Positions 1-64,000 of a DNA stretch of 64,000 bases are shown one piece after another. Under the pieces are notes generated by a model, which was given only the letters and a program-made list of their open reading frames with translations, ran no database searches and was not told the DNA's origin. Made by a program: the position numbers and the translations under genes. This DNA is from Thermodesulfobium acidiphilum. Lineage in GTDB: Bacteria; Thermodesulfobiota; Thermodesulfobiia; Thermodesulfobiales; Thermodesulfobiaceae. The first letter of the stretch is position 1; each line of letters starts with the position of its first letter. Where the stretch lies: the NCBI RefSeq assembly GCF_003057965.1, contig NZ_CP020921.1, positions 498,501 through 562,500 on the forward strand. Direction: 5' to 3'.

Positions 1-1
1 A

Positions 2-373
2 GAAGAAGAGGTTGTAAAAATATCAATAGAGGGTTTAAAATGTAGAATTAGGAAAGAGATTGAGAAGGAACTTCAATCGGTTGAAAGGTTCTGGATTATA
101 GTAGATAAAGAAGGTCTTAAATTGCCAAGATTTATTGTTTATGATGATGGTGAGAAAAAGAAGAAGGACTTTAATGTTTTTGATTGTTTGAGGGCATATG
201 GCTTAAAACCTGATGGGAACGAAGTTTGGGAAGATGTTGCAAAATCAATTTTGTACTCAAGAGAAAATAGGGAAGAATGGGATCTGGATCTTTATGCTAC
301 TTATCTTGAAGCTGAAGATCAGGGGTTAAACGAAGTTCAAAGTTGTTCTACAAAATATATGGATATAGTTTAA
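2..373 (+). CDS. Hypothetical protein, 3' part only
   Basis: The frame is open from base 2 to the TAA at 371-373, so at least 123 C-terminal residues are encoded and the start lies outside the window. A TTG at 122 is in frame, but nothing marks it as a start and the coding character continues upstream of it. The visible part is rich in Lys, Glu and Asp, with no membrane segment, cysteine cluster or recognisable motif; it ends in an acidic, Tyr-containing tail. I do not recognise the family. It lies 45 bp upstream of the signalling operon on the same strand, but an inverted repeat with a promoter-like hexamer separates them, so co-function is not implied. Confidence 0.6.
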   Translation, partial: EEEVVKISIEGLKCRIRKEIEKELQSVERFWIIVDKEGLKLPRFIVYDDGEKKKKDFNVFDCLRAYGLKPDGNEVWEDVAKSILYSRENREEWDLDLYATYLEAEDQGLNEVQSCSTKYMDIV

Positions 374-407
374 GTTTTTTGTATATAATTTTTATATAAC
401 TTAAACT
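367..407. promoter_or_regulatory. Inverted repeat around a promoter-like -10 box upstream of the signalling operon
   Basis: The arms AGTTTAAGTT (367-376) and AACTTAAACT (398-407) are perfect 10-bp reverse complements, 21 nt apart. The spacer holds TATAAT (384-389). The repeat overlaps the stop codon of the upstream gene and ends 11 bp before the receptor start at 419. It could be an operator around a promoter or a weak RNA hairpin; no convincing -35 box is visible. Confidence 0.4.
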
Positions 408-418
408 TAGGGGGTAAT

Positions 419-2641
419 ATGAAGATTTTTCGTACTTTCTTAAATGCTGCCCTTCGTAAAAAAATGGGCATAATGGTTCTTTTGAGCTTTTTTGTCTTCG
501 GATTGTTATTGTCTGGTGGTGGATTAATTCAAATTTATAACTTTAGTAATGAAATTCTGTCAAATGATATAGCAAACGCGTCTAAAGGTCTTAATTTATT
601 TCTTGATTCAAAGATTACGGACTCAAAGAGAATTGCTTTGATCCTTTCTACTGAACGCGACCTTGTTAATGATATAAAAAATAAAGATTTTGCTTCTCTA
701 TCTTCATTTATTGAAAAAATTTCTCAGCTTTACCCTGGATCATATGTGACAGTTACTGATTCTGATGGCAGAGTTATAGCGAGAAGTAATGCGCCTGCTG
801 AAAGAGGTGATAATTTATCTGATTTACCAGAAATTGCAAGCGCTTTAAGTGGTAAAGTTGAATCTGGCATTGCGAAGGGACATACTACTGGACTATCAGT
901 AAGAAGTGGAGCACCAATTAGAGACGAAAAAGGAAAAATTATTGGAGCCATTTCAACAGGTTTTAAAATTGCTGGAATTAAAGATATTCCAGTTCAAATT
1001 AAAGATACTCTTGGAGTAGAAGTAGCTTTTTTTGATGGGGAGAAAATGGTTTCCACGTCTATTAAAAATGAGGAGCTTCCATACTTTGATAAATTTTTTA
1101 AATCTTCTATTTATGATCCAGTACTAAAGGATGGCAAAACAGTTGATTATGGTAATCCTAGAAATATTTCAGAAATGTATAACTTTATAAAAGAAATACT
1201 ATTTGGCAAGCCTTATTTTGCATATTATTATCCTCTTGAAGATGTAAATGGAAAAATTCTTGGAATGTATTTTATTGCAAAAGATACTTCTTTTTATAAT
1301 AACATGTTAAAAAGATTTACTATAATGCAGTTTGCTTTGAACATTTTAGCTATTGTTATCGGTATAATTTTGTTATTGTTATCTATGGAATTTTTCTTTA
1401 TGAGGCCAATAGGACTGTTGGTAAAAGATATTAAAAGGGTAGCTTCTGGTGATCTTAGCCAACCTCTTAATCCTGTTTACAACGATGAGTTAGGAGTTGT
1501 TGTAAGGGCTGTAGAGTCTATAAGATCAAACTTTATTAACGTTATTGGAAAAATTAATTATGCTATTAAAGATCTAGCAAATGCTTCTAACAATCTTTTG
1601 TCGGTGTCGTCTTCTCTTACAACGTCTTCAAGCGATGTATCTAAATTATCTGAAATAAATGCTAAAGGAGCAGAGAATTTATCTACTATTGCATCCAAAT
1701 TAAATGAAGATAAGGACATTTTGCTAAAGAGTATCCAGGGTATATCTAAAGGTGTCGAAGATCAAGCAATTGCTGCTTCTAGCATTGCTCAAAACATCAA
1801 TAGAATAGCAAGGAGCATTGAAGATTTTACGAATAAGCTTGAGGACGTAAGTAGCAACTTGTTGGCAGTAGATACGAAATTTAAAGAAATGGAAAAGAGT
1901 ATTTTAGAAAAAAGAAGTGTCGTTGGAGCAGCAATAGATATGGCTAGTAACATAAATACAATTTCTGATGGAATAAAAGAGATCTCTGAGAAAATGAGAA
2001 TGTCTTTAATTCCGATTCAAACCATTGCGAATCAAATTCAGCTCTGGTCATCAAACGTTATAATTGAAACCTCAAAATTAGGTGAACAGGGGAAAGCCTT
2101 TGGTGTTATTATAGATGAGATACGTAATCTTTCCGAAAAGCTTTTGTACACAACCAATGAAATTTCTAGCAATCTTAACGAACGCTTGTTTAACTCTGAT
2201 AATTTTGATCTTAATTTTGAAAAATATATTGAAGGCATAAAAGATCTGAGGAACTACTTTTCTGAAATAGAAGACTTTGTTAAAACTTTGAAGGATAACA
2301 TCAGTAATTTGTACCAAAAATTTGAGAAAATAAAAGGCGAAGCTTTGGGTATAATATCTTCAAAAGACATTAAAAACATTGAGACAAGTTTGGCCAATCT
2401 TGCTGCTTTAGCTGAAGAAGATCTTTCAAACGTGCACGAACTAAACAGAGCATCTATAGGCGTTCAAAAGGCAATCGAAAATCTTGTAGGGATTTCAAAA
2501 GATACTGTTTCATCAACAAAGGACATTTCAGAAAGAGCTGATAAACAATTAAATGAAGCAGGTAAATTGGAAGAAGTTTCGAGTAATATTAAGATAAAGT
2601 CAAATGAACTTGAAGATGAGGTAAGAAAGTTTAAAATATAG
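419..2641 (+). CDS. Cache/HAMP membrane receptor with degenerate methyl-accepting chemotaxis domain
   Basis: A 740-residue membrane sensor. There is one N-terminal membrane helix (about 16-38), an extracytoplasmic region of about 260 residues that looks like a double-Cache sensor (with the phrase TVTDSDGRVIARS), a second membrane helix (about 300-325), a HAMP linker, and a long alpha-helical cytoplasmic part. Around residues 533-573 the pattern IANQIQLW...ETSKLGEQGKAFGVIIDEIRNLSE can be aligned with the MCP hairpin tip, but the usual TNLLALNAAIEAARAGE core is largely lost. Binding of CheA/CheW is therefore doubtful. The start ATG follows AGGGGGT. It is the first gene of a run with VWA, PP2C and kinase genes at gaps of 18-26 bp, so it may be the input to that phosphorylation system rather than to flagellar chemotaxis. 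The sensor and HAMP call is firm; the output role is inference. Confidence 0.8.
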   Translation: MKIFRTFLNAALRKKMGIMVLLSFFVFGLLLSGGGLIQIYNFSNEILSNDIANASKGLNLFLDSKITDSKRIALILSTERDLVNDIKNKDFASLSSFIEKISQLYPGSYVTVTDSDGRVIARSNAPAERGDNLSDLPEIASALSGKVESGIAKGHTTGLSVRSGAPIRDEKGKIIGAISTGFKIAGIKDIPVQIKDTLGVEVAFFDGEKMVSTSIKNEELPYFDKFFKSSIYDPVLKDGKTVDYGNPRNISEMYNFIKEILFGKPYFAYYYPLEDVNGKILGMYFIAKDTSFYNNMLKRFTIMQFALNILAIVIGIILLLLSMEFFFMRPIGLLVKDIKRVASGDLSQPLNPVYNDELGVVVRAVESIRSNFINVIGKINYAIKDLANASNNLLSVSSSLTTSSSDVSKLSEINAKGAENLSTIASKLNEDKDILLKSIQGISKGVEDQAIAASSIAQNINRIARSIEDFTNKLEDVSSNLLAVDTKFKEMEKSILEKRSVVGAAIDMASNINTISDGIKEISEKMRMSLIPIQTIANQIQLWSSNVIIETSKLGEQGKAFGVIIDEIRNLSEKLLYTTNEISSNLNERLFNSDNFDLNFEKYIEGIKDLRNYFSEIEDFVKTLKDNISNLYQKFEKIKGEALGIISSKDIKNIETSLANLAALAEEDLSNVHELNRASIGVQKAIENLVGISKDTVSSTKDISERADKQLNEAGKLEEVSSNIKIKSNELEDEVRKFKI

Positions 2642-2664
2642 AAAATGGTCTAAGGAGACTTATA

Positions 2665-3981
2665 GTGCTAAAAGTAAATCTTAAGACTCATAGGAAAAGG
2701 TTGTTGGCCGATACCAGTGGCCAAAAACTATTTGTTTTGCTTAGCATTGAGGTTGCTAAAGAAGTTGAGGAGAGAGGAAAGCTTTTTGTCTCCTTTGTTC
2801 TTGACACATCTGGTTCAATGAACGAAACAGTAAATGATAAGTCAAAAATTGAAATTGTTGTTGAATCCCTGAAAAAAATTCTTGAGTCTAACATTTTAAA
2901 AGATGATGATGAGATAAGTATTATAACGTTCGATGATGAAGCAAAAATTGTTCTGCCATTTACCGCTGCGACGAAGAGTGAAAAAATATTTTCATCATTT
3001 GAGCAAATTAAGACTGGCACAGTTGGTACAAATTTGGGTGCTGGGATGAAAGTTTCTTTAGATTTACTTAAGGATAAAGCCGGGATAAAAAAGATGGTTG
3101 TTTTAACAGATGGTAACGTTTTTGATCCAGATCAGGTTGAAAAAGTTCTTGATGAACTTGTTTTTTCTAATATATCTGTGATATCGGTTGGTGTTGGTGA
3201 CGAGTGGAATGAGGATTTATTATGCAGGATTTCTGATCGAACTTTAGGTAAACCTCTGCACCTAAGTGATGTTGAAAACGATTCTGAAAGTTCAAGCAAT
3301 ATTAACGTTAGTAAATTGCCTTATGTCTTTTTAAACGAATTAGGTCATGCGACACAGGAAGTGGTTATGAATATTGAAATGGAAATTGAATTAAAAGATG
3401 GCTTTTCTCTTGAAAGGATAACAAAAATCTTTCCCGTTCAATATGAGATTATGATAGAGAATGCACCTTACTTATTGGGGAATCTCGAATCAAGGAGAAG
3501 AAATGTTTATCTTCTAGAATTTAATATTCCTTCGATGCCTGTCTCAAAGGTTGAAATGGGAAAAATTGAGCTATATTACCAGGTTCCAAATGCTGATACT
3601 AGAGAAAAAATAGGACCTTTTGAAATTGGAATTGAATTTACGAAGGACCAACTGTTGGCAGTTCAAACAGATCAAGAAGTAATGGATTGGGTTCAACAAA
3701 GAAACATTGAGAAAATAGTAAGTGAGGCAATTAGTCAGGCACATAAATCGCCCGAAGAAGCAGAAAAAATTTTGGGTTTGGCAAGAAGTCTAACTATAAA
3801 ATTAAAAAATGAAGACTTAACGGCTTTGTTAGATAAAGCAATAGAAGAAATTAGGGTTAAGAAATATATAGGCTCAAACGTGGCTAAAACGCTTAAAATA
3901 GGCACAAAAACACAACTATTAGATCACTCTAGAGAGGATATGCCTACAGATGATGATATTAGAAAAGCAACAGGAAGATAG
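2665..3981 (+). CDS. VWA (von Willebrand factor A) domain protein, TerY-like
   Basis: A 438-residue soluble protein with a VWA domain at about 38-205 and a complete metal-ion-dependent adhesion site: D47-T-S49-G-S51, T122 (GTVGTNLG) and D149 (LTDG). The C-terminal half is beta-rich up to about 330, then helical. There is no signal peptide or membrane segment, so it is probably cytoplasmic. The start is GTG, with AAGGAG at 2652-2657. It lies between a sensor gene and a PP2C gene followed by a Ser/Thr kinase, the set known from TerY-phosphorylation triads (VWA, PP2C, kinase with zinc ribbon). The family role is thought to be scaffolding or metal-dependent protein binding controlled by phosphorylation. 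The partner here is unknown. Confidence 0.8.
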   Translation: MLKVNLKTHRKRLLADTSGQKLFVLLSIEVAKEVEERGKLFVSFVLDTSGSMNETVNDKSKIEIVVESLKKILESNILKDDDEISIITFDDEAKIVLPFTAATKSEKIFSSFEQIKTGTVGTNLGAGMKVSLDLLKDKAGIKKMVVLTDGNVFDPDQVEKVLDELVFSNISVISVGVGDEWNEDLLCRISDRTLGKPLHLSDVENDSESSSNINVSKLPYVFLNELGHATQEVVMNIEMEIELKDGFSLERITKIFPVQYEIMIENAPYLLGNLESRRRNVYLLEFNIPSMPVSKVEMGKIELYYQVPNADTREKIGPFEIGIEFTKDQLLAVQTDQEVMDWVQQRNIEKIVSEAISQAHKSPEEAEKILGLARSLTIKLKNEDLTALLDKAIEEIRVKKYIGSNVAKTLKIGTKTQLLDHSREDMPTDDDIRKATGR

Positions 3982-4007
3982 GTTGGTCGTAAATATGGAG
4001 AAATCTT

Positions 4008-5450
4008 ATGGATGATGAAGCTGTTGAGAGTTTAGATTTTGAAAAATCGTTTAATTCTTTTAAAGTTGTTGAATCCTTTGAAAATGGATGGAATAAATGT
4101 GAATATAATGGCAAAACGTTTTTGTGCTATAACGGGGAAAGGGTTAATGTCTATGAAAAGATATTAAAGATAAAGATTTTTCCAGAAATATTAAGTCTTT
4201 TCGGTAATAATATTGTTTGTAAGTTTTATCAAGATAAAAGAATAAATCTCCCATTAGCACCAGATTTGTCGCTACTTCTTATAAAAGACATATGTGAAGC
4301 ATCTATTCTTTTAAAAAATCAAGGATATATGTTTAAGAATATTAATGTTAATGACATAGTGAAATCAGAAAATGGCTTTAAGTTCTCAAAAATTCCTACA
4401 ATTATAAGCTTTTCAGATTTTGAGTTAACAAACCAAGCTTATAAAATAGAAGATTATACGATCAAATTGCTGGGCTCCCTTCTATATGAATTATTGAGTG
4501 CAATGTCAATAAACAATGGTTTTGATGTCAAAATTATTTCTCGTTATGATATTCCTGGTATTCCACAATTCCTCTCACTTGCTCTTCCTGGAAGTAGAGC
4601 AAAATTTTCTCTTAATGATGCTTATAATATGTTAAATCAAATATGCTCTACAATCGAAGTGCGCCACTGTAAATATAATATTGGCGCGGCCTCAACAATT
4701 GGCTTGAACGTTTCAAGATCAATCAATGAAGACTCATTTGGTTATGCCCAGATGTATTTCTATAATCATTTTGGAAAACATAACGTTTTGAAAGCCTGTA
4801 TAGCAGATGGTATGGGGGGGATGGAGGCAGGAGAGATAGCCAGTGAAGCTGCTGTAGATGCCTTTTTAACTGAAAAATTTAAACTAATTGATGATGAAGA
4901 ACATATAGCCAATCAAACAATTGAACTTGCATGGAGGGCTAACAAGGCTGTTTTAGAAGGTTTAAATGGTAAAAATGGAGGTTGTACTTTTAGTGGCATT
5001 TTCATTTATGATGACAAGCTTTTTATTGCACATGTTGGTGATACAAGAATTTATCTGTATAAGGATAAAAAGCTTGAAAGGTTAACAAACGATCACTCTT
5101 TGGTTGAAACGTTGATTTTAGGTGGAATAATGACAAGAGAAGAAGCCCTTAACAGTCCCGATAGAAATAAACTTTTAAGGTCTATGGGGGTTATAATAGA
5201 TAAACAAGAAAATTACATAGAAGGACTATATCAAAAATTGGGGAAACACTTTGTTCAATTAGTTAAAGGAGATCTTGTCTTAATAGTAAGCGATGGAGTA
5301 TGGGGTGAATTGCCGGACGATGAGCTGTTTTCTATTATAAGTTCCTTATCTAATAGGCCAGATGACCTGGTAAATGAACTAATTTCAATAGTTTTGAAAA
5401 GAGGGGCGCCTGACAATGCGACAGCAGTTGCTATTTATAAAGAATTTTAA
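4008..5450 (+). CDS. Pseudokinase-PP2C phosphatase fusion
   Basis: 480 residues. The C-terminal part (about 222-480) is a complete PPM/PP2C phosphatase: NEDS (D242), ADGMGG (D267, G268), HVGDTRIY, SDGVWG (D429) and PDNA (D469) supply the two-metal site. The N-terminal part of about 210 residues resembles a protein-kinase C-lobe: NINVNDI stands where HRDxKPxN is expected, SFSDFE replaces the DFG region, LLGSLLYELLS matches helix F, and a helix with a conserved Arg follows. The catalytic Asp and Asn and the DFG motif are not preserved, so it is probably a pseudokinase that docks a substrate or partner. The expected job is to dephosphorylate targets of the kinase encoded 18 bp downstream. The phosphatase call is firm; the pseudokinase call rests on pattern only. 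Confidence 0.85.
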   Translation: MDDEAVESLDFEKSFNSFKVVESFENGWNKCEYNGKTFLCYNGERVNVYEKILKIKIFPEILSLFGNNIVCKFYQDKRINLPLAPDLSLLLIKDICEASILLKNQGYMFKNINVNDIVKSENGFKFSKIPTIISFSDFELTNQAYKIEDYTIKLLGSLLYELLSAMSINNGFDVKIISRYDIPGIPQFLSLALPGSRAKFSLNDAYNMLNQICSTIEVRHCKYNIGAASTIGLNVSRSINEDSFGYAQMYFYNHFGKHNVLKACIADGMGGMEAGEIASEAAVDAFLTEKFKLIDDEEHIANQTIELAWRANKAVLEGLNGKNGGCTFSGIFIYDDKLFIAHVGDTRIYLYKDKKLERLTNDHSLVETLILGGIMTREEALNSPDRNKLLRSMGVIIDKQENYIEGLYQKLGKHFVQLVKGDLVLIVSDGVWGELPDDELFSIISSLSNRPDDLVNELISIVLKRGAPDNATAVAIYKEF

Positions 5451-5468
5451 AAAATTTAAGGAGAGAGT

Positions 5469-7214
5469 ATGATTTTTTGTAAGGTTTGCGGGTATGGACC
5501 TATATCAGAGGAAGTAAATGTTTGCCCGGTATGTGGCACGTCAATTGTTGAAAAGGCTTTTTCTGGGACCAGGACTCTTTCTATAATGTCGCTGGCTTCG
5601 GGGACTCTTCTTCAAAATGGGAAGTACAGAATTGAAGATGTAATTATTCAAGGTGGATTTTCTTTTACTTATTCAGCAGTACAAACTATGCTTGATGTAA
5701 AAGTAGCGATAAAGGAGTTATTTGCACTAGGAGCTACCAGACAGGGTAGTGTTGTTATTTTTGACTCAGATTCTTCTGAGAGTATTGGTGAATTTTTAAA
5801 CGAGGGTAGAATTCTTGCAAGGTTAAATCACCCTGGAATTGTAAAGGTTCTTGATTTCTTTGAAGAAAACAACACTGCGTATCTGGTAATGGAATTTCTT
5901 GAAGGGGAATCTTTGTCTTTGTTGTTGAATAGGGTAGGAAAAATACCCGAAAATGAAGCTCTTAATTATATTAAACAAGTAGCCCAGGCTTTAAAAGTTG
6001 TTCATGATGCGGGGTTACTTCACCAGGATGTAAAGCCAGATAATTTAGTTTTAACAAAAGAAGGTCGAATTGTAATTGTTGATTTTGGATCAGCCAGGCA
6101 ATTTATAGCAGAGAAAACAGGCAATTATGATAGAATTGTTACTCCTGGCTTTGCACCTCTTGAACAATACGGTCAGAGAGTGAGAAGGGGGCCATATACA
6201 GATGTTTATTCACTTTGCGCTAATTTTTATACGTTAATAAAAGGCTTTCCTCCACCACCTGCTCCAGATAGATTGCAAACTTTAAAAGAATTAGATTTAG
6301 CGGGTATAAGTCCTAAAATTGGTAGAATTATTTCAAAAGGTCTTGAAGTTAATGTAAACAATAGAATTAGATCGATGGATGAGCTTTTGGCGATGATTGA
6401 TGAAGTAGAAGGCAAAACTTTTGCAGTGGATAAAACTATTTCGAAAGAAATGCTGCAAAGGGAAGAGGGCATTAATTTTGATGATAGAAAACTTTCTACA
6501 GGTAATGAAGGTATAGCTTATCAAAAAGAAATACCTGATATTGATATTTTGGAAATTGAGAGTCAAGAAGATCCTAAAGTACTTTTTGAAATTGGATTAA
6601 AATATTTATTGGGTTTTAATGTTACAAGAAATTTCGATATAGCGTTTAAATGTTTTAGAGAGGCTTCAGAAAAGGGAAATGCTGATGCAATGTACCACCT
6701 TGGACTTATGTATCTTCACGGACAAGGTACTTATCAGGATGATAAAATGGCCTTCAAATACTTCAAAGAGGCTTCAGAAAAGGGAAATGCTGATGCAATG
6801 TATAGACTGGGCTGGATGTATGAGTATGGTAGAGGTACTTATCAGGATGATAAAATGGCCTTCAAATACTTCAAAGAGGCTTCAGAAAAGGGAAATGCTG
6901 ATGCAATGTACCACCTTGGACTTATGTATCTTCACGGACAAGGTACTTATCAGGATGATAAAATGGCCTTCAAATACTTCAAAGAGGCTTCAGAAAAGGG
7001 AAATGCTGATGCAATGTATAGACTGGGCTGGATGTATGAGTATGGTAGAGGTACATCACAGGATTATAAAATGGCAAAGTATTGGTATGAGAAGTCAAAA
7101 GATTTAGGAAATATTGATTCGAAAAACAAACTTGAAAGCTTTTTACCTGAAATTAGTTCTAAAAAAAATAAGGGTAACTTTATTGGGAAAATTTTCAAAA
7201 ATATTTTTGGTTGA
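5469..7214 (+). CDS. Zinc-ribbon Ser/Thr protein kinase with Sel1-like repeats
   Basis: 581 residues. The N-terminus has a zinc ribbon (CKVC at 4-7, CPVC at 19-22). A kinase domain follows (about 48-320): a glycine loop around GGFSF, VAIK with K82, LHQDVKPDN with D187 and N192 (Gln in place of the usual HRD Arg), VDFG with D205, and FAPLEQYG. A linker leads to four or five Sel1/TPR-like repeats (about 360-545), which usually bind proteins. There is no membrane segment, unlike PknB-type kinases with PASTA domains. AAGGAGAG precedes the ATG. It is the last gene of the sensor-VWA-PP2C run. HQD instead of HRD suggests an RD-independent active state; activity itself looks intact because Lys, Asp, Asn and DFG are all present. 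Confidence 0.88.
   Translation: MIFCKVCGYGPISEEVNVCPVCGTSIVEKAFSGTRTLSIMSLASGTLLQNGKYRIEDVIIQGGFSFTYSAVQTMLDVKVAIKELFALGATRQGSVVIFDSDSSESIGEFLNEGRILARLNHPGIVKVLDFFEENNTAYLVMEFLEGESLSLLLNRVGKIPENEALNYIKQVAQALKVVHDAGLLHQDVKPDNLVLTKEGRIVIVDFGSARQFIAEKTGNYDRIVTPGFAPLEQYGQRVRRGPYTDVYSLCANFYTLIKGFPPPPAPDRLQTLKELDLAGISPKIGRIISKGLEVNVNNRIRSMDELLAMIDEVEGKTFAVDKTISKEMLQREEGINFDDRKLSTGNEGIAYQKEIPDIDILEIESQEDPKVLFEIGLKYLLGFNVTRNFDIAFKCFREASEKGNADAMYHLGLMYLHGQGTYQDDKMAFKYFKEASEKGNADAMYRLGWMYEYGRGTYQDDKMAFKYFKEASEKGNADAMYHLGLMYLHGQGTYQDDKMAFKYFKEASEKGNADAMYRLGWMYEYGRGTSQDYKMAKYWYEKSKDLGNIDSKNKLESFLPEISSKKNKGNFIGKIFKNIFG
6660..7054 (+). repeat. In-frame tandem repeat, 108-bp units in an A-B-A-B pattern
   Basis: Units start at 6660, 6768, 6876 and 6984, each 108 bp or 36 codons, one Sel1 repeat. 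Bases 6660-6838 are identical to 6876-7054 (179 bp), so the block is a recent 216-bp duplication of an A-B pair. Repeat number probably varies between strains. Confidence 0.92.
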
Positions 7215-7238
7215 TAATTTTTTGTAATTTCACAATGT

Positions 7239-7268
7239 TTGACATTTTAAATTTAAGGTTTATTATAT
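7239..7268 (+). promoter_or_regulatory. Promoter of the ilv-leu operon
   Basis: TTGACA at 7239-7244, then TATTAT at 7261-7266 with a 16-nt spacer (or TTATAT at 7263-7268 with 18). Transcription would start near 7275, just upstream of the T-box leader. Confidence 0.65.
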
Positions 7269-7301
7269 ATAGAATTAACGTTTTGAAAATTTAATAGAGT
7301 T

Positions 7302-7529
7302 AAAGGCTACGAACAGGAGTAGTAGAAAGCTTAACTTTTTAAGAGAGCCGAAGGTTGGTGCGATTCGGTAAAGGGCGCTTTCGAACTCGCCTGGGAGCTT
7401 TTCTGGTGAATTTAAGTAATCAGGAACGTAAGACTGCGTTAAAGTTCAGAGTGAACCATCCTTAGGATGGTTAATCGTGGTGGTACCGCGGAACTTCCCT
7501 CCGTCCTCGTGATGTGAGGGTTTTTTTTT
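7302..7529 (+). ncRNA. T-box leader, leucine specifier likely
   Basis: A tRNA-sensing T-box riboswitch. Stem I is supported by pairing of 7302-7308 with 7396-7402, CAGG (7314-7317) with CCTG (7390-7393), and GAAAGC (7325-7330) with GCTTTC (7377-7382). These enclose the specifier loop, with AGTAGTA on one side and GAACTCG on the other. The codon before the conserved purine is CTC (7386-7388), which reads Leu. The AGAGAG...GGTTGGTG apical motif (7342-7360) and a stem III (7453-7472) are present. The T-box bulge sequence TGGTGGTACCGCGG is at 7478-7491, followed by the terminator. Uncharged tRNA-Leu should favour the antiterminator and switch on ilvB-ilvN-ilvC-leuA. Confidence 0.92.
7497..7529 (+). 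terminator. T-box regulated intrinsic terminator
   Basis: CCCTC (7497-7501) pairs with GAGGG (7516-7520), directly followed by a run of nine T. It is the terminator half of the T-box switch, mutually exclusive with the antiterminator formed by the T-box sequence. Confidence 0.8.
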
Positions 7530-7555
7530 AAAAAAATTTGGAAGGAGGGATATTT

Positions 7556-9244
7556 ATGAAGATGAGAGGGACAGCTGCAATTTTAAAAGTTCTTGAGTCT
7601 CAAGGTGTAAAAAATGCATTTGGCATCACGGGCGGAGCAATAATGGGTCTTTATGACGAACTTTACAAAAATCCAGTTTTTACTCACTATATGATGAGAC
7701 ATGAGCAGGGTGCAGCGCATGCTGCTGATGGCTATGCTAGGGCTTCTGGCGAGGTAGGAGTGTGTATTGCGACTTCTGGTCCTGGTGCAACAAATCTTGT
7801 AACTGGCATTGCAAACGCCTATATGGATTCGATACCTATTGTTGCACTGACTGGACAGGTGCCTACTAATGTGATGGGCACAGACGCATTTCAAGAAACC
7901 GATATATTCGGTATAACTTTACCTATTGTAAAACATAGCTATATCGTAAAAAATCAGCAAGAAATACCTACTATCTTTAAAGAGGCTTTTTATATTGCTT
8001 CTACAGGGAGACCTGGCCCGGTTCTTATCGATCTCCCAAGAGATATTTTAATGAATGAGAACGAATTTAATTTTACAAAACCTATTAATATTCCTGGTTA
8101 TAAGCCTACTACAGAAGGACACCCCTTACAAATTAAAAAAGCTGTAAAAATTATACAGAAATCGAAAAGACCAGTGATTTTGGTTGGTGGAGGAGCACGA
8201 GATTGTGTTGAAGAGATCAAAGAATTTGTCGAAAAAACTCATATTCCTGTAGCTCATACTTTACATGGTAAAGGAGTCTTGCATCCCGATTCTGTTTATC
8301 ATCTTGGAATGCCTGGAATGCATGGCTTGCCATGTGCTAACAAAGCTTTAATGGAATCTGATTTAATTATTTCAATTGGAGCTCGCTTTGACGATAGAGT
8401 TACAGGACATCTTGCTTCATTTGCGCCCCATGCTAAAGTTATTCATATTGACGTTGACCCAGCAGAAATAGGAAAAAATGTGCCAGTTTTGGTCCCAATA
8501 GTTGGGCTTAGCAAAAAGGTGTTAGCTCAATTAAATAAAGAGCTAGAACAAATGCAACCGAAAAATGATTGGATGAAGCAGATAGAAGAATGGAAAAAAG
8601 AGTTTTGTCTTGAATACAAGCCTCCAAAAGCACATGAAGGCATTTATCCACAAGAGTTTTTCTATTTGTTCAGTCAGATTTTAGGTACAAACGGTATTGT
8701 TGTTACTGATGTTGGTCAGCATCAAATGTTTGCGGCACTGTATCTTAAGAGGTTTGACCCGAGAACATTTATTTCTTCGGGCGGACTTGGAACCATGGGA
8801 TTTGGGCTTCCTGCGGCTATTGGGGCTCAAGTTGCAAAGCCAAATCAACTTGTAGTTTGTATTGCTGGAGATGGCGGATTCCAGATGACTATTCAAGAGC
8901 TAGCTGTCTTAAATTCTTATAAATTGCCGGTAAAAGTAATAATAGTTAATAACGGATATTTAGGTATGGTTCGACAATGGCAGGATTTGTTTTTTGAGAA
9001 AAGATATGCTGAAACTGATTTAATATCGGGGAATCCCGATTTCCTAAAGATTGCCGAAGCTTACAACATTCCTGCAAGAACAGTAAAGAAAAATTCAGAG
9101 TTAAGGGATGCAATTGAAGAATGTCTCTCTTCTTCAGGTCCCTATTTATTGGATATTTGGGTAGAAAGAGAAGAAAATGTTTTCCCAATGGTTCCCCCTG
9201 GCGTTGATATATCAAAGATGATTTATGGGAGGGAAAGTAAATGA
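7556..9244 (+). CDS. ilvB: Acetolactate synthase large subunit
   Basis: 562 residues. It makes acetolactate or acetohydroxybutyrate from pyruvate, the first common step of valine, leucine and isoleucine synthesis, using ThDP, Mg and FAD. The three-domain fold is visible: the N-terminal ThDP Glu in RHEQGAAHAADGYARASG, the central FAD-binding region (SIGARFDDRVTG) and the C-terminal ThDP-Mg motif GDGGFQM...NNGYLGMVRQW. The ATG at 7556 is chosen because GAAGGAGGG (7541-7549) lies at proper distance; the in-frame TTG at 7538 precedes that site. The stop overlaps the ilvN start by 4 bp, consistent with translational coupling of the two subunits. Expression is under the T-box. Confidence 0.97.
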   Translation: MKMRGTAAILKVLESQGVKNAFGITGGAIMGLYDELYKNPVFTHYMMRHEQGAAHAADGYARASGEVGVCIATSGPGATNLVTGIANAYMDSIPIVALTGQVPTNVMGTDAFQETDIFGITLPIVKHSYIVKNQQEIPTIFKEAFYIASTGRPGPVLIDLPRDILMNENEFNFTKPINIPGYKPTTEGHPLQIKKAVKIIQKSKRPVILVGGGARDCVEEIKEFVEKTHIPVAHTLHGKGVLHPDSVYHLGMPGMHGLPCANKALMESDLIISIGARFDDRVTGHLASFAPHAKVIHIDVDPAEIGKNVPVLVPIVGLSKKVLAQLNKELEQMQPKNDWMKQIEEWKKEFCLEYKPPKAHEGIYPQEFFYLFSQILGTNGIVVTDVGQHQMFAALYLKRFDPRTFISSGGLGTMGFGLPAAIGAQVAKPNQLVVCIAGDGGFQMTIQELAVLNSYKLPVKVIIVNNGYLGMVRQWQDLFFEKRYAETDLISGNPDFLKIAEAYNIPARTVKKNSELRDAIEECLSSSGPYLLDIWVEREENVFPMVPPGVDISKMIYGRESK

Positions 9245-9714
9245 GACACACTCTTAGTTTAGTAGTTATAAATAAATCGGGTGTGCTTGCAAGAGTTGCC
9301 GGCTTATTTGCTAGAAGAGGGTATAATATCGAATCTTTGACCGTTGCTCCTATGGAAAATGAAGGTTTTTCTAGAATGACTATTCTTGTAGAAGGGGATG
9401 ATAAGGTCGTTGAACAGATTGCAAAGCAACTACACAAGCTTATTGATGTAATAAAAGTATTCGATTACTCACAAGAAAACATTGTTGAAAGACAACTTGT
9501 TCTTATAAAAACAAAAGCAAGCGGTCCTGTGAGATCAGAAATTCTACAGATAATAAATATTTTTAGGGCTAGAGTAGTAGATCTTTCCAAAGATACGTTA
9601 ACTGTTGAAGTAACTGGAGATGAAGAAAAGGTATATGCCTGTCTTAATCTTTTAAAACCTTATGGTATTATCGAAGTTTTGTTTAGTGGTAGAGTAGCAA
9701 TGAAGAGAGGATAG
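9241..9714 (+). CDS. ilvN: Acetolactate synthase small (regulatory) subunit
   Basis: 157 residues, the normal length for the two-domain small subunit. An ACT domain spans about 4-75 (VVINKSGVLARVAGLFARRGYNIESL) and the C-terminal domain about 83-157 activates the large subunit. It binds valine in the family for feedback inhibition. ATGA overlap with ilvB. A 73-bp gap follows before ilvC. Confidence 0.96.
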   Translation: MRHTLSLVVINKSGVLARVAGLFARRGYNIESLTVAPMENEGFSRMTILVEGDDKVVEQIAKQLHKLIDVIKVFDYSQENIVERQLVLIKTKASGPVRSEILQIINIFRARVVDLSKDTLTVEVTGDEEKVYACLNLLKPYGIIEVLFSGRVAMKRG

Positions 9715-9784
9715 AACAGTTGAATCTAATAATAGATTCTTAATAGTTTTATTTTTTTGAAAAATTATGTGAGGAGGATTTTAA

Positions 9785-10789
<1,005 letters not shown>

Positions 10790-10801
10790 GGGGTGAACGC
10801 C

Positions 10802-12325
10802 TTGAAAAGAATAAAGATTTTTGATACAACTCTCAGAGATGGAGAACAGTCTCCAGGTGTAAGTCTTAATAGTGAAGAGAAATGTGAAATTGCAAAGCAA
10901 TTGGCCAGGCTTAACGTTGACTGTATCGAGGCAGGTTTCCCCATTGCTTCAGAAGGCGATTTTAAGGCTGTTCAACAGATTGCAAGAGAGGTTGAAGGTC
11001 CAATTATTGCAGCGCTTGCAAGGGCAAAAAAGGAAGATATAGACAGAGCCTGGGAGGCGATAAAAGACAATAAAAATCCCAGGATTCATACCTTTCTAGC
11101 CACATCGGATTTGCACCTTGAAAAGAAACTTCAGATTTCAAGAGAAGTAGCTTTGTCTAAGATAAGAGAGTCAGTAACCTATGCCAGATCCCTTTGTACA
11201 GATGTTGAGTTCTCTGCAGAGGATGCATCTAGAAGTGACCTTGAGTTTCTTGCTCGATGTGTTAGTGTAGCTATAGAATCGGGAGCAAAAACGATTAATA
11301 TTCCTGATACTGTCGGTTATGCTACTCCAAGTGAAATGGCTGAGATTATTCGCTATCTTAAAGAGAATGTTAGAGGGATAGAAAATGTGGATATTTCTGT
11401 TCATTGTCATAACGATTTGGGACTTGCAGTTGCAAATTCTTTAGCTTCTATAGAAGCTGGAGCTTCACAGGTTGAATGTACTATTAATGGAATTGGTGAA
11501 AGGGCTGGGAATGCAGCTCTTGAAGAGATAGTAATGGCACTTTATGTTAGAAAGAACTTTTATCAGAGTTTTACCAATATTAATACTCAGGAAATTTATA
11601 GAACTAGTAGGTTGGTATCGTCTTTGACAGGGATGAATGTCCAGGCAAACAAGGCTATTGTGGGTGCTAACGCCTTTGCTCACGAATCAGGTATACATCA
11701 AGATGGCGTTTTGAAGGATAAGAGGACTTATGAAATTCTTGATTCAGAACTTATCGGGCTTACTGGTTCACAAATGGTGCTTGGGAAACACTCAGGTAGA
11801 CATGCTTTTAGAAAAAGGATAGAAGATTTAGGGTTCAAGTTGTCTTCAGCTGATTTAAACAAAGCTTTTATAGCTTTTAAAGAAATGGCTGATAAAAAGC
11901 AGCAAATTCATGATATGGACCTTGTAACTCTTATTAGTGATATTATTTTCCAGGGTGAGGAGTTTTACAGGATTGATTATGTTGGTGTTTTTTCAGGTAC
12001 CAATTCATATCCCACAGCGACTGTAGTGTTAGAAAATAGTTCCGGAGAAAGATTGGTAGACTCAGGTATCGGTAACGGCTCAGTAGACGCAATTTACAAG
12101 ACAATTGAAAAAATTGTTAATTTAAAGTTAAATTTAATTGATTTTAATATTAAAGCCATTACGGGTGGAACAGATGCTTTAGGAGAGGTTACAGTAAGGG
12201 TTCAAGACTCTGATAATAGGGTTTTTATTGGTAGAGGATCTGATACTGATATTCTTATAGCATCTGCAAAAGCATTTGTGAGTTCTGTAAATAAGATGAT
12301 TAGTTATAAATCAATGCAATCTTAA
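10802..12325 (+). CDS. leuA: 2-isopropylmalate synthase
   Basis: 507 residues from TTG 10802. It condenses acetyl-CoA with 2-oxoisovalerate, the committed step to leucine. The TIM-barrel part has DTTLRDGEQSPG and the metal HxH in SVHCHNDLGLAVANS; the C-terminal region (about 385-500) is the leucine-binding allosteric domain (GTNSYPTATVVL...ITGGTDALGEV). The in-frame GTG at 10793 sits inside the Shine-Dalgarno AAGGGG (10788-10793), so TTG 10802 is preferred. It is the last gene of the T-box operon; leuB, leuC, leuD and ilvD are not in the window. Confidence 0.95.
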   Translation: MKRIKIFDTTLRDGEQSPGVSLNSEEKCEIAKQLARLNVDCIEAGFPIASEGDFKAVQQIAREVEGPIIAALARAKKEDIDRAWEAIKDNKNPRIHTFLATSDLHLEKKLQISREVALSKIRESVTYARSLCTDVEFSAEDASRSDLEFLARCVSVAIESGAKTINIPDTVGYATPSEMAEIIRYLKENVRGIENVDISVHCHNDLGLAVANSLASIEAGASQVECTINGIGERAGNAALEEIVMALYVRKNFYQSFTNINTQEIYRTSRLVSSLTGMNVQANKAIVGANAFAHESGIHQDGVLKDKRTYEILDSELIGLTGSQMVLGKHSGRHAFRKRIEDLGFKLSSADLNKAFIAFKEMADKKQQIHDMDLVTLISDIIFQGEEFYRIDYVGVFSGTNSYPTATVVLENSSGERLVDSGIGNGSVDAIYKTIEKIVNLKLNLIDFNIKAITGGTDALGEVTVRVQDSDNRVFIGRGSDTDILIASAKAFVSSVNKMISYKSMQS

Positions 12326-12447
12326 AAAATAATGTGGGTGGGGGAACTTCTTTTTTTCAATATTTTTTTAATTATTGGTTAAATGTAGGCTTTTCGCCAT
12401 TGGTTTTAAAAAAATCTTACTATTGGCACAAATTAATTTAAAGTATA

Positions 12448-12476
12448 TTGTAAAAATGCGTTATAACATGTATTAT
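12448..12476 (+). promoter_or_regulatory. Possible promoter of the pil operon
   Basis: TTGTAA (12448-12453), a 17-nt spacer and TATTAT (12471-12476), lying 45 bp upstream of the pilM start. The 196-bp gap after leuA holds no other clear signal. AT-rich sequence makes chance matches likely. Confidence 0.35.
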
Positions 12477-12521
12477 AAAGTATTATCGAATAATTTTATT
12501 TTATTGTGGGCGGAGGAAGAA

Positions 12522-13454
12522 TTGTTTTTATTTAAAAAGAAAAAAATTTATTGTGGTATTGAAATAGATGGCAATATATTGAGGTTTTCTCATGTGGAAA
12601 ATCGCAAATCTTCCTTTTTTTTAAAAAATTATCAGGAAGTTATATTGCCGCAACCTTATACTAAAGATTCGAATATTGAAAGCGTAAAGTCTTTTTCTTC
12701 TTTGCTTGAACAACAATTTGGCCCATTTAAAAATGTTGACTTTGTTTTGGGCCTTCATGGAACCCAAATTATTTTAAAAAATGTTAGGCTTCCAATGCTG
12801 CCAGCTGATGAAGTTCCTTTCGTTGTAAAATCTGAGGCAGATAGATACCTGCCAATTCCACCTGAAGAAGCCTATATTGATAGTTGTTTTTTAAGGGATG
12901 TTAGTATAGGAAATGATAATTTCGTTGATGCTCTTTTAGTTGCCTGTCCGAGAAGAATAGTTGATTCTTATATAGACTCTTTTAATAGGGCGGGCCTGAC
13001 TCTGAATAAGGTAGATCTTTCAATTTTAGCGCTTGCTAGATCTTTGGGGGAGCAGCTTATCTCTGGGATTCAAATGGTTATGAAAGTATTTTCGGAAGGA
13101 GTAAATATTTTAATTCTGGATGAAGGCTTTCCTGTATATCAGCGTTTTATTTTAATCCCCTATGATAATCTTATAAAAAATGATACTGCAAGCCTCGAAC
13201 TGCTTGTATCTGAGATTGAAAGAACTATTAACTTTTATCTTTCTGATAAGGTTAACAAGGAAATTAGTAAATTAAGTTTTGTAGGAAGAAGCGAAAGTGA
13301 TAAGCCTTTGTTCAATTATATTAAAGAAAAAATTAGCGTTTCATTCGGGGAGGCAAAGATTGTTCCAAACAAATTCCTTAAAGGGAATTTTGATGAGAGT
13401 GCTCTTAGTTATTCTGGTATTTCAGTAGGGTTGGGGATGAGAAATGAAGAATAG
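12522..13454 (+). CDS. pilM: Type IV pilus assembly protein PilM (actin-like ATPase)
   Basis: 310 residues. Cytoplasmic actin-fold protein that binds the N-terminal tail of PilN and joins the inner-membrane pilus alignment complex. The sequence opens with the FtsA/actin-like strand KKIYCGIEIDGNILRF and contains PFVVKSEADRYLPIPPEEAYID, typical of PilM, plus a late GxS segment near residue 260. TTG 12522 is chosen because GGCGGAGGA (12509-12517) lies just before it. The longer frame from 12375 would add a 49-residue segment with no family match. First gene of pilMNOPQ; it overlaps pilN by 11 bp. Confidence 0.9.
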   Translation: MFLFKKKKIYCGIEIDGNILRFSHVENRKSSFFLKNYQEVILPQPYTKDSNIESVKSFSSLLEQQFGPFKNVDFVLGLHGTQIILKNVRLPMLPADEVPFVVKSEADRYLPIPPEEAYIDSCFLRDVSIGNDNFVDALLVACPRRIVDSYIDSFNRAGLTLNKVDLSILALARSLGEQLISGIQMVMKVFSEGVNILILDEGFPVYQRFILIPYDNLIKNDTASLELLVSEIERTINFYLSDKVNKEISKLSFVGRSESDKPLFNYIKEKISVSFGEAKIVPNKFLKGNFDESALSYSGISVGLGMRNEE

Positions 13455-14010
13455 GGTTTATATGAGATACGTTGTAAATTTATTACCTGAAGAATTCGTT
13501 GAGAAGAACAAAGAAATTAATCAAAACTTAGTTTTTCTTGTACCCATGGCTATCTTTTTTATTCTTTTGTTATTTACAGGTGTTGCTTTTTCTTTAAATT
13601 TCTATATGTCATCTAAAATTAATAGCTTAAACGCTCAAATTACTGCACTTATGCCAGATGCACTTAATTATGATATTCTTCTAAAAAAGAAAAATGAATT
13701 ACAAGAAGCTAATAAGGTTATGCAGGGGATAGATCAAAGGTCTAAGATAGATATTGAGGTTTTAGAGGATCTTAGGGCAAATATACCTGCTGATACCTGG
13801 ATTACTTCCTTGAAAATAAACGGATCTCATTATACTCTTAACGGTTCTTCGCTTAGTTCTACTTCTCCTCCATATTTCTATTATCTGATATCTAAATCTA
13901 AAATACTTTCTAATCCAAGATTAGATGAAATCATTAGAGTTTCTGGTAAAGACAAAGAGAATTCAAATAGTGTTTTTAACTTTATTTTCGACTTTGAGGT
14001 TTCAAGATGA
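13444..14010 (+). CDS. pilN: Type IV pilus inner-membrane protein PilN
   Basis: 188 residues. A short cytoplasmic N-terminus with the PilM-binding motif VVNLLPEEFV is followed by one membrane helix (about 28-52), a coiled-coil stretch and a periplasmic ferredoxin-like domain (Fimbrial_PilN family). The start could also be ATG 13462, which places the NLLP motif nearer the N-terminus; 13444 has the better upstream GGGGATGA. Overlaps pilM and, by 4 bp, pilO. Confidence 0.9.
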   Translation: MKNRVYMRYVVNLLPEEFVEKNKEINQNLVFLVPMAIFFILLLFTGVAFSLNFYMSSKINSLNAQITALMPDALNYDILLKKKNELQEANKVMQGIDQRSKIDIEVLEDLRANIPADTWITSLKINGSHYTLNGSSLSSTSPPYFYYLISKSKILSNPRLDEIIRVSGKDKENSNSVFNFIFDFEVSR

Positions 14011-14732
14011 AAGACTATATATTAAATTATTTTAGAAATTTGAGTTATAGAGAGAAAAAGATGCTCTCGTTTTTGTTGTCTTTTTTGTTTGTTGTCTTTT
14101 TTGGAGTTTTTTTTCTTTTACCACAGGCGCAACAATTTATAACACAGAAGTCAACTCTGGATTCCAAAGAGTTGCAGCTAAACGAATATAAAAATAAATC
14201 TCTCGCTTTAGCTGCCCTTAGAGAAGACTTTAACAAGGTGAGTTCTGAGATTGATAGGATAAAATCAAGGTTTATAACTCAAAACGATATGGCCAGGATG
14301 TATGTAGACTTGTCAAATCTAATTGAGGCATCAGGTGGTACTATTGTTGAATTTAAACCAGAAGCAGTTGTTCAAACTCCTAATGTTCAGCAAAAGTCAC
14401 AACAACAAACAAATGTCAATACTGGGGCGGCTTTTAGTAAAGCAGTTATGCAGCCAGCAAATCAGCCTGCTAATATTAATGTTACCAACCCATCGGTAGG
14501 CAATCCTTATGCGAGCGCTGAAAAAATTCTAAATGTTAGAACTATAAAGTTTGCTCTTAAAGTAGATTTTCACGGTTATGAGTCAATGAAAAAATTTATA
14601 CAAAGCTTGAGCACCTTTCCTAAAATACTTACTTTAGATAATTTTCAGGTAGTTGGTTATTCTGAGAAAGATAAAACTTTGAGATTGGATATGACTTTAG
14701 ATGGATTTTACGATCTGTCGAAGTCTAAGTAG
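14007..14732 (+). CDS. pilO: Type IV pilus inner-membrane protein PilO
   Basis: 241 residues. One membrane helix (about 19-40), a coiled coil (about 45-95) and a periplasmic domain for pairing with PilN. A low-complexity Gln/Asn/Pro-rich insertion (about 125-170) separates the coiled coil from the ferredoxin-like part. Identity rests on position in pilMNOPQ, topology and length, as sequence in this family is weakly conserved. Confidence 0.87.
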   Translation: MKDYILNYFRNLSYREKKMLSFLLSFLFVVFFGVFFLLPQAQQFITQKSTLDSKELQLNEYKNKSLALAALREDFNKVSSEIDRIKSRFITQNDMARMYVDLSNLIEASGGTIVEFKPEAVVQTPNVQQKSQQQTNVNTGAAFSKAVMQPANQPANINVTNPSVGNPYASAEKILNVRTIKFALKVDFHGYESMKKFIQSLSTFPKILTLDNFQVVGYSEKDKTLRLDMTLDGFYDLSKSK

Positions 14733-14743
14733 GGAGAGCAAAT

Positions 14744-15265
14744 ATGGATAAACAGAAAAGAATGAAAATTATATTGGGGGTTCTTCTTTTAGTTCTGATA
14801 ATAGGAATAGGCATTAACCTATATCCTTATTTTTTTCAAACAAATCCCAAAGGATCCCAAATTCCACAAGTTGGACAAATTTCTGAAGTTAAAAAGGAAA
14901 ATACTCAGGTTACTGCTAGTAATATTATTAATCCAGAAACGTTTGAAAAGCCAAATGTACCAATAGGCAGGTCAGATCCCTTTGTTCCTCTTATTAGTTC
15001 CGAGAGTAGTTCAACAAATCTTCATAAATCTTCGGGTTCAAATACCGGCTTTCCTATGGTAAAAATAAGTCCTTTTCCTCCGACATTGAAATTGGTGGGA
15101 ATTATGAGAGTTAATGATAAGATGTTAGCAATTATAGAAAATGGTCAACAGACATATACTGTTAAACAAGGCGATATAATATTGGGAAACATTAGAGTTC
15201 AAAATATATATTTTAATAGTGTAGTTTTAACCTCTTCTGGTCAAACTAGAACTTATGAACTATAA
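14744..15265 (+). CDS. pilP: Type IV pilus protein PilP
   Basis: 173 residues. An N-terminal membrane helix (about 8-28) without a lipobox Cys, a disordered linker, then a small beta domain (LKLVGIMRVNDKMLAIIENGQQTYTV, ending in a strand). This matches the PilP domain that links PilN/PilO to the secretin PilQ. It has a membrane helix where many PilP proteins have a lipoprotein signal. Lies 11 bp after pilO and directly before pilQ. Confidence 0.85.
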   Translation: MDKQKRMKIILGVLLLVLIIGIGINLYPYFFQTNPKGSQIPQVGQISEVKKENTQVTASNIINPETFEKPNVPIGRSDPFVPLISSESSSTNLHKSSGSNTGFPMVKISPFPPTLKLVGIMRVNDKMLAIIENGQQTYTVKQGDIILGNIRVQNIYFNSVVLTSSGQTRTYEL

Positions 15266-15284
15266 AATTTGTGAGGTGAATTTT

Positions 15285-17177
15285 ATGAGATGGTTTTTGA
15301 GGGTGTGTCTTTTTCTGTTTTTTCTATTTATTTCTGTAATTTCTTACGCTTCTGATAAACCCGCTCTTGTTAATATAGGCACAAATAATCAGGATACATA
15401 TGATGAATTGACTCTTACCTTTTCAGGGCCAATAGATTTGAACAGCGTTAGTGAAGAAAGACTTAATTATCCTGACTGCATAAAATTTACTTTTAAAAAT
15501 GTAAATCTTTCTCTAAAACCAGGACAAAAGATTTTTGCTGATCTTACAAAAATTGATTATCTTTCTTATTATGTTATTCCAGAAGGAGTAGAACTCTATG
15601 CATATCTTAGAGATCCAGATACGAGTGTAAGCATTCAAAAAACTGCAGACAATGTTTTGGAATTGAAGTTTCAGTCTAAAGAAGTTAGCAAATCTGAGCA
15701 AATTAACTCCTCGAAAAACGAAAATATGGAAAGCAAATCATCAAATCAAAATGTTTCGAGTTCTGAAAGTGTAAACAGTTTAGATTCAGGCCTTTATCCA
15801 AGGGGATTTAATTTATCAAGTTTTAAATCGCAATCTAATAATACACAAAACGAGAATAGCAATAACTACCAAACTGATAACTCTCCTATGATCTCTTATA
15901 TGGCTTTTAAGGGGGCCGATATAAGAGATGTTCTGGCGACTCTGGCAAGGCTAGGGGGATACAATTTAATTGCTGCTGATTCTGTTAAAGGATCAGTTAC
16001 TGTGGATTTAAAGAATATAAGCGTTGATGATGCAATTAAGCTTGTTACGAAAATTAACAACTTTTCGATGCAAAAAGTTGGCAACGTTCTCGTAATAGGT
16101 ACCGATAAGGATCTTAGTAATTTTGGCGTTATTAGAGTTTATAAATTATATAATGTGGGTAATAAGACGATAATAGAGACTTCTAGCTCAGCGACTGCTG
16201 GCGGTAGCAGTGGAGGAGGGGCTTCAGGGTTAACTATAAATAAAGTAACTACTATGAGGCAGGGAGTTGATGTAGCTAAGCTTATTGCAGAGGGTATAGG
16301 TGCATCGTTTTCTTCCACAAAGATTGCATCTTCTTCTGGTGGAGGCGAGACAACTTCTACATCTAACACAAGTAACAGTTCTGGGAAGGTGCTCTATGAT
16401 GATAGAACAAATACAATTACAGTAATTGCACCAGAAGACAAGCAAAAAATTGCACAAGAACTGCTCCAAAATCTTGATAAACCTCTTAAACAAATAGAAG
16501 TTCAGGTAATGGTTATTGAACTTGACAATCAGGGAATAAAACAATTAGGTATACAATGGCCAAATAATGTTCAGGTTTCCGGCAGTGTAACCGGTACAAG
16601 GACTTATGGTACCTCAAAAAGTAAATCCAGCGTTTATACCGGTACGATTTCTAATATTACTGCAAGTCTTTATGCTCAGCTAAACAATAATAATGCAAAA
16701 ATACTTTCAGATCCGAGAATTCTTGCTTTGGATGGGCAGGATTCATATGTGTTTGCCGGTGATAAGTTGTATATACCTCAGGTATCTTCTGCTACTGGGG
16801 GTAACGTAACGTATACTACAAATGAGTATGACGTGGGAGTTTTGTTAAAAATTACTCCATTTATAGGCGAAAATGGAGAGATTACTATCCACGTGACTCC
16901 ATCTGTTTCTGCATTTAATGGCGATGTGACTCAGCTTCAGATTAATCAACCCTTTACTACGACTATAAGAGAAGCTGACGTTACAGCAAGAGTAAAAGAT
17001 GGCCAAACATTTTATATCGGTGGCCTAATTAACGATCAAGAGAGAAAACAAACTATTTCTGTACCGGGATTAGGAAATATGCCACTTCTTGGTCCAATGT
17101 TTAGATATGATTACACCATGAAGAGTAGGACAGAAGTGATATTCTTGCTTACACCTCATATTGTTAAAAATAGCTAG
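15285..17177 (+). CDS. pilQ: Type IV pilus secretin PilQ
   Basis: 630 residues. Outer-membrane multimeric channel for the pilus. Signal peptide at 1-24 (RWFLRVCLFLFFLFISVISYA), an AMIN-like beta region (about 27-125), a Ser/Asn-rich linker, an STN/N0 domain (MAFKGADIRDVLATLARLGGYNL), an N1/NolW domain interrupted by Gly/Ser-rich stretches (about 300-380), then the secretin core with VQVMVIELDNQGIKQLGIQWP and the C-terminal VPGLGNMPLLGPMFRY signature. ATG 15285 follows GTGAGGTGA; the in-frame ATG at 15255 has no site and would block the signal peptide. Presence of a secretin implies an outer membrane. Confidence 0.95.
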   Translation: MRWFLRVCLFLFFLFISVISYASDKPALVNIGTNNQDTYDELTLTFSGPIDLNSVSEERLNYPDCIKFTFKNVNLSLKPGQKIFADLTKIDYLSYYVIPEGVELYAYLRDPDTSVSIQKTADNVLELKFQSKEVSKSEQINSSKNENMESKSSNQNVSSSESVNSLDSGLYPRGFNLSSFKSQSNNTQNENSNNYQTDNSPMISYMAFKGADIRDVLATLARLGGYNLIAADSVKGSVTVDLKNISVDDAIKLVTKINNFSMQKVGNVLVIGTDKDLSNFGVIRVYKLYNVGNKTIIETSSSATAGGSSGGGASGLTINKVTTMRQGVDVAKLIAEGIGASFSSTKIASSSGGGETTSTSNTSNSSGKVLYDDRTNTITVIAPEDKQKIAQELLQNLDKPLKQIEVQVMVIELDNQGIKQLGIQWPNNVQVSGSVTGTRTYGTSKSKSSVYTGTISNITASLYAQLNNNNAKILSDPRILALDGQDSYVFAGDKLYIPQVSSATGGNVTYTTNEYDVGVLLKITPFIGENGEITIHVTPSVSAFNGDVTQLQINQPFTTTIREADVTARVKDGQTFYIGGLINDQERKQTISVPGLGNMPLLGPMFRYDYTMKSRTEVIFLLTPHIVKNS

Positions 17178-17986
17178 TGTTAAAAAGATTTTCTTTTGTT
17201 ATCTTAATAGTATGTGGGGTATTGTTTCTTTTTGCGGGAAGTAGGGTATTACATACTGATAGACCTCAAAATGACAACGAGCCGGTTAAGGAGGAAGTTG
17301 TAAACAATCAAAACGAGAGTATTACTCCTAAAGCTAGTAACAAAAGAACAGCTAAAGAACAAAAAGTTGATGAAGCATCTAAAATTTATAGTTCAAGATA
17401 TGAGATAGATCGAACAAAAGGCAAAACTGTAGTTCTTACATTTGATGCGGGAGCTGATGGTAGTAGGTTACCTGAAATTCTAGATATTTTATCAGAAAAT
17501 CACGTGAAGGCAACCTTTTTTCTTACCGGACCCTTTTGTGAAAGGTATCCTAACCTTGTTAAAAAAATTACGGCGTATGGTTTTGAAGTTGGAAATCATT
17601 CTTATGCTCATAAAGATATGACAACAATGTCGAACGAAGCAATTAGAGAAGACATACTTAAAGCTCAAGAAATAATTATCAGAACTACTGGACAGGATCC
17701 AAGGCCATGGTTTAGACCTCCTTATGGAGCCAGGGATGATAGGGTTAGAGAGGTATTAAAATCTTTGGGATACGAAACAGTTTATTGGACTATCGATTCT
17801 CTTGATTGGGAAGATAACATGACTGTTGAAAGGGAAAAAAATAGAATATATAATAATCTTAAAGATGGAAGTATAATCTTACTTCATATCGGAAGTAAAA
17901 CAACTCCAATAATTCTTTCGGAAATGATAAAGTACTTTATAGGCAAGGGTTATAGAGTTACAGATCTGTCAGGTGCTCTTAGATAA
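17177..17986 (+). CDS. Membrane-anchored polysaccharide deacetylase (NodB domain)
   Basis: 269 residues. An N-terminal membrane anchor (about 5-22), a charged linker and a NodB deacetylase domain (about 85-265). Motifs: MT1 TFDAGADG, MT2 HSYAH (zinc His pair), MT3 RPPYGARDD, MT4 DSLDWED, MT5 LLHIGS. In MT1 the second Asp of the usual TFDDG is Ala, a variant that occurs in some peptidoglycan-type deacetylases; the catalytic first Asp is kept. It probably removes N-acetyl groups from an envelope polysaccharide or peptidoglycan. The GTG start overlaps the last base of pilQ, so it may be co-transcribed with the pilus genes. Confidence 0.88.
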   Translation: MLKRFSFVILIVCGVLFLFAGSRVLHTDRPQNDNEPVKEEVVNNQNESITPKASNKRTAKEQKVDEASKIYSSRYEIDRTKGKTVVLTFDAGADGSRLPEILDILSENHVKATFFLTGPFCERYPNLVKKITAYGFEVGNHSYAHKDMTTMSNEAIREDILKAQEIIIRTTGQDPRPWFRPPYGARDDRVREVLKSLGYETVYWTIDSLDWEDNMTVEREKNRIYNNLKDGSIILLHIGSKTTPIILSEMIKYFIGKGYRVTDLSGALR

Positions 17987-18001
17987 GTAAGGAGGGCGTA
18001 T

Positions 18002-18460
18002 ATGAAAATTCTTGTAGCTGTCGATGGCACCAAGTATTCTAGAGAGGCAGTTTTGTGGGCAGTTAAAATAGCTAAAAAAGAAAAGGATGCTAAAATAATA
18101 GCACTCTATGTTGAAAGGCAGCTTTCGAGGGAAGATTATTTATTATCTGATGATGAAATTGATCTTAAAATTGAAAAAAAAGCAAATGATATATTTGTAA
18201 AATCGTTTGAAGATATAGATATTGAGGGTGTCGAAGTTGAAAGAATAGTAGAAAGGGGTAGTCCTGCATCAAAAATATTAGATGTTTCTGATAGGGAAGA
18301 TGTAGATTTGATAGTTGTTGGAAATAGATCGAGATCAGGAATTAGCAATTTCTTTTTGGGATCGGTGTCTGACAAAGTTTTTACTTATTCAGTAAGACCT
18401 GTTCTTGTTGTAAAGACAAGAGAAAAAGAACCTGAAATAGAAACAGTAGCTATAACTTAG
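18002..18460 (+). CDS. Universal stress protein (UspA family)
   Basis: 152 residues with one Usp domain: N-terminal ILVAVDGTKYSREAVLWA and C-terminal ATP-binding pattern GNRSRSGISNFFLGSVS followed by RPVLVV. This is the ATP-binding type by motif. A cytoplasmic stress-related nucleotide-binding protein; the target is unknown. AAGGAGGG precedes the ATG. Its end overlaps the convergent glycosyltransferase gene by 11 bp. Confidence 0.93.
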   Translation: MKILVAVDGTKYSREAVLWAVKIAKKEKDAKIIALYVERQLSREDYLLSDDEIDLKIEKKANDIFVKSFEDIDIEGVEVERIVERGSPASKILDVSDREDVDLIVVGNRSRSGISNFFLGSVSDKVFTYSVRPVLVVKTREKEPEIETVAIT

Positions 18461-19550
18461 TTTTAAAGATATTTTTAGCTTCTTTGTAATTATCAATAAG
18501 AGAAAGCGTAATTTTTTCCCAGGAGAAATTTATTGCATAAGGTCTTGCTTTTTTTTCCAGTTCTGTTCTTGCATCTTTATTTTTAATCAAATAACATATT
18601 TTTTGTGCAAGATCATTTGGATCGTTTGGTTCAACTAATAAACCATATTGACCATTTTTTAAAAGACTTCTAAAACCAGTGATGTTTGAAGCAACAACTG
18701 CTGTCCCGCATGAAAGTGCTTCTAGAATAGTCATACCGAAACTTTCGCCACCTAATGCTGGTGAACAAAATATCCAGGCTTTTGAGTATTCTCTTGCAAG
18801 GTCTTCTTCGCTTAATTCTCCAAGAAACTTTATGCCATCAAGATCTTGAAATTTGTTAATTCTTTTTTCAGTAGAATATCCAGCAATTCTAAGTTGCGCA
18901 TCAGGGAATTTTTTGAAAATTTTATTCCATGCTCTTAATAGCACATCAAGCCCTTTTCTTTTTTCAAGTCTTCCAACAAAAAGTATTGTCGGTTGTTGAA
19001 ATTTTTCAGAGGGGGCAAATATGTCAATATTAACTCCATTTGGTATGATTTTAAAATCTCCATTAATATATTGTTCTGCAAAGTGCATTGATGCTTCTGA
19101 AACAGCAATTTTAACATTTATCCTTTCGGAAAATTTTTTTGAAATTGGTTTAAACCATTCAAAGGGGAAAGGTATATCAGAATAGGCGTGAAAAGTACCT
19201 ACTATTGGTTTATTTATAGTAAATATAGAAAAAAGAGATGGACCTGGTGCAAATGGTTCGTGTATGTGCCATATATCGAAGTTTTCTTTAAGCAAAAGTA
19301 TTTTTCCGAGAGCTCCTGGGGTAGGTGCAAGTCTTGCTATAGAACCATTTGTCATAAAAGGAAAAGATCTACCTACTGTGTGAAATCTTGAGTGATCAAT
19401 ATTGTAGGCAAGTGGTTTTCCTGGTTCTGCAGGAGCAATTATGTGCGTTTCTATGTTGTATTTGTCAAAGAATTTCTGTAGAAAAAAAAGGTGAGTATTA
19501 ACTCCTCCTTTAAAGGAGAAAGAGTATGGGCTGACAAGGGCTACCTTCAT
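18450..19550 (-). CDS. pimA: GT4 glycosyltransferase, phosphatidylinositol mannosyltransferase (PimA)-like
   Basis: 366 residues, GT-B fold, family GT4. Its N-terminal half has PYSFSFKGGVNTH, TNGSIARLAPTPGA, HIHEPFAPGPS and VGTFHAYS; the C-terminal half has IPNGVNI, FVGRLEKRKGLDVLL and the nucleotide-sugar motif GGESFGMTILEALSCGTAVVAS. These segments line up with mycobacterial PimA as I remember it, including the Arg, Lys and Glu that bind GDP-mannose. The expected reaction is transfer of mannose (or another sugar) from a nucleotide sugar to phosphatidylinositol on the inner face of the membrane. The ATG overlaps the end of the acyltransferase gene by 4 bp. Last gene of the inositol-lipid operon. 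The family is secure; acceptor and sugar are inferred from context. Confidence 0.8.
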   Translation of the reverse strand: MKVALVSPYSFSFKGGVNTHLFFLQKFFDKYNIETHIIAPAEPGKPLAYNIDHSRFHTVGRSFPFMTNGSIARLAPTPGALGKILLLKENFDIWHIHEPFAPGPSLFSIFTINKPIVGTFHAYSDIPFPFEWFKPISKKFSERINVKIAVSEASMHFAEQYINGDFKIIPNGVNIDIFAPSEKFQQPTILFVGRLEKRKGLDVLLRAWNKIFKKFPDAQLRIAGYSTEKRINKFQDLDGIKFLGELSEEDLAREYSKAWIFCSPALGGESFGMTILEALSCGTAVVASNITGFRSLLKNGQYGLLVEPNDPNDLAQKICYLIKNKDARTELEKKARPYAINFSWEKITLSLIDNYKEAKNIFKTKL

Positions 19551-20413
19551 TCGTAATCATCTCCAATCCAATTGGGTTGAAAGATAAACCATTGTGTTGG
19601 ACTGATCTTTATCATTTCTTCTAGATTTTTTATTAATAAATTTGTTATTTCTTCCTTTGAACTTTCACTTTTATACTCTATTTCTTTGAAGTATATTTGA
19701 TATTTTTTGTTTAATCTATACAAACCAGCTATAAAAAGTTTTGGGTTAGTTCTCTTTATTAAAATTGAAGGTCCATCGTTGAAGATACATTCTCTTCCAA
19801 AAAATGTTGTTTTTATTCCGTGTTTTGTTAAGTTTCTGTCGACTACAAGTGCTATTACATTGCCTTTTTTTAACTCTTTTAAAGACTTTATTCCAGTAGA
19901 TTCATTAAGTGGAATTGTTTCTAATCCAGCTTTTTCTCTTGTCCATTTAAAAAATTTAAACAGCCATTTGGGCTTTATTGACTCAGCTACTGCAAATGTT
20001 TTTTTGTTACACTCTTTTGATATTGATGATATTATGTAAGACCCTAGGTCCCAATTGCCAAAGTGAGCAGTAATAACAACTATGCCTTTATCATTTGCTT
20101 TTAGAAAACAATTTCTTAATATTGAATATGATTCTTGAAAGTTATTGATAAAGTATTTAGTAAATTTTATTAAAAGCGGCAATAAAATTATTTCAAGATA
20201 ATAAATTGAGTAATTATAAAAGTTTTGACTGACAAGAATATTTAACTCTTTTTCGCTTAAATTTGGAAATAAATTTTTAAATCTTAATTTTGCTAAACGA
20301 AATCCTTTTTTATGAAGTGATTTCATAAAAAAGGAAATAGGACGTGCAAAAAACCTTATATTTTCGAATATAAAATAACACAGAAAAATTTTAATCCTTT
20401 CTTTAAAAAACAT
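19547..20413 (-). CDS. patA: Lysophospholipid/lipid A-type acyltransferase, PatA-like
   Basis: 288 residues, LPLAT family. The N-terminal part is hydrophobic and amphipathic (about 8-35). Catalytic HxxxxD is in TAHFGNWDLGS, followed by VVDRNLTKHGIKTTFFG and the C-terminal PTQWFIFQPNW. The pattern with DRNLT and QWF...QPNW is close to mycobacterial PatA, which acylates the mannose of PIM1/PIM2, and less close to LpxL. It sits between the pgsA-like and pimA-like genes in the same order as in mycobacteria. The symbol is given on motif plus context; LpxL-type action on another lipid is the main alternative. Confidence 0.78.
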   Translation of the reverse strand: MFFKERIKIFLCYFIFENIRFFARPISFFMKSLHKKGFRLAKLRFKNLFPNLSEKELNILVSQNFYNYSIYYLEIILLPLLIKFTKYFINNFQESYSILRNCFLKANDKGIVVITAHFGNWDLGSYIISSISKECNKKTFAVAESIKPKWLFKFFKWTREKAGLETIPLNESTGIKSLKELKKGNVIALVVDRNLTKHGIKTTFFGRECIFNDGPSILIKRTNPKLFIAGLYRLNKKYQIYFKEIEYKSESSKEEITNLLIKNLEEMIKISPTQWFIFQPNWIGDDYE

Positions 20414-20465
20414 TCTTATGCCTTACTTTAAGAGAGTTTAAAATTCCTGACAAGGATATAGCTTT

Positions 20466-21044
20466 TCAATTTTGTTTATATCCCTTGAATGCTATTAAAA
20501 TTCTTTGAAAAGTTGTAAATATCGAAAGTATTGTAAGTATTATAAGTCCCTGTAATAAATAGCCAGTTGCCAAAAACACAACTAGCAATAAAAGCCTTTC
20601 TGGTCTTTGCATAAGTCCACCCTTGATAGGAACATTGTCGCATTCTGCTCTTGCCTTCGAGTAAGATATCATGTAAGAAAAAACCATTGATAAAAAAGAG
20701 AAAATTATAATAAGATTATTAGTATTTATGATTCCATATATGGCTATAAAAGTAAAAATAAAGCCTTCAGATAGCCTATCAAGAGTTGAATCTAAAAAAC
20801 CTCCAAATTTGGTTATTTTCCCGGAAATTCTTGCAACCAACCCATCTACAGAGTCGAATGAAACTGCAATTAATAAAAGCAAAGCGCTAATTATATTTGG
20901 AAGAAATATAATTGAAAGTGATGCAAGAAAGGTTGTTATAGTGCAAAAAATAGTTATAGAATTTGGAGAAATATTCATTTTTGATAAAAGTTTTGCTATA
21001 GGATAAATAATTGGTTTTATTAATTTTCTTTTATCTATTTCCAT
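20466..21044 (-). CDS. pgsA: CDP-alcohol phosphatidyltransferase, phosphatidylinositol phosphate synthase type
   Basis: 192 residues with about six membrane helices. The CDP-alcohol phosphotransferase signature DxxDGxxAR...GxxxDxxxD is complete in DSVDGLVARISGKITKFGG then LDSTLD. The later segment YSKARAE...QRPERL matches the inositol-phosphate-binding region of phosphatidylinositol phosphate synthases. The expected reaction is CDP-diacylglycerol plus inositol 1-phosphate to phosphatidylinositol phosphate and CMP. The gene overlaps the PHP gene by 14 bp. It has no nucleotidyltransferase domain, which argues against a di-myo-inositol phosphate synthase. Glycerol-phosphate specificity (true PgsA) cannot be fully excluded. 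Confidence 0.82.
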   Translation of the reverse strand: MEIDKRKLIKPIIYPIAKLLSKMNISPNSITIFCTITTFLASLSIIFLPNIISALLLLIAVSFDSVDGLVARISGKITKFGGFLDSTLDRLSEGFIFTFIAIYGIINTNNLIIIFSFLSMVFSYMISYSKARAECDNVPIKGGLMQRPERLLLLVVFLATGYLLQGLIILTILSIFTTFQRILIAFKGYKQN

Positions 21045-21765
21045 TTATCAGTTTGCTACCTATTTTTTGTGCGATATTTTTTATATCTGAATTTAGTCTT
21101 GTTTTAGCAATTCTTATATGATCCTTAACACTCCAAAACTCTCCATATGCTCTGGTTTGTCTATTTATAATAGCGTTTTTCACGTCTTCGAGATTTTTTA
21201 TACTTTTGGGGAACAAAGTGTATGCACTTCCTATTGTGTCCAGCGTATGAGAATCAGTACCGGCAAGTTCTGCCAATTTTAAAATTTTATTTAGTTCTAT
21301 TACCTTTTGCCTGACTACTCTACCAGCAAGCGTAGGATTTATTATTTCTATTGCATCTGGTTTTGGAAAGGTTTCTTTTTTAAATATATTTTTTATACAA
21401 CGAAGTGAGACGCTATACGTTAAAGGACTCATTGGATGAGGAAGAACTATTATTCCGCCTGATTCATACGTTATTTCTATAGTTTTATAAATACTGGTAA
21501 ATTTCCTTATGTGTTTGTCTATAAAAAGACAAATTATGTGACCTTGTAGGGTAGTTACTTCAACTCCAGGAACTACAATTATTCCATATTTTTCTCCTAA
21601 TTCAACAGCCTTTAGGGATCCCTTTATATTGTCATGATCTGTTATGGCAATTATTTTGAGATCCGTATAGTTTGCTACATATCTAACTATTTCTTCCGGT
21701 GACGCTATTCCATCGCTGAAACTGCTGTGTATGTGAAGATCGGCTTTAACAAAATTTTTATCCAT
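21031..21765 (-). CDS. PHP-domain phosphoesterase (inner copy)
   Basis: 244 residues, PHP fold with a full metal-site set: DLHIHSSFSDG, TDHDNIKG, GVEVTT, LPHP and GTDSH. The family includes phosphatases and nucleases that use a trinuclear metal centre. It overlaps the preceding acyltransferase by 8 bp and the following pgsA-like gene by 14 bp, so synthesis is probably coupled to that of the lipid enzymes. Inference: it could dephosphorylate phosphatidylinositol phosphate or another phospholipid intermediate, a step otherwise unassigned in this operon. Nuclease or 5'-phosphatase activity is the alternative. Confidence 0.85.
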   Translation of the reverse strand: MDKNFVKADLHIHSSFSDGIASPEEIVRYVANYTDLKIIAITDHDNIKGSLKAVELGEKYGIIVVPGVEVTTLQGHIICLFIDKHIRKFTSIYKTIEITYESGGIIVLPHPMSPLTYSVSLRCIKNIFKKETFPKPDAIEIINPTLAGRVVRQKVIELNKILKLAELAGTDSHTLDTIGSAYTLFPKSIKNLEDVKNAIINRQTRAYGEFWSVKDHIRIAKTRLNSDIKNIAQKIGSKLINGNR

Positions 21766-22534
21766 TTTTTATCTCCATTGGCAAAAAAATATACCACTGT
21801 TGTGGATAAGTTTTTACGTATTTTTCAAAATAATTTACCCATTCTTGCATTGTGGCTTTGTAGTCCTTTTTTGGCTTAATATATTCTTCTATGTAGCAAT
21901 CAAAACTAAATGGTTGCTTCCTGATTATAAATACTGGTAGAATTGGACACTGCCTTGAAGATGCTATCTGAAAAGCTGCTTTCGGAAAAGGAATTTTATG
22001 ATTTAAAAAATTTATATATTCAGATGGATGATTTGAAGCTATATCACTAAGCATACATAAAATTTGATTTTTCTTAAGCGAGCTTATTATTTCTCTTAAT
22101 CCACCTTTTGCAGGAATCACATCAAAGCCAATTCTTGAACGGATTAATTTTATTAAATGACCAGCAAAAGGGAAATCAAGGTTTGCAACAACTTTTAATT
22201 TGATACCTCTGTGTTCAAATAAACTTCCTGCATCCCAGTTGCCTATATGTGCCGTATTCACTATTACCCCTCTTTTCAAAGATAAAGCTTCATCAAGTCT
22301 TTCTAAATTAAAAAAATTTATATTAAAACTCTTTTTATTTAAAACTAATACTAATACTTCGTATATATAGTCGCTATATGATACAAGAGCTTCTTTGGCA
22401 AGCGTTTCATAATCTGGATGATTGGATGCATTGCCTATTATTTTATAGTTGTTTAATATAATTTCCCTCTTTTTTTTATTATCCCAATAAATACCAAAAA
22501 TAACTCTTTTAATTATTTTTTTTATTAATAACAG
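21758..22534 (-). CDS. Second LPLAT acyltransferase, apparent CTG start
   Basis: 258 residues if translation begins at CTG 22534. Catalytic HxxxxD is in TAHIGNWDAG, followed by the SSLKKNQILCMLSDIAS region and C-terminal QQWYIFLP. The first TTG in frame (22279) would remove about 85 residues that fit the LPLAT N-terminal helices (LSYxD...LERLDEALSLKRGVIVNTAH pattern), so the gene must start earlier. Upstream to the in-frame stop at 22547-22549 there is no ATG, GTG or TTG. GGGAG (22545-22541) lies 6 nt before CTG 22534, which itself is 1 nt after the ino1 stop. The role may be a second acylation of the inositol lipid or of its precursor. Confidence 0.75.
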   Translation of the reverse strand: MLLIKKIIKRVIFGIYWDNKKKREIILNNYKIIGNASNHPDYETLAKEALVSYSDYIYEVLVLVLNKKSFNINFFNLERLDEALSLKRGVIVNTAHIGNWDAGSLFEHRGIKLKVVANLDFPFAGHLIKLIRSRIGFDVIPAKGGLREIISSLKKNQILCMLSDIASNHPSEYINFLNHKIPFPKAAFQIASSRQCPILPVFIIRKQPFSFDCYIEEYIKPKKDYKATMQEWVNYFEKYVKTYPQQWYIFLPMEIKNG

Positions 22535-22546
22535 ATTATTCTCCCT
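22532..22546 (-). promoter_or_regulatory. Ribosome-binding site with CTG start of the acyltransferase
   Basis: Read on the minus strand: AGGGAG, AATAAT, CTG. Spacing is 6 nt. It is the only plausible site between the in-frame stop and the conserved region. Confidence 0.55.
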
Positions 22547-23600
22547 TTATAAAACTTTCAAGCATTGCTCTTGCTTGTGTGTCAGGATATTGTACTGGGG
22601 GGCTTTTCATGAGGTATGCGCAAGCGCTGATTATTGGCCCACCTAATTTTCTATCTTTTGCTAACTTTACCAGCCTTAGTGCATCAACTATTATTCCCGC
22701 AGAATTTGGGGAATCCCATACCTCTAATTTGCATTCTATATTCAATGGGACTTCACCAAAAGCTTTGCTTTCTATCCTTATATATGCCCATTTCCTATCA
22801 TGTAACCATGGAATATAGTCTGAGGGCCCTATGTGTATATTTTCTTCTGACATAGGTTCTGGCATTAATGAGTTTACAGCATTTGTTTTGCTAATCTTTT
22901 TTGATTCCAGTCTTTCTCTTTCTAGCATATTTAAGAAATCCAAATTACCCCCAACGTTGAGTTGGAACGTTCTCTCTATTTCAAGACCCCTGTCAAGGCA
23001 AATTTGAGTAAGGGCCCTATGTAAAATTGTAGCACCAAGCTGAGATTTTATGTCGTCACCTATTATTGGCAAATTTTTGTCTTCAAATTTCTTTGCCCAA
23101 TCACTATTGCTTGCTATAAAAACGGGAATCGCATTAATAACGCCTAGATTTGCTTCTAATGCACAGTTCATGTAGAATTCTGTAGCTTTTTGACTCCCCA
23201 CAGGTAAATAGTTTATTAAAACATCTGCCTTTGATTCTTTTAAAACTTTTACTACATCAACTGGTTCTTTTTTCGATTCTATAATTGCTTTTGCAGCATA
23301 TTTGCCAATTCCATCATTCGTGTGTCCTCTCATAACAGTTACGCCTAAGTTTGGAACGTCATGAAGCTTTATGGTATTATTAGGCGCTGTAAATATGGCT
23401 TCAGAGAGATCTTTGTCTACTTTTCTTTCGTCAATATCAAAGGCGGCCACGAAACGAATATTTTCTAATTTATATGGACCAATCTTTTCATGAATTAAAC
23501 CGATGGGTTTTTTGTGTGAGTTTTTATAAAATTCAACACCTTGCACTAAAGAGGAGGCACAATTCCCAACCCCAACTATTGCAACTCTTATTTCTTGCAT
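22536..23600 (-). CDS. ino1: Myo-inositol-1-phosphate synthase
   Basis: 354 residues. It converts glucose 6-phosphate to myo-inositol 1-phosphate with NAD. The N-terminal Rossmann part has VAIVGVGNCASSLVQG; later segments include NYLPVGSQKATEFYM, IGDDIKSQLGATILHR, LNVGGNLDFLNM and the C-terminal LEVWDSPNSAGIIVDALR, matching the short actinobacterial/archaeal type. The start is ATG 23600, with AAAGGAG before it; the longer frame to 23675 runs into the previous gene. It begins 1 bp after the PHP gene stop. It supplies inositol 1-phosphate to the pgsA-like synthase downstream. Confidence 0.95.
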   Translation of the reverse strand: MQEIRVAIVGVGNCASSLVQGVEFYKNSHKKPIGLIHEKIGPYKLENIRFVAAFDIDERKVDKDLSEAIFTAPNNTIKLHDVPNLGVTVMRGHTNDGIGKYAAKAIIESKKEPVDVVKVLKESKADVLINYLPVGSQKATEFYMNCALEANLGVINAIPVFIASNSDWAKKFEDKNLPIIGDDIKSQLGATILHRALTQICLDRGLEIERTFQLNVGGNLDFLNMLERERLESKKISKTNAVNSLMPEPMSEENIHIGPSDYIPWLHDRKWAYIRIESKAFGEVPLNIECKLEVWDSPNSAGIIVDALRLVKLAKDRKLGGPIISACAYLMKSPPVQYPDTQARAMLESFIKGE

Positions 23601-23601
23601 T

Positions 23602-24258
23602 TTATAACTCCTTTCTTTTTTGAAAACTTGCTGATATTTTATAAAAGATATTCTCAAGAAAAAAATATTTTCCAACTATTTTGGCTTCACTCAAAATTTT
23701 TACCAAATTTTCTCTCGAAACGTTTAGTTCTGTTTCAACATAAGAATAGGTTTTACCGAATCCTTCTATTGAGTGTGCATCACTTCCTGCTGCAACCACC
23801 TTTCTATTTTTTGTTGCAAACTCTTTAGCAAGAAAATTTTCATAGGGCAACGATTTAGCATTAAACGATTCAATTATATCAAATTCATCTAAGAGAGCTC
23901 TTTTAACAGAATTTTTTAATGCACTTCTAAAAAAGGAAAACGGATGAGGAAGATATACAAGAGCATTCTGCGCTCTAATTTGCTTTATAGTTTCAGATGC
24001 GCTCAGATATGGTTTAATTTCTTTTTGTAGGAATAGTCCAATTATTTCTCCTTGAGTAGTAAGAATTTCTTCTCCTATAATAATTTCAATATCCCTTATT
24101 CTATCCCTTGCAATCAGTGCCCCCTTTATCGTGTTGTGATCGGTAATGGCGATTACGTTTATGCCACTTAGTATAGACTTTTTGTGCAGTTGTTCTATAG
24201 AAATATTTGAATCTTTAGAAAAATCAGTATGAACGTGTAAGTCTATTTTATATTTCAT
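23602..24258 (-). CDS. PHP-domain phosphoesterase (outer copy)
   Basis: 218 residues, PHP fold: DLHVHTDFSKDS, TDHNTIKG, GEEILTTQG, LPHP, AAGSDAHS. The metal ligands are all present. It resembles the other PHP protein of this operon (TDHx-x-IKG, TTQG/TLQG, LPHP), pointing to an old duplication. It overlaps the end of nth by 4 bp and abuts ino1. Possible roles are inositol-phosphate or phospholipid phosphatase, by context only. Confidence 0.85.
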   Translation of the reverse strand: MKYKIDLHVHTDFSKDSNISIEQLHKKSILSGINVIAITDHNTIKGALIARDRIRDIEIIIGEEILTTQGEIIGLFLQKEIKPYLSASETIKQIRAQNALVYLPHPFSFFRSALKNSVKRALLDEFDIIESFNAKSLPYENFLAKEFATKNRKVVAAGSDAHSIEGFGKTYSYVETELNVSRENLVKILSEAKIVGKYFFLENIFYKISASFQKRKEL

Positions 24259-24902
24259 TTATTATTAGAAATTCCTACCTTTGGACAAATATCGTTTAAT
24301 ATACATTCCTGACATTTAGGATTTTTTGCAGTACATATTGTTCTTCCGTGTTGATTTAACATATATGAGAATTTAAACCAATTTTTTTCTTCCACATTTG
24401 AAGAAATCTCTCTTTCAACAGTTATTGGATCGGCTTTTTTTACAAGAGCTAAGCGCATAGCCAATCTCTTAACGTGAGTGTCAACGACTATAGCGCTTTT
24501 ATTAAATACATAGCCTAAAATAGCATATGACGACTTTCTTCCTAATCCAGGAATTTTAATAAGGTCATTGAAATTATTTGGTAAAGTTGAATTGAAGTGT
24601 TTGATTATATACTTTGCCCCTTCCTTAAGAGACTTTGCCTTATTGTGATAGAATCCGGTTGAATGTATTGCTTCTTCTAATTCCTCTAATGATATTCTGT
24701 CTAAATCTTCAAAGCTTTTTATACGTTTAAACAATTCTTTAGTTACCGTATTTACTTTTTCGTCTGTGCACTGAGCCGCAAGAACAATGGCCACATAAAA
24801 TTCGAAAGGAGTGTTAAAGTTCAGGTTACTTTTTATTTCAGGATAGAGAATATTAAGTCTATGTAATATTTCGGAATAGATATTAGTTTTGTTTAAAACC
24901 AT
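24255..24902 (-). CDS. nth: Endonuclease III (DNA glycosylase/AP lyase)
   Basis: 215 residues. Removes oxidised pyrimidines in base-excision repair. Helix-hairpin-helix with catalytic Lys region IPGLGRKSSYAIL, catalytic Asp in VVDTHVKRLAMRL, and the 4Fe-4S loop C-x6-C-x2-C-x5-C (CTAKNPKCQECILNDIC). Starts 5 bp after the pnp stop. Full length for the family. Confidence 0.96.
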   Translation of the reverse strand: MVLNKTNIYSEILHRLNILYPEIKSNLNFNTPFEFYVAIVLAAQCTDEKVNTVTKELFKRIKSFEDLDRISLEELEEAIHSTGFYHNKAKSLKEGAKYIIKHFNSTLPNNFNDLIKIPGLGRKSSYAILGYVFNKSAIVVDTHVKRLAMRLALVKKADPITVEREISSNVEEKNWFKFSYMLNQHGRTICTAKNPKCQECILNDICPKVGISNNK

Positions 24903-24907
24903 TTTCG

Positions 24908-27073
24908 TTATCTGTTTGTCCTTTTTTGTTTTCCTGAATGTTTGTTACTTTTAGAATCTGATGAATTTTCTGAAAGAGCCTTTATGCTTAAATTTATTTT
25001 TCCGTTGCTTTCAAGATCAAGAACTTTCACTGTCACCTCATCTCCTAACTTTAAAACATCTTCAACGTTTTTGACTCTTGTTTTCGAGAGTTCAGAAATG
25101 TGGACCAGGCCCTCTTTTCCAGGAGCAATTTCAACAAGTGCTCCAAAGTTGAATATCTTAGTTACCTTTCCAATGTAAATCTGTCCTGGAACTATTGGTT
25201 TAGTTATGTTATTTATGATTTCGATGGTTCTATTTAGACCTTCTCTGGAGGTAGATGCTATATAAATTTTACCATCTTGTTCAATACTGATCTTTGAGCC
25301 AGTTTCTTCTATGATTTTCTTGATTATTTTTCCACCTTGCCCTATTACATCACTTATCTTATCCGGATTAATCTGAATCATTTCTATTCTTGGAGCATAG
25401 TTTGAAAGTACTTCTCTGGGATGTGATATAGCTTGATTCATTTTTTCTATGATTACCTTTCTGCCTTCATTTGCTTTTTTAAGCGCTATTGAAAGAGCGT
25501 CAATGGGTATACCAGGTACCTTTACGTCTAGTTGTAGCGCACTAACTCCGTCAATAGTTCCGGTAACCTTAAAATCCATATCCCCTAATGCATCTTCCAA
25601 ACCAGTAATGTCAGATAGAACAACAATTTCGTCATTTTCATAAATAAGTCCCATAGCTATTCCGCCAACGTGTTTTGAAATAGGAACACCTGCATCCATC
25701 AGAGATAAAGAAGAACCGCATGTTGAAGCCATAGAAGATGAGCCATTTGATTCAAGTATTTCAGAGACAACTCTTATAGTGTAGGGAAAATCAGATTCTT
25801 TTGGTAAAACTGGCAATAAAGCTTTTTCTGCCAGGGCACCATGGCCAATTTCTCTTCTTCCCGGCCCCCGTGATGGTCTTGCTTCACCTACGCTAAAACC
25901 TGGAAAATTATAATGATGCATATATCTTTTTCTGATTTCATTGCTTGATTGATAAAGGGTATCTATTATCTGAGAATCTTCCTGTGTTCCCAGTGTTGCA
26001 ATGCTAAGTGCCTGTGTTTGACCTCTGGTAAAAAGTGCTGAGCCATGTGCTCTTGGTAATAAACCCACTTGAATGGATATCGGTCTAATTTCATCTAAAT
26101 TTCTACCATCAACTCTTTTTTTGTTTTTTATCACATAGTTTCTTATTATCTTTTTTAATCTATTTTGGAAAGCCTGGTTTATTAACAAGAGATTATTTTC
26201 TACAAATTCAGTACCAAATCTTTCAGACAAAGTAGACAAAATTTCGTCTTTTAATTCCTTTTCTAAATTTTCAAAATCCTGTTTTGTTTTGAGAGGAAAT
26301 CTATCCGTGATGCTACTCGTTAAAATAGAATCTAATGCGTTGATAATGTCTTCTGTTGGTTCTTGCAAATAGACTGAACTCTTAGTTGGATTTATTAAGG
26401 ATATTAATTCTTTTTGAAGGTCGCATATTTTTGTTATTGCCGGGAGAGCATAATTAATTACTTCAATTATCTTATCTTCAGGGATCTCGTTAAAACTTCC
26501 TTCTATCATTAGAATGTTGTTTTCTTTGCCTACTACTACGATATCTATGTCACTTTTTTCGATCTGATCAATTGTGGGGTTTAAAATGAACTTTTTGTCG
26601 ATTTCGCCAACTCTAACAGCGCCTACAGGTCCATTAAAAGGAATGTCTGAAATACATAAAGCTGCACTGGAAGCGATGATAGAAAGCACATCTGCTGGAA
26701 AATCATTATCTATCGAGAGGGGAAAGGAAGAGATACAGACATCATTTCTTAATCCTTTTTGAAACAACGGTCTGATAGATCTGTCTATAATTCTACTATA
26801 CAGAATAGCTCTTTCGCTTGGTCTTCCTTCTCTTTTAAAAAACCCCCCAGGAAACTTTCCAGCAGCATACATCTTTTCATCAAAGTCAACTACCAGAGGC
26901 ATGAAGTCTATATCACTTCGGGCTTCTTTAGACATTGTTGCTGCACTAAAAACTATAGTATCTCCTGATCTAACAGTAACCGAACCGTTTGCTTGCTTTG
27001 CTAAAAGTCCCGTTTCAATATTTATAACTATGCCTTCTGCTATTTCTTTTGTGATACTGTGTACTCCGTTCAT
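24908..27073 (-). CDS. pnp: Polynucleotide phosphorylase
   Basis: 721 residues. Phosphorolytic 3'-5' exoribonuclease, trimeric. Two RNase PH domains: the first has FMPLVVDFDEKMYAAGKFPGG, the second FTRGQTQALSIATLG and GPGRREIGHGALAEKAL with the catalytic Asp in ITGLEDALGDMDFKV. These are followed by a KH domain (ISDVIGQGGKIIKKI) and an S1 domain (GKVTKIFNFGALVEIAPGKE). The ATG shares one base with the rpsO stop (TAATG). The rpsO-pnp order is widespread. Confidence 0.97.
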   Translation of the reverse strand: MNGVHSITKEIAEGIVINIETGLLAKQANGSVTVRSGDTIVFSAATMSKEARSDIDFMPLVVDFDEKMYAAGKFPGGFFKREGRPSERAILYSRIIDRSIRPLFQKGLRNDVCISSFPLSIDNDFPADVLSIIASSAALCISDIPFNGPVGAVRVGEIDKKFILNPTIDQIEKSDIDIVVVGKENNILMIEGSFNEIPEDKIIEVINYALPAITKICDLQKELISLINPTKSSVYLQEPTEDIINALDSILTSSITDRFPLKTKQDFENLEKELKDEILSTLSERFGTEFVENNLLLINQAFQNRLKKIIRNYVIKNKKRVDGRNLDEIRPISIQVGLLPRAHGSALFTRGQTQALSIATLGTQEDSQIIDTLYQSSNEIRKRYMHHYNFPGFSVGEARPSRGPGRREIGHGALAEKALLPVLPKESDFPYTIRVVSEILESNGSSSMASTCGSSLSLMDAGVPISKHVGGIAMGLIYENDEIVVLSDITGLEDALGDMDFKVTGTIDGVSALQLDVKVPGIPIDALSIALKKANEGRKVIIEKMNQAISHPREVLSNYAPRIEMIQINPDKISDVIGQGGKIIKKIIEETGSKISIEQDGKIYIASTSREGLNRTIEIINNITKPIVPGQIYIGKVTKIFNFGALVEIAPGKEGLVHISELSKTRVKNVEDVLKLGDEVTVKVLDLESNGKINLSIKALSENSSDSKSNKHSGKQKRTNR

Positions 27074-27345
27074 TATGCAGTTTCTCTAAGACCAAGTTTG
27101 CCGATCAGCTTTCTATATCTATTTATATCTTTATTCTTCACATAAGATAACAATCTCTTTCTTTGGTTTACCATCTTTAAAAGCCCTCTTTTTGAGTGAA
27201 GGTCGTTTTTGTGTTCTTTTAAATGCTCTGTAAGTTTTTCAATGCGATAGGTTAATATCGCTACCTGTACTTCTGCCGAACCAGTGTCATTCTCATGCAG
27301 GCCAAAATCTTCTATTACCTTTTTCTTAAGTTCTTTGTCTAGCAT
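27073..27345 (-). CDS. rpsO: 30S ribosomal protein S15
   Basis: 90 residues, full length. It binds 16S rRNA at the platform. Conserved: [41 protein letters not shown] and the C-terminal [24 protein letters not shown] precedes the ATG. First gene of the long minus-strand operon; a strong hairpin in its leader may serve S15 autoregulation. Confidence 0.97.
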
Positions 27346-27372
27346 AAAATCCTCCTTTAAATAATAAATCCA

Positions 27373-27415
27373 CTATCTGAGCATTGCCCATTGTTATCCC
27401 GCAATGCCCAGACAG
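27373..27415 (-). promoter_or_regulatory. rpsO leader hairpin, candidate S15 autoregulatory element
   Basis: In the minus-strand RNA, the arm at 27415-27401 (CTGTCTGGGCATTGC) pairs over 15 positions with the arm at 27387-27373 (GCAATGCTCAGATAG), including two G-U pairs, around a 13-nt loop. No U tract follows on either strand, so it is not a simple terminator. It ends 27 nt before the start codon, close to the ribosome-binding site. Confidence 0.6.
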
Positions 27416-27433
27416 GGTAAGTTTGATAACTTT

Positions 27434-27462
27434 ATGATAATATTGAGTAGTCAAACATTCAA
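27434..27462 (-). promoter_or_regulatory. Probable promoter of the rpsO-pnp operon
   Basis: On the minus strand: TTGAAT (27462-27457), a 17-nt spacer, and TATCAT (27439-27434). It would place the leader hairpin at the start of the transcript. Confidence 0.5.
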
Positions 27463-27515
27463 AACTATTCTATCATAAATGTGTAATATTCAAAAAGTGA
27501 GGAGTATATTATATA

Positions 27516-27920
27516 TTGATTTTAGGAATCGATGTTGGAAGTTGTAAAATTGGTTATGCAATTTTAGATGATAAGTATAATGTTTTTTCAAAAGGGATAA
27601 TACTACTTAATGACTTCAAAAAAGAGTTTTTAAAATTTATAAAAAGTTATGAGATTGAAGTTGTTGCTGTTGGAAGTGGAACTGGGCATAAAAAGGTGAT
27701 GGAGTTAATAGATGAGCTCAATTTGGATTTAAAAGTTGTGATAATATCAGAAAGAAATACTTCGGTACAAGCCAAATGGAGATATATTAATTCGCTAAAA
27801 GGATTCAAAGGTTTTTTTTGTAAGTTTTTTGGATATTTGGATAAGCCAGTTGATGACATTTCAGCTGTAATAATAGCTGAAAGATACTTAAATGAAAAGA
27901 GGAAAAAGAGTGAGACCTGA
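27516..27920 (+). CDS. RuvX/YqgF-like RNase H-fold protein
   Basis: 134 residues. The N-terminal strand [15 protein letters not shown] carries the first catalytic Asp; [10 protein letters not shown] corresponds to the ERxST motif of RuvX/Yqg[14 protein letters not shown] supplies the last Asp. The family includes the pre-16S rRNA 5'-end nuclease. The protein is divergent, and a second canonical yqgF may exist elsewhere. The TTG start has GTGAGGAG upstream. The 3' end overlaps the deaminase gene by 29 bp. Confidence 0.7.
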
Positions 27921-28368
27921 TTGGGATTCTTATTTTATGAAAATAGCTTTTTTAGTTGCTACGCGCTCAACTTGTATAAGAAGAAGAGTGGGAGCTGTTA
28001 TTGTAAAGGAAAAAAGGATATTGTCAACTGGTTATAACGGTGCTCCTTCAGGACTATTGCACTGTTTTGATATTGGCTGTTTGAGAGATAAGATGAACAT
28101 TCCTTCTGGTGAGAGACAGGAACTTTGTAGAGGATTGCATGCTGAGCAAAATGCAATAATTCAGGGTGCTATGTATGGAGTAAGTCTTATGGGTTCTACA
28201 ATATACATTACGAATCAGCCATGTATAACCTGTGCAAAAATGCTTATCCAGGCAGGGATAGTTAAAATAGTTTATCAGGGCGATTACCCTGATAAACTTG
28301 CTTTAGAGATGTTGGATGAAGCTGGAGTAGAAATTATAAAATTTATTCCTGATAACAAAGAGGTGTAG
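27892..28368 (+). CDS. Deoxycytidylate (dCMP) deaminase
   Basis: 158 residues, ComEB/dCMP deaminase type. Zinc and catalytic residues: LHAEQNAI (His, Glu) and QPCITCAKM (two Cys). The [21 protein letters not shown] start and the [14 protein letters not shown] segment with extra Cys/His are typical of dCMP deaminases. It makes dUMP for thymidylate synthesis. The ATG lies inside the preceding gene. Confidence 0.93.
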
Positions 28369-28374
28369 TTTATC

Positions 28375-29394
28375 TTGTTGTTTCTTATATGTCTGTTTTC
28401 TTTTTTTCTTTCACTCTTGAACACTAAATTTGTAATTTTTTTATCTGAAAAATTGGAAATTTACGATAAGCCTGATAAGAGAAAGATTCACAGTAAATTA
28501 ACATCCCGCCTTGGAGGATTTGGATTTTTTGTACCTTTTCTAATTACATTATTCTTATACTCCCTTTTGGTAAAGGGATTTGAAATTACTGATTTCCTGA
28601 TTTGCGTTTTTCCAATATTTTTCCTTGGGCTATATGACGATCTTTTTGGAATTAATCCTATTATAAAATTAGCAGCCCAAATTTTTGCCTCGTTTATAGC
28701 TTTTAATTTAGGTTTTCGAATAGACTATATTTATTTTCCATTTGTAGGGTATCTTTTTTTTGGAGGATTGTCGTTGTTTTTGACAATTTTTTGGCTTGTA
28801 GGGTTATCTAATGCGCTAAATTTGGTAGATGGTATGGATGGCTTGGCATCGGGAGTTGCTATTTTAATACTTTTATCAATGGCAATAGTTTCTTATGTTC
28901 TGGATAGAAATTTTGTTTTTATAATTTCGATAATACTTTTGTTTTCTATGACAGGTTTTTTTGTTTTCAATATAAATCCTGCTAGAATATTTATGGGAGA
29001 TAGTGGCTCCTTGACTGTGGGTTTTATAATTGGTCTAATCTCTATTAGTGGGTTTATGAAGGGCCTTACACTTGTAACGCTATTTTCAATTATTATTATG
29101 CTAATAATCCCTGTTGCAGATACTTTTTGGGCTATTATAAGAAGATCGGTATCTGGAAGATCAATTTTTTCACCTGATAAAGGTCACTTTCATCATATGC
29201 TTTTGGAAAAGGGCTGGAGTGTAAGGAAGATCAATTCTTTGTTTAGAGGAATCACTGTAATGGGATCTCTGGTATTCTTTTTTGTCTTTTTGCCTCAAGA
29301 ATATTTTTTGTTTACAGCTTCTTTTTTGATTTTTGGTTATCTATTTTTATTTTTACTTGAATCTATTGTTATTGGAGTGAGAAAAAGTGCTTAA
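28375..29394 (+). CDS. wecA: Undecaprenyl-phosphate sugar-1-phosphate transferase (WecA/TagO type)
   Basis: 339 residues, about ten membrane helices, GT4-like polyprenyl-phosphate transferase (MraY/WecA superfamily). Signatures: PDKRKIHSKLTSRLGG, LGLYDDLFGI, NALNLVDGMDGLASG, RIFMGDSGSLTVGF and HFHHMLLEKG. The GDSGS and DGMDG motifs carry the catalytic Asp residues. It starts a lipid-linked glycan by moving GlcNAc-1-phosphate (or similar) onto undecaprenyl phosphate. TTG start; the next gene, a UDP-GlcNAc 2-epimerase, overlaps by 8 bp and fits the same surface-polysaccharide path. Confidence 0.92.
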   Translation: MLFLICLFSFFLSLLNTKFVIFLSEKLEIYDKPDKRKIHSKLTSRLGGFGFFVPFLITLFLYSLLVKGFEITDFLICVFPIFFLGLYDDLFGINPIIKLAAQIFASFIAFNLGFRIDYIYFPFVGYLFFGGLSLFLTIFWLVGLSNALNLVDGMDGLASGVAILILLSMAIVSYVLDRNFVFIISIILLFSMTGFFVFNINPARIFMGDSGSLTVGFIIGLISISGFMKGLTLVTLFSIIIMLIIPVADTFWAIIRRSVSGRSIFSPDKGHFHHMLLEKGWSVRKINSLFRGITVMGSLVFFFVFLPQEYFLFTASFLIFGYLFLFLLESIVIGVRKSA

Positions 29395-30556
29395 AGCTTT
29401 GCTGATTTTTGGGACTAGACCTGAAGCTATTAAAATGGCTCCTCTTTTTTTGGAATTAAAGAACTCGAAGTACTTTGAACCTGTCGTGGTTGTTACTGCT
29501 CAGCACAGAGAAATGCTAGATCAGGTTTTGAAAATATTTAATATTGAACCAGATTTTGATCTTGACATAATGAAACCGGGTCAGAGCCTTGAAGGAATAA
29601 CTATTAGAGCATTGGAAGGTTTATGTAATATTATGAAGAGGGTTAATCCATCTATTGTTCTTGTTCAGGGAGATACAACGACCACTTATGTGGGAGCATT
29701 AGCAGCATTTTATCACAGAATAGCAGTTGGACATGTAGAGGCAGGTTTGAGAACTTATGATAAATTCAACCCTTATCCTGAAGAAGTTAATAGAAGGATG
29801 ACTACCTGTCTTGCTGATTTACATTTTGCACCTACTATTATTTCTTTTAATAACCTGATCAAGGAAAATGTCAAAAAGGAAGATATATTTATAACCGGGA
29901 ATACCGTTATAGATTCTTTACTTCATATATCTAAAAGAGATTATGATTTTCCTCCAATTTTAAATTCAATAATAAATTCTCCTTTAAGAAAGATTTTAGT
30001 TACTGCTCATAGAAGAGAAAATTGGGATGAAATGAAAAATATTTTTCATGCAATAAAAAAGTTAGTTGAGAGCTTTGACGACATACATATAATTTTTCCT
30101 GTACATATGAACCCAAAAATAAGAGTTGATGCTCAAAATATTTTGGGCAATAATTCAAGAGTATCTTTGCTTGAACCCCTTGACTATGAAGCTTTTATAC
30201 ATGTTATGAAAAACTGTTACATCATACTTACAGATTCTGGAGGCGTTCAAGAAGAAGCCCCCTCTCTTGGTGTTCCTGTGGTCGTTATGAGAAAGACTAC
30301 AGAGAGACCTGAGGCGCTCAAGGCAAATGCAGTTGTTTTAAGCGGAACTGATGGAGAAAAAATTTACAATACTGCAGCTAAACTCTTGAGTGATAAAACT
30401 TTTTATCTTTCTATGAAAAAGAAGCTCAACCCCTATGGAGATGGGAGAGCTTCTTTTAGAATTTTGAAATCTCTAGAATATTTTTTTAAACTTAGCTCAG
30501 AAAGGCCTGTTGATTTTAGATACAATTATGAAGATGGTTTACTATTAGAAACCTAA
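29387..30556 (+). CDS. wecB: UDP-N-acetylglucosamine 2-epimerase (non-hydrolysing)
   Basis: 389 residues. It interconverts UDP-GlcNAc and UDP-ManNAc for surface polysaccharides. Conserved: FGTRPEAIKMAPL, VTAQHREMLDQVL, VQGDTTTTYVGALAAFY, HVEAGLRTYDKFNPYPEEVNR, HRRENW, SGGVQEEAPSLGVPVVVMR and TERPEA. The GTG start lies within the end of the wecA-type gene. It converges with the LUD gene and overlaps it by 12 bp. Confidence 0.96.
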   Translation: MLKALLIFGTRPEAIKMAPLFLELKNSKYFEPVVVVTAQHREMLDQVLKIFNIEPDFDLDIMKPGQSLEGITIRALEGLCNIMKRVNPSIVLVQGDTTTTYVGALAAFYHRIAVGHVEAGLRTYDKFNPYPEEVNRRMTTCLADLHFAPTIISFNNLIKENVKKEDIFITGNTVIDSLLHISKRDYDFPPILNSIINSPLRKILVTAHRRENWDEMKNIFHAIKKLVESFDDIHIIFPVHMNPKIRVDAQNILGNNSRVSLLEPLDYEAFIHVMKNCYIILTDSGGVQEEAPSLGVPVVVMRKTTERPEALKANAVVLSGTDGEKIYNTAAKLLSDKTFYLSMKKKLNPYGDGRASFRILKSLEYFFKLSSERPVDFRYNYEDGLLLET

Positions 30557-31186
30557 ATGTTCGTTAATTATAAAAACGCTAAATGGGGTTAGAGTTGGTC
30601 TCTTCTTTAATATAGTGGTAATATTACATATCCTTGTCGGTCCTTGACAATCCATACATTCACCTGTTACAGTACAGGGGTTTGGTCTATTTAACCTCTT
30701 ATTGTTTATTGGTGCCGCTATTGTTTTGATTCTTTTTCTTGCTTCTTCTTCATCCTTAACTATTTTATTTGTGCCGGCTATTATTATTACCTGTTTAGGT
30801 CCAAATATCATTGAAGCAACCCTGTTTCCAACTCCATCAGTATTTACAAGTTTTCCATCAAGCGTTATTGCATTGGAACTTGCTATAAATGTATCGCAGG
30901 TAAGCTGTTTTCTTCTTAAGTTTAATACTTCTTCTGGTGAAAGATTTGGCTTATTGTGATCTAAGATTGTATTGCCTCTCTTTGCCAGGATATCCAATAT
31001 GCCCAGGTTTTGTACAGTTGTTGAGCCTCCTACTCCTATAACATCTTTGTCTGGAATAATTTCTAAAAGTTTATTTATTAACTCTTCTCTGGTATTAAAG
31101 AAATCAGCATTAAAATTATTTTTTTTTAAAGCTTCTACAGCTCTTTTGCCAAATACTTCACCATGCCACTTCAGATTTGGATCCAT
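30545..31186 (-). CDS. LUD-domain protein (LutC/YkgG-like)
   Basis: 213 residues, LUD (DUF162) family. Visible: DVIGVGGSTTVQNLGI, CDTFIASSNAIT, LVNTDGVGNRVASMIFGPKQV and a C-terminal Cys motif C-x5-C-x2-C-x6-C (CTVTGECMDCQGPTRIC), usual in the stand-alone members. The related LutB and LutC belong to lactate oxidation complexes, but this single-gene form has no neighbours of that kind, so substrate and reaction are unknown. ATG 31186 is chosen for its GGAGG (31200-31196); the TTG at 31207 precedes that site. Confidence 0.85.
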   Translation of the reverse strand: MDPNLKWHGEVFGKRAVEALKKNNFNADFFNTREELINKLLEIIPDKDVIGVGGSTTVQNLGILDILAKRGNTILDHNKPNLSPEEVLNLRRKQLTCDTFIASSNAITLDGKLVNTDGVGNRVASMIFGPKQVIIIAGTNKIVKDEEEARKRIKTIAAPINNKRLNRPNPCTVTGECMDCQGPTRICNITTILKKRPTLTPFSVFIINEHLGF

Positions 31187-31523
31187 TTTTTCTTTCCTCC
31201 ATTTCAAAAAATTTTGATATTATACTAAAATGATACCATCAAATTACTATTTAAGTTACATTGCTCAGTTTTTATTTAATTTTTATATTATAAATATTCA
31301 AAAATACCTATTAATTTAATTTGTGATATAAATTATTTATTTGTATAAATCTTTTTTATTTAGAAAATTAAGACTTTTCTGACAGAACTAGTGACATATG
31401 AGATTGGTGAAACTAAAATATTTATTTAGTAATTGGAATTTGAAGTGTTTAGTGAAAGTATAATTTTATTATTGACATGATAAGGAAAATCTATTAATCT
31501 ATAAATGATTTTTGTAAGTAGGG
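31187..31523. other. Intergenic region between LUD and ATP synthase genes
   Basis: 337 bp of very AT-rich divergent intergenic DNA, the only long gap without a gene or RNA. It holds a TATAAT on the minus strand (31224-31219) for the LUD gene and the atp promoter near its right end. I see no coding frame, tRNA or strong hairpin in it. Confidence 0.7.
31472..31500 (+). promoter_or_regulatory. Promoter of the ATP synthase operon
   Basis: TTGACA (31472-31477), a 17-nt spacer and TAATCT (31495-31500). The first gene starts 24 bp later. Confidence 0.6.
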
Positions 31524-31742
31524 GTGAATAATATAAAAAACAATAAAGGAAAACAAAATTTGCCCCTACACGTTGCTCAATTAGGTTTTAATGTTTTAGG
31601 AACTACATTAGGAGGGTTGTTGCTAGGGTGGTTTTTACAGGAAAAAATGGGCTTTGGATTAGTAGGTTTTTTATTTGGGCTTTTGTTGGGCGTTTTTTCA
31701 GGTCTGTGGATCATATTAAAACAAATCTTAGTTCAAAAATGA
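31524..31742 (+). CDS. Small membrane protein of the ATP synthase operon (AtpI/AtpZ type)
   Basis: 72 residues with two membrane helices (about 20-40 and 46-68), separated by a short loop. The Gly-rich helix pattern GTTLGGLLLGWFLQ...GLLLGVFSGLW fits the AtpI/AtpZ (ATPase_gene1) family encoded at the head of many atp operons, where it is linked to c-ring assembly or Mg/Ca transport. GTG start within GTAGGGGTG. Confidence 0.8.
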   Translation: MNNIKNNKGKQNLPLHVAQLGFNVLGTTLGGLLLGWFLQEKMGFGLVGFLFGLLLGVFSGLWIILKQILVQK

Positions 31743-31758
31743 AAGGGGGTGAAGAAGG

Positions 31759-32514
31759 TTGCATATTGCTGAAGAATTTATGTTGCACAAAATTATACCT
31801 ATAAACATTGGTGGATTTGATCTTAGTATTACCCAGGCAGTTTTGTGGATGTGGATAGCTTCTATAATTATGATGTTGTATTTGATTTATTGTAGCAGAA
31901 GTATGACTGTAGTACCGTCTAACAGACTTGTTACTTTGTTTGAAGTACTTATAGATTTTGTTAGGAAAGATTTAGTAGAAAGTTTTATGCACGGAAAAGA
32001 TGTTGAAAGGTTTTTTCCTTTAATAGCCTCAATATTTTTCTTTATCTTTGCATCAAATTTTATAGGAATTATTCCAGGTACTTATACTCCTACTGCTAAC
32101 ATTAATACAACCGCTATACTTGCAATATTCGTGTTTATACTTTATAACGTTTTGGGAGTATTTAGAAATGGTTTAGTCGGATATTTAAAAAGTATAGTTG
32201 TCCCTGGTCTTCCTGCTCCTATTATTCCGGTTGTTTTTGTCATAGAGGTATTTAGCCACTTTGCAAGGCCTCTTTCATTGGCAATAAGGTTATTTGCCAA
32301 TATGATGGCTGGACACATTATAATCGGTGTTTTGATTTATCTTGCACTGCTTGCGACAGGAGCATTTATGGGTGGCATAATGCTCGGGTCTGTTTCTTTC
32401 GCTGCTTCTGTGGGAATGTATTTCTTGGAAGTTTTTGTAAAATCACTTCAAGCGATAATCTTTGCTGTTTTAACATCAATGTATATTGCTGGTGCTGTTG
32501 CACCTGAACATTAG
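31759..32514 (+). CDS. atpB: ATP synthase Fo subunit a
   Basis: 251 residues, five to six membrane helices. The proton-channel Arg is in RPLSLAIRLFANMMAGH, with the C-terminal helix LEVFVKSLQAIIFAVLTSMYI. TTG start following GAAGAAGG. Part of the proton path against the c-ring. Confidence 0.95.
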   Translation: MHIAEEFMLHKIIPINIGGFDLSITQAVLWMWIASIIMMLYLIYCSRSMTVVPSNRLVTLFEVLIDFVRKDLVESFMHGKDVERFFPLIASIFFFIFASNFIGIIPGTYTPTANINTTAILAIFVFILYNVLGVFRNGLVGYLKSIVVPGLPAPIIPVVFVIEVFSHFARPLSLAIRLFANMMAGHIIIGVLIYLALLATGAFMGGIMLGSVSFAASVGMYFLEVFVKSLQAIIFAVLTSMYIAGAVAPEH

Positions 32515-32560
32515 TTTTTGTTTCACAACTTTAATTAAAAATTTTTGGAGGTGTTTTTAA

Positions 32561-32812
32561 ATGGATGCAGTAAGTATAAATCTTGGTTTGGCTCAGTTGG
32601 GCGCAGGTGTTGCTATTGGATTTGCCGCTGCTGGTGGTGGCGCAGGTATGGGTATTTTAGGTGGATATTTTTTGACCGCTCTTGCAAGACAGCCAGAACT
32701 TCTTGGACCGCTACGTACCTATATGATTTTGGTATTGGTCTTTATTGAAGCTCAGGTTCTTTATGGTTTTACTGTTTCTATGATCCTTTTGTTTGCAGCT
32801 CCTAAGCACTAG
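32561..32812 (+). CDS. atpE: ATP synthase Fo subunit c
   Basis: 83 residues, a two-helix hairpin with the polar loop ARQPE. The ion-binding carboxylate is Glu in FIEAQVLYGF. The first helix has Ile where Na-dependent c subunits have Gln, and EA rather than ES/ET after the Glu position, so the ring is probably proton-specific. GGAGGTG precedes the ATG. Confidence 0.95.
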   Translation: MDAVSINLGLAQLGAGVAIGFAAAGGGAGMGILGGYFLTALARQPELLGPLRTYMILVLVFIEAQVLYGFTVSMILLFAAPKH

Positions 32813-32843
32813 TCTTTTATTCTTTTAAGGGAGATCTAAAAAA

Positions 32844-33329
32844 ATGATGAATTTTGAATTTGGACTAGAGTTCTGGACTATTGTCTCCTTTCTAATATTC
32901 TTCTTTTTATTTGTAAAATTTGTTGTTCCACCAATAAACAGTGCACTTAAAGAGAGAGAAAAAGCTATCGCAGGTGCAATAGAACAGGCTCGAAAGGAAA
33001 GGGAAGAAGCGGAAAAACTCTTGCAGGAGTCAAAAAGAGAACTTGAAGAAACAAAGGCTCGTTCTTCAAAAATTGTAGAAGAAGCAAGAGCGTATGCTGA
33101 AGAGGTCAAAAAGGATATTATCCAAAAAGCTAAAGAAGAGGCGCAAAAAATAGTTGATAGTGCTGCCAAAGACCTTGAAAGGGCTAAGGCAGAGGTTATA
33201 GCAGAACTTAAGGTTGAGGTTGTTAATCTTACTATTTCGCTTACAGAAAAGCTCCTTGAGAAAGAATTGGATAAAAATGCGCAGACAAAATTCGTAACAG
33301 AATATTTACAGAAAATAGGTAAGAATTAG
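32844..33329 (+). CDS. atpF: ATP synthase Fo subunit b
   Basis: 161 residues. One N-terminal membrane helix (about 8-28), then a long charged coiled coil rich in Lys, Glu and Ala that forms the peripheral stalk and meets delta at its C-terminus. AAGGGAGAT before ATG. Only one b gene is seen, so the stalk is presumably a homodimer. Confidence 0.94.
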   Translation: MMNFEFGLEFWTIVSFLIFFFLFVKFVVPPINSALKEREKAIAGAIEQARKEREEAEKLLQESKRELEETKARSSKIVEEARAYAEEVKKDIIQKAKEEAQKIVDSAAKDLERAKAEVIAELKVEVVNLTISLTEKLLEKELDKNAQTKFVTEYLQKIGKN

Positions 33330-33330
33330 A

Positions 33331-33873
33331 ATGAGCAGTAACTATGTTTTAGCCAAAAGATACGCAAGAGCTTTTTTGTCTATTCTCAAGGAAAACAAGA
33401 GAAGCCTGCAAGATGTTGTTGACGAAACAAAAACCCTTCTTAAGAGCTTTAAAGAAACAGGACTTGATAAGATAATCTTAAATCCTGTTCTAGATCTTGG
33501 TACCAAGAAGGAGTTAATCGAACCTTTAAAAAACAATATTTCAAGTGATATTTTTTCTTTGCTAGAATTTCTTATAGATAAAAATAGATTTTTTTTACTT
33601 CCTTTTATACTCCAATCTTTAGAGGAGACTTTGAATGAAGAAAGTGGAAGAATTGTTGCCAATCTTGAAGTGGCCACTCCATTAACTGACGAATTAAAAT
33701 CAAAATTTATAGAGTACTTTAAGAAGAAATTTAATGCTAAAACAGTAGATATTGTAGAAGTTGTTAACGAAAAGATTATTGGTGGTTTTAGAGCAAAGAT
33801 TGGAGATTATCTTATTGATGCAAGTATTAAGGGGTCCTTGGATAAGGCCAAGAGACTTCTTTTAACCAATTGA
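33331..33873 (+). CDS. atpH: ATP synthase F1 subunit delta
   Basis: 180 residues (OSCP/delta). The helical N-terminal domain starts [14 protein letters not shown]; the C-terminal signature is [23 protein letters not shown]. Connects the peripheral stalk to the alpha subunits. The ATG follows the atpF stop by 1 bp. Confidence 0.95.
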
Positions 33874-33890
33874 AGGGAGGTGTTGTTTTT

Positions 33891-35405
33891 TTGAAGATAA
33901 GGGCTGAAGAAATTACTGATGTAATAAAAAAGCAGTTATCTAACATAAAGGCTGAGCCAGAATCTGCATTAGTTGGCACAATTATATCTGTTGGTGACGG
34001 AGTAGCAAGGATTTGGGGATTAAAAGATGCTATGATGTCTGAGCTCTTAGAATTTCCAAATGACGTTTATGGGATTGTGTTTAACCTTGAAGAAGACTCT
34101 GTTGGTGCAATTATCTTAGGTGATGACTCAAAGTTAAATGAGGGTGATACAGTTAAATCAACTGGAAGGGTTATATCGGTTCCCGTTGGTCCAGAGCTGG
34201 TAGGTAGAGTGGTCGATGCTTTAGGAAGGCCCCTTGATGGTAAGGGACCCATCAATGCAAAGAAGTATAGGGTAATAGAAAGAGTAGCCCCTGGCGTAAT
34301 TACCAGACAATCAGTAAACCAACCCGTACAAACAGGTATTAAAGCTATAGATGGCATGATTCCTATAGGTAGGGGTCAAAGAGAGCTTGTAATTGGTGAT
34401 AGACAAACTGGTAAAACAGCTATTTGTGTTGATACGATCCTTAATCAAAAAGATCAGAATATGATATGTATTTATGTAGCAATAGGCCAAAAAGCTTCAA
34501 CTGTCGCAACTATTATTAAGACATTGGAAGATAATGGTGCAATGGACTATACAATTGTTGTAGTAGCAAATGCTTCTGATGCCGCTGCTCTTCAATACAT
34601 TGCGCCATTTAGCGGTTGCGCAATGGGTGAAGAATTTATGGAGCAGGGTAAGGACGCTTTAATAATCTACGATGACCTTTCTAAGCATGCATGGGCATAT
34701 AGACAGGTTTCACTTCTTTTAAGAAGGCCACCTGGTCGTGAGGCTTATCCAGGTGACGTATTTTATTTGCACTCCAGGCTTCTTGAAAGAGCGGCAAAGC
34801 TCAATAAAAATTATGGGGGTGGCAGTTTAACTGCACTACCAATAATTGAAACGCAAGCAGGTGACGTTACGGCTTATATACCCACTAACGTTATTTCTAT
34901 TACAGATGGTCAGATATACCTTGAGCCAGAACTTTTCTATGCGGGCGTTAGACCTGCTGTAAACGTAGGTCTTTCTGTTTCTCGTGTAGGTGGCTCGGCG
35001 CAAACAAAAGCTATGAAGCAAGTTGCAGGTAGATTAAGACTTGAACTAGCACAGTACCGTGAGTTAGCTGCATTTGCTCAGTTTGCTTCTGATCTTGACC
35101 CAGCTACGAAACAGGTTTTGACTCGTGGTGAAAAGCTTGTTGAGCTTTTAAAACAGCCTCAATATCTGACTTTTTCTCTTTGGAAAGAAGTGTGTTCTAT
35201 ATTTTCAGGAGTTCGTGGATTCCTTGATGATATTAATACTGAGGATATTCAAAGATTTGAAAAAGAACTTCTATCTTATATCGAAGCTCACAATCAGGAT
35301 ATTATTGAAGCAATAACAAAAGAAAAGGCAATTTCAAAAGAGACAGAAGAAAAACTTGAGAAAGCAATCAAAGAATTCAAAGCTCTTTTTGTAGGCGGTA
35401 AATAA
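33891..35405 (+). CDS. atpA: ATP synthase F1 subunit alpha
   Basis: 504 residues. Non-catalytic nucleotide-binding subunit. Walker [11 protein letters not shown], Walker B-like [18 protein letters not shown], alpha signature [20 protein letters not shown] 33891 is preferred because GGGAGG (33875-33880) lies between it and an earlier in-frame TTG at 33870 that overlaps atpH. Confidence 0.97.
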
Positions 35406-35406
35406 A

Positions 35407-37699
<2,293 letters not shown>

Positions 37700-37711
37700 G
37701 GGTGAATATAA

Positions 37712-38140
37712 ATGAGATTGTTAATCTTAACCCCTGAGGGTGTTGTAGTTGATGAAGAGGTAACGTTTGTTTCAGCAATGGGAGAAGAGGGCTCGCTTGG
37801 TATTATGCCCAGACATGCACCGCTTGTTACCACTTTAAAGGTAGATGTGATAGAATTTGTTAAAGAGAATTCTGATAGAGAAGTAGTAGCTGCCATCGGA
37901 GGAATTCTCGAAGTTAAAGATAATAAAGTAACAGTTCTGTCTGATGCTGCAGAACTTGCTGTAGATATAGATGAGTTGAGGGCTAAAGAGGCTGAAAAAA
38001 GAGCGAGGGCAAGATTAACCATGAAAACAGAAGAGGTAGATGTGAAGAGAGCAGAAGCTGCGCTTGCAAGGGCGCTTGCAAGACTTAAGGCAATCGAACT
38101 GTTGAATAGAAGAAGTGGAAGTAGGAAAAGAGGTGCATAA
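37712..38140 (+). CDS. atpC: ATP synthase F1 subunit epsilon
   Basis: 142 residues. An N-terminal beta sandwich (LLILTPEGVVVDEEV, GILPRHAPL-like GIMPRHAPLVT) and a C-terminal helical hairpin (from about 90) that can inhibit ATP hydrolysis in the family. Ends the atp operon; murA follows with hardly any gap, so read-through is likely. Confidence 0.95.
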   Translation: MRLLILTPEGVVVDEEVTFVSAMGEEGSLGIMPRHAPLVTTLKVDVIEFVKENSDREVVAAIGGILEVKDNKVTVLSDAAELAVDIDELRAKEAEKRARARLTMKTEEVDVKRAEAALARALARLKAIELLNRRSGSRKRGA

Positions 38141-38145
38141 GGAGT

Positions 38146-39444
38146 ATTTTAGAAACGAATAATTGCAATGGAAATTTTTCTAAACAATATTATAGAATTT
38201 GTGGCGGTAATTCTTTATCAGGTTCTGTAAAAATTAGTGGTTCGAAAAATGGGTCGCTGCCTATTATGGCGGCGGCTCTATTATTCAATTCACCTGTATT
38301 TTTGTCTAATATCCCATATTTATTGGACGTTAATACTATGGCTAAGATAATTTCCAGTCTTGGGGGCAAAGTTGATTTTAGAGGAAATTCAGAGATTTTA
38401 ATTGATCCCTCGAACGTTTCAAGATACGATCCTCCTTTGGAACCTGTTATTGCTATGAGGGCTTCTTTTTTGGTTGCAGGGGCACTTCTTGCAAGATTTG
38501 GTAGAGCAAAGGTAGCTCTTCCGGGTGGTTGTGCTATTGGTTCGAGACCTGTCGATATTCATCTTAAGGGTTTTGAGGCTCTGGGCGTAAAAAGATCAAT
38601 TGAACATGGTTTTGTGAATCTTGAATGCGATAAGCTTAAAGGCGCAAATATTTATTTGTCTTATCCAAGCGTGGGTGCTACTGAAAATTTGATTATGGCA
38701 TCTGTATTTGCAGAGGGTATGACAGTTATTGATAATGCTGCAAAAGAGCCGGAGATACTGGGTCTTTCTGAATTTCTAAATTTATGTGGCGCAAAAATTA
38801 GAGGGGCGGGTTCAAGGACTATTGAAATTGAGGGAGTAAAATCTCTTAAACCGATCGATAATTATACGATTATACCTGATCGTATTGAAGCTGGTACTTT
38901 AATGCTCGCGGGAGCAATAACGCGTGGCGATATCCTGGTAGAGAATATAAGCTCTGATTATTTGAGCTCAGTTATTGAAAAGATGATTGAAGCAGGCATT
39001 GAAGTTTTGCCAGAGAAAAACGGTATCAGGGTAAGATGTAATAATAGACCTAAGCCAGTAACAATAAAAACATCTCCACATCCTGGATTTCCTACAGATA
39101 TGCAGGCGCAATTTATGGCCCTTCTATCACTTGGGGAGGGTACTTCTGTTATAACAGAAATGGTTTTTGAAAATAGGTATTTGCATGCTGAGGAACTGAG
39201 CAGATTGGGCGCAGATATCAGGGTTGATGGAAGGACTGCAGTTGTTGTAGGGGTTGATCATTTGTCTGGTGCGCCAGTAAGAGCTCTTGATTTGAGAGCG
39301 GGTGCTGCACTTGTAATTGCTGGATTGATGGCAGAAGGTGAGACTAGAGTCTTTGGGTTGTCACATCTTAATCGTGGCTATGAAAATTTGGAAATAAAAC
39401 TCAGTAACTTGGGTGCATGTATATCAAAAGAAGTTCTACCCTAA
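38146..39444 (+). CDS. murA: UDP-N-acetylglucosamine 1-carboxyvinyltransferase, start codon unresolved
   Basis: About 420-432 residues. First committed step of peptidoglycan synthesis, PEP transfer to UDP-GlcNAc. The active-site Cys is in LPGGCAIGSRPVDIHLKGFEALG, so fosfomycin-type inhibitors should bind. The catalytic Lys-Asn (SGSKNGSLP) is encoded at 38236-38262, before the first in-frame ATG at 38266, so that ATG cannot be the start. Back to the in-frame TAG at 38122-38124 there is no ATG, GTG or TTG. AAGGAG (38139-38144) is present. Options are a rare start (ATT 38146, ACG 38155) or a -1 slip or missing T in the T5 run at 38175-38179, which would join ATG 38168 to the MurA frame. The product is certain; the given start is a placeholder. 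Confidence 0.85.
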   Translation: MLETNNCNGNFSKQYYRICGGNSLSGSVKISGSKNGSLPIMAAALLFNSPVFLSNIPYLLDVNTMAKIISSLGGKVDFRGNSEILIDPSNVSRYDPPLEPVIAMRASFLVAGALLARFGRAKVALPGGCAIGSRPVDIHLKGFEALGVKRSIEHGFVNLECDKLKGANIYLSYPSVGATENLIMASVFAEGMTVIDNAAKEPEILGLSEFLNLCGAKIRGAGSRTIEIEGVKSLKPIDNYTIIPDRIEAGTLMLAGAITRGDILVENISSDYLSSVIEKMIEAGIEVLPEKNGIRVRCNNRPKPVTIKTSPHPGFPTDMQAQFMALLSLGEGTSVITEMVFENRYLHAEELSRLGADIRVDGRTAVVVGVDHLSGAPVRALDLRAGAALVIAGLMAEGETRVFGLSHLNRGYENLEIKLSNLGACISKEVLP

Positions 39445-39456
39445 TTCGAGGTGAGT

Positions 39457-40527
39457 ATGAAAAGAGTTTGGATAAAAAATACTATTTCTTTTTATGAGAA
39501 ATTGATAAATTCCTTTTTGTTTTCTACAAAAATCCTTTTTTATGCTTTTTTTGTTTTTTGTATATTGTTTTTTTATCAAAATAATTCTTATGCTTTTACT
39601 GAGAACGAATATGTTATTAATAATGCACATTTATATGTGTTTAAATTTAATCCAAAAGAAGTTCGAATAATACCTTACTTAAATGATTATCCCATTAGAG
39701 CAATAGACGTGGTTAACTACTATAACCCCTTTTTACTTGTAAACGGAACGTTTTTTTATTCTAATAAGCTTTTAGGTGCTCTATACATGCATGGTGAACC
39801 TCAGTCATATATGGGCGATAATAGAGCAACATTTTTTTATTATAAGAATAATACTGCAAGTATAAATTATTTAAAATATAGAGTGAAGCTCAATATTTGT
39901 AGTTCTTCTTCAAAATGCAAGGTATTATACCTTGATGGGATAAATAGACCACAAAATTATTACGAAAACATATTGTATACGAATGGATATTTAAGGCCCG
40001 TTTTACCCACTTCAGGCATATTAATAAAAATAAATGAGGATGGTACTTTCGAATATTTGTATACTAGAAGTGCATTGCCAACTAAAGGAGGATATATATT
40101 ATTAGCCAATCATGACTTGGACGTATTAAATAACCTTGTGCCTACAGATACAATTAGAGTAAGTGTAGAACCAATAATAAATAGTAATTTGGATTTCTAT
40201 ATTTCTGGTGGTCCTATGTTGCTTTATAATGGGCAAAATATTGCCATTCAATCATCTGAAAAAGAATATATAGCAAATGATATTAAGATAGGAAATCGCA
40301 TGAGAACTGGTTTGGGAATTGATGCATCATCTAATATTTATGTTTTTTCTGTTTCTTGGCCAGGTTGTACTTTGAATGAGCTTGCAAACTCTTTGGAAAA
40401 ACTTGGCTTAAAAGAGGCCATGCTTTTGGATGGTGGATATTCTTCTGTACTTTATGCCAAAAATAGATTTTTGGTTGGGAGTGAAGCAAGGGCGAATATT
40501 TCTTATTTGATGTTTTTTACGAATTAG
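39457..40527 (+). CDS. Phosphodiester glycosidase family protein (NAGPA domain), exported
   Basis: 356 residues from ATG 39457, chosen over GTG 39451 because the CGAGGTGAG site overlaps the latter. An N-terminal hydrophobic helix (about 22-42) ends at SYAF, a signal peptide or anchor. The C-terminal part has SGGPMLLYNG, RMRTGLGIDASSN and AMLLDGGYSSVLY, the pattern of the NAGPA phosphodiester glycosidase fold (LDGGGSS in most members, Gly to Tyr here). The substrate is unknown; it sits between murA and a phosphohexomutase, so an envelope glycan is plausible. Confidence 0.78.
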   Translation: MKRVWIKNTISFYEKLINSFLFSTKILFYAFFVFCILFFYQNNSYAFTENEYVINNAHLYVFKFNPKEVRIIPYLNDYPIRAIDVVNYYNPFLLVNGTFFYSNKLLGALYMHGEPQSYMGDNRATFFYYKNNTASINYLKYRVKLNICSSSSKCKVLYLDGINRPQNYYENILYTNGYLRPVLPTSGILIKINEDGTFEYLYTRSALPTKGGYILLANHDLDVLNNLVPTDTIRVSVEPIINSNLDFYISGGPMLLYNGQNIAIQSSEKEYIANDIKIGNRMRTGLGIDASSNIYVFSVSWPGCTLNELANSLEKLGLKEAMLLDGGYSSVLYAKNRFLVGSEARANISYLMFFTN

Positions 40528-40583
40528 TTTGTATAATATATTTATTGAGTTTTATATTCTTAAAATACAAAGGGGTAGAAAAG

Positions 40584-41984
40584 TTGAATATAAAATTTGG
40601 AACTGATGGTTGGAGAGCAAAAATTGCTCAGGATTATACTTTTGAAAATCTTGAAAAAGTATCATTGGCATTAGCAATTACCTTAGAAGAAGAAAATCCC
40701 TTAAATAAAACTTGTGTTATTGGTTATGATACAAGGTTTTTCTCAGAAGATTTTGCAAAACACGTTGCTGAAATCTTGTCAGGTGTAGGTTTTGACGTAA
40801 TAATTTCTGATAATTTTATCCCAACTCCTACACTTGCATTTTCTGTTAAAGACAAGGCATGTGCGGTGGGCATAATGATAACTGCAAGTCATAATCCGTA
40901 TAATTATAATGGCTTTAAAATAAAGCAAAGCTTTGGCGGTTCTGCATCTAAAGATTTCACATCAAAGGTCGAATCCAATCTGGGAAAAATTAAAACTTAT
41001 AGATTTAGCAATGAAAAGAAGAAAATTAGAGTGCAAAATCTTTTTGAAAATTATAAAAATTCTCTATTAAAATTTATTGATATCAATGCCATTAAAGAGT
41101 CAGGCATTAAAGTTGCTGTTGATTGCATGAATGGTGCAGGTTCGGGGTATCTTTCAAAACTTTTATCTAATCTAAATATAAATGTATTTCCTGTAAGAAA
41201 TGAAAAAGACCCATACTTTAATGGGTCGAGACCTGAGCCAATTCCTCAACTTTTGGGTCCACTTTCGTATGAAGTTTTTTCTAAATCATTAAATTTAGGT
41301 ACAGCTCTTGACGGTGATGGAGATAGGGTGGCATCTTGCGATGCTTCTGGTACTGTTTTTACATCTCAACAAACCTATGCTTTATTGCTCAATCATTTGG
41401 TTACAAATAGAAAGCTGAAAGGAAAAGTTCTCAAGAATTTTGCCGTGAGCGTTTTGGTTGATAAATTATGTAAGCACTACAATATAGAATTTGAAATATT
41501 GCCAGTTGGCTTTAAATATATTTGTTCTAAGATGATTAGCGAAGGCAATATCTTAATGGGGGGAGAAGAGAGTGGAGGCTTTGGTTTTCTTGGGCACATT
41601 CCGGATAGAGATGGTTTTTTGTCTTCTCTTTATTTGATCGAATCTGTTGTTGTTACAAAGAAATCTTTAATGGAACAACTTGATGAGATATATGATAAAG
41701 TTGGTTTTTTTGAATATGATAGATACGATCTAAAATTAGAAATTTCAGTCGAAGAGGTAAGAAAGAGAATTAAAGATCTAATTGAAAATCCGGCAAAGAA
41801 GATTAATGATAAAAAAGTTTTTGAAATTTCTACTATTGATGGAATTAAATATATTTTAGAAGATGAAAGTTGGCTTTTGATAAGGCCATCTGGAACTGAG
41901 CCTGTGATTAGAATCTACGCAGAAGGGAAAAGCATCTACGAAGTTAAAGCTTTAATCAGGTTTGGTACAAAACTTTTTCAATGA
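40584..41984 (+). CDS. Phosphoglucomutase/phosphomannomutase
   Basis: 466 residues, alpha-D-phosphohexomutase. Phosphoserine loop MITASHNPYNYNGFK, metal loop ALDGDGDRVAS, sugar loop GGEESGGFGF and phosphate loop RPSGTEPVIRIYAE. TTG 40584 is chosen for the AAAGGGGT (40569-40576) upstream and because the product then starts with NIKFGTDGWRA; the longer frame from 40545 precedes the site. It may serve mannose- or glucose-1-phosphate supply, including for the nucleotide sugar needed by the PimA-like enzyme. Substrate specificity cannot be read from sequence. Confidence 0.92.
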   Translation: MNIKFGTDGWRAKIAQDYTFENLEKVSLALAITLEEENPLNKTCVIGYDTRFFSEDFAKHVAEILSGVGFDVIISDNFIPTPTLAFSVKDKACAVGIMITASHNPYNYNGFKIKQSFGGSASKDFTSKVESNLGKIKTYRFSNEKKKIRVQNLFENYKNSLLKFIDINAIKESGIKVAVDCMNGAGSGYLSKLLSNLNINVFPVRNEKDPYFNGSRPEPIPQLLGPLSYEVFSKSLNLGTALDGDGDRVASCDASGTVFTSQQTYALLLNHLVTNRKLKGKVLKNFAVSVLVDKLCKHYNIEFEILPVGFKYICSKMISEGNILMGGEESGGFGFLGHIPDRDGFLSSLYLIESVVVTKKSLMEQLDEIYDKVGFFEYDRYDLKLEISVEEVRKRIKDLIENPAKKINDKKVFEISTIDGIKYILEDESWLLIRPSGTEPVIRIYAEGKSIYEVKALIRFGTKLFQ

Positions 41985-42000
41985 AATTAAACTAGGAAAA

Positions 42001-43674
42001 CTATTTAATATTTAGCGCAATGGCCTGTACAAAAATAGCTGGGTATTTCCTATATTGACTGAAAACTAATTCTTTTATTGAATTAGAGATTTTATCTTCA
42101 AGTTTTTGAGTATTTTCTATTTTTGGACTCTTTAAAAAGAAAGAATATATTGCCGATTCAATTTCTTTTTGAATAATATTATCATGATTTTTCAAACCTA
42201 ATGTCTTTATTCTTGGTTCGGCTAATATTTTGAACCTTTCTGGATCAAATGTTAATGATATCAAAATTAACCCTTCTTCTAATAATTTTTTTCTTTCAAG
42301 GAAAGAACTTTTATTAAATTCAATTATTTCTGAACCGCTTGCAATCATATTTCTAATTGCGATTTCATCAACTATTTTAACTTCTCCATTATTCAACTCA
42401 ACGACTGCTCCATTTTTTGCCAATATGATATTTTTTTCAGAGTAATTAAGATTTTGGGCAAGATCAGAAAAATGCTTCATATGTCTAAATTCGCCGTGAA
42501 ATGGTAAGAGATTTTTTGGTTTTACTAAATTTATGAGGAGCTTTATATCTTCTTTAGAACCGTGTCCTGATACATGCACCTTGTGATTTGGTTCGTATAA
42601 AACTTCAGCTCCCAACTTAAATAGTTTATTTATGGTCTTGTTGACGAGAGTTTCATTGCCTGGAATTGGTGATGCTGAAATAATAACAGTGTCATTTGGA
42701 AAGATTTTAACGTCTTTATGATTGTTATTTGCTATTCTTGTTAGAACTGAAAGAGGTTCACCTTGACTTCCTGTTGTGATTATTGTGGTTTTTTCAAGTG
42801 GCTGATTTTTCAATTCATGCTGCTTTAACTGAAACTCTTCAGGAAAGGATAAATACCCTAGTTCTTTTGCTATTGATACAGTATTTACCATGCTTTTACC
42901 AAGAATACAAAATTTTCTGTCAAAAGCGATTGACGCGTTAATTGCTTGTTGTACTCTATGGATATTTGAAGCAAAAGTTGTAAGAATTATTCTTCCATTT
43001 ACTTTCCTGAATACATCAAAAAATTTTTCTCCTACTACCCTTTCAGATGGTGTAAAACCTTCTCTCTCAACGTTTGTAATGTCAAGTATCAGGAGGTCTA
43101 TGCCCTTTGAACTAATTGATACTAGTTTGCTGTATTCTGTTGTTTTTCTATCTATTGGAGTTTGATCGAATTTGAAATCGCCAGAATGAATTATTGTTCC
43201 ATGTGGGGTATGAATAGCATATCCTACTCCGTCAGGAATACTATGGTTGACGTGAAAGGATTCAACAAACATATCGTCAACAAAAATAATTTCATTTGAA
43301 TTAATTTCATGAAAAGTTATATCCTTTGGGGATATTTTATAATCTCTTAACTTTGCCCTTACCATTCCGAGAGTTAATTTGGTTCCGTATATAGGTATGT
43401 TTACTTTTTTTAAAAGAAATGGAATTGCACCAATATGATCTTCATGCCCATGTGTGATGAAGAGGGCCTTTACCTTATCTTTTTTTTCAATTACGTATTG
43501 GAAATCAGCCGTTAAAAGAGAGGATTCGAAACTTGGATCGGGGAATTTTATTCCACAATCAAGTACAATAAGAGACCTTTCGCTTTCAAAAAGTGTCATA
43601 TTTCTTCCAATTTCTTCGATTCCACCTAGTGGTATAATCTTGATGGGTGAGCTTTTTTTAGTAAAATTAAAAAT
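42001..43674 (-). CDS. rnj: Ribonuclease J, apparent ATT start
   Basis: 557 residues. Metallo-beta-lactamase/beta-CASP ribonuclease with 5'-3' exo- and endonuclease activity. Zinc motifs HGHEDHIGA, SIPDGVGYAIHT, HSGDFKFD; beta-CASP motifs DITNVEREG, TTFASNIHRVQ, TGSQGEP and HVSGHGSKEDI; then PFHGEFRHMKHF. The conserved N-terminal strand IKIIPLGGIEEIGRNM lies upstream of the first ATG (43599). In that frame there is no ATG, GTG or TTG before it; AGGAGG (43686-43681) stands 6 nt before an ATT at 43674-43672. An AUU start gives the family length of about 555. Convergent with the mutase, divergent from rimP. Confidence 0.9.
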   Translation of the reverse strand: MFNFTKKSSPIKIIPLGGIEEIGRNMTLFESERSLIVLDCGIKFPDPSFESSLLTADFQYVIEKKDKVKALFITHGHEDHIGAIPFLLKKVNIPIYGTKLTLGMVRAKLRDYKISPKDITFHEINSNEIIFVDDMFVESFHVNHSIPDGVGYAIHTPHGTIIHSGDFKFDQTPIDRKTTEYSKLVSISSKGIDLLILDITNVEREGFTPSERVVGEKFFDVFRKVNGRIILTTFASNIHRVQQAINASIAFDRKFCILGKSMVNTVSIAKELGYLSFPEEFQLKQHELKNQPLEKTTIITTGSQGEPLSVLTRIANNNHKDVKIFPNDTVIISASPIPGNETLVNKTINKLFKLGAEVLYEPNHKVHVSGHGSKEDIKLLINLVKPKNLLPFHGEFRHMKHFSDLAQNLNYSEKNIILAKNGAVVELNNGEVKIVDEIAIRNMIASGSEIIEFNKSSFLERKKLLEEGLILISLTFDPERFKILAEPRIKTLGLKNHDNIIQKEIESAIYSFFLKSPKIENTQKLEDKISNSIKELVFSQYRKYPAIFVQAIALNIK

Positions 43675-43686
43675 GTATTTCCTCCT
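43672..43686 (-). promoter_or_regulatory. Strong ribosome-binding site with AUU start of RNase J
   Basis: Minus strand reads AGGAGG, AAATAC, ATT. A full Shine-Dalgarno with ideal 6-nt spacing before a rare start codon, as in infC and pcnB of E. coli, where IF3 senses AUU. Confidence 0.7.
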
Positions 43687-43758
43687 GTTAAATTTTAACT
43701 ATTATGATATAATATTTTCAAATAAGATATTTTATTATAACATTTTAAGTTCTTAGTT

Positions 43759-43780
43759 AGAGTGGGTAATTACCCACTCT
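43759..43780 (+). promoter_or_regulatory. Perfect 22-bp palindrome in the rimP-nusA-infB leader
   Basis: AGAGTGGGT, AATT, ACCCACTCT: a 9-bp stem with a 4-nt loop in RNA, followed by TTATGTTTTT. It could act as a weak, possibly NusA-sensitive terminator in the leader or as a DNA operator. TATAAT at 43708-43713 upstream is a possible promoter. It lies 33 bp before rimP. Confidence 0.6.
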
Positions 43781-43813
43781 TTATGTTTTTAAAACCTGAA
43801 AGGAAGAAATTTT

Positions 43814-44293
43814 TTGAGATCGAAAGACATTAAAGAAAAACTACTTAATATAGTTGAAAAAGTATTGTTAGACATAGGATTTGAGCTCTATGATCTAGAA
43901 TACTTTAAACAAGGCAAGAGATGGATATTAAGGGTATTCATCGATAACGTTGAAAAACCCGTTTCTCTTGATGATTGTGAGTTAGTATCAAAAAAATTAA
44001 GTGTTGTTTTGGATTACTATGACATAATTCCTGAGAGTTTTTATCTTGAGGTATCTTCTCCAGGAATAGAAAGAAAATTAAAAAAAGATTCTGATTTTGT
44101 TAGATTCAAAGGAGAAGAAATAATAGTAACGTTCCAAAAACAAAATATCAATCCTATTATTGGTATACTTGAAGGAATTGATAGTGATGGTAATTATATT
44201 TTTGTAAACACTGAAAAATCTAAAGAAAAGATAAACCGAAATGATATAAAAGAAGTTAGAATACATTTCAGGTTTAAGGGAGATAAGCAATGA
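43814..44293 (+). CDS. rimP: Ribosome maturation factor RimP
   Basis: 159 residues. 30S assembly factor. Two domains: the N-terminal alpha/beta part with GFELYDLEYFKQGKRWILRVFID and SLDDCELVSKKLS, YLEVSSPGIER motif, and a C-terminal SH3-like barrel. TTG start after AGGAAG. First gene of the nusA-infB operon; overlaps nusA by 4 bp. Confidence 0.94.
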   Translation: MRSKDIKEKLLNIVEKVLLDIGFELYDLEYFKQGKRWILRVFIDNVEKPVSLDDCELVSKKLSVVLDYYDIIPESFYLEVSSPGIERKLKKDSDFVRFKGEEIIVTFQKQNINPIIGILEGIDSDGNYIFVNTEKSKEKINRNDIKEVRIHFRFKGDKQ

Positions 44294-45318
44294 AAATAGA
44301 TTTACATGTACTTGAACAGTTAGAAAAAGAAAAGGGTGTTTCTTTGCCTGCTATGGTATCTGCTTTGGAATCGGCTCTTTTAGCTTCATATAAAAAATAT
44401 TATCCATCAAAGAATGTTACTTTAAAAATAATTCCTGACAGTGGAGTTTTAGAAATAGTAGTTAAAAAAACTGTTGTTGATAAAGTTAATAACATCTTTG
44501 ATGAAATATCCCTTGCACAAGCTAGGGAGATCGATCCTAAAATTAATATTGGCGAAACTATAGAAGTACAGGTAGATCCTAAAAATTTTGGTAGAATTGC
44601 TGCTTTAACAGCGAAACAAGTTTGGCAACAAAAAATAAAAGAAGCCGAAAGAGATGCTGTTTATGAAGAATTTAAAGATAGGGTCTTTGGCGTTATTTCT
44701 GGAAAGATTTTAAGGTCTGAAGGAAAGAATTGGATAGTACAGCTTGGAAGAGCTGAAGGGATATTGCCTCAAAAAGAAACAGTTTTTCAAGACAAATATA
44801 GCATTAACGAAAGATACGTTTTTTACGTTTTATCGGTTAAAAAGCAGAAAAAAGACGTTGAAATAATTTTATCTAGAAGTCATCCAAATCTGGTTAAAAG
44901 GATATTTGAGCTTGAATCGGCTGAAATTAGATCTGGTATTGTAGAGATAGTGTCAATAGCTAGAGATCCTGGTAGTAGAACTAAAATAGCAGTTTTATCA
45001 CGGGATCCTCATGTTGATCCATTAGGAGTTTGCTTGGGATTGAGGAATTCCAGGATACAAAATGTCACAAGAGAGCTTAGGGGAGAAAAAATTGATGTAA
45101 TTTTATACAATCCAGATCCAAAAATTTATATAGCAAGTGCCCTTTCCCCTGCTAAAATTAGAAGGGTAGAAATATTGGATCAGGTTAAAAAAGAATCAAG
45201 AGTATATGTCGATAAATCACAGCTTTCTTTGGCAATTGGAAAAGATGCGCAAAATGTAAGATTAGCACATAAATTAACTGGTTATAAAATTGATATTAAA
45301 ATAGAAGAACAGCTTTAG
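44290..45318 (+). CDS. nusA: Transcription termination/antitermination factor NusA
   Basis: 342 residues, the short bacterial form without C-terminal acidic repeats. NTD (about 1-125) contacts RNA polymerase, S1 domain (about 130-200), KH1 (SRDPHVDPLGVCLGLRNSRIQNVTREL) and KH2 (SLAIGKDAQNVRLAHKLTGYKIDI). ATGA overlap with rimP. Confidence 0.96.
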   Translation: MKIDLHVLEQLEKEKGVSLPAMVSALESALLASYKKYYPSKNVTLKIIPDSGVLEIVVKKTVVDKVNNIFDEISLAQAREIDPKINIGETIEVQVDPKNFGRIAALTAKQVWQQKIKEAERDAVYEEFKDRVFGVISGKILRSEGKNWIVQLGRAEGILPQKETVFQDKYSINERYVFYVLSVKKQKKDVEIILSRSHPNLVKRIFELESAEIRSGIVEIVSIARDPGSRTKIAVLSRDPHVDPLGVCLGLRNSRIQNVTRELRGEKIDVILYNPDPKIYIASALSPAKIRRVEILDQVKKESRVYVDKSQLSLAIGKDAQNVRLAHKLTGYKIDIKIEEQL

Positions 45319-45319
45319 T

Positions 45320-45604
45320 ATGATTAAAGAACATAGAAAGTGTATTTTTTGCGGAAGAATTCTTCCAAAAAAAGATATGATTAGAGTTGCAAAGGTTAAA
45401 GATAAAGGTTTAATTGTGGATTATGAAAAGAAAAATATTGGAAGAGGCTGTTATATTTGTTTCTCATGTATAAGTTCTAGTAATTTTAAGAAAAAAAACA
45501 TAATTGCAAGATCTCTTAAAACAAATGTAGACACAAAGATCTATAATGAAATTGAAAGATATTTTAAAAATATAATAATACAAAGTCGAGGAGGTGAGCG
45601 CTGA
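45320..45604 (+). CDS. ylxR: YlxR-family RNA-binding protein
   Basis: 94 residues. RKCIFCGRILPKKDMIRV, then GRGCYICFSCI: the YlxR (DUF448) fold with four Cys, a likely nucleic-acid-binding protein encoded between nusA and infB in many bacteria. Starts 1 bp after the nusA stop and abuts infB. Confidence 0.9.
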   Translation: MIKEHRKCIFCGRILPKKDMIRVAKVKDKGLIVDYEKKNIGRGCYICFSCISSSNFKKKNIIARSLKTNVDTKIYNEIERYFKNIIIQSRGGER

Positions 45605-47656
45605 TTGAAAAGAATATATGAACTTGCAAGAGAACTGGGCGTTTCTTCTAAAAAAGTAATGGAAATACTTTCTGGTTTGGGGGTAACTGTTAAGTCTTCT
45701 TTGTCTTCTGTGGCAGAAGAAGAAGAGTTTATGGTTAGATCTACTATTGAAGCTGAAGATAAAGTTGAAGCTACTAAAGAAACTGAAAAAGTTGAGGTTG
45801 ATAGGAAGATCTTGCAAAAAGAGGATATGACTAAAGTTGTTGTAGCAGAACAGCCTGAAGTTGCAGTTCAAGAAAAAGAATCTCAGATAAGTGAAGAGCC
45901 AAAAGTTGAGGAAAAAAAGATTTTATATATATCAGATGGCATGACTCCGAGAGAGATTGCACAAAAGATCAATGTTAAAGAGAGCGAAGTCATAAAAAAA
46001 TTAATAAAGCTCAAAACACTTGCAACTATAAATCAAGCTTTAAATATAAGCCTTATCGAGAGAGTAGTAAGTGAATTTGGTTATGAACCAAAGTTAAAAG
46101 AGGAAGAATCTTTAACTTTTGAAGAGAGTGAAATTGAAAACGAAGCCGATCTCAAACCCAGACCCCCAATTGTTACTGTTATGGGTCATGTAGATCATGG
46201 CAAAACAACGCTTTTAGATAAAATTCAAAAAACAAAAATTGCATCCAAGGAATTTCGTGGAATTACACAAAAGATTGGTGCATATCAAGTAGAAATTAGT
46301 GGCAAGAAAATTACCTTTATTGATACGCCAGGCCATGAAGCATTTACAGCTATGAGAGCAAGGGGTGCAAACGTTACTGATATTGTAATTTTGGTAGTGG
46401 CAGCTGATGATGGAGTAAAACCTCAAACTATTGAAGCAATTCAACATGCAAAAGCAGCGGGGGTCCAGATAATGGTTGCTATAAATAAAATTGATAAACC
46501 TGGGGCACAGCCAGAAAAGATAATGCAACAATTAACTGAATATGGTTTAATTCCTGAAGAATGGGGTGGGAAGACCATATTTGTTAAAGTCTCGGCTAAA
46601 ACGGGAGAAGGTATAGACGAGCTTTTAGAAATGACATTGCTATTGGCAGAATTGATGGAATACAAAGCTAATCCGAAGACTTTAGCAAGAGGTCTGGTTT
46701 TGGAAGCGAAGTTGGATAAAAATAGAGGTCCTGTAGCCACTATATTAGTTCAAAAAGGCACTTTAAAGGTAGGAGATTTTGTCTGTGTGGGTGCTGCTAG
46801 TGGAAGAATAAGAGCATTAATTAATGACAGGGGTAAAAGATTAAAAGAAGCAGGACCTTCAACCCCTGTTGAGATACTCGGTATCAATATGGTTCCTGAA
46901 GCAGGAGATAATCTGATTGCTGTAAAGAGTGATAAAGAAGCAAAATTAATGGCTGAAAAAATGCTTAATAAGAAAAAAGAATTACAAATGCAGAGGATGA
47001 AAAAACCAACTTTATCCTGTTTTGTACAGGGTACAAATCTATCTGAAGTAAAAGAATTAAGGCTTATTTTGAAAGCTGATTCTCAAGGATCACTAGAGGC
47101 CATTCTTACATCTTTGGCGAAGATTAAAGAAGAGAATGTAACTATAAACATTCTATCGTCTGGAACGGGTGGAATTTCTGAATCTGATGTTATGCTTGCT
47201 TCTGCTTCTCAGGCTATTATAATTGGCTTTAATGTAAGACCATCTAATACGGCTTTAAAGCTTGCTTCTGAGGAAGGTATTGATATTAGGACTTATAGGG
47301 TTATATATGATCTTATTGAAGATATTTCGAAAGCCGTTAAGGGCTTGCTTCCGCCAAAATATGAAGAGACAATACTTGGAAGGGCTGAGGTTAGACAAAC
47401 TTTTAAAGTTCCAAAAATAGGTCTTGTTGCAGGTTGTTATGTTGTGGACGGGAAGGTTACAAGAGATGCAAAGGTAAGAGTTTTGAGAGATAATGTTATT
47501 ATTCATGAAGGCGAGTTGTCTTCTTTAAAGAGATTTAAAGATGACGTAAAAGAAGTGAATCAGGGATATGAATGTGGAATTTCGATAAAAGATTTTCACG
47601 ATATAAAGGAAAACGATATTTTTGAGATATATAAATTAGTAGAAGTAGCTTGTTAA
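45605..47656 (+). CDS. infB: Translation initiation factor IF-2
   Basis: 683 residues. N-terminal IF2_N domains ([19 protein letters not shown] and [16 protein letters not shown]) flank a Lys/Glu linker; the G domain has [31 protein letters not shown]; domains II-IV follow, with the C-terminal fMet-tRNA-binding barrel. GAGGAGGTGA precedes TTG 45605. Confidence 0.97.
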
Positions 47657-47762
47657 TATTTTTGAGTTTTATAGAATATAGTTAATTTGATTCAAAACTA
47701 TTTTAAAAGTATTAATTCAACTTTAAAGTTCTAGAAAATTTAAATTTAATTTAGTGATTATT

Positions 47763-48041
47763 ATGATAAGAACTTGTTTAATTGAATTTGAGCTTTATTT
47801 TCCATATATTGTTAGCATAAAAGAACATAGAAAAATTATGCAAGCAATTATTTCGGATATAAAAAAGCAAAATATTAGTGTGCTTGAAGTTCTTAATAAG
47901 AATATTAGATCAAGTACTTTATATTTATCAGTGGTAAAAGAAAACGAAGTAGATATAAAAAGACTCTATGACTATTATGTTAATTTTTTCCTTGATAGAC
48001 CTGATATTAGGCTTATTTCATATAACATTGAAATTTATTAG
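47763..48041 (+). CDS. ylxP: YlxP/DUF503 family protein
   Basis: 92 residues. IEFELYFPYIVSIKEHRKIMQAII with a ferredoxin-like pattern fits the DUF503 family found between infB and rbfA. ATG 47763 aligns the start with family members; GTG 47754 is possible and neither has a good ribosome site. The 106-bp gap after infB has no clear terminator. Confidence 0.8.
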   Translation: MIRTCLIEFELYFPYIVSIKEHRKIMQAIISDIKKQNISVLEVLNKNIRSSTLYLSVVKENEVDIKRLYDYYVNFFLDRPDIRLISYNIEIY

Positions 48042-48088
48042 ATCTAATCTATTTTCTGTTTTTACTCTTACAGGAGGTTTAAAATAAA

Positions 48089-48427
48089 ATGAGCGTAAAA
48101 TCCGAAAGACTGAAAGAAACAATTAAGAAAGAACTTGCTATTTTATTGTACGAACTAAAGGACGTTCGTATTAAAAGTATGGTTTCTATAATGGAATTAG
48201 ATATGTCGAGTGATCACAAGAATATAAAAGTTTGGGTTAGCATATACGGAGATGAAAAATCAAAAGAAGAAACAATGAAAGGACTTGTTTCCGCATCAAG
48301 ATTTTTGAGAGGAGAACTGGCAAGAAGAATTGGTTTAAAGTATGCTCCACAAATTCTTTTTGCTATAGATAATTCCCTTGAAAGAGGAGATAAAATATTC
48401 GAAATACTAAGAAAAATTGAACACTGA
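48089..48427 (+). CDS. rbfA: Ribosome-binding factor A
   Basis: 112 residues, KH-type fold, 30S maturation. SERLKETIKKELAILLYELKD at the start and RGELARRIGLKYAPQILFAID near the end are typical. AGGAGG precedes the ATG. Confidence 0.94.
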   Translation: MSVKSERLKETIKKELAILLYELKDVRIKSMVSIMELDMSSDHKNIKVWVSIYGDEKSKEETMKGLVSASRFLRGELARRIGLKYAPQILFAIDNSLERGDKIFEILRKIEH

Positions 48428-48430
48428 AAT

Positions 48431-48445
48431 GGGTGAGCAGTTCTG
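48431..48445 (+). promoter_or_regulatory. Ribosome-binding site with CTG start of nrnA
   Basis: GGGTGAG (48431-48437), five bases, CTG (48443-48445). The site overlaps the in-frame TGA at 48434-48436, so nothing further upstream can be the start. Confidence 0.6.
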
Positions 48446-49402
48446 AGTAAAATATGTGCTAGAATTTTAAACTTATTAAGTAACGCCAATTCTTTTGATA
48501 TTTTTACACACTTAGAACCTGATGGTGACGCTATAGGTTCTAGTCTTGCTTTATATTTTTACCTGAAGTCAATAGGAAAGGATGTAAGATTTATAAAGCC
48601 TTACAGAACTCCAAATAGTGTTATGGATTTTCCGGGTATGGAAAACGTATATACTGGCAATGATTTTGATTTTTCGAGAGTTGCAATATTACTTGATGCA
48701 TCTTCATTGAAAAGAATAGGGAAACCATATGAAGAAATTTTTCCAAAATACAAGAATTTTTTTATAATCGATCATCATCACGGTCCATATTTTGATTCTG
48801 CTAACATATACATTGACACTACTGCTAGTGCAACTGCTGTTTTAGTTTTTGATGTTATAAAAAAGATGAAACAAAATATAAATAATCTGGTAGCGACGTA
48901 CTTATATTTGGCTTTACACTACGATACGGGCGGATTTTATTATACAAATACTAATGAAAAATGTTTAAAAGTTGCTTCAAAATTATTAGAATACGGTGTA
49001 GATATGAGTTTGGTTATGAGGTATTATGAGAGAGATGCGAGCAGTATTGCAAAAATGGGTTTTTTATTATCTAAACTAAAGGCTTCTGATGGTATTTCAT
49101 GGCTTTCTATATCATACAAAGATTTTATAAATTTTTCGCTAGAACCAGATATTACTAAAGGTCTTATTGAATGGTTAAGAAGAATAAAGAATTGTAGAGT
49201 ATCGATAGTCTTTAGAGAGGATCAACCAGGTAAAGTAAAAATAAGTTTTAGAGGGAAGAATACAGGAAAGCTTAACTCTATTGCTGAACACTTTGGAGGT
49301 GGGGGACATCCTGAAGCAGCGGGAGCTGTTGTTGATGGTAACTTTGATGAAATAGTCGATTTAGTTTTGAGCTACACTAAAAAAGAGGTTTTTGGTGCTT
49401 AA
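48443..49402 (+). CDS. nrnA: DHH/DHHA1 nanoRNase/pAp phosphatase, apparent CTG start
   Basis: 319 residues from CTG 48443, normal for NrnA. It degrades 2-5 nt RNA and 3'-phosphoadenosine 5'-phosphate. Motif I EPDGDAIGSSLAL (D at 48521) is essential and lies before the first ATG (48623), so the protein must start earlier; between the in-frame TGA at 48434 and 48623 there is no ATG, GTG or TTG. Further motifs: LLDASSLKRIG, DHHHGPYF, TASATAVLV, HYDTGGFYYTN, and the DHHA1 part KISFRGKN...GGGHPEAAGA. In a run rbfA-nrnA-truB-ribF, common in Firmicutes. Confidence 0.9.
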   Translation: MSKICARILNLLSNANSFDIFTHLEPDGDAIGSSLALYFYLKSIGKDVRFIKPYRTPNSVMDFPGMENVYTGNDFDFSRVAILLDASSLKRIGKPYEEIFPKYKNFFIIDHHHGPYFDSANIYIDTTASATAVLVFDVIKKMKQNINNLVATYLYLALHYDTGGFYYTNTNEKCLKVASKLLEYGVDMSLVMRYYERDASSIAKMGFLLSKLKASDGISWLSISYKDFINFSLEPDITKGLIEWLRRIKNCRVSIVFREDQPGKVKISFRGKNTGKLNSIAEHFGGGGHPEAAGAVVDGNFDEIVDLVLSYTKKEVFGA

Positions 49403-50300
49403 CGGCTTTTTAAACGTTTTTAAAGATAAATCTAAAAGTTCTTTTGAAGTTGTTGACTCAATTAAGAAGATGTTTAAAGACGAGCTTGGTGCTGACATAA
49501 AGATAGGACATTTAGGAACGCTTGATCCGTGCGCAGTAGGAGTTTTACCTATAGCTTTAGGAAAGGCTACCAGGCTTTGTGAATTTATTGAGAATAAGGA
49601 TAAAAAATATCTCTTTGAGCTTACTTTGGGGTTTAAGACTACTACTGGAGATCAAGAAGGAGATGTTTTAGATGTTCAAACTATTCCACATATTTCTGAT
49701 GAAAGGATTATTTCTGTTTGTTCTGATCTTATAGGTTGCTATTTCCAAAAAGTACCTTCTTATTCTGCTTCTAAGGTTGAAGGCAAGAGGTTTTATGAGT
49801 TGGCAAGAGCAAATCAGAAAGTCCCTGAGCGATATAAAGAAGTAAATATAAAGCAACTTAAATTTATTAAACGAAATAAAAATTCGCTTTGGTTTGAGGT
49901 TTTGTGTTCCTTTGGAACATATATAAGAACTTTGTGTGAAGATATAGCTGTAAAGCTGGGAACTATTGGGACAATGACATTTTTGCTTAGGGAAACATCT
50001 GGAGACTTTCATCTAAAGGATAGCATTAGTCTTGAGAAATTAAGAAATTTGATTATGAGAAGAGAATATTTTAAAGTTATAATTCCTGTGAACAAGATGT
50101 TGTCACATATACCAGTTGTAGTATTAAATTATGAGAATGCTAAGAAATTTGTAGCTGGTCAAGAAGTTTGGATAAAGAAGGATTTTGATAATTTTGAAAT
50201 ATTAAGAATATTTTGTATGTCTGGGACATTTCTGGGTTTGGCTGAAAAATCTAAAGGTGAGAAAAAAATTTGGAAACCTAATAAGGTGATAATTATATGA
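49395..50300 (+). CDS. truB: tRNA pseudouridine-55 synthase
   Basis: 301 residues. Catalytic Asp in KIGHLGTLDPCAVGVLPIALGKATR, followed by TGDQEGDVL and the YSASKVEGKRFYELAR and FGTYIRTLCEDIAVKLG motifs. The usual N-terminal DKPxGxTS is changed to KDKSKSS. GTG 49395 is chosen for AGAGG (49384-49388); the TTG at 49392 is too close to the site. Confidence 0.93.
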   Translation: MLNGFLNVFKDKSKSSFEVVDSIKKMFKDELGADIKIGHLGTLDPCAVGVLPIALGKATRLCEFIENKDKKYLFELTLGFKTTTGDQEGDVLDVQTIPHISDERIISVCSDLIGCYFQKVPSYSASKVEGKRFYELARANQKVPERYKEVNIKQLKFIKRNKNSLWFEVLCSFGTYIRTLCEDIAVKLGTIGTMTFLLRETSGDFHLKDSISLEKLRNLIMRREYFKVIIPVNKMLSHIPVVVLNYENAKKFVAGQEVWIKKDFDNFEILRIFCMSGTFLGLAEKSKGEKKIWKPNKVIII

Positions 50301-51220
50301 TAAGAGGTATTTATAGAAAAGAAAATAAAAATGGATCAAGATTTTTGACCATTGGTACATTTGACGGAGTACATTTAGGACATCAATTGTTATTTAAGCA
50401 ACTTAAAAAAATGAGAAAAGATAGTGAGGATTTAATTAGCGTAGTAACATTCGAACCGCACCCGAGGATTTTTTTTAAAAGCATAGAAAATCTGTCGCTA
50501 ATTACTATTATTGAGGAAAGAATAAGGTTGTTGTTAGAACACGTTGATGAGGTAATAGTTTTGCAGTTCGATGAGTCACTCTCAAAACTTACTCCAGAAG
50601 AATTTATTAATTTTCTTTGTAGTAATTTTAAAATTAATACAATTGTTGAAGGGGAAAATTTCCATTTTGGACGCAAAAAAGGTGGAGACGTTAATCTTTT
50701 AAAGGAACTGGGAAATAAGTTTGGATTTAACGTAGACATTGCAAACCTGTATATATTTGACGGAGTTCCAATTTCAAGCTCAAGAATTAGGAGGCTTATA
50801 ATATCTGGAAAGATTGATGAGGCAAATAAGCTACTTGGTTGGGATTTTTTTGTTTCTGGAGAAGTAATTCATGGAGACCGTATAGGCACATTTTTAGGCT
50901 TTCCAACTGCTAATCTTAGATTGCCTGAATATAAAATCGTTCCACAATCAGGAGTTTATTCTGCTGAGGTTGAAATTGCAGGTGAGAGATATTTAGGAGC
51001 GCTTAATATTGGTGTAAAACCAACTGTTGGTGGGAAAAGAAGATCTATTGAAGTACATGTAATAAACTTTGAAGGCAATCTTTACCAGGAAGTTATTACA
51101 GTTTACTTTAAATCTAAAATTAGAGACGAGATAAAATTCGATTCAATTGCCGCGTTAAAAAAACAGATAAAGTTAGACATAGAAAACATTGTAAGGACTA
51201 GCAATAGAGAGAAAGTTTAA
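50297..51220 (+). CDS. ribF: Bifunctional riboflavin kinase/FAD synthetase
   Basis: 307 residues. FAD synthetase domain (about 1-165): TIGTFDGVHLGHQLL, EPHPRIFF, GENFHFGRKKGGD, ISSSRIR. Riboflavin kinase domain (about 180-300): GDRIGTFLGFPTANL and LNIGVKPTVGG. ATGA overlap with truB. Confidence 0.95.
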   Translation: MIRGIYRKENKNGSRFLTIGTFDGVHLGHQLLFKQLKKMRKDSEDLISVVTFEPHPRIFFKSIENLSLITIIEERIRLLLEHVDEVIVLQFDESLSKLTPEEFINFLCSNFKINTIVEGENFHFGRKKGGDVNLLKELGNKFGFNVDIANLYIFDGVPISSSRIRRLIISGKIDEANKLLGWDFFVSGEVIHGDRIGTFLGFPTANLRLPEYKIVPQSGVYSAEVEIAGERYLGALNIGVKPTVGGKRRSIEVHVINFEGNLYQEVITVYFKSKIRDEIKFDSIAALKKQIKLDIENIVRTSNREKV

Positions 51221-51229
51221 TATATATTC

Positions 51230-51613
51230 TTAATCTCTTATAAGATCGGGCCTTAATTTTGATGCTTCATTAAGAAATATATGTTTTATTTGGTTTTTTG
51301 CCTTTTTGCTATAGCACTGTAAAAGTATTCTTATACACATTTTTGGTGCATTAACAACTTTTGCCTCTAATGTCCCGAAAACTGGAGTGGATGGAAATGT
51401 TTCTCTTACAAATTTTCCTGCAAATTCAGAGTGAATGTCATTAGTTACTGATATAAAAAAGTTAACCATATCTTCTTCCTTTATATCATTTTCATTAACC
51501 ATTTTAGTGACCAACTCAATAACCTTTTCCTTTATTTCATTTGGATCGTCTTTTAATAGAGTAGTAGCTCCTCTAATTGCCAGTAGCCTTGAATTTTCTT
51601 TATACTCTTCCAT
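51230..51613 (-). CDS. aroH: Chorismate mutase, AroH type
   Basis: 127 residues, the trimeric Bacillus-type enzyme converting chorismate to prephenate. LAIRGATTLLKDDPNEI, ISVTNDIHSEFAGKFVRE, PKMCIRILLQC and HIFLNEASKLRPDL align well with B. subtilis AroH; catalytic Arg (RGAT) and Arg (CIR) are present. Single gene on the minus strand between two plus-strand operons; AGAGGAG precedes the ATG. Confidence 0.92.
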   Translation of the reverse strand: MEEYKENSRLLAIRGATTLLKDDPNEIKEKVIELVTKMVNENDIKEEDMVNFFISVTNDIHSEFAGKFVRETFPSTPVFGTLEAKVVNAPKMCIRILLQCYSKKAKNQIKHIFLNEASKLRPDLIRD

Positions 51614-51686
51614 TCTATGCTCTCCTCTTTAAGTTTTTTTTTATAATAATTAAAAAAATAAAATAAAATTTTTTACCTTATTGTCT

Positions 51687-51692
51687 TATAAT
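51687..51692 (+). promoter_or_regulatory. Possible -10 box upstream of folD
   Basis: TATAAT 33 bp before the folD start, in the divergent aroH-folD gap. No good -35 hexamer is seen. Confidence 0.35.
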
Positions 51693-51724
51693 AAAGTATC
51701 ATAAAAAATATGGAGTTGATAAAG

Positions 51725-52588
51725 TTGAGTGCAATTATATTAAACGGAAAAGAGGTAGCTAGTCAATGGGAGAAAAAAAATATTTTAAGAGTGCAAAATC
51801 TAAAAACAAAAGGAGTAAGTGTCTGTCTTGCGGTTGCAAGATTTAATGATGATGAAGCGTCAAAGGTTTATGTTAAAAAGAAAGTTGCAATGTGTGAAAA
51901 ATTGGGCATAAAACCCATTCTTATAGAAGAGGAAGGCCTGGATCAGGAAAGAATAGAAAATAGAGTTTCTTCTCTGAATAAAGACAAAGAGATAAATGGA
52001 ATAATAGTTCAATTACCCTTACCCAAGGGCATTGACAAAGAAAGGGTTTTATCTTTGGTTAGTCCTGAAAAGGATGTAGATGGCTTAAATGTTTTTTCAT
52101 GTGGCTTGTTATACAAAAACATGCCTGGTTTGAGGCCATGTACTCCAAGTGGGATAATTCGCTTATTAAAAGAATACAAAATAGAACTTATTGGTAAAAG
52201 AGCTGTAATTCTTGGAAGGAGTCAACTTGTAGGTCTGCCAATTTTTTTGATGCTTTTGCATGAGAATGCCACACCAACTATTGTACATTCAAAAACTATG
52301 GACCTAAAAAATATATGCAAAGAAGCAGACATATTAATTGTTGCCACTGGAAAAGCAAAAATGGTAAATAGAGAGTATGTAAAAAAAGGGGCAGTAGTAG
52401 TTGATGTAGGAATATCCAGAGTAGATGGTAAAATCGTTGGTGACGTTGATTTTGATGATGTTTTTGATGTAGCTGGTTATCTTACTCCAGTGCCGGGTGG
52501 TGTAGGACCTCTGACTATAATGTCTTTGATGGAAAATGTAATTAACGCAGCTTCTATTCAGGCAGGCATAAAAGATGACGTTGTTTAG
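51725..52588 (+). CDS. folD: Methylenetetrahydrofolate dehydrogenase/cyclohydrolase
   Basis: 287 residues. Provides 10-formyl-THF for purine synthesis. Catalytic Lys in KVYVKKKVAMCEK, IIVQLPLPKGID, PEKDVDGLN, PCTPSGIIRLL, GRSQLVGLPI, PVPGGVGPLTIM. TTG 51725 is preferred: GGAG (51712-51715) lies between it and the ATG at 51710. First gene of the folate-histidine-purine run; overlaps hisC by 14 bp. Confidence 0.96.
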   Translation: MSAIILNGKEVASQWEKKNILRVQNLKTKGVSVCLAVARFNDDEASKVYVKKKVAMCEKLGIKPILIEEEGLDQERIENRVSSLNKDKEINGIIVQLPLPKGIDKERVLSLVSPEKDVDGLNVFSCGLLYKNMPGLRPCTPSGIIRLLKEYKIELIGKRAVILGRSQLVGLPIFLMLLHENATPTIVHSKTMDLKNICKEADILIVATGKAKMVNREYVKKGAVVVDVGISRVDGKIVGDVDFDDVFDVAGYLTPVPGGVGPLTIMSLMENVINAASIQAGIKDDVV

Positions 52589-53624
52589 AAAGGACCTTTT
52601 AGAGATTGAACCATATAGACCAGTAGAGGTTGAAGATGCAATTAGGCTTGATAGAAATGAAAGTCCATTTGATTTACCAGTGCAGGTGAAAGAGGAAATT
52701 ATTAGTGCGTTTTCTAGGCTTCGACTGAATCATTATCCTGATGCGTGGTGCAGTTCTGTAAAAGAAGCATTTAGCCAATATGTTGGTAAAATAAAACCCG
52801 AAGAAGTTACTGTAGGAAATGGTTGCGATGAAGTTATCCAAAATGTAATTATGGCATTTGCATTAAATAATGGTCCTGTCCTTTCCTTTAGGCCGACATT
52901 TCCTACTTATCAAATAGCTTCAAGGAATTTGGGAGTTGAGTATATAGAAATTCCTTTAAATGAAGACTTTACAATACCTATTGAAAAAACAATTGATGTT
53001 TTGAAAGAAAAAAAGCCTTCAGTAGTTGTGATATGTAATCCTAACAACCCAACTGGAAACTGTTTTCCAGAAGAATATATAGAAAGTATAATTAATAGTA
53101 CAATAGGAGTTGTCTTAATTGACGAGGTTTATTTTGAGTTTAGTAAAAAAAGCTTTGTTGACAAATTTAGGCTATATCCAAATGTTTTAATATTGAGAAC
53201 CTTATCTAAAGCCTTTTCGGGTGCAGGAATAAGAATTGGTTTTGCTTTTGGAAACAAACTTCTAATAGATGAAGTTGAAAAGGTAAGATTACCATATTTA
53301 CTTTCCCACTTTTCACAAGTGGCAGGGAGCATTCTACTTAAAAGTAGTAACCTATTCAAGCCGAATATTGATGCTATTAGTGCTGAGATAAAAAAAATTT
53401 ACGATGGCTTATTAAAAATGGGAATCAAAGCCTATCCTACTGAAGCTAACTTTTTGTTAGCAAAATTTGATAAACCTGCTAAAAATATTGTTGAAAAGCT
53501 TAGAAAAAGAAAAGTTTTAGTAAGATATTTTCCATATTTGCCTAACTTTATTAGGATTTCTGCTGGCAGAAGTTCTGATACAAATATCTTGTTAAAGGAG
53601 CTTGAAAGAATACTAAATGAGTAA
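52575..53624 (+). CDS. hisC: Histidinol-phosphate aminotransferase
   Basis: 349 residues, PLP-dependent fold type I. The PLP Lys is in LRTLSKAFSGAGIRIGFAFG; CNPNNPTGN and DEVYFEF are typical, as is the C-terminal LVRYFP...FIRISAG. It makes histidinol phosphate. Overlaps both neighbours. Confidence 0.94.
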   Translation: MTLFRKDLLEIEPYRPVEVEDAIRLDRNESPFDLPVQVKEEIISAFSRLRLNHYPDAWCSSVKEAFSQYVGKIKPEEVTVGNGCDEVIQNVIMAFALNNGPVLSFRPTFPTYQIASRNLGVEYIEIPLNEDFTIPIEKTIDVLKEKKPSVVVICNPNNPTGNCFPEEYIESIINSTIGVVLIDEVYFEFSKKSFVDKFRLYPNVLILRTLSKAFSGAGIRIGFAFGNKLLIDEVEKVRLPYLLSHFSQVAGSILLKSSNLFKPNIDAISAEIKKIYDGLLKMGIKAYPTEANFLLAKFDKPAKNIVEKLRKRKVLVRYFPYLPNFIRISAGRSSDTNILLKELERILNE

Positions 53625-54426
53625 TTTTATAGTTTTTGATATAGATGGAGTTTTGATCCAAACTAACGGTTCTTTTGTAGAATCTACAATTAAGACCTTT
53701 GAGTATGTTAGAAATTTATTTGGTAAGAGCTCAAAATGTAATATTGAACACATAGGCTTTTTAAAGTCACTGCGGGGGTTTAATAATGATTGGGATTTAA
53801 CATATGCTCTTTTGGCAATTAGCTGGAATTATCCTACTTTTGAAGAGGCAGAATTTCTTGAAATTTTGAAAAATTATTTCAAGAAAAATAGTGAACTCCC
53901 CAAAATAGAAATTGGTTATGAGTTTGTTAAAAGAATCTTTCAAGAATTTTACCTTGGTGAAAAACTTTTTTTTGACATATATTTGGAGAAACCAAAGTAT
54001 GTATTTTTTAAAGGTTTTATTTATCAAGAAAAACCTTTGATTAATTTTTGTAATTATTCTATAGATAGGCAAAAAATAGGAATTTATTCTGGAAGATGTT
54101 TTAAGGAAGCCGAAGTTGCTTTGAGGGCAGTTAATCTAATTGTGTTGAATGATTTTTATTTTACTGATGATAGCGGCTTTAAAAAGCCTGATCCTACCCC
54201 TCTTGAGAAGATGTTTGTTATGAACAAATGTTCACAAATGACTTACGTGGGCGATACTTTGGATGACCTTGAATTGGTTATAAGAGCAAGAGAAAAAGGA
54301 TTACCTGTAGAATTTGTTGGAGTTAAAACTGGAACATATTCAAATCAGCTTATTGACAAAATAGAAAACTTTTCCTTTGCAAAAATGTATGAAAATGTAA
54401 GGGATTATTTGGATAAAATTCTTTAA
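53617..54426 (+). CDS. HAD-family phosphatase within the his cluster
   Basis: 269 residues. HAD motifs: I FDIDGVLI, II IYSGR, III Lys in GFKKPDPTP, IV YVGDTLDDLE; a helical cap lies at about 30-150. It overlaps hisC by 8 bp and is followed by hisB. A HAD protein at this place could be the histidinol-phosphate phosphatase, since no PHP-type or HisB-fused phosphatase is in this cluster. That function is inference from position. Confidence 0.8.
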   Translation: MSNFIVFDIDGVLIQTNGSFVESTIKTFEYVRNLFGKSSKCNIEHIGFLKSLRGFNNDWDLTYALLAISWNYPTFEEAEFLEILKNYFKKNSELPKIEIGYEFVKRIFQEFYLGEKLFFDIYLEKPKYVFFKGFIYQEKPLINFCNYSIDRQKIGIYSGRCFKEAEVALRAVNLIVLNDFYFTDDSGFKKPDPTPLEKMFVMNKCSQMTYVGDTLDDLELVIRAREKGLPVEFVGVKTGTYSNQLIDKIENFSFAKMYENVRDYLDKIL

Positions 54427-54545
54427 ATTAAGCTACCTTTTTAAGCTTTATTTTTATGATTAAACTGGTGTTTAAAAATTTAGTAAAGTTTGGTTTTGGA
54501 ATTTATAGTTACTTTCAAACAAACAAAGAGAGGTAGGTTTTCAAA

Positions 54546-55154
54546 ATGACTTTTGGAAGCAAGAAAAAAATAGCAAGAGTGTCAAAAATTAAAAGGAAAA
54601 CTTATGAAACCGACATTGATTTGGAAATTAACATAGATGGAACAGGAGAAAATTCAATACTAACTAATATTGGTTTTTTTGACCATATGCTCTCTACTCT
54701 TTCAAAACACTCAAATGTTGACATGAAATTGAGGTGTACAGGAGATTTAGAAGTTGATTATCATCATAGCGTTGAAGATGTAGGAATTGTTGTTGGAGAA
54801 GCTTTATTAAAGGCCTTAGGGGATAAGGTTGGTATAAAAAGGTTTTCAAATGCAATCCTGCCAATGGACGATGCGTTAGTTTTGTGTGCTATAGATATTT
54901 CTGGCAGACCTTATTTTTCTTATGATGTTGAATTTGATTCCAAAATTATAGGCAAATTTAATACAGAACTTGTAGAAGTTTTTTTTAACTCTCTAGCGAT
55001 GAATTTGAAAGCAAACCTTCATTTTAAGAAGATTTCTGGATTTAATAGCCATCATATTGCAGAAGCATGCTTTAAATCATTTGCTATATGTTTGAAAGAT
55101 GCTGTAGCTTTGACTAATTCGGGATCTATTCCATCTGTTAAGGGGAGTATTTAA
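54546..55154 (+). CDS. hisB: Imidazoleglycerol-phosphate dehydratase
   Basis: 202 residues, single-function form. Metal-binding motifs DYHHSVEDVGIVVGEAL and NSHHIAEACFKSFA, plus GFFDHMLSTLSKHS. No phosphatase domain is fused. The ATG lies after a 119-bp gap with AGAGAGG upstream. Shares one base with hisH (TAATG). Confidence 0.96.
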   Translation: MTFGSKKKIARVSKIKRKTYETDIDLEINIDGTGENSILTNIGFFDHMLSTLSKHSNVDMKLRCTGDLEVDYHHSVEDVGIVVGEALLKALGDKVGIKRFSNAILPMDDALVLCAIDISGRPYFSYDVEFDSKIIGKFNTELVEVFFNSLAMNLKANLHFKKISGFNSHHIAEACFKSFAICLKDAVALTNSGSIPSVKGSI

Positions 55155-55762
55155 TGATAGGGGTTTTGTGCTATAAAGGAGGAGGAAATTTAGGTAGTGT
55201 ATTTAAAGCAATTAGTTATTTGGGTTATGAATTTAAAGAAATTTGGAATCAAGAAGATTTGAGAAAAGCCGATGCTTTGATTTTCCCTGGACAAGGCTCC
55301 TTTGCACAGGCAAATAAATCTCTTAAAGAAGCTAATCTTTGGGAAGCATTAAAGGAATTCATATACTCAGGTAAACCCTTCTTTGGAATCTGTTTGGGCT
55401 TGCAATTGCTTTTTGATTATTCTGATGAATTTGGATTTACAGAAGGTTTGAAAATTATTTCTGGAAAAGTTGTAGAATTTCAAAAGGATTTCATAAGACC
55501 GCATCTTGGTTGGAACCAAGTTTTTAATACTTCTGACTTGAAATTTTTTAAAGATATACCTGATGCTTCTTCTTTCTATTTTGTTCATTCTTATTATCCA
55601 GAAGTTTATGATCTGTCTTGCAAAAAGGGATTTAGTGAATATGTGGATAAAAAATTTGTATGCGTTGTTGAAAAAGAAAACGTATTTGCCTGTCAATTTC
55701 ACCCTGAAAAGAGTGGACGTTGGGGACTTAAGCTCTTGGATAATTTTTTGAGTTCAATATAG
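55154..55762 (+). CDS. hisH: Imidazole glycerol phosphate synthase, glutaminase subunit
   Basis: 202 residues, class I glutamine amidotransferase. Catalytic Cys in FFGICLGLQLLF, His/Glu in CQFHPEKSG, N-terminal YKGGGNLGSV. Delivers ammonia to HisF, which is not encoded in the window; the next gene is HisA. Confidence 0.95.
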   Translation: MIGVLCYKGGGNLGSVFKAISYLGYEFKEIWNQEDLRKADALIFPGQGSFAQANKSLKEANLWEALKEFIYSGKPFFGICLGLQLLFDYSDEFGFTEGLKIISGKVVEFQKDFIRPHLGWNQVFNTSDLKFFKDIPDASSFYFVHSYYPEVYDLSCKKGFSEYVDKKFVCVVEKENVFACQFHPEKSGRWGLKLLDNFLSSI

Positions 55763-55854
55763 TTATAAAAGTTATAAAATAGTTATAGATTATAAATTTT
55801 TTACCTTTATGTTATCCAACATCAACAGGGCTAATTACTTTTTAAGGAGGTTAA

Positions 55855-56562
55855 ATGTTTGAAATAATACCTGCAATTGATATATACCGGAATAATGTTG
55901 TTAGACTCTATCGAGGTGATTTTGATAAAATAAAAATATATGGGAAACCTGAAGAATATTTTGATAAGCTAAAATCTTCTGGAATTAATTTTGTGCACAT
56001 AATTGATCTGGAGGCTTCTAAAAGTGGTAAATTTACTGCATTTAACGTTCTTGAAATGGCAAAGTCAAGGGGTTTTGTCGTCCAATGGGGGGGAGGAATA
56101 AGAAAATACGATGATGTTAAGGAACTGGCAAAGTTGGGAGCCGATAGAGTTATTATTGGAACGGTTGCTTTTACTGATGAGGAAACTCTTGATAGGATTT
56201 TAAAAGATTTTGGAGACAAAGTCCTTATTTCTTTAGATTTTAAGGATGAAAAACTTTGTTATCATGGATGGACTTCTTCAATTTCCTTAGAATTAAAAGA
56301 TTTACAGAATAAATTTGCGAACAAAAATAATCTGGGTTTTTTGGTTACAGACATAAATAAAGATGGTACGCTTTCTGATCCTTCGGAAGAGTTATTTGAA
56401 AGTATTAGAAAAATATTTCCAAAACACAGATTAATAGGTGCTGGAGGAATCTCAAAAAAAGAACACATTCATGTCCTTGAAAGCATTGGGTTTAACGGTG
56501 CGGTAATAGGTAAAGCATGGGTGGAAGGTCATATAAAATTTTTTGATGGAAGGGTAATTTAA
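55855..56562 (+). CDS. hisA: Phosphoribosylformimino-AICAR ribotide isomerase
   Basis: 235 residues, TIM barrel with two phosphate sites. IPAIDIYRNNVVRLYRGDF carries the first catalytic Asp; LISLDFKDEKLCYHGW and VTDINKDGTLSDP the second region; GAGGIS and GAVIGKAW bind phosphate. VVRLYRGD and HGW favour HisA over HisF. AAGGAGG precedes the ATG; purF follows after 2 bp. Confidence 0.92.
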   Translation: MFEIIPAIDIYRNNVVRLYRGDFDKIKIYGKPEEYFDKLKSSGINFVHIIDLEASKSGKFTAFNVLEMAKSRGFVVQWGGGIRKYDDVKELAKLGADRVIIGTVAFTDEETLDRILKDFGDKVLISLDFKDEKLCYHGWTSSISLELKDLQNKFANKNNLGFLVTDINKDGTLSDPSEELFESIRKIFPKHRLIGAGGISKKEHIHVLESIGFNGAVIGKAWVEGHIKFFDGRVI

Positions 56563-56564
56563 TC

Positions 56565-57950
56565 ATGTGTGGAATATTTGGAATTCTTTGCCCATCGAGG
56601 AAAGATGTTGCTAAGCATACATATTTTGCTTTATATTCACTTCAACATAGAGGGCAAGAAAGTTGTGGTATAGCTGCTACTGATGGGACAAGTTTGATGA
56701 TACAAAGGTCTATGGGTTTAGTATCTTCTGCATTTTCTGAAAGAGAACTCCAGGAATTATATGGTTATGCTGCTCTTGGTCATGTTAGGTATTCAACAAC
56801 TGGAAGGCCTAGTATAGAAAACGCACAGCCTTTAAAGATGAGATATAAAGGCGGAACCTTTGCTTTAGCGCACAATGGAAATATTGTGAACGTCAAAGAA
56901 CTCAGAGAGCAAGTTTATAGCCTTGGTATTTCACCATACACATCTTCTGATACAGAGCTTATGGGCCATTTAATTGCTAGAAACTTCCAGGATGATTTTA
57001 AATCAACTCTTGCCAACGTGTGTAAGGGATTCATTGGTGCTTATTCTTTAGTTTTTTTAACTGAGGAAGAAATTTATGCAATTAGGGATCCATGGGGTTT
57101 TAGACCACTTTGTATGGGCTCTTATGAAGATGGTTTTGTGATATCGTCTGAAACTTGTGCATTTGACATTATTGGTGCGAGATTTATTAAGGAAATTTCA
57201 CCTGGCGAAATGGTTAGGATTCACAGAAATGGTTATGAAGTGGACCAAATATTAGAACCACAAGGTAATTTCTTGTGTTCTTTTGAATATATATACTTTG
57301 CTAGACCTGATTCTGTAGTTATGGGAAAGCGACTTTATGAGGTTAGAAAGAGATTTGGCGAACTTTTAGCTGAAGAATCGCCAGTAGATGCTGATATAGT
57401 TGTCAGTATACCAGACTCAGGTACTCCAGCTGCAATTGGCTTTGCCCAAAGGTGCAAAATACCCTTTAACGAGGTATTTATAAAAAATAGATATGTAGGA
57501 AGGACTTTTATTCAACCTACAAAAGAATTAAGAGAAAGAGGCGTTCGCCTAAAATTAAATCCTATTTCGGAATTGGTTAGAGGAAAAAGAGTTGTGGTTG
57601 TAGATGATTCTATTGTTCGAGGTACGACAAGTAAGGAAATTGTTAAAATGCTTTGGGAGTGCGAGCCAAAAGAAATCCATTTTAGAGTAAGTTCTCCAAT
57701 GGTTAGCCATCCATGTTTTTATGGTATTGATACTGCTTCAAGAGGAGAGCTTTTGGCTAGTAAAATGAATGTTGAGCAGATTAGGGAGTTTCTTTGTGTA
57801 AATAGCCTGGCATACCTTTCAACAAAAAGTACTATTGAGGCTATCGGGATTGAATATCCATGTCTTGCCTGTTTTGGGGCAGATTATCCTACTTATATAC
57901 CCAGTGAGGAAGTTAGAGAAAAGTATGTGCTTGAAAAAAACGAAAAGTGA
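56565..57950 (+). CDS. purF: Amidophosphoribosyltransferase
   Basis: 461 residues. First committed purine step. N-terminal Ntn glutaminase begins MCGIFGIL, so Cys2 becomes nucleophile with no propeptide; LQHRGQESCG follows. PRTase motif VVVVDDSIVRGTTSK. Cys residues for an Fe-S cluster as in the B. subtilis type are suggested by CLACFGADYP near the end and CSFEYIYFARPDS. Confidence 0.97.
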   Translation: MCGIFGILCPSRKDVAKHTYFALYSLQHRGQESCGIAATDGTSLMIQRSMGLVSSAFSERELQELYGYAALGHVRYSTTGRPSIENAQPLKMRYKGGTFALAHNGNIVNVKELREQVYSLGISPYTSSDTELMGHLIARNFQDDFKSTLANVCKGFIGAYSLVFLTEEEIYAIRDPWGFRPLCMGSYEDGFVISSETCAFDIIGARFIKEISPGEMVRIHRNGYEVDQILEPQGNFLCSFEYIYFARPDSVVMGKRLYEVRKRFGELLAEESPVDADIVVSIPDSGTPAAIGFAQRCKIPFNEVFIKNRYVGRTFIQPTKELRERGVRLKLNPISELVRGKRVVVVDDSIVRGTTSKEIVKMLWECEPKEIHFRVSSPMVSHPCFYGIDTASRGELLASKMNVEQIREFLCVNSLAYLSTKSTIEAIGIEYPCLACFGADYPTYIPSEEVREKYVLEKNEK

Positions 57951-58023
57951 TAAATGATAAATACTAATATTTATTACTTTCTTATCATAAATTTATAATT
58001 GTTTTATAGAAAGAAGGTGTGTT

Positions 58024-59040
58024 ATGCAAGAAGAAGAACTAACATATAAAAAATCTGGAGTGAATATCGAGAGTGCAAATAAGTTTGTAAATGAGATCAA
58101 AAAGATAACTAATAAAGCTTTTGGATCTTTTTCTGAGAGTTTGGGAGATGGTTTTGCCGGTTTTTATCCTCTTGATAATTTTGGTTCTGATTTTATCTTG
58201 CTATCTTCTTGTGATGGAGTTGGGACAAAAGTTTTAGTTGCAAAAAAGGCAAATATCTGGAGTGGAATAGGTCAAGACTTAGTAGCTATGAACGTTAACG
58301 ATATATTGGTGCACGGTGGAAAGCCTTTATTTTTTTTAGATTATATTGCATGTTCTAAATTAGATACAAAAATCGCATTAGAAATTGTTTCCTCCATAAT
58401 CGAAGCCCTAAAACCTACAGGTGGAGTTTTATTAGGGGGAGAGACTGCTGAAATGCCAGATCTTTATAAAAAAGGCGACTGGGATCTCTCAGGTTTTGTA
58501 GTAGGCGCTGTTAAGAGGTCTTCTCTTTTGCCAAGGAATATTAAATCAGGAAATATTTTAATTGGATTAGCTTCAAATGGAGTTCACAGCAACGGTTTTT
58601 CTCTAATAAGAAGAATTATTAAAGATTATAAAATTAATATACTTAAAAGTGTAACTCCAGAAGGTATCAGTTTGGCTAAAGAACTTTTGAAACCTACTAA
58701 AGTCTATTATTCAGATATATATCCTTTTATTGAAAAAGGTATGATTAATGGTCTTGCACACATTACAGGAGGTGGTATAGAAGGAAATTTAATTAGGATT
58801 TTACCAAAAAACGTTAAGGCAGTGATAAAAAAGGATTTTGACATACCATGGATTTTTAAATGGATTTCAGATCACGGTGTGAGCGAAGAAGAAATGTATA
58901 GGGTATTTAACATGGGTATTGGGATGATATTAGTTGTCAACCCTTCGAACGTAGATGAAATTTTAAGATATTTAGGTTCAAATGCTAAAGTAATAGGCAA
59001 AATTGTTTCCTCTGATGAGAGGAGAGTTGAATTTGAATAA
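58024..59040 (+). CDS. purM: Phosphoribosylformylglycinamidine cyclo-ligase
   Basis: 338 residues, AIR synthetase. LSSCDGVGTKVLVA, DLVAMNVNDILVHGGKPLFFLDY, LLGGETAEMPDLY, GLASNGVHSNGFSLIR and HITGGGIEGN are family signatures. Overlaps purN by 8 bp. Confidence 0.97.
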   Translation: MQEEELTYKKSGVNIESANKFVNEIKKITNKAFGSFSESLGDGFAGFYPLDNFGSDFILLSSCDGVGTKVLVAKKANIWSGIGQDLVAMNVNDILVHGGKPLFFLDYIACSKLDTKIALEIVSSIIEALKPTGGVLLGGETAEMPDLYKKGDWDLSGFVVGAVKRSSLLPRNIKSGNILIGLASNGVHSNGFSLIRRIIKDYKINILKSVTPEGISLAKELLKPTKVYYSDIYPFIEKGMINGLAHITGGGIEGNLIRILPKNVKAVIKKDFDIPWIFKWISDHGVSEEEMYRVFNMGIGMILVVNPSNVDEILRYLGSNAKVIGKIVSSDERRVEFE

Positions 59041-59635
59041 ACTAAAAGTTGGAGTTTTAGCTTCTGGTAGAGGATCAAATTTTAAAGCTATTGTACAAAA
59101 GGTAGATAGTGCTGAAGTAAAGGTGTTAATAGTTGATAATCCAGATGCAAAAGCTATAGAAATAGCTAAAGAATTTGACGTTCCGTATGAAGTTGTGGAT
59201 AGAAAAAAATTTATCAGTAAATTAAGTTTTGAAAAAGAAATAATTAATATTTTGGAATCATATAAGGTAGAACTAATAGCTTTAGCTGGTTTTATGAGAA
59301 TTCTGAGTTCTGATTTCGTAGAACGCTTTAAATGGAAAATAATGAATATACACCCCTCTCTTCTACCCTCTTTCCCTGGGCTTAACGCACAAAAACAGGC
59401 TCTTGATTATGGTGTAAGAGTTAGCGGTTGCACTGTTCATTTTGTTGATGCTGGGACTGATACCGGTCCAATAATCTTACAAGCTGTTGTTCCTGTACTT
59501 GATGATGACAACCCGGAGACTTTAGCCTCAAGAATTTTAAATGAAGAACACAAAATATATCCATTTGCTATCACACTCTTTGCTCAGAATAGATTGGTAA
59601 TTGACGGAAGAAAGGTAAAAATTAAAAATATATAA
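59033..59635 (+). CDS. purN: Phosphoribosylglycinamide formyltransferase (folate-dependent)
   Basis: 200 residues. VLASGRGSNFKAIV, LAGFMRIL, NIHPSLLPSFPGLNAQ with catalytic Asn/His, and VHFVDAGTDTGPIILQ with the Asp. TTG 59033 has GAGAGGAG 8 nt upstream; the longer frame from 59003 lies before the site. Uses formyl-THF made by FolD. Confidence 0.95.
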   Translation: MNKLKVGVLASGRGSNFKAIVQKVDSAEVKVLIVDNPDAKAIEIAKEFDVPYEVVDRKKFISKLSFEKEIINILESYKVELIALAGFMRILSSDFVERFKWKIMNIHPSLLPSFPGLNAQKQALDYGVRVSGCTVHFVDAGTDTGPIILQAVVPVLDDDNPETLASRILNEEHKIYPFAITLFAQNRLVIDGRKVKIKNI

Positions 59636-59665
59636 TATGTACAATGAATTTTAAGGAGGTCTAAT

Positions 59666-61162
59666 ATGCAAAGAGCTTTAATAAGTGTTTATAATAAGAA
59701 TGGTATTGAAGAATTTGCAAAAGAAATAAATAAATTAGGCTATGGTTTACTCTCAACAGGTGGAACTGCAAAGTATCTAAAGTCTTTTGATTTTCCTGTA
59801 ATTGAAGTTTCTGAATATACTCACTTTCCTGAGATTTTGGGTGGAAGGGTAAAAACTCTTCATCCAATAATTTTCGGTGGTATTCTGGCCCAAAGAGATA
59901 ACCCAAATCATATACAACAGATAAAGAATTTAGATACTATAGATATCGTAGTGGTAAATCTTTATCCGTTTCTTGAAACTTTGAATAGGGGTGCTCCAAT
60001 TGAGGAAATAATTGAGATGATTGATATTGGAGGAGTAGCTCTTATTAGGGCTGCTGCCAAAAATTATAAAGACGTACTTGTTTTGGTGGATCCAGACGAT
60101 TATAAAAAGACCATTGAACTTTTGAGAAACAATACAATGACACTTGAGTATAGAAAATATCTTGCTGCTAAAGCCTTTCAACACACTGCCTCCTATGATT
60201 CTCATATAGCAGCGTATCTTTCAGAAGATCTATTCCAGGAACAATTTACCCTTACAGGCAAGAGAGTTCAAAGCCTTAGATACGGGGAAAACCCTCATCA
60301 GAAAGCTTTTCTTTATAAAACTGAAGATGGATATCCACTTGATGCTGAGTTTTTAAGCGGAAAGGAACTTTCTTTTAATAATATTGTAGATATAGATGCG
60401 GCCTTACGCTTTCTTTATGATTTTATAGATGAGAAAGCAGTTGTAATAATAAAGCATAATCAAGCGTGTGGTTTTGCAGTTGCTGATGATCTCTTGACTG
60501 CCTATATTAAGGCTTATGAAGGTGATAAAGAGTCGGCTTTCGGTGGTATAGTGGCTATAAATGGTGTAGTTGATGAAGTTTTGGCTAGAGAAATTTATAA
60601 AAACTTTTACGAAGTAGTATATGCTATTGATTTTACCGAAAAGGCTCTTGAAATTTTGCAGGAAAAAAGAAATTTAAGAATTTTGAGAGGTTCAACCAAA
60701 AGAACTAATTGGAATTATAACATAAAACAAGTTGGGGCTGGTTTTTTGCTTCAAACTGAAGACTTTTTAAAAATAGATAACCTAGAAGTAGTTACTAAGG
60801 TAAAGCCAGATGAAAAGACAATGAAAGATTTAATCTTTGCCTGGAAATTATGTAGAAACTTTAAGTCGAATGCAATTGTTTTTGCAAAAGATGGCCAATT
60901 AGTAGGTGCTGGCGCTGGCCAGTCAAGTAGAGTAATGTCTGTAAGAATTGCTGGAATGAGAGCGCAGGAAAGATCTATTGGAGCCAGTCTTGCTTCTGAT
61001 GGATTTTTCCCATTTAAAGATTCAATAACTCTTGCAGGAGAATATGGTATCAAGGCAATTATTCAACCTGGTGGTTCTAGGAGAGATGAAGAAGTGATTG
61101 AAGAGGCCGATAGGCTTGGGATACCTATGGTATTTACTCACAGAAGACATTTTTATCATTAA
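59666..61162 (+). CDS. purH: AICAR formyltransferase/IMP cyclohydrolase
   Basis: 498 residues. N-terminal MGS-like cyclohydrolase domain (LISVYNKNGIEEFA, LLSTGGTAKYL, HPIIFGGILA), C-terminal transformylase (RYGENPHQKAF, IIKHNQACGFAV, SAFGGIVAIN, IIQPGGSRRDEEV). Last two steps to IMP. AAGGAGG precedes ATG. Confidence 0.97.
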   Translation: MQRALISVYNKNGIEEFAKEINKLGYGLLSTGGTAKYLKSFDFPVIEVSEYTHFPEILGGRVKTLHPIIFGGILAQRDNPNHIQQIKNLDTIDIVVVNLYPFLETLNRGAPIEEIIEMIDIGGVALIRAAAKNYKDVLVLVDPDDYKKTIELLRNNTMTLEYRKYLAAKAFQHTASYDSHIAAYLSEDLFQEQFTLTGKRVQSLRYGENPHQKAFLYKTEDGYPLDAEFLSGKELSFNNIVDIDAALRFLYDFIDEKAVVIIKHNQACGFAVADDLLTAYIKAYEGDKESAFGGIVAINGVVDEVLAREIYKNFYEVVYAIDFTEKALEILQEKRNLRILRGSTKRTNWNYNIKQVGAGFLLQTEDFLKIDNLEVVTKVKPDEKTMKDLIFAWKLCRNFKSNAIVFAKDGQLVGAGAGQSSRVMSVRIAGMRAQERSIGASLASDGFFPFKDSITLAGEYGIKAIIQPGGSRRDEEVIEEADRLGIPMVFTHRRHFYH

Positions 61163-61232
61163 AATATGACATTTAGGTAAAAAACCAAGAGGTCTTTAAA
61201 GGAATTAATATATTTTTAGTTGGGAGGTATAT

Positions 61233-62465
61233 GTGGGTTCGATTTTAGTTATTGGTAGTGGAGCAAGAGAACACGCGATTGCCTGGCGTCTTAAAAAGGA
61301 AGGAAAGGATGTTTTCCTTTCTCCAGGAAATGGTGGTACGTCTTTAAACTGGATAAATAAGATTCTCTCAAAAGATGAGATAGAGTCTTTTTGTAAGGTT
61401 GCAGGAGTAGACCTTATAGTTGTAGGCCCTGAAAAACCGCTTACCGAAGGAATTGCTGATTTTTTGAGATCAAAAGGCTTCTGGGTTTTTGGGCCAGGTA
61501 GGGAAGGTGCAAAGCTGGAAGGAAGTAAGGTTTTTGCAAAATCTTTTATGAAGAGAAACAACCTTCCAACTGCTGACTTTGTTATATATGAAGACGAAGG
61601 TTCCTTAATAAAGCACTTTGATAATTGTAAGTATCCTGTTGTTATAAAAGCTGATGGGCTTGCAGCTGGAAAGGGAGTAATAGTAGCTCATGAGAAAGAA
61701 GAGGCTCTTGAGGCAATAGGTTTTCTAAAAAATAACTTTCCTGAGGCCTCCAAATACATAATTGTAGAAGAGTGTTTGGTAGGGAAGGAACTATCTCTTT
61801 TTGTGTTAATTAATGATAAAGGCCATGTAGTTTTGGATAATGCAAGAGATTATAAAAGGTTAAACGATTTTGATGAGGGTCCTAATACAGGGGGTATGGG
61901 TTCATATTCGCCTGTTGACGATCTACCTGAATTTCAAATTAACAAAATTCAAAATAATATTGTTGAACCTACAATCAGAGCTTTGAGAAAGGAAAATATC
62001 TCTTACCAAGGGGTTTTATATTTTGGAATAATGTTGACAAAAGAAGGGCCGTCGATTTTAGAATTCAATTGCAGGTTTGGCGATCCTGAAGCACAGGTAC
62101 TTGTTCCAAGAATTCTTAATTTTTCAGAACTTTTGTATGTCGTAGCAAAAAACGAAAAAATACCTGAACCAAAAATTTCAAGTAAAAAAGCCCTGTCAGT
62201 GGTTCTGACTGCAAAGGGATATCCAAATAATCCTGAGACAGGAAAGAGAATAAATATTGATGAAAGAATTTTTGAGGATGAGGACGTTGTAATCTTTTAT
62301 GCAGGGGTAGTAAGAGACAAAAATAATCTTTTTACTTCTTCTGGTAGAGTTTTGAACGTAGTAGGTATGGGAGATACCTTTGAAGAAGCAAGAAATAAGG
62401 CTTACAGTTCGATTAAGTATATAAATTTCGAAGGTATGCATTTTAGGAGGGACATAGGTTTATGA
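61233..62465 (+). CDS. purD: Phosphoribosylamine-glycine ligase
   Basis: 410 residues, ATP-grasp. LVIGSGAREHAIAWRL, VVGPEKPLTEGIAD, VIKADGLAAGKGVIVA, GPNTGGMGSYSP and EFNCRFGDPEAQ. GTG 61233 with GGGAGG 5 nt upstream; the ATG at 61231 is in another frame. Overlaps purE by 4 bp. Confidence 0.97.
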   Translation: MGSILVIGSGAREHAIAWRLKKEGKDVFLSPGNGGTSLNWINKILSKDEIESFCKVAGVDLIVVGPEKPLTEGIADFLRSKGFWVFGPGREGAKLEGSKVFAKSFMKRNNLPTADFVIYEDEGSLIKHFDNCKYPVVIKADGLAAGKGVIVAHEKEEALEAIGFLKNNFPEASKYIIVEECLVGKELSLFVLINDKGHVVLDNARDYKRLNDFDEGPNTGGMGSYSPVDDLPEFQINKIQNNIVEPTIRALRKENISYQGVLYFGIMLTKEGPSILEFNCRFGDPEAQVLVPRILNFSELLYVVAKNEKIPEPKISSKKALSVVLTAKGYPNNPETGKRINIDERIFEDEDVVIFYAGVVRDKNNLFTSSGRVLNVVGMGDTFEEARNKAYSSIKYINFEGMHFRRDIGL

Positions 62466-62953
62466 TTTCTTTGGTAATTGGAAGTTACAATGATTATGAA
62501 GCAATTATTCCTGCAATCAAGGAACTTAAAAAGTTTAACCTTAAGTTTGAACTTGTTGTTAGTTCTGCTCATAGAAACACAGAAGAAACTATAGAGTGGG
62601 CAAAAAAAGCAGAAAGTAGAGGTACAGAAGTAATTATTGCTTTTGCTGGCCTTGCTGCTCACCTCCCTGGTGTATTAGCTGCTGTAACTACTCTACCTGT
62701 TATAGGAGTTCCTTTAACGAATTCTCCTGTTTCGGGTATGGATTCAATGTTTTCTATTGTTCAGATGCCTTCGGGAGTACCTGTTGCAACAGTTGGACTT
62801 GGAAATGTAAAAAACGCAATTTATCTTGCCATGAGAATTTTGTCAATTAAATATCCTGATATCAAGAGCAAGCTTTTAAAGGCTTCTGAAGATATGAAGA
62901 AAAATATCCGTGAACAAAATAAAGTTCTTCAAGAAAAGTTAAAGGATCTGTAA
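62462..62953 (+). CDS. purE: N5-carboxyaminoimidazole ribonucleotide mutase (PurE), divergent active site
   Basis: 163 residues. VVSSAHRNTEETIEWA, AGLAAHLPGVLAAVTTLPVIGVPL and FSIVQMPSGVPVATVGLGN are PurE features. The N-terminal GSDSD loop is GSYND here, so the first Ser-Asp pair that binds the ribose phosphate is changed. No purK is adjacent, so use of bicarbonate/CO2 directly (class II behaviour) is possible but not shown. Confidence 0.9.
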   Translation: MISLVIGSYNDYEAIIPAIKELKKFNLKFELVVSSAHRNTEETIEWAKKAESRGTEVIIAFAGLAAHLPGVLAAVTTLPVIGVPLTNSPVSGMDSMFSIVQMPSGVPVATVGLGNVKNAIYLAMRILSIKYPDIKSKLLKASEDMKKNIREQNKVLQEKLKDL

Positions 62954-63757
62954 TTGCTTTTTTTAATAATGTTTTTTGATTTTTCGATTCACCTTTCGGA
63001 GGCTACAGCTTCTGCGCTACGTTTAGCGGGTTTAAGAACAGGTAAGATTACTACTTCTTTATCCTTCTATAATATAATCGCTCTGGTTTCAAGGATGTCA
63101 AATATGTTTCAAGCTCCTCTTTTAGGCGTACTTGTTGATTCGGCGGTATTGACAGGTAAGATTGATACATTGGGAAATAATTTTAGAGCTGTTATCTTTT
63201 GCGGCGCACTTGGAGATATTCTGGCAATAATATTACTACCATATTCTGTTGCTTTTTTCTCAAGAATAATTTTATGGTTTGAGGAAACCGGATCAGTTCC
63301 AATGGCCCTTTTTAAGCTTTTAAGCTTTAAAAATATTAAACTTGTTTCAAGGGATTTTGCTAATGTAAAGTTCATAAAGAGGTTTGAAGATTTTGATTTT
63401 AAAGGAATTCCAAAAAAGTTTATTTTTTTTAATATTGTGGTTGTTGCCGTATATACAGTTGGAGTGATGTCATCACTGTTTGCTGGAGCACACCTTGCTG
63501 CTTATAGAGTGACAGCTACTCAACTTTCTGGAATTGTAAATGGTCTTGCTACTATATTAATGGCTTTTGTTGTCGATCCTACTGCAGCACTAATTACTGA
63601 TGACGCTTTGCACAAAAGAAGGACTTACAATAACGTTGAGTCTATGGTATATCTACTCCTCTTTACAAGAATTTTAGGATCTCTAATTTTATCTCAAATC
63701 ATTTTTTTGCCTGCTACCTGGTATATAATGAGTGTAACTTTATTTTTACACAGATAA
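62954..63757 (+). CDS. amj: Lipid II flippase Amj family protein
   Basis: 267 residues with about six membrane helices. FDFSIHLSEATASALRLAGLRTGKI, SLSFYNIIALVSRMSNMFQAPLLGVLVD match the Amj (DUF2837) family, shown in B. subtilis to flip lipid II when MurJ is absent. TTG start directly after purE, in the same run. Confidence 0.85.
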   Translation: MLFLIMFFDFSIHLSEATASALRLAGLRTGKITTSLSFYNIIALVSRMSNMFQAPLLGVLVDSAVLTGKIDTLGNNFRAVIFCGALGDILAIILLPYSVAFFSRIILWFEETGSVPMALFKLLSFKNIKLVSRDFANVKFIKRFEDFDFKGIPKKFIFFNIVVVAVYTVGVMSSLFAGAHLAAYRVTATQLSGIVNGLATILMAFVVDPTAALITDDALHKRRTYNNVESMVYLLLFTRILGSLILSQIIFLPATWYIMSVTLFLHR

Positions 63758-63797
63758 TATCTTTAAGTTTTTAAATAAACTTTTAAGGAGGATTGTT

Positions 63798-64000
63798 TTG
63801 ATTGACAAAGAGACAATACTACATGTTGCCAATCTTGCAAGATTAGAATTAAAGGATAGTGAAGTTGAGAGCCTAAAAGAAGATCTTGGTAAAATCTTGA
63901 ATTATTTTATTACTTTAAACGACGTGAATACTGATGATGTAGAACCTACCTTTCATCCTTTTCCAATAAATAATGTTTTTAGGGAAGATATTGTAAAGAA
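63798..64000 (+). CDS. gatC: Asp-tRNA(Asn)/Glu-tRNA(Gln) amidotransferase subunit C (5' part)
   Basis: The first 67 residues are visible before the window ends. HVANLARLELKDSEVESL, LGKILNYFITLNDVNTDDVEPTFHPFP and VFREDI are typical GatC. TTG start with AAGGAGG at 63785-63791. gatA and gatB probably follow outside the window. Confidence 0.93.
   Translation, partial: MIDKETILHVANLARLELKDSEVESLKEDLGKILNYFITLNDVNTDDVEPTFHPFPINNVFREDIVK

Follow-up and report, generated by a model that had tools for sequence, protein, structure and literature searches.

An operon in Thermodesulfobium acidiphilum likely encodes the synthesis of an acylated phosphatidylinositol (PI)-mannoside-type glycolipid. PI-mannosides count as a signature of mycobacteria and their relatives. 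A pathway of this type and its product had been predicted earlier for this DNA, outside the Actinobacteria, and we find the prediction supported by the position of the PimA-like glycosyltransferase in a PimA clade and by a PIP-synthase pocket in the PgsA-like enzyme. In the order of steps and with the substrates that we infer, Ino1 would convert glucose 6-phosphate to inositol phosphate, and the PgsA-like enzyme would join the latter with CDP-diacylglycerol to give PIP. A phosphatase, most likely PHP2, would then release PI, onto which the PimA-like enzyme would transfer the first mannose from GDP-mannose. Finally, the acyltransferases AT1 and AT2 would attach two further fatty acyl chains to the mannose and/or the inositol.

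Layout and conservation of the operon

The window, that is the whole 64,000-nt stretch of T. acidiphilum DNA that was analysed, contains a seven-gene operon on the minus strand with overlapping and throughout intact genes: PHP1, Ino1, AT1, PHP2, a PIP-synthase-type PgsA, AT2 and a PimA-like GT4. The order of all seven is kept in three congeners at 70-98% identity. The housekeeping genes nth and pnp (24255..27073, minus strand; TIGR01083 for nth, translation for pnp) lie upstream and are likely co-transcribed with the operon, outside the pathway; nth overlaps with PHP1 by 4 bases. The four genes of the original prediction (ino1, pgsA, the PatA-like and the PimA-like gene) were thus found intact on the minus strand at the coordinates given there, while AT1 and both PHP-domain genes of the same operon had been overlooked.

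AT1 (~21758..22534) had been missed by ATG/GTG/TTG calling because its start codon is CTG. This codon follows AGGGAG and is conserved in four congeneric genomes. The list of open reading frames began at an internal TTG, which might suggest a truncated pseudogene; this was ruled out, since the homology extends to the conserved CTG. Chance assembly of unrelated genes was ruled out by the conservation of the operon in four congeners and its recurrence in other phyla. Actinobacterial contamination was likewise dismissed, given a complete single-contig genome (0.05% contamination), a cluster GC content of 31.5% (window 33.7%) and the agreement of the congeners.

Predicted enzymes of the pathway

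Ino1 (22536..23600) is a myo-inositol-1(3)-phosphate synthase of the actinobacterial/mycothiol-type subfamily (PF01658 8e-36; TIGR03450 2.2e-160, with 533.6 bits below the cut-off of 638). PgsA (20466..21044, PF01066) is a PgsA1-like CDP-alcohol phosphotransferase with the motif DxxDGxxAR(x8)GxxxDxxxD. It scores 145.7 bits against the NCBIfam model PIPSynth and misses the equivalog cut-off of 170, which is a score threshold and no chemical feature. The score against the archaetidylinositol-phosphate synthase model is level with this (146.5 bits, cut-off 180), and inositol phosphate is a substrate of both enzymes. The PG-type PgsA model reaches just 32 bits (cut-off 109). Among solved structures, RsPIPS (1.3e-23) and MtPgsA1 (4.7e-21) are matched. 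The catalytic and inositol-phosphate pocket residues described for MtPgsA1 (PMC6506517) are all found: D64, D67, G68, D85 and D89, together with a complete pocket of R90, S127, K130, R132, R147, R150 and R181, corresponding to R94, S132, K135, R137, R152, R155 and R195 of MtPgsA1. PgsA thus retains the PIP-synthase pocket and is a predicted PIP former. The resolution of the PgsA tree is too low to place the T. acidiphilum gene. The scores of PgsA, Ino1 and AT2 all lie below NCBIfam equivalog cut-offs, which speaks against our preferred reading.

PHP2 (21031..21765, PF02811 and PF13263) is a PHP-domain metal-dependent phosphoesterase. Its model (pLDDT 91) matches the PHP phosphoesterases TM0559, BVU_3505 and RNase AM, and the metal-ligand set of the family is conserved in 13 cluster copies. 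PHP proteins act on many substrates. A PHP2-type gene lies near PimA and PgsA in 14 of 30 non-actinobacterial loci and in none of 47 PIP-synthase loci that lack PimA, and this association makes PHP2 a candidate for the PIP phosphatase. The first gene after nth, PHP1 (23602..24258, PF02811/PF13263), encodes a paralogue that is about 30% identical to PHP2 and is not the cluster-conserved type.

The GT4 (18450..19550), a predicted GDP-mannose:PI mannosyltransferase, matches M. smegmatis PimA (4n9w/2gej) over its full length (residues 1-356, 1.5e-54, 189 bits), the next solved GT4 reaching 70 bits, and conserves the PimA/GT4 motifs PY, GGV, NGS..R, HEP/EP, TFH and GESFG. Other GT4s of the genome score 48-55 bits against it. 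In the best tree, with 17 other GT4s as comparison, it shares a clade with the actinobacterial PimAs, among them the M. smegmatis enzyme of known crystal structure (bootstrap 100, SH-aLRT 98). A grouping of the transferases with unrelated GT4 and PgsA groups, named at the outset as an outcome that would speak against the prediction, was looked for with the GT4 and did not appear. GDP-mannose pyrophosphorylase/phosphomannose isomerase is above the curated cut-off in all four congeneric genomes (446.6 versus 373 bits in T. acidiphilum). It is distinctly unlikely, in our view, that PI is made and that the GT4 and the acyltransferases build a different inositol glycolipid from it, with a glucosyl, glucosaminyl or other hexose unit instead of mannose. 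GT4 and LpxL-type enzymes do readily switch donor and acceptor, and at 31-36% identity the donor specificity of the GT4 cannot be read, nor that of the acyltransferases, so that neither mannose nor PI as acceptor is fixed. However, a full-length PimA match far above other solved GT4s, the PimA clade and the presence of GDP-mannose synthesis all argue for the mannosyl lipid.

Both acyltransferases belong to the PatA/LpxL superfamily. AT1 (PF03279 3e-22) carries the motif HIGNWD. AT2 (19547..20413, PF03279 1.2e-29), a predicted glycolipid acyltransferase, has the Hx4D motif with the invariant H117 within HFGNWD and the LpxL-superfamily fold. Its best NCBIfam model is the PIM acyltransferase (9e-32, 110 bits, cut-off 209), and by sequence the solved structure of PatA (6.7e-14) is matched ahead of LpxM (1.9e-5). 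With the AF2 model (pLDDT 86), Foldseek puts PatA (5oce) on top and LpxM close behind at a nearly equal score. This closeness, and the LpxL-type enzymes to be expected of an organism with LpxC and lipid A genes, would fit a role of AT1 and AT2 in lipid A synthesis, with their location here due to chance and the inositol lipid being plain PI or a PIM without extra acyl chains. We consider this highly unlikely, as a separate LpxL-like gene exists elsewhere in the genome (G000:C1, ~1.1146-1.1155 Mb) and pairs of acyltransferases are a repeated feature of PimA clusters (in 11 of 30 loci, mainly from Chloroflexota). Lipid A is not generally reported for Chloroflexota. Acyltransferases occur near PIP synthases only where PimA is found too (15 of 30 loci, against 0 of 47 without PimA). 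The acyltransferase tree is weakly resolved; AT1 groups weakly (SH-aLRT 82) with a Chloroflexota acyltransferase that likewise follows ino1.

Phospholipid genes of a diderm host

The genome encodes LpxC/LpxA/LpxD, BamA and GDP-mannose synthesis. Neither the Pfam HMM PF01066 at E<=10 nor a search for the exact motif revealed a further CDP-alcohol phosphotransferase beyond PgsA in the four congeneric genomes, so that no second, diverged PgsA was found at these settings. A genome search at E<=1 did not find Psd. Cardiolipin synthase was not found either: the two-domain PLD match in the genome reads, by inspection, as a polyphosphate kinase beside Ppx genes. At these thresholds the inositol route appears to be the sole phospholipid head-group pathway encoded in the genome, and as none of the other enzymes turned up, the phospholipids of this diderm, which contains lipid A, probably consist mainly of inositol types.

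All four genomes encode Lgt, yet a PG synthase was not found in any of them. The enzyme normally uses PG and needs it in known bacteria. PG may therefore come from an unseen route or from the same PgsA-like enzyme. In the latter case, a single broad CDP-alcohol phosphotransferase would make both PG-phosphate and PIP, PG would be ordinary and the inositol lipid minor, and one of the two PHP proteins within the operon would serve as PG-phosphate phosphatase. That no other PG synthase was found would agree with this, but every inositol-phosphate pocket residue of MtPgsA1 is present and the PG-type PgsA model stays far below its cut-off, and we consider such a dual enzyme unlikely. The opposite extreme, an LPS-bearing bacterium with all-inositol phospholipids, is doubtful too. 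Here the synthases for PG, PE and cardiolipin would have been lost or never present, PI and acyl-PI-mannosides would form the bulk of the membrane lipids, Lgt would be fed by an inositol lipid, and PHP2 would represent a new PIP phosphatase family across the PIM clusters of several phyla.

Relatives of the cluster and its descent

The order pgsA-acyltransferase-pimA is shared with the mycobacterial pgsA1-patA-pimA operon (Rv2612c-Rv2610c). This part of the predicted synteny stands (actinobacterial loci such as L154, L155 and L180-L235 show it), while the inclusion of ino1 does not, as none of 43 actinobacterial loci has ino1 within 5 kb of pgsA. Among solved structures, PimA, PatA and actinobacterial PIP synthases match best, and an ino1-type supply of inositol phosphate is common to both. 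Unlike the mycobacterial operon, that of T. acidiphilum resides in a lipid-A-bearing diderm and also contains ino1, two PHP genes and one more acyltransferase. There are further differences: no T. acidiphilum GT4 was assigned to PimB' or to the later mannosyltransferases of the PIM/LM/LAM pathway, and, in contrast to mycobacteria, the searches revealed no synthases for other phospholipid head groups.

In the best tree, the T. acidiphilum PimA branches as the sister of those from Actinomycetota (99/97), beside and not inside them and on a long branch. This position and the shared gene order could be taken for a recent horizontal gain of the cluster from an actinobacterium. However, the Actinomycetota PimAs form a clade of their own (95/70), and a placement inside the Actinomycetes PimAs is disfavoured by the AU test (p-AU 0.027). 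The long branch and the GC content of the cluster also argue against a recent gain, as does the lack of a second acyltransferase or a PHP gene near pgsA in actinobacterial loci, and we give it very little credence. The AU test did not reject a position of the genus outside all other PimAs (p-AU 0.105) or a grouping of its GT4 with Chloroflexota (p-AU 0.129).

The location outside the Actinobacteria holds, but T. acidiphilum is not alone there. The set of Ino1, PgsA, PimA, two acyltransferases and the PHP2 type recurs, reordered, in Chloroflexota (ino1-AT-AT-PHP-pimA-pgsA) and in FCPU426/Goldiibacteriota-type genomes (pgsA-ino1-AT-pimA-AT-PHP), whose PimAs are 33-38% identical to the T. acidiphilum protein. 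A locus labelled Dehalococcoides mccartyi (L188) has 69% GC, and we therefore refrain from attributing the pathway to D. mccartyi. PI-acylmannosides were reportedly described in Thermomicrobia by Lagutin and co-workers in 2015. Our search of the literature on PI-mannosides in Chloroflexota and on Thermodesulfobium lipids found nothing decisive; PI has been reported in Dictyobacter, a member of the Chloroflexota (PMC12453558). The Bacteroides cluster BT_1522-1526, also outside the Actinobacteria, leads to an inositol sphingolipid (PMC9246714). Like the T. acidiphilum operon it unites MIP synthase, PIP synthase and a dedicated phosphatase, but its phosphatase BT_1525 is PgpA-type, from another family than PHP, and no PimA or PatA is described there (PMC9246714).

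A committed gene set with conserved extra genes in lipid-A-bearing and other phyla suggests that the pathway is much wider than the Actinobacteria. It offers a candidate for the mycobacterial PIP phosphatase, described as 'yet-unidentified' (PMC6506517), and one for the acyltransferase that makes diacyl PIMs, which PMC9490103 left unidentified. Whether a diderm can do without PG, PE and cardiolipin and subsist on inositol phospholipids becomes a testable question as well.

Organization and enzymes of the cluster

The genes of interest lie on the minus strand in a run (27073-18450) that reads pnp, nth, PHP1, ino1, AT1, PHP2, pgsA-like, AT2 and the PimA-like glycosyltransferase gene GT4. A gap of 52 bases separates the pgsA-like gene and AT2, and all other adjacent genes overlap or almost touch. 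The order from PHP1 to GT4 is kept in all three congeners (70-98% identity). The original prediction of a pathway yielding an inositol glycolipid stands with corrections. The genes it listed, ino1 (23600-22536), the pgsA-like gene (21044-20466), a PatA-like acyltransferase and the PimA-like GT4 (19550-18450), were found, but it missed that there are two PatA/LpxL-superfamily acyltransferases, AT1 (about 22534-21758) and AT2 (20413-19547), and two paralogous PHP-domain proteins, PHP1 (24258-23602) and PHP2 (21765-21031). Translation of AT1 appears to begin at a CTG codon: no ATG, GTG or TTG lies close to the true start, AGGGAG followed by CTG is found in all four genomes, and homology reaches the CTG. 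This codon lies directly past the end of ino1, and AT1 is overlooked by ordinary ORF calling.

The PgsA-like protein matches RsPIPS (1.3e-23) and MtPgsA1 (4.7e-21) best and keeps the catalytic aspartates and all inositol-phosphate pocket residues named for MtPgsA1 (PMC6506517). By sequence AT2 is closer to PatA (6.7e-14) than to lipid A acyltransferases (1.9e-5), a preference that is less clear by fold. GT4 aligns with M. smegmatis PimA over residues 1-356 (1.5e-54, 189 bits; second-best solved GT4, 70 bits). GDP-mannose synthesis is encoded in the host genome. At 39451-41984 of the window a NAGPA-type phosphodiester glycosidase adjoins a phosphoglucomutase/phosphomannomutase, which could be a source of mannose 1-phosphate.

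Phylogeny and spread of PimA clusters

When 17 further GT4s were included in a tree, the cluster-borne PimAs all fell with the crystallised M. smegmatis enzyme into a single clade (100/98) apart from them, which bears out the PimA-like identity. Actinomycetota PimAs are a clade of their own (95/70), with the window genus as sister (99/97). The AU test disfavoured nesting of the window GT4 with Actinomycetes PimAs (p 0.027). Two other placements were not rejected: the genus branching outside every other PimA (p 0.105), and a grouping with Chloroflexota (p 0.129). Because the window branch is long (1.4), the enzyme may have arrived by transfer or by vertical descent. PimA-like ORFs of about 770 residues occur at L174:10001-12307, whose GT4 carries a fused LPG_synthase_TM (PF03706) membrane domain, and at similar Thermoleophilia/Solirubrobacterales loci (L169, L171, L175, L176, L184, L185, L191, L194).

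Of 386 sampled genomes, 127 encode PIP-synthase-like proteins (E<=1e-20); by itself, then, PI synthesis beyond the Actinobacteria is no rarity. In this third or so of the sampled bacterial genomes the enzymes often adjoin ino1 without PimA, and inositol phospholipids may be much more widespread than so far described. The rare feature is PimA with acyltransferases adjoining the PIP synthase. Among the matches listed, the 30 non-actinobacterial PIP-synthase loci with PimA carry an acyltransferase in 15 cases (two in 11), ino1 in 20 and a PHP gene in 15. The PHP gene of one locus (L160) is PHP1-type and on the opposite strand, so the PHP2 type occurs at 14. At the 47 such loci without PimA, neither an acyltransferase nor a PHP gene lies within 5 kb; the Fisher p of 4e-8 for this enrichment is too strong, since the loci are related. 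Drawn from the best 80 matches of a contig profile search, the distribution is a lower bound. One locus, L188, is titled Dehalococcoides mccartyi and has a GC content of 69%, unexpected for that species; it is probably a misnamed metagenome bin.

The order is ino1-AT-AT-PHP-pimA-pgsA in Chloroflexota and pgsA-ino1-AT-pimA-AT-PHP in the FCPU426/Goldiibacteriota type. All 43 actinobacterial loci with both pgsA and pimA read pgsA-patA-pimA, and none has a second acyltransferase or a PHP gene near pgsA. The predicted likeness to the mycobacterial operon thus holds for this order but not for ino1, which is not in the actinobacterial neighbourhood. Likewise, the pathway does occur outside Actinobacteria in the host, but it is common to Chloroflexota and other phyla. 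PI-acylmannosides are reported from Thermomicrobia. Together with the PI known in Chloroflexota (PMC12453558), they lower the novelty of the extra-actinobacterial occurrence.

PHP2 as a candidate PIP phosphatase

In the proposed route PIP would be dephosphorylated to PI. The mycobacterial phosphatase has been called 'yet-unidentified' (PMC6506517), and that of Bacteroides is the PgpA-type BT_1525 (PMC9246714). PHP2 keeps the PHP metal-ligand set across 13 cluster copies, with one departure: in the L188 copy the first motif is missing its second histidine. Its predicted model (pLDDT 91) resembles the PHP phosphoesterases TM0559 and BVU_3505. Judged by association and fold, PHP2 might be the PIP phosphatase, an assignment we hold tentatively.

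Phospholipid synthesis in the host

The host genome is complete (1,774,794 bases; congener G001, 1,898,865 bases); among sampled genomes its closest relatives are the three congeners, and all others share the domain only. It encodes LpxC, with BamA, LpxD, LpxA and KDO genes beside it (ORFs read by inspection), and thus belongs to a lipid-A diderm. PilM and a PilQ-type secretin are encoded within the window. The window also holds a UDP-GlcNAc 2-epimerase adjoining a WecA/TagO-like GlcNAc-phosphate transferase (28375-30556), and a signalling module of consecutive VWA protein, PP2C phosphatase and Ser/Thr kinase with Sel1 repeats (2665-7214).

Each of the four genomes has one CDP-alcohol phosphotransferase gene, the pgsA-like gene of this cluster, both by PF01066 (E<=10) and by the exact motif. 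Psd gave no match in a profile search at E<=1. Matches to the PLD family were a single-domain protein of 198 residues, some long ones (~1,060-1,130 residues) and one of 721 residues (L256), which adjoins Ppx and reads as polyphosphate kinase. Hence, at these thresholds, no synthase for or route to PG, PS, PE or cardiolipin was recognised in host or congeners. However, Lgt, which is known to use PG, is encoded in all four genomes (L292), and this counts against absence of PG. Either the PgsA-like enzyme is bifunctional, a PG route went unseen, or Lgt accepts an inositol lipid. Two things about the system are surprising: a lipid-A diderm with just one recognised head-group synthase, and the association of PHP2.
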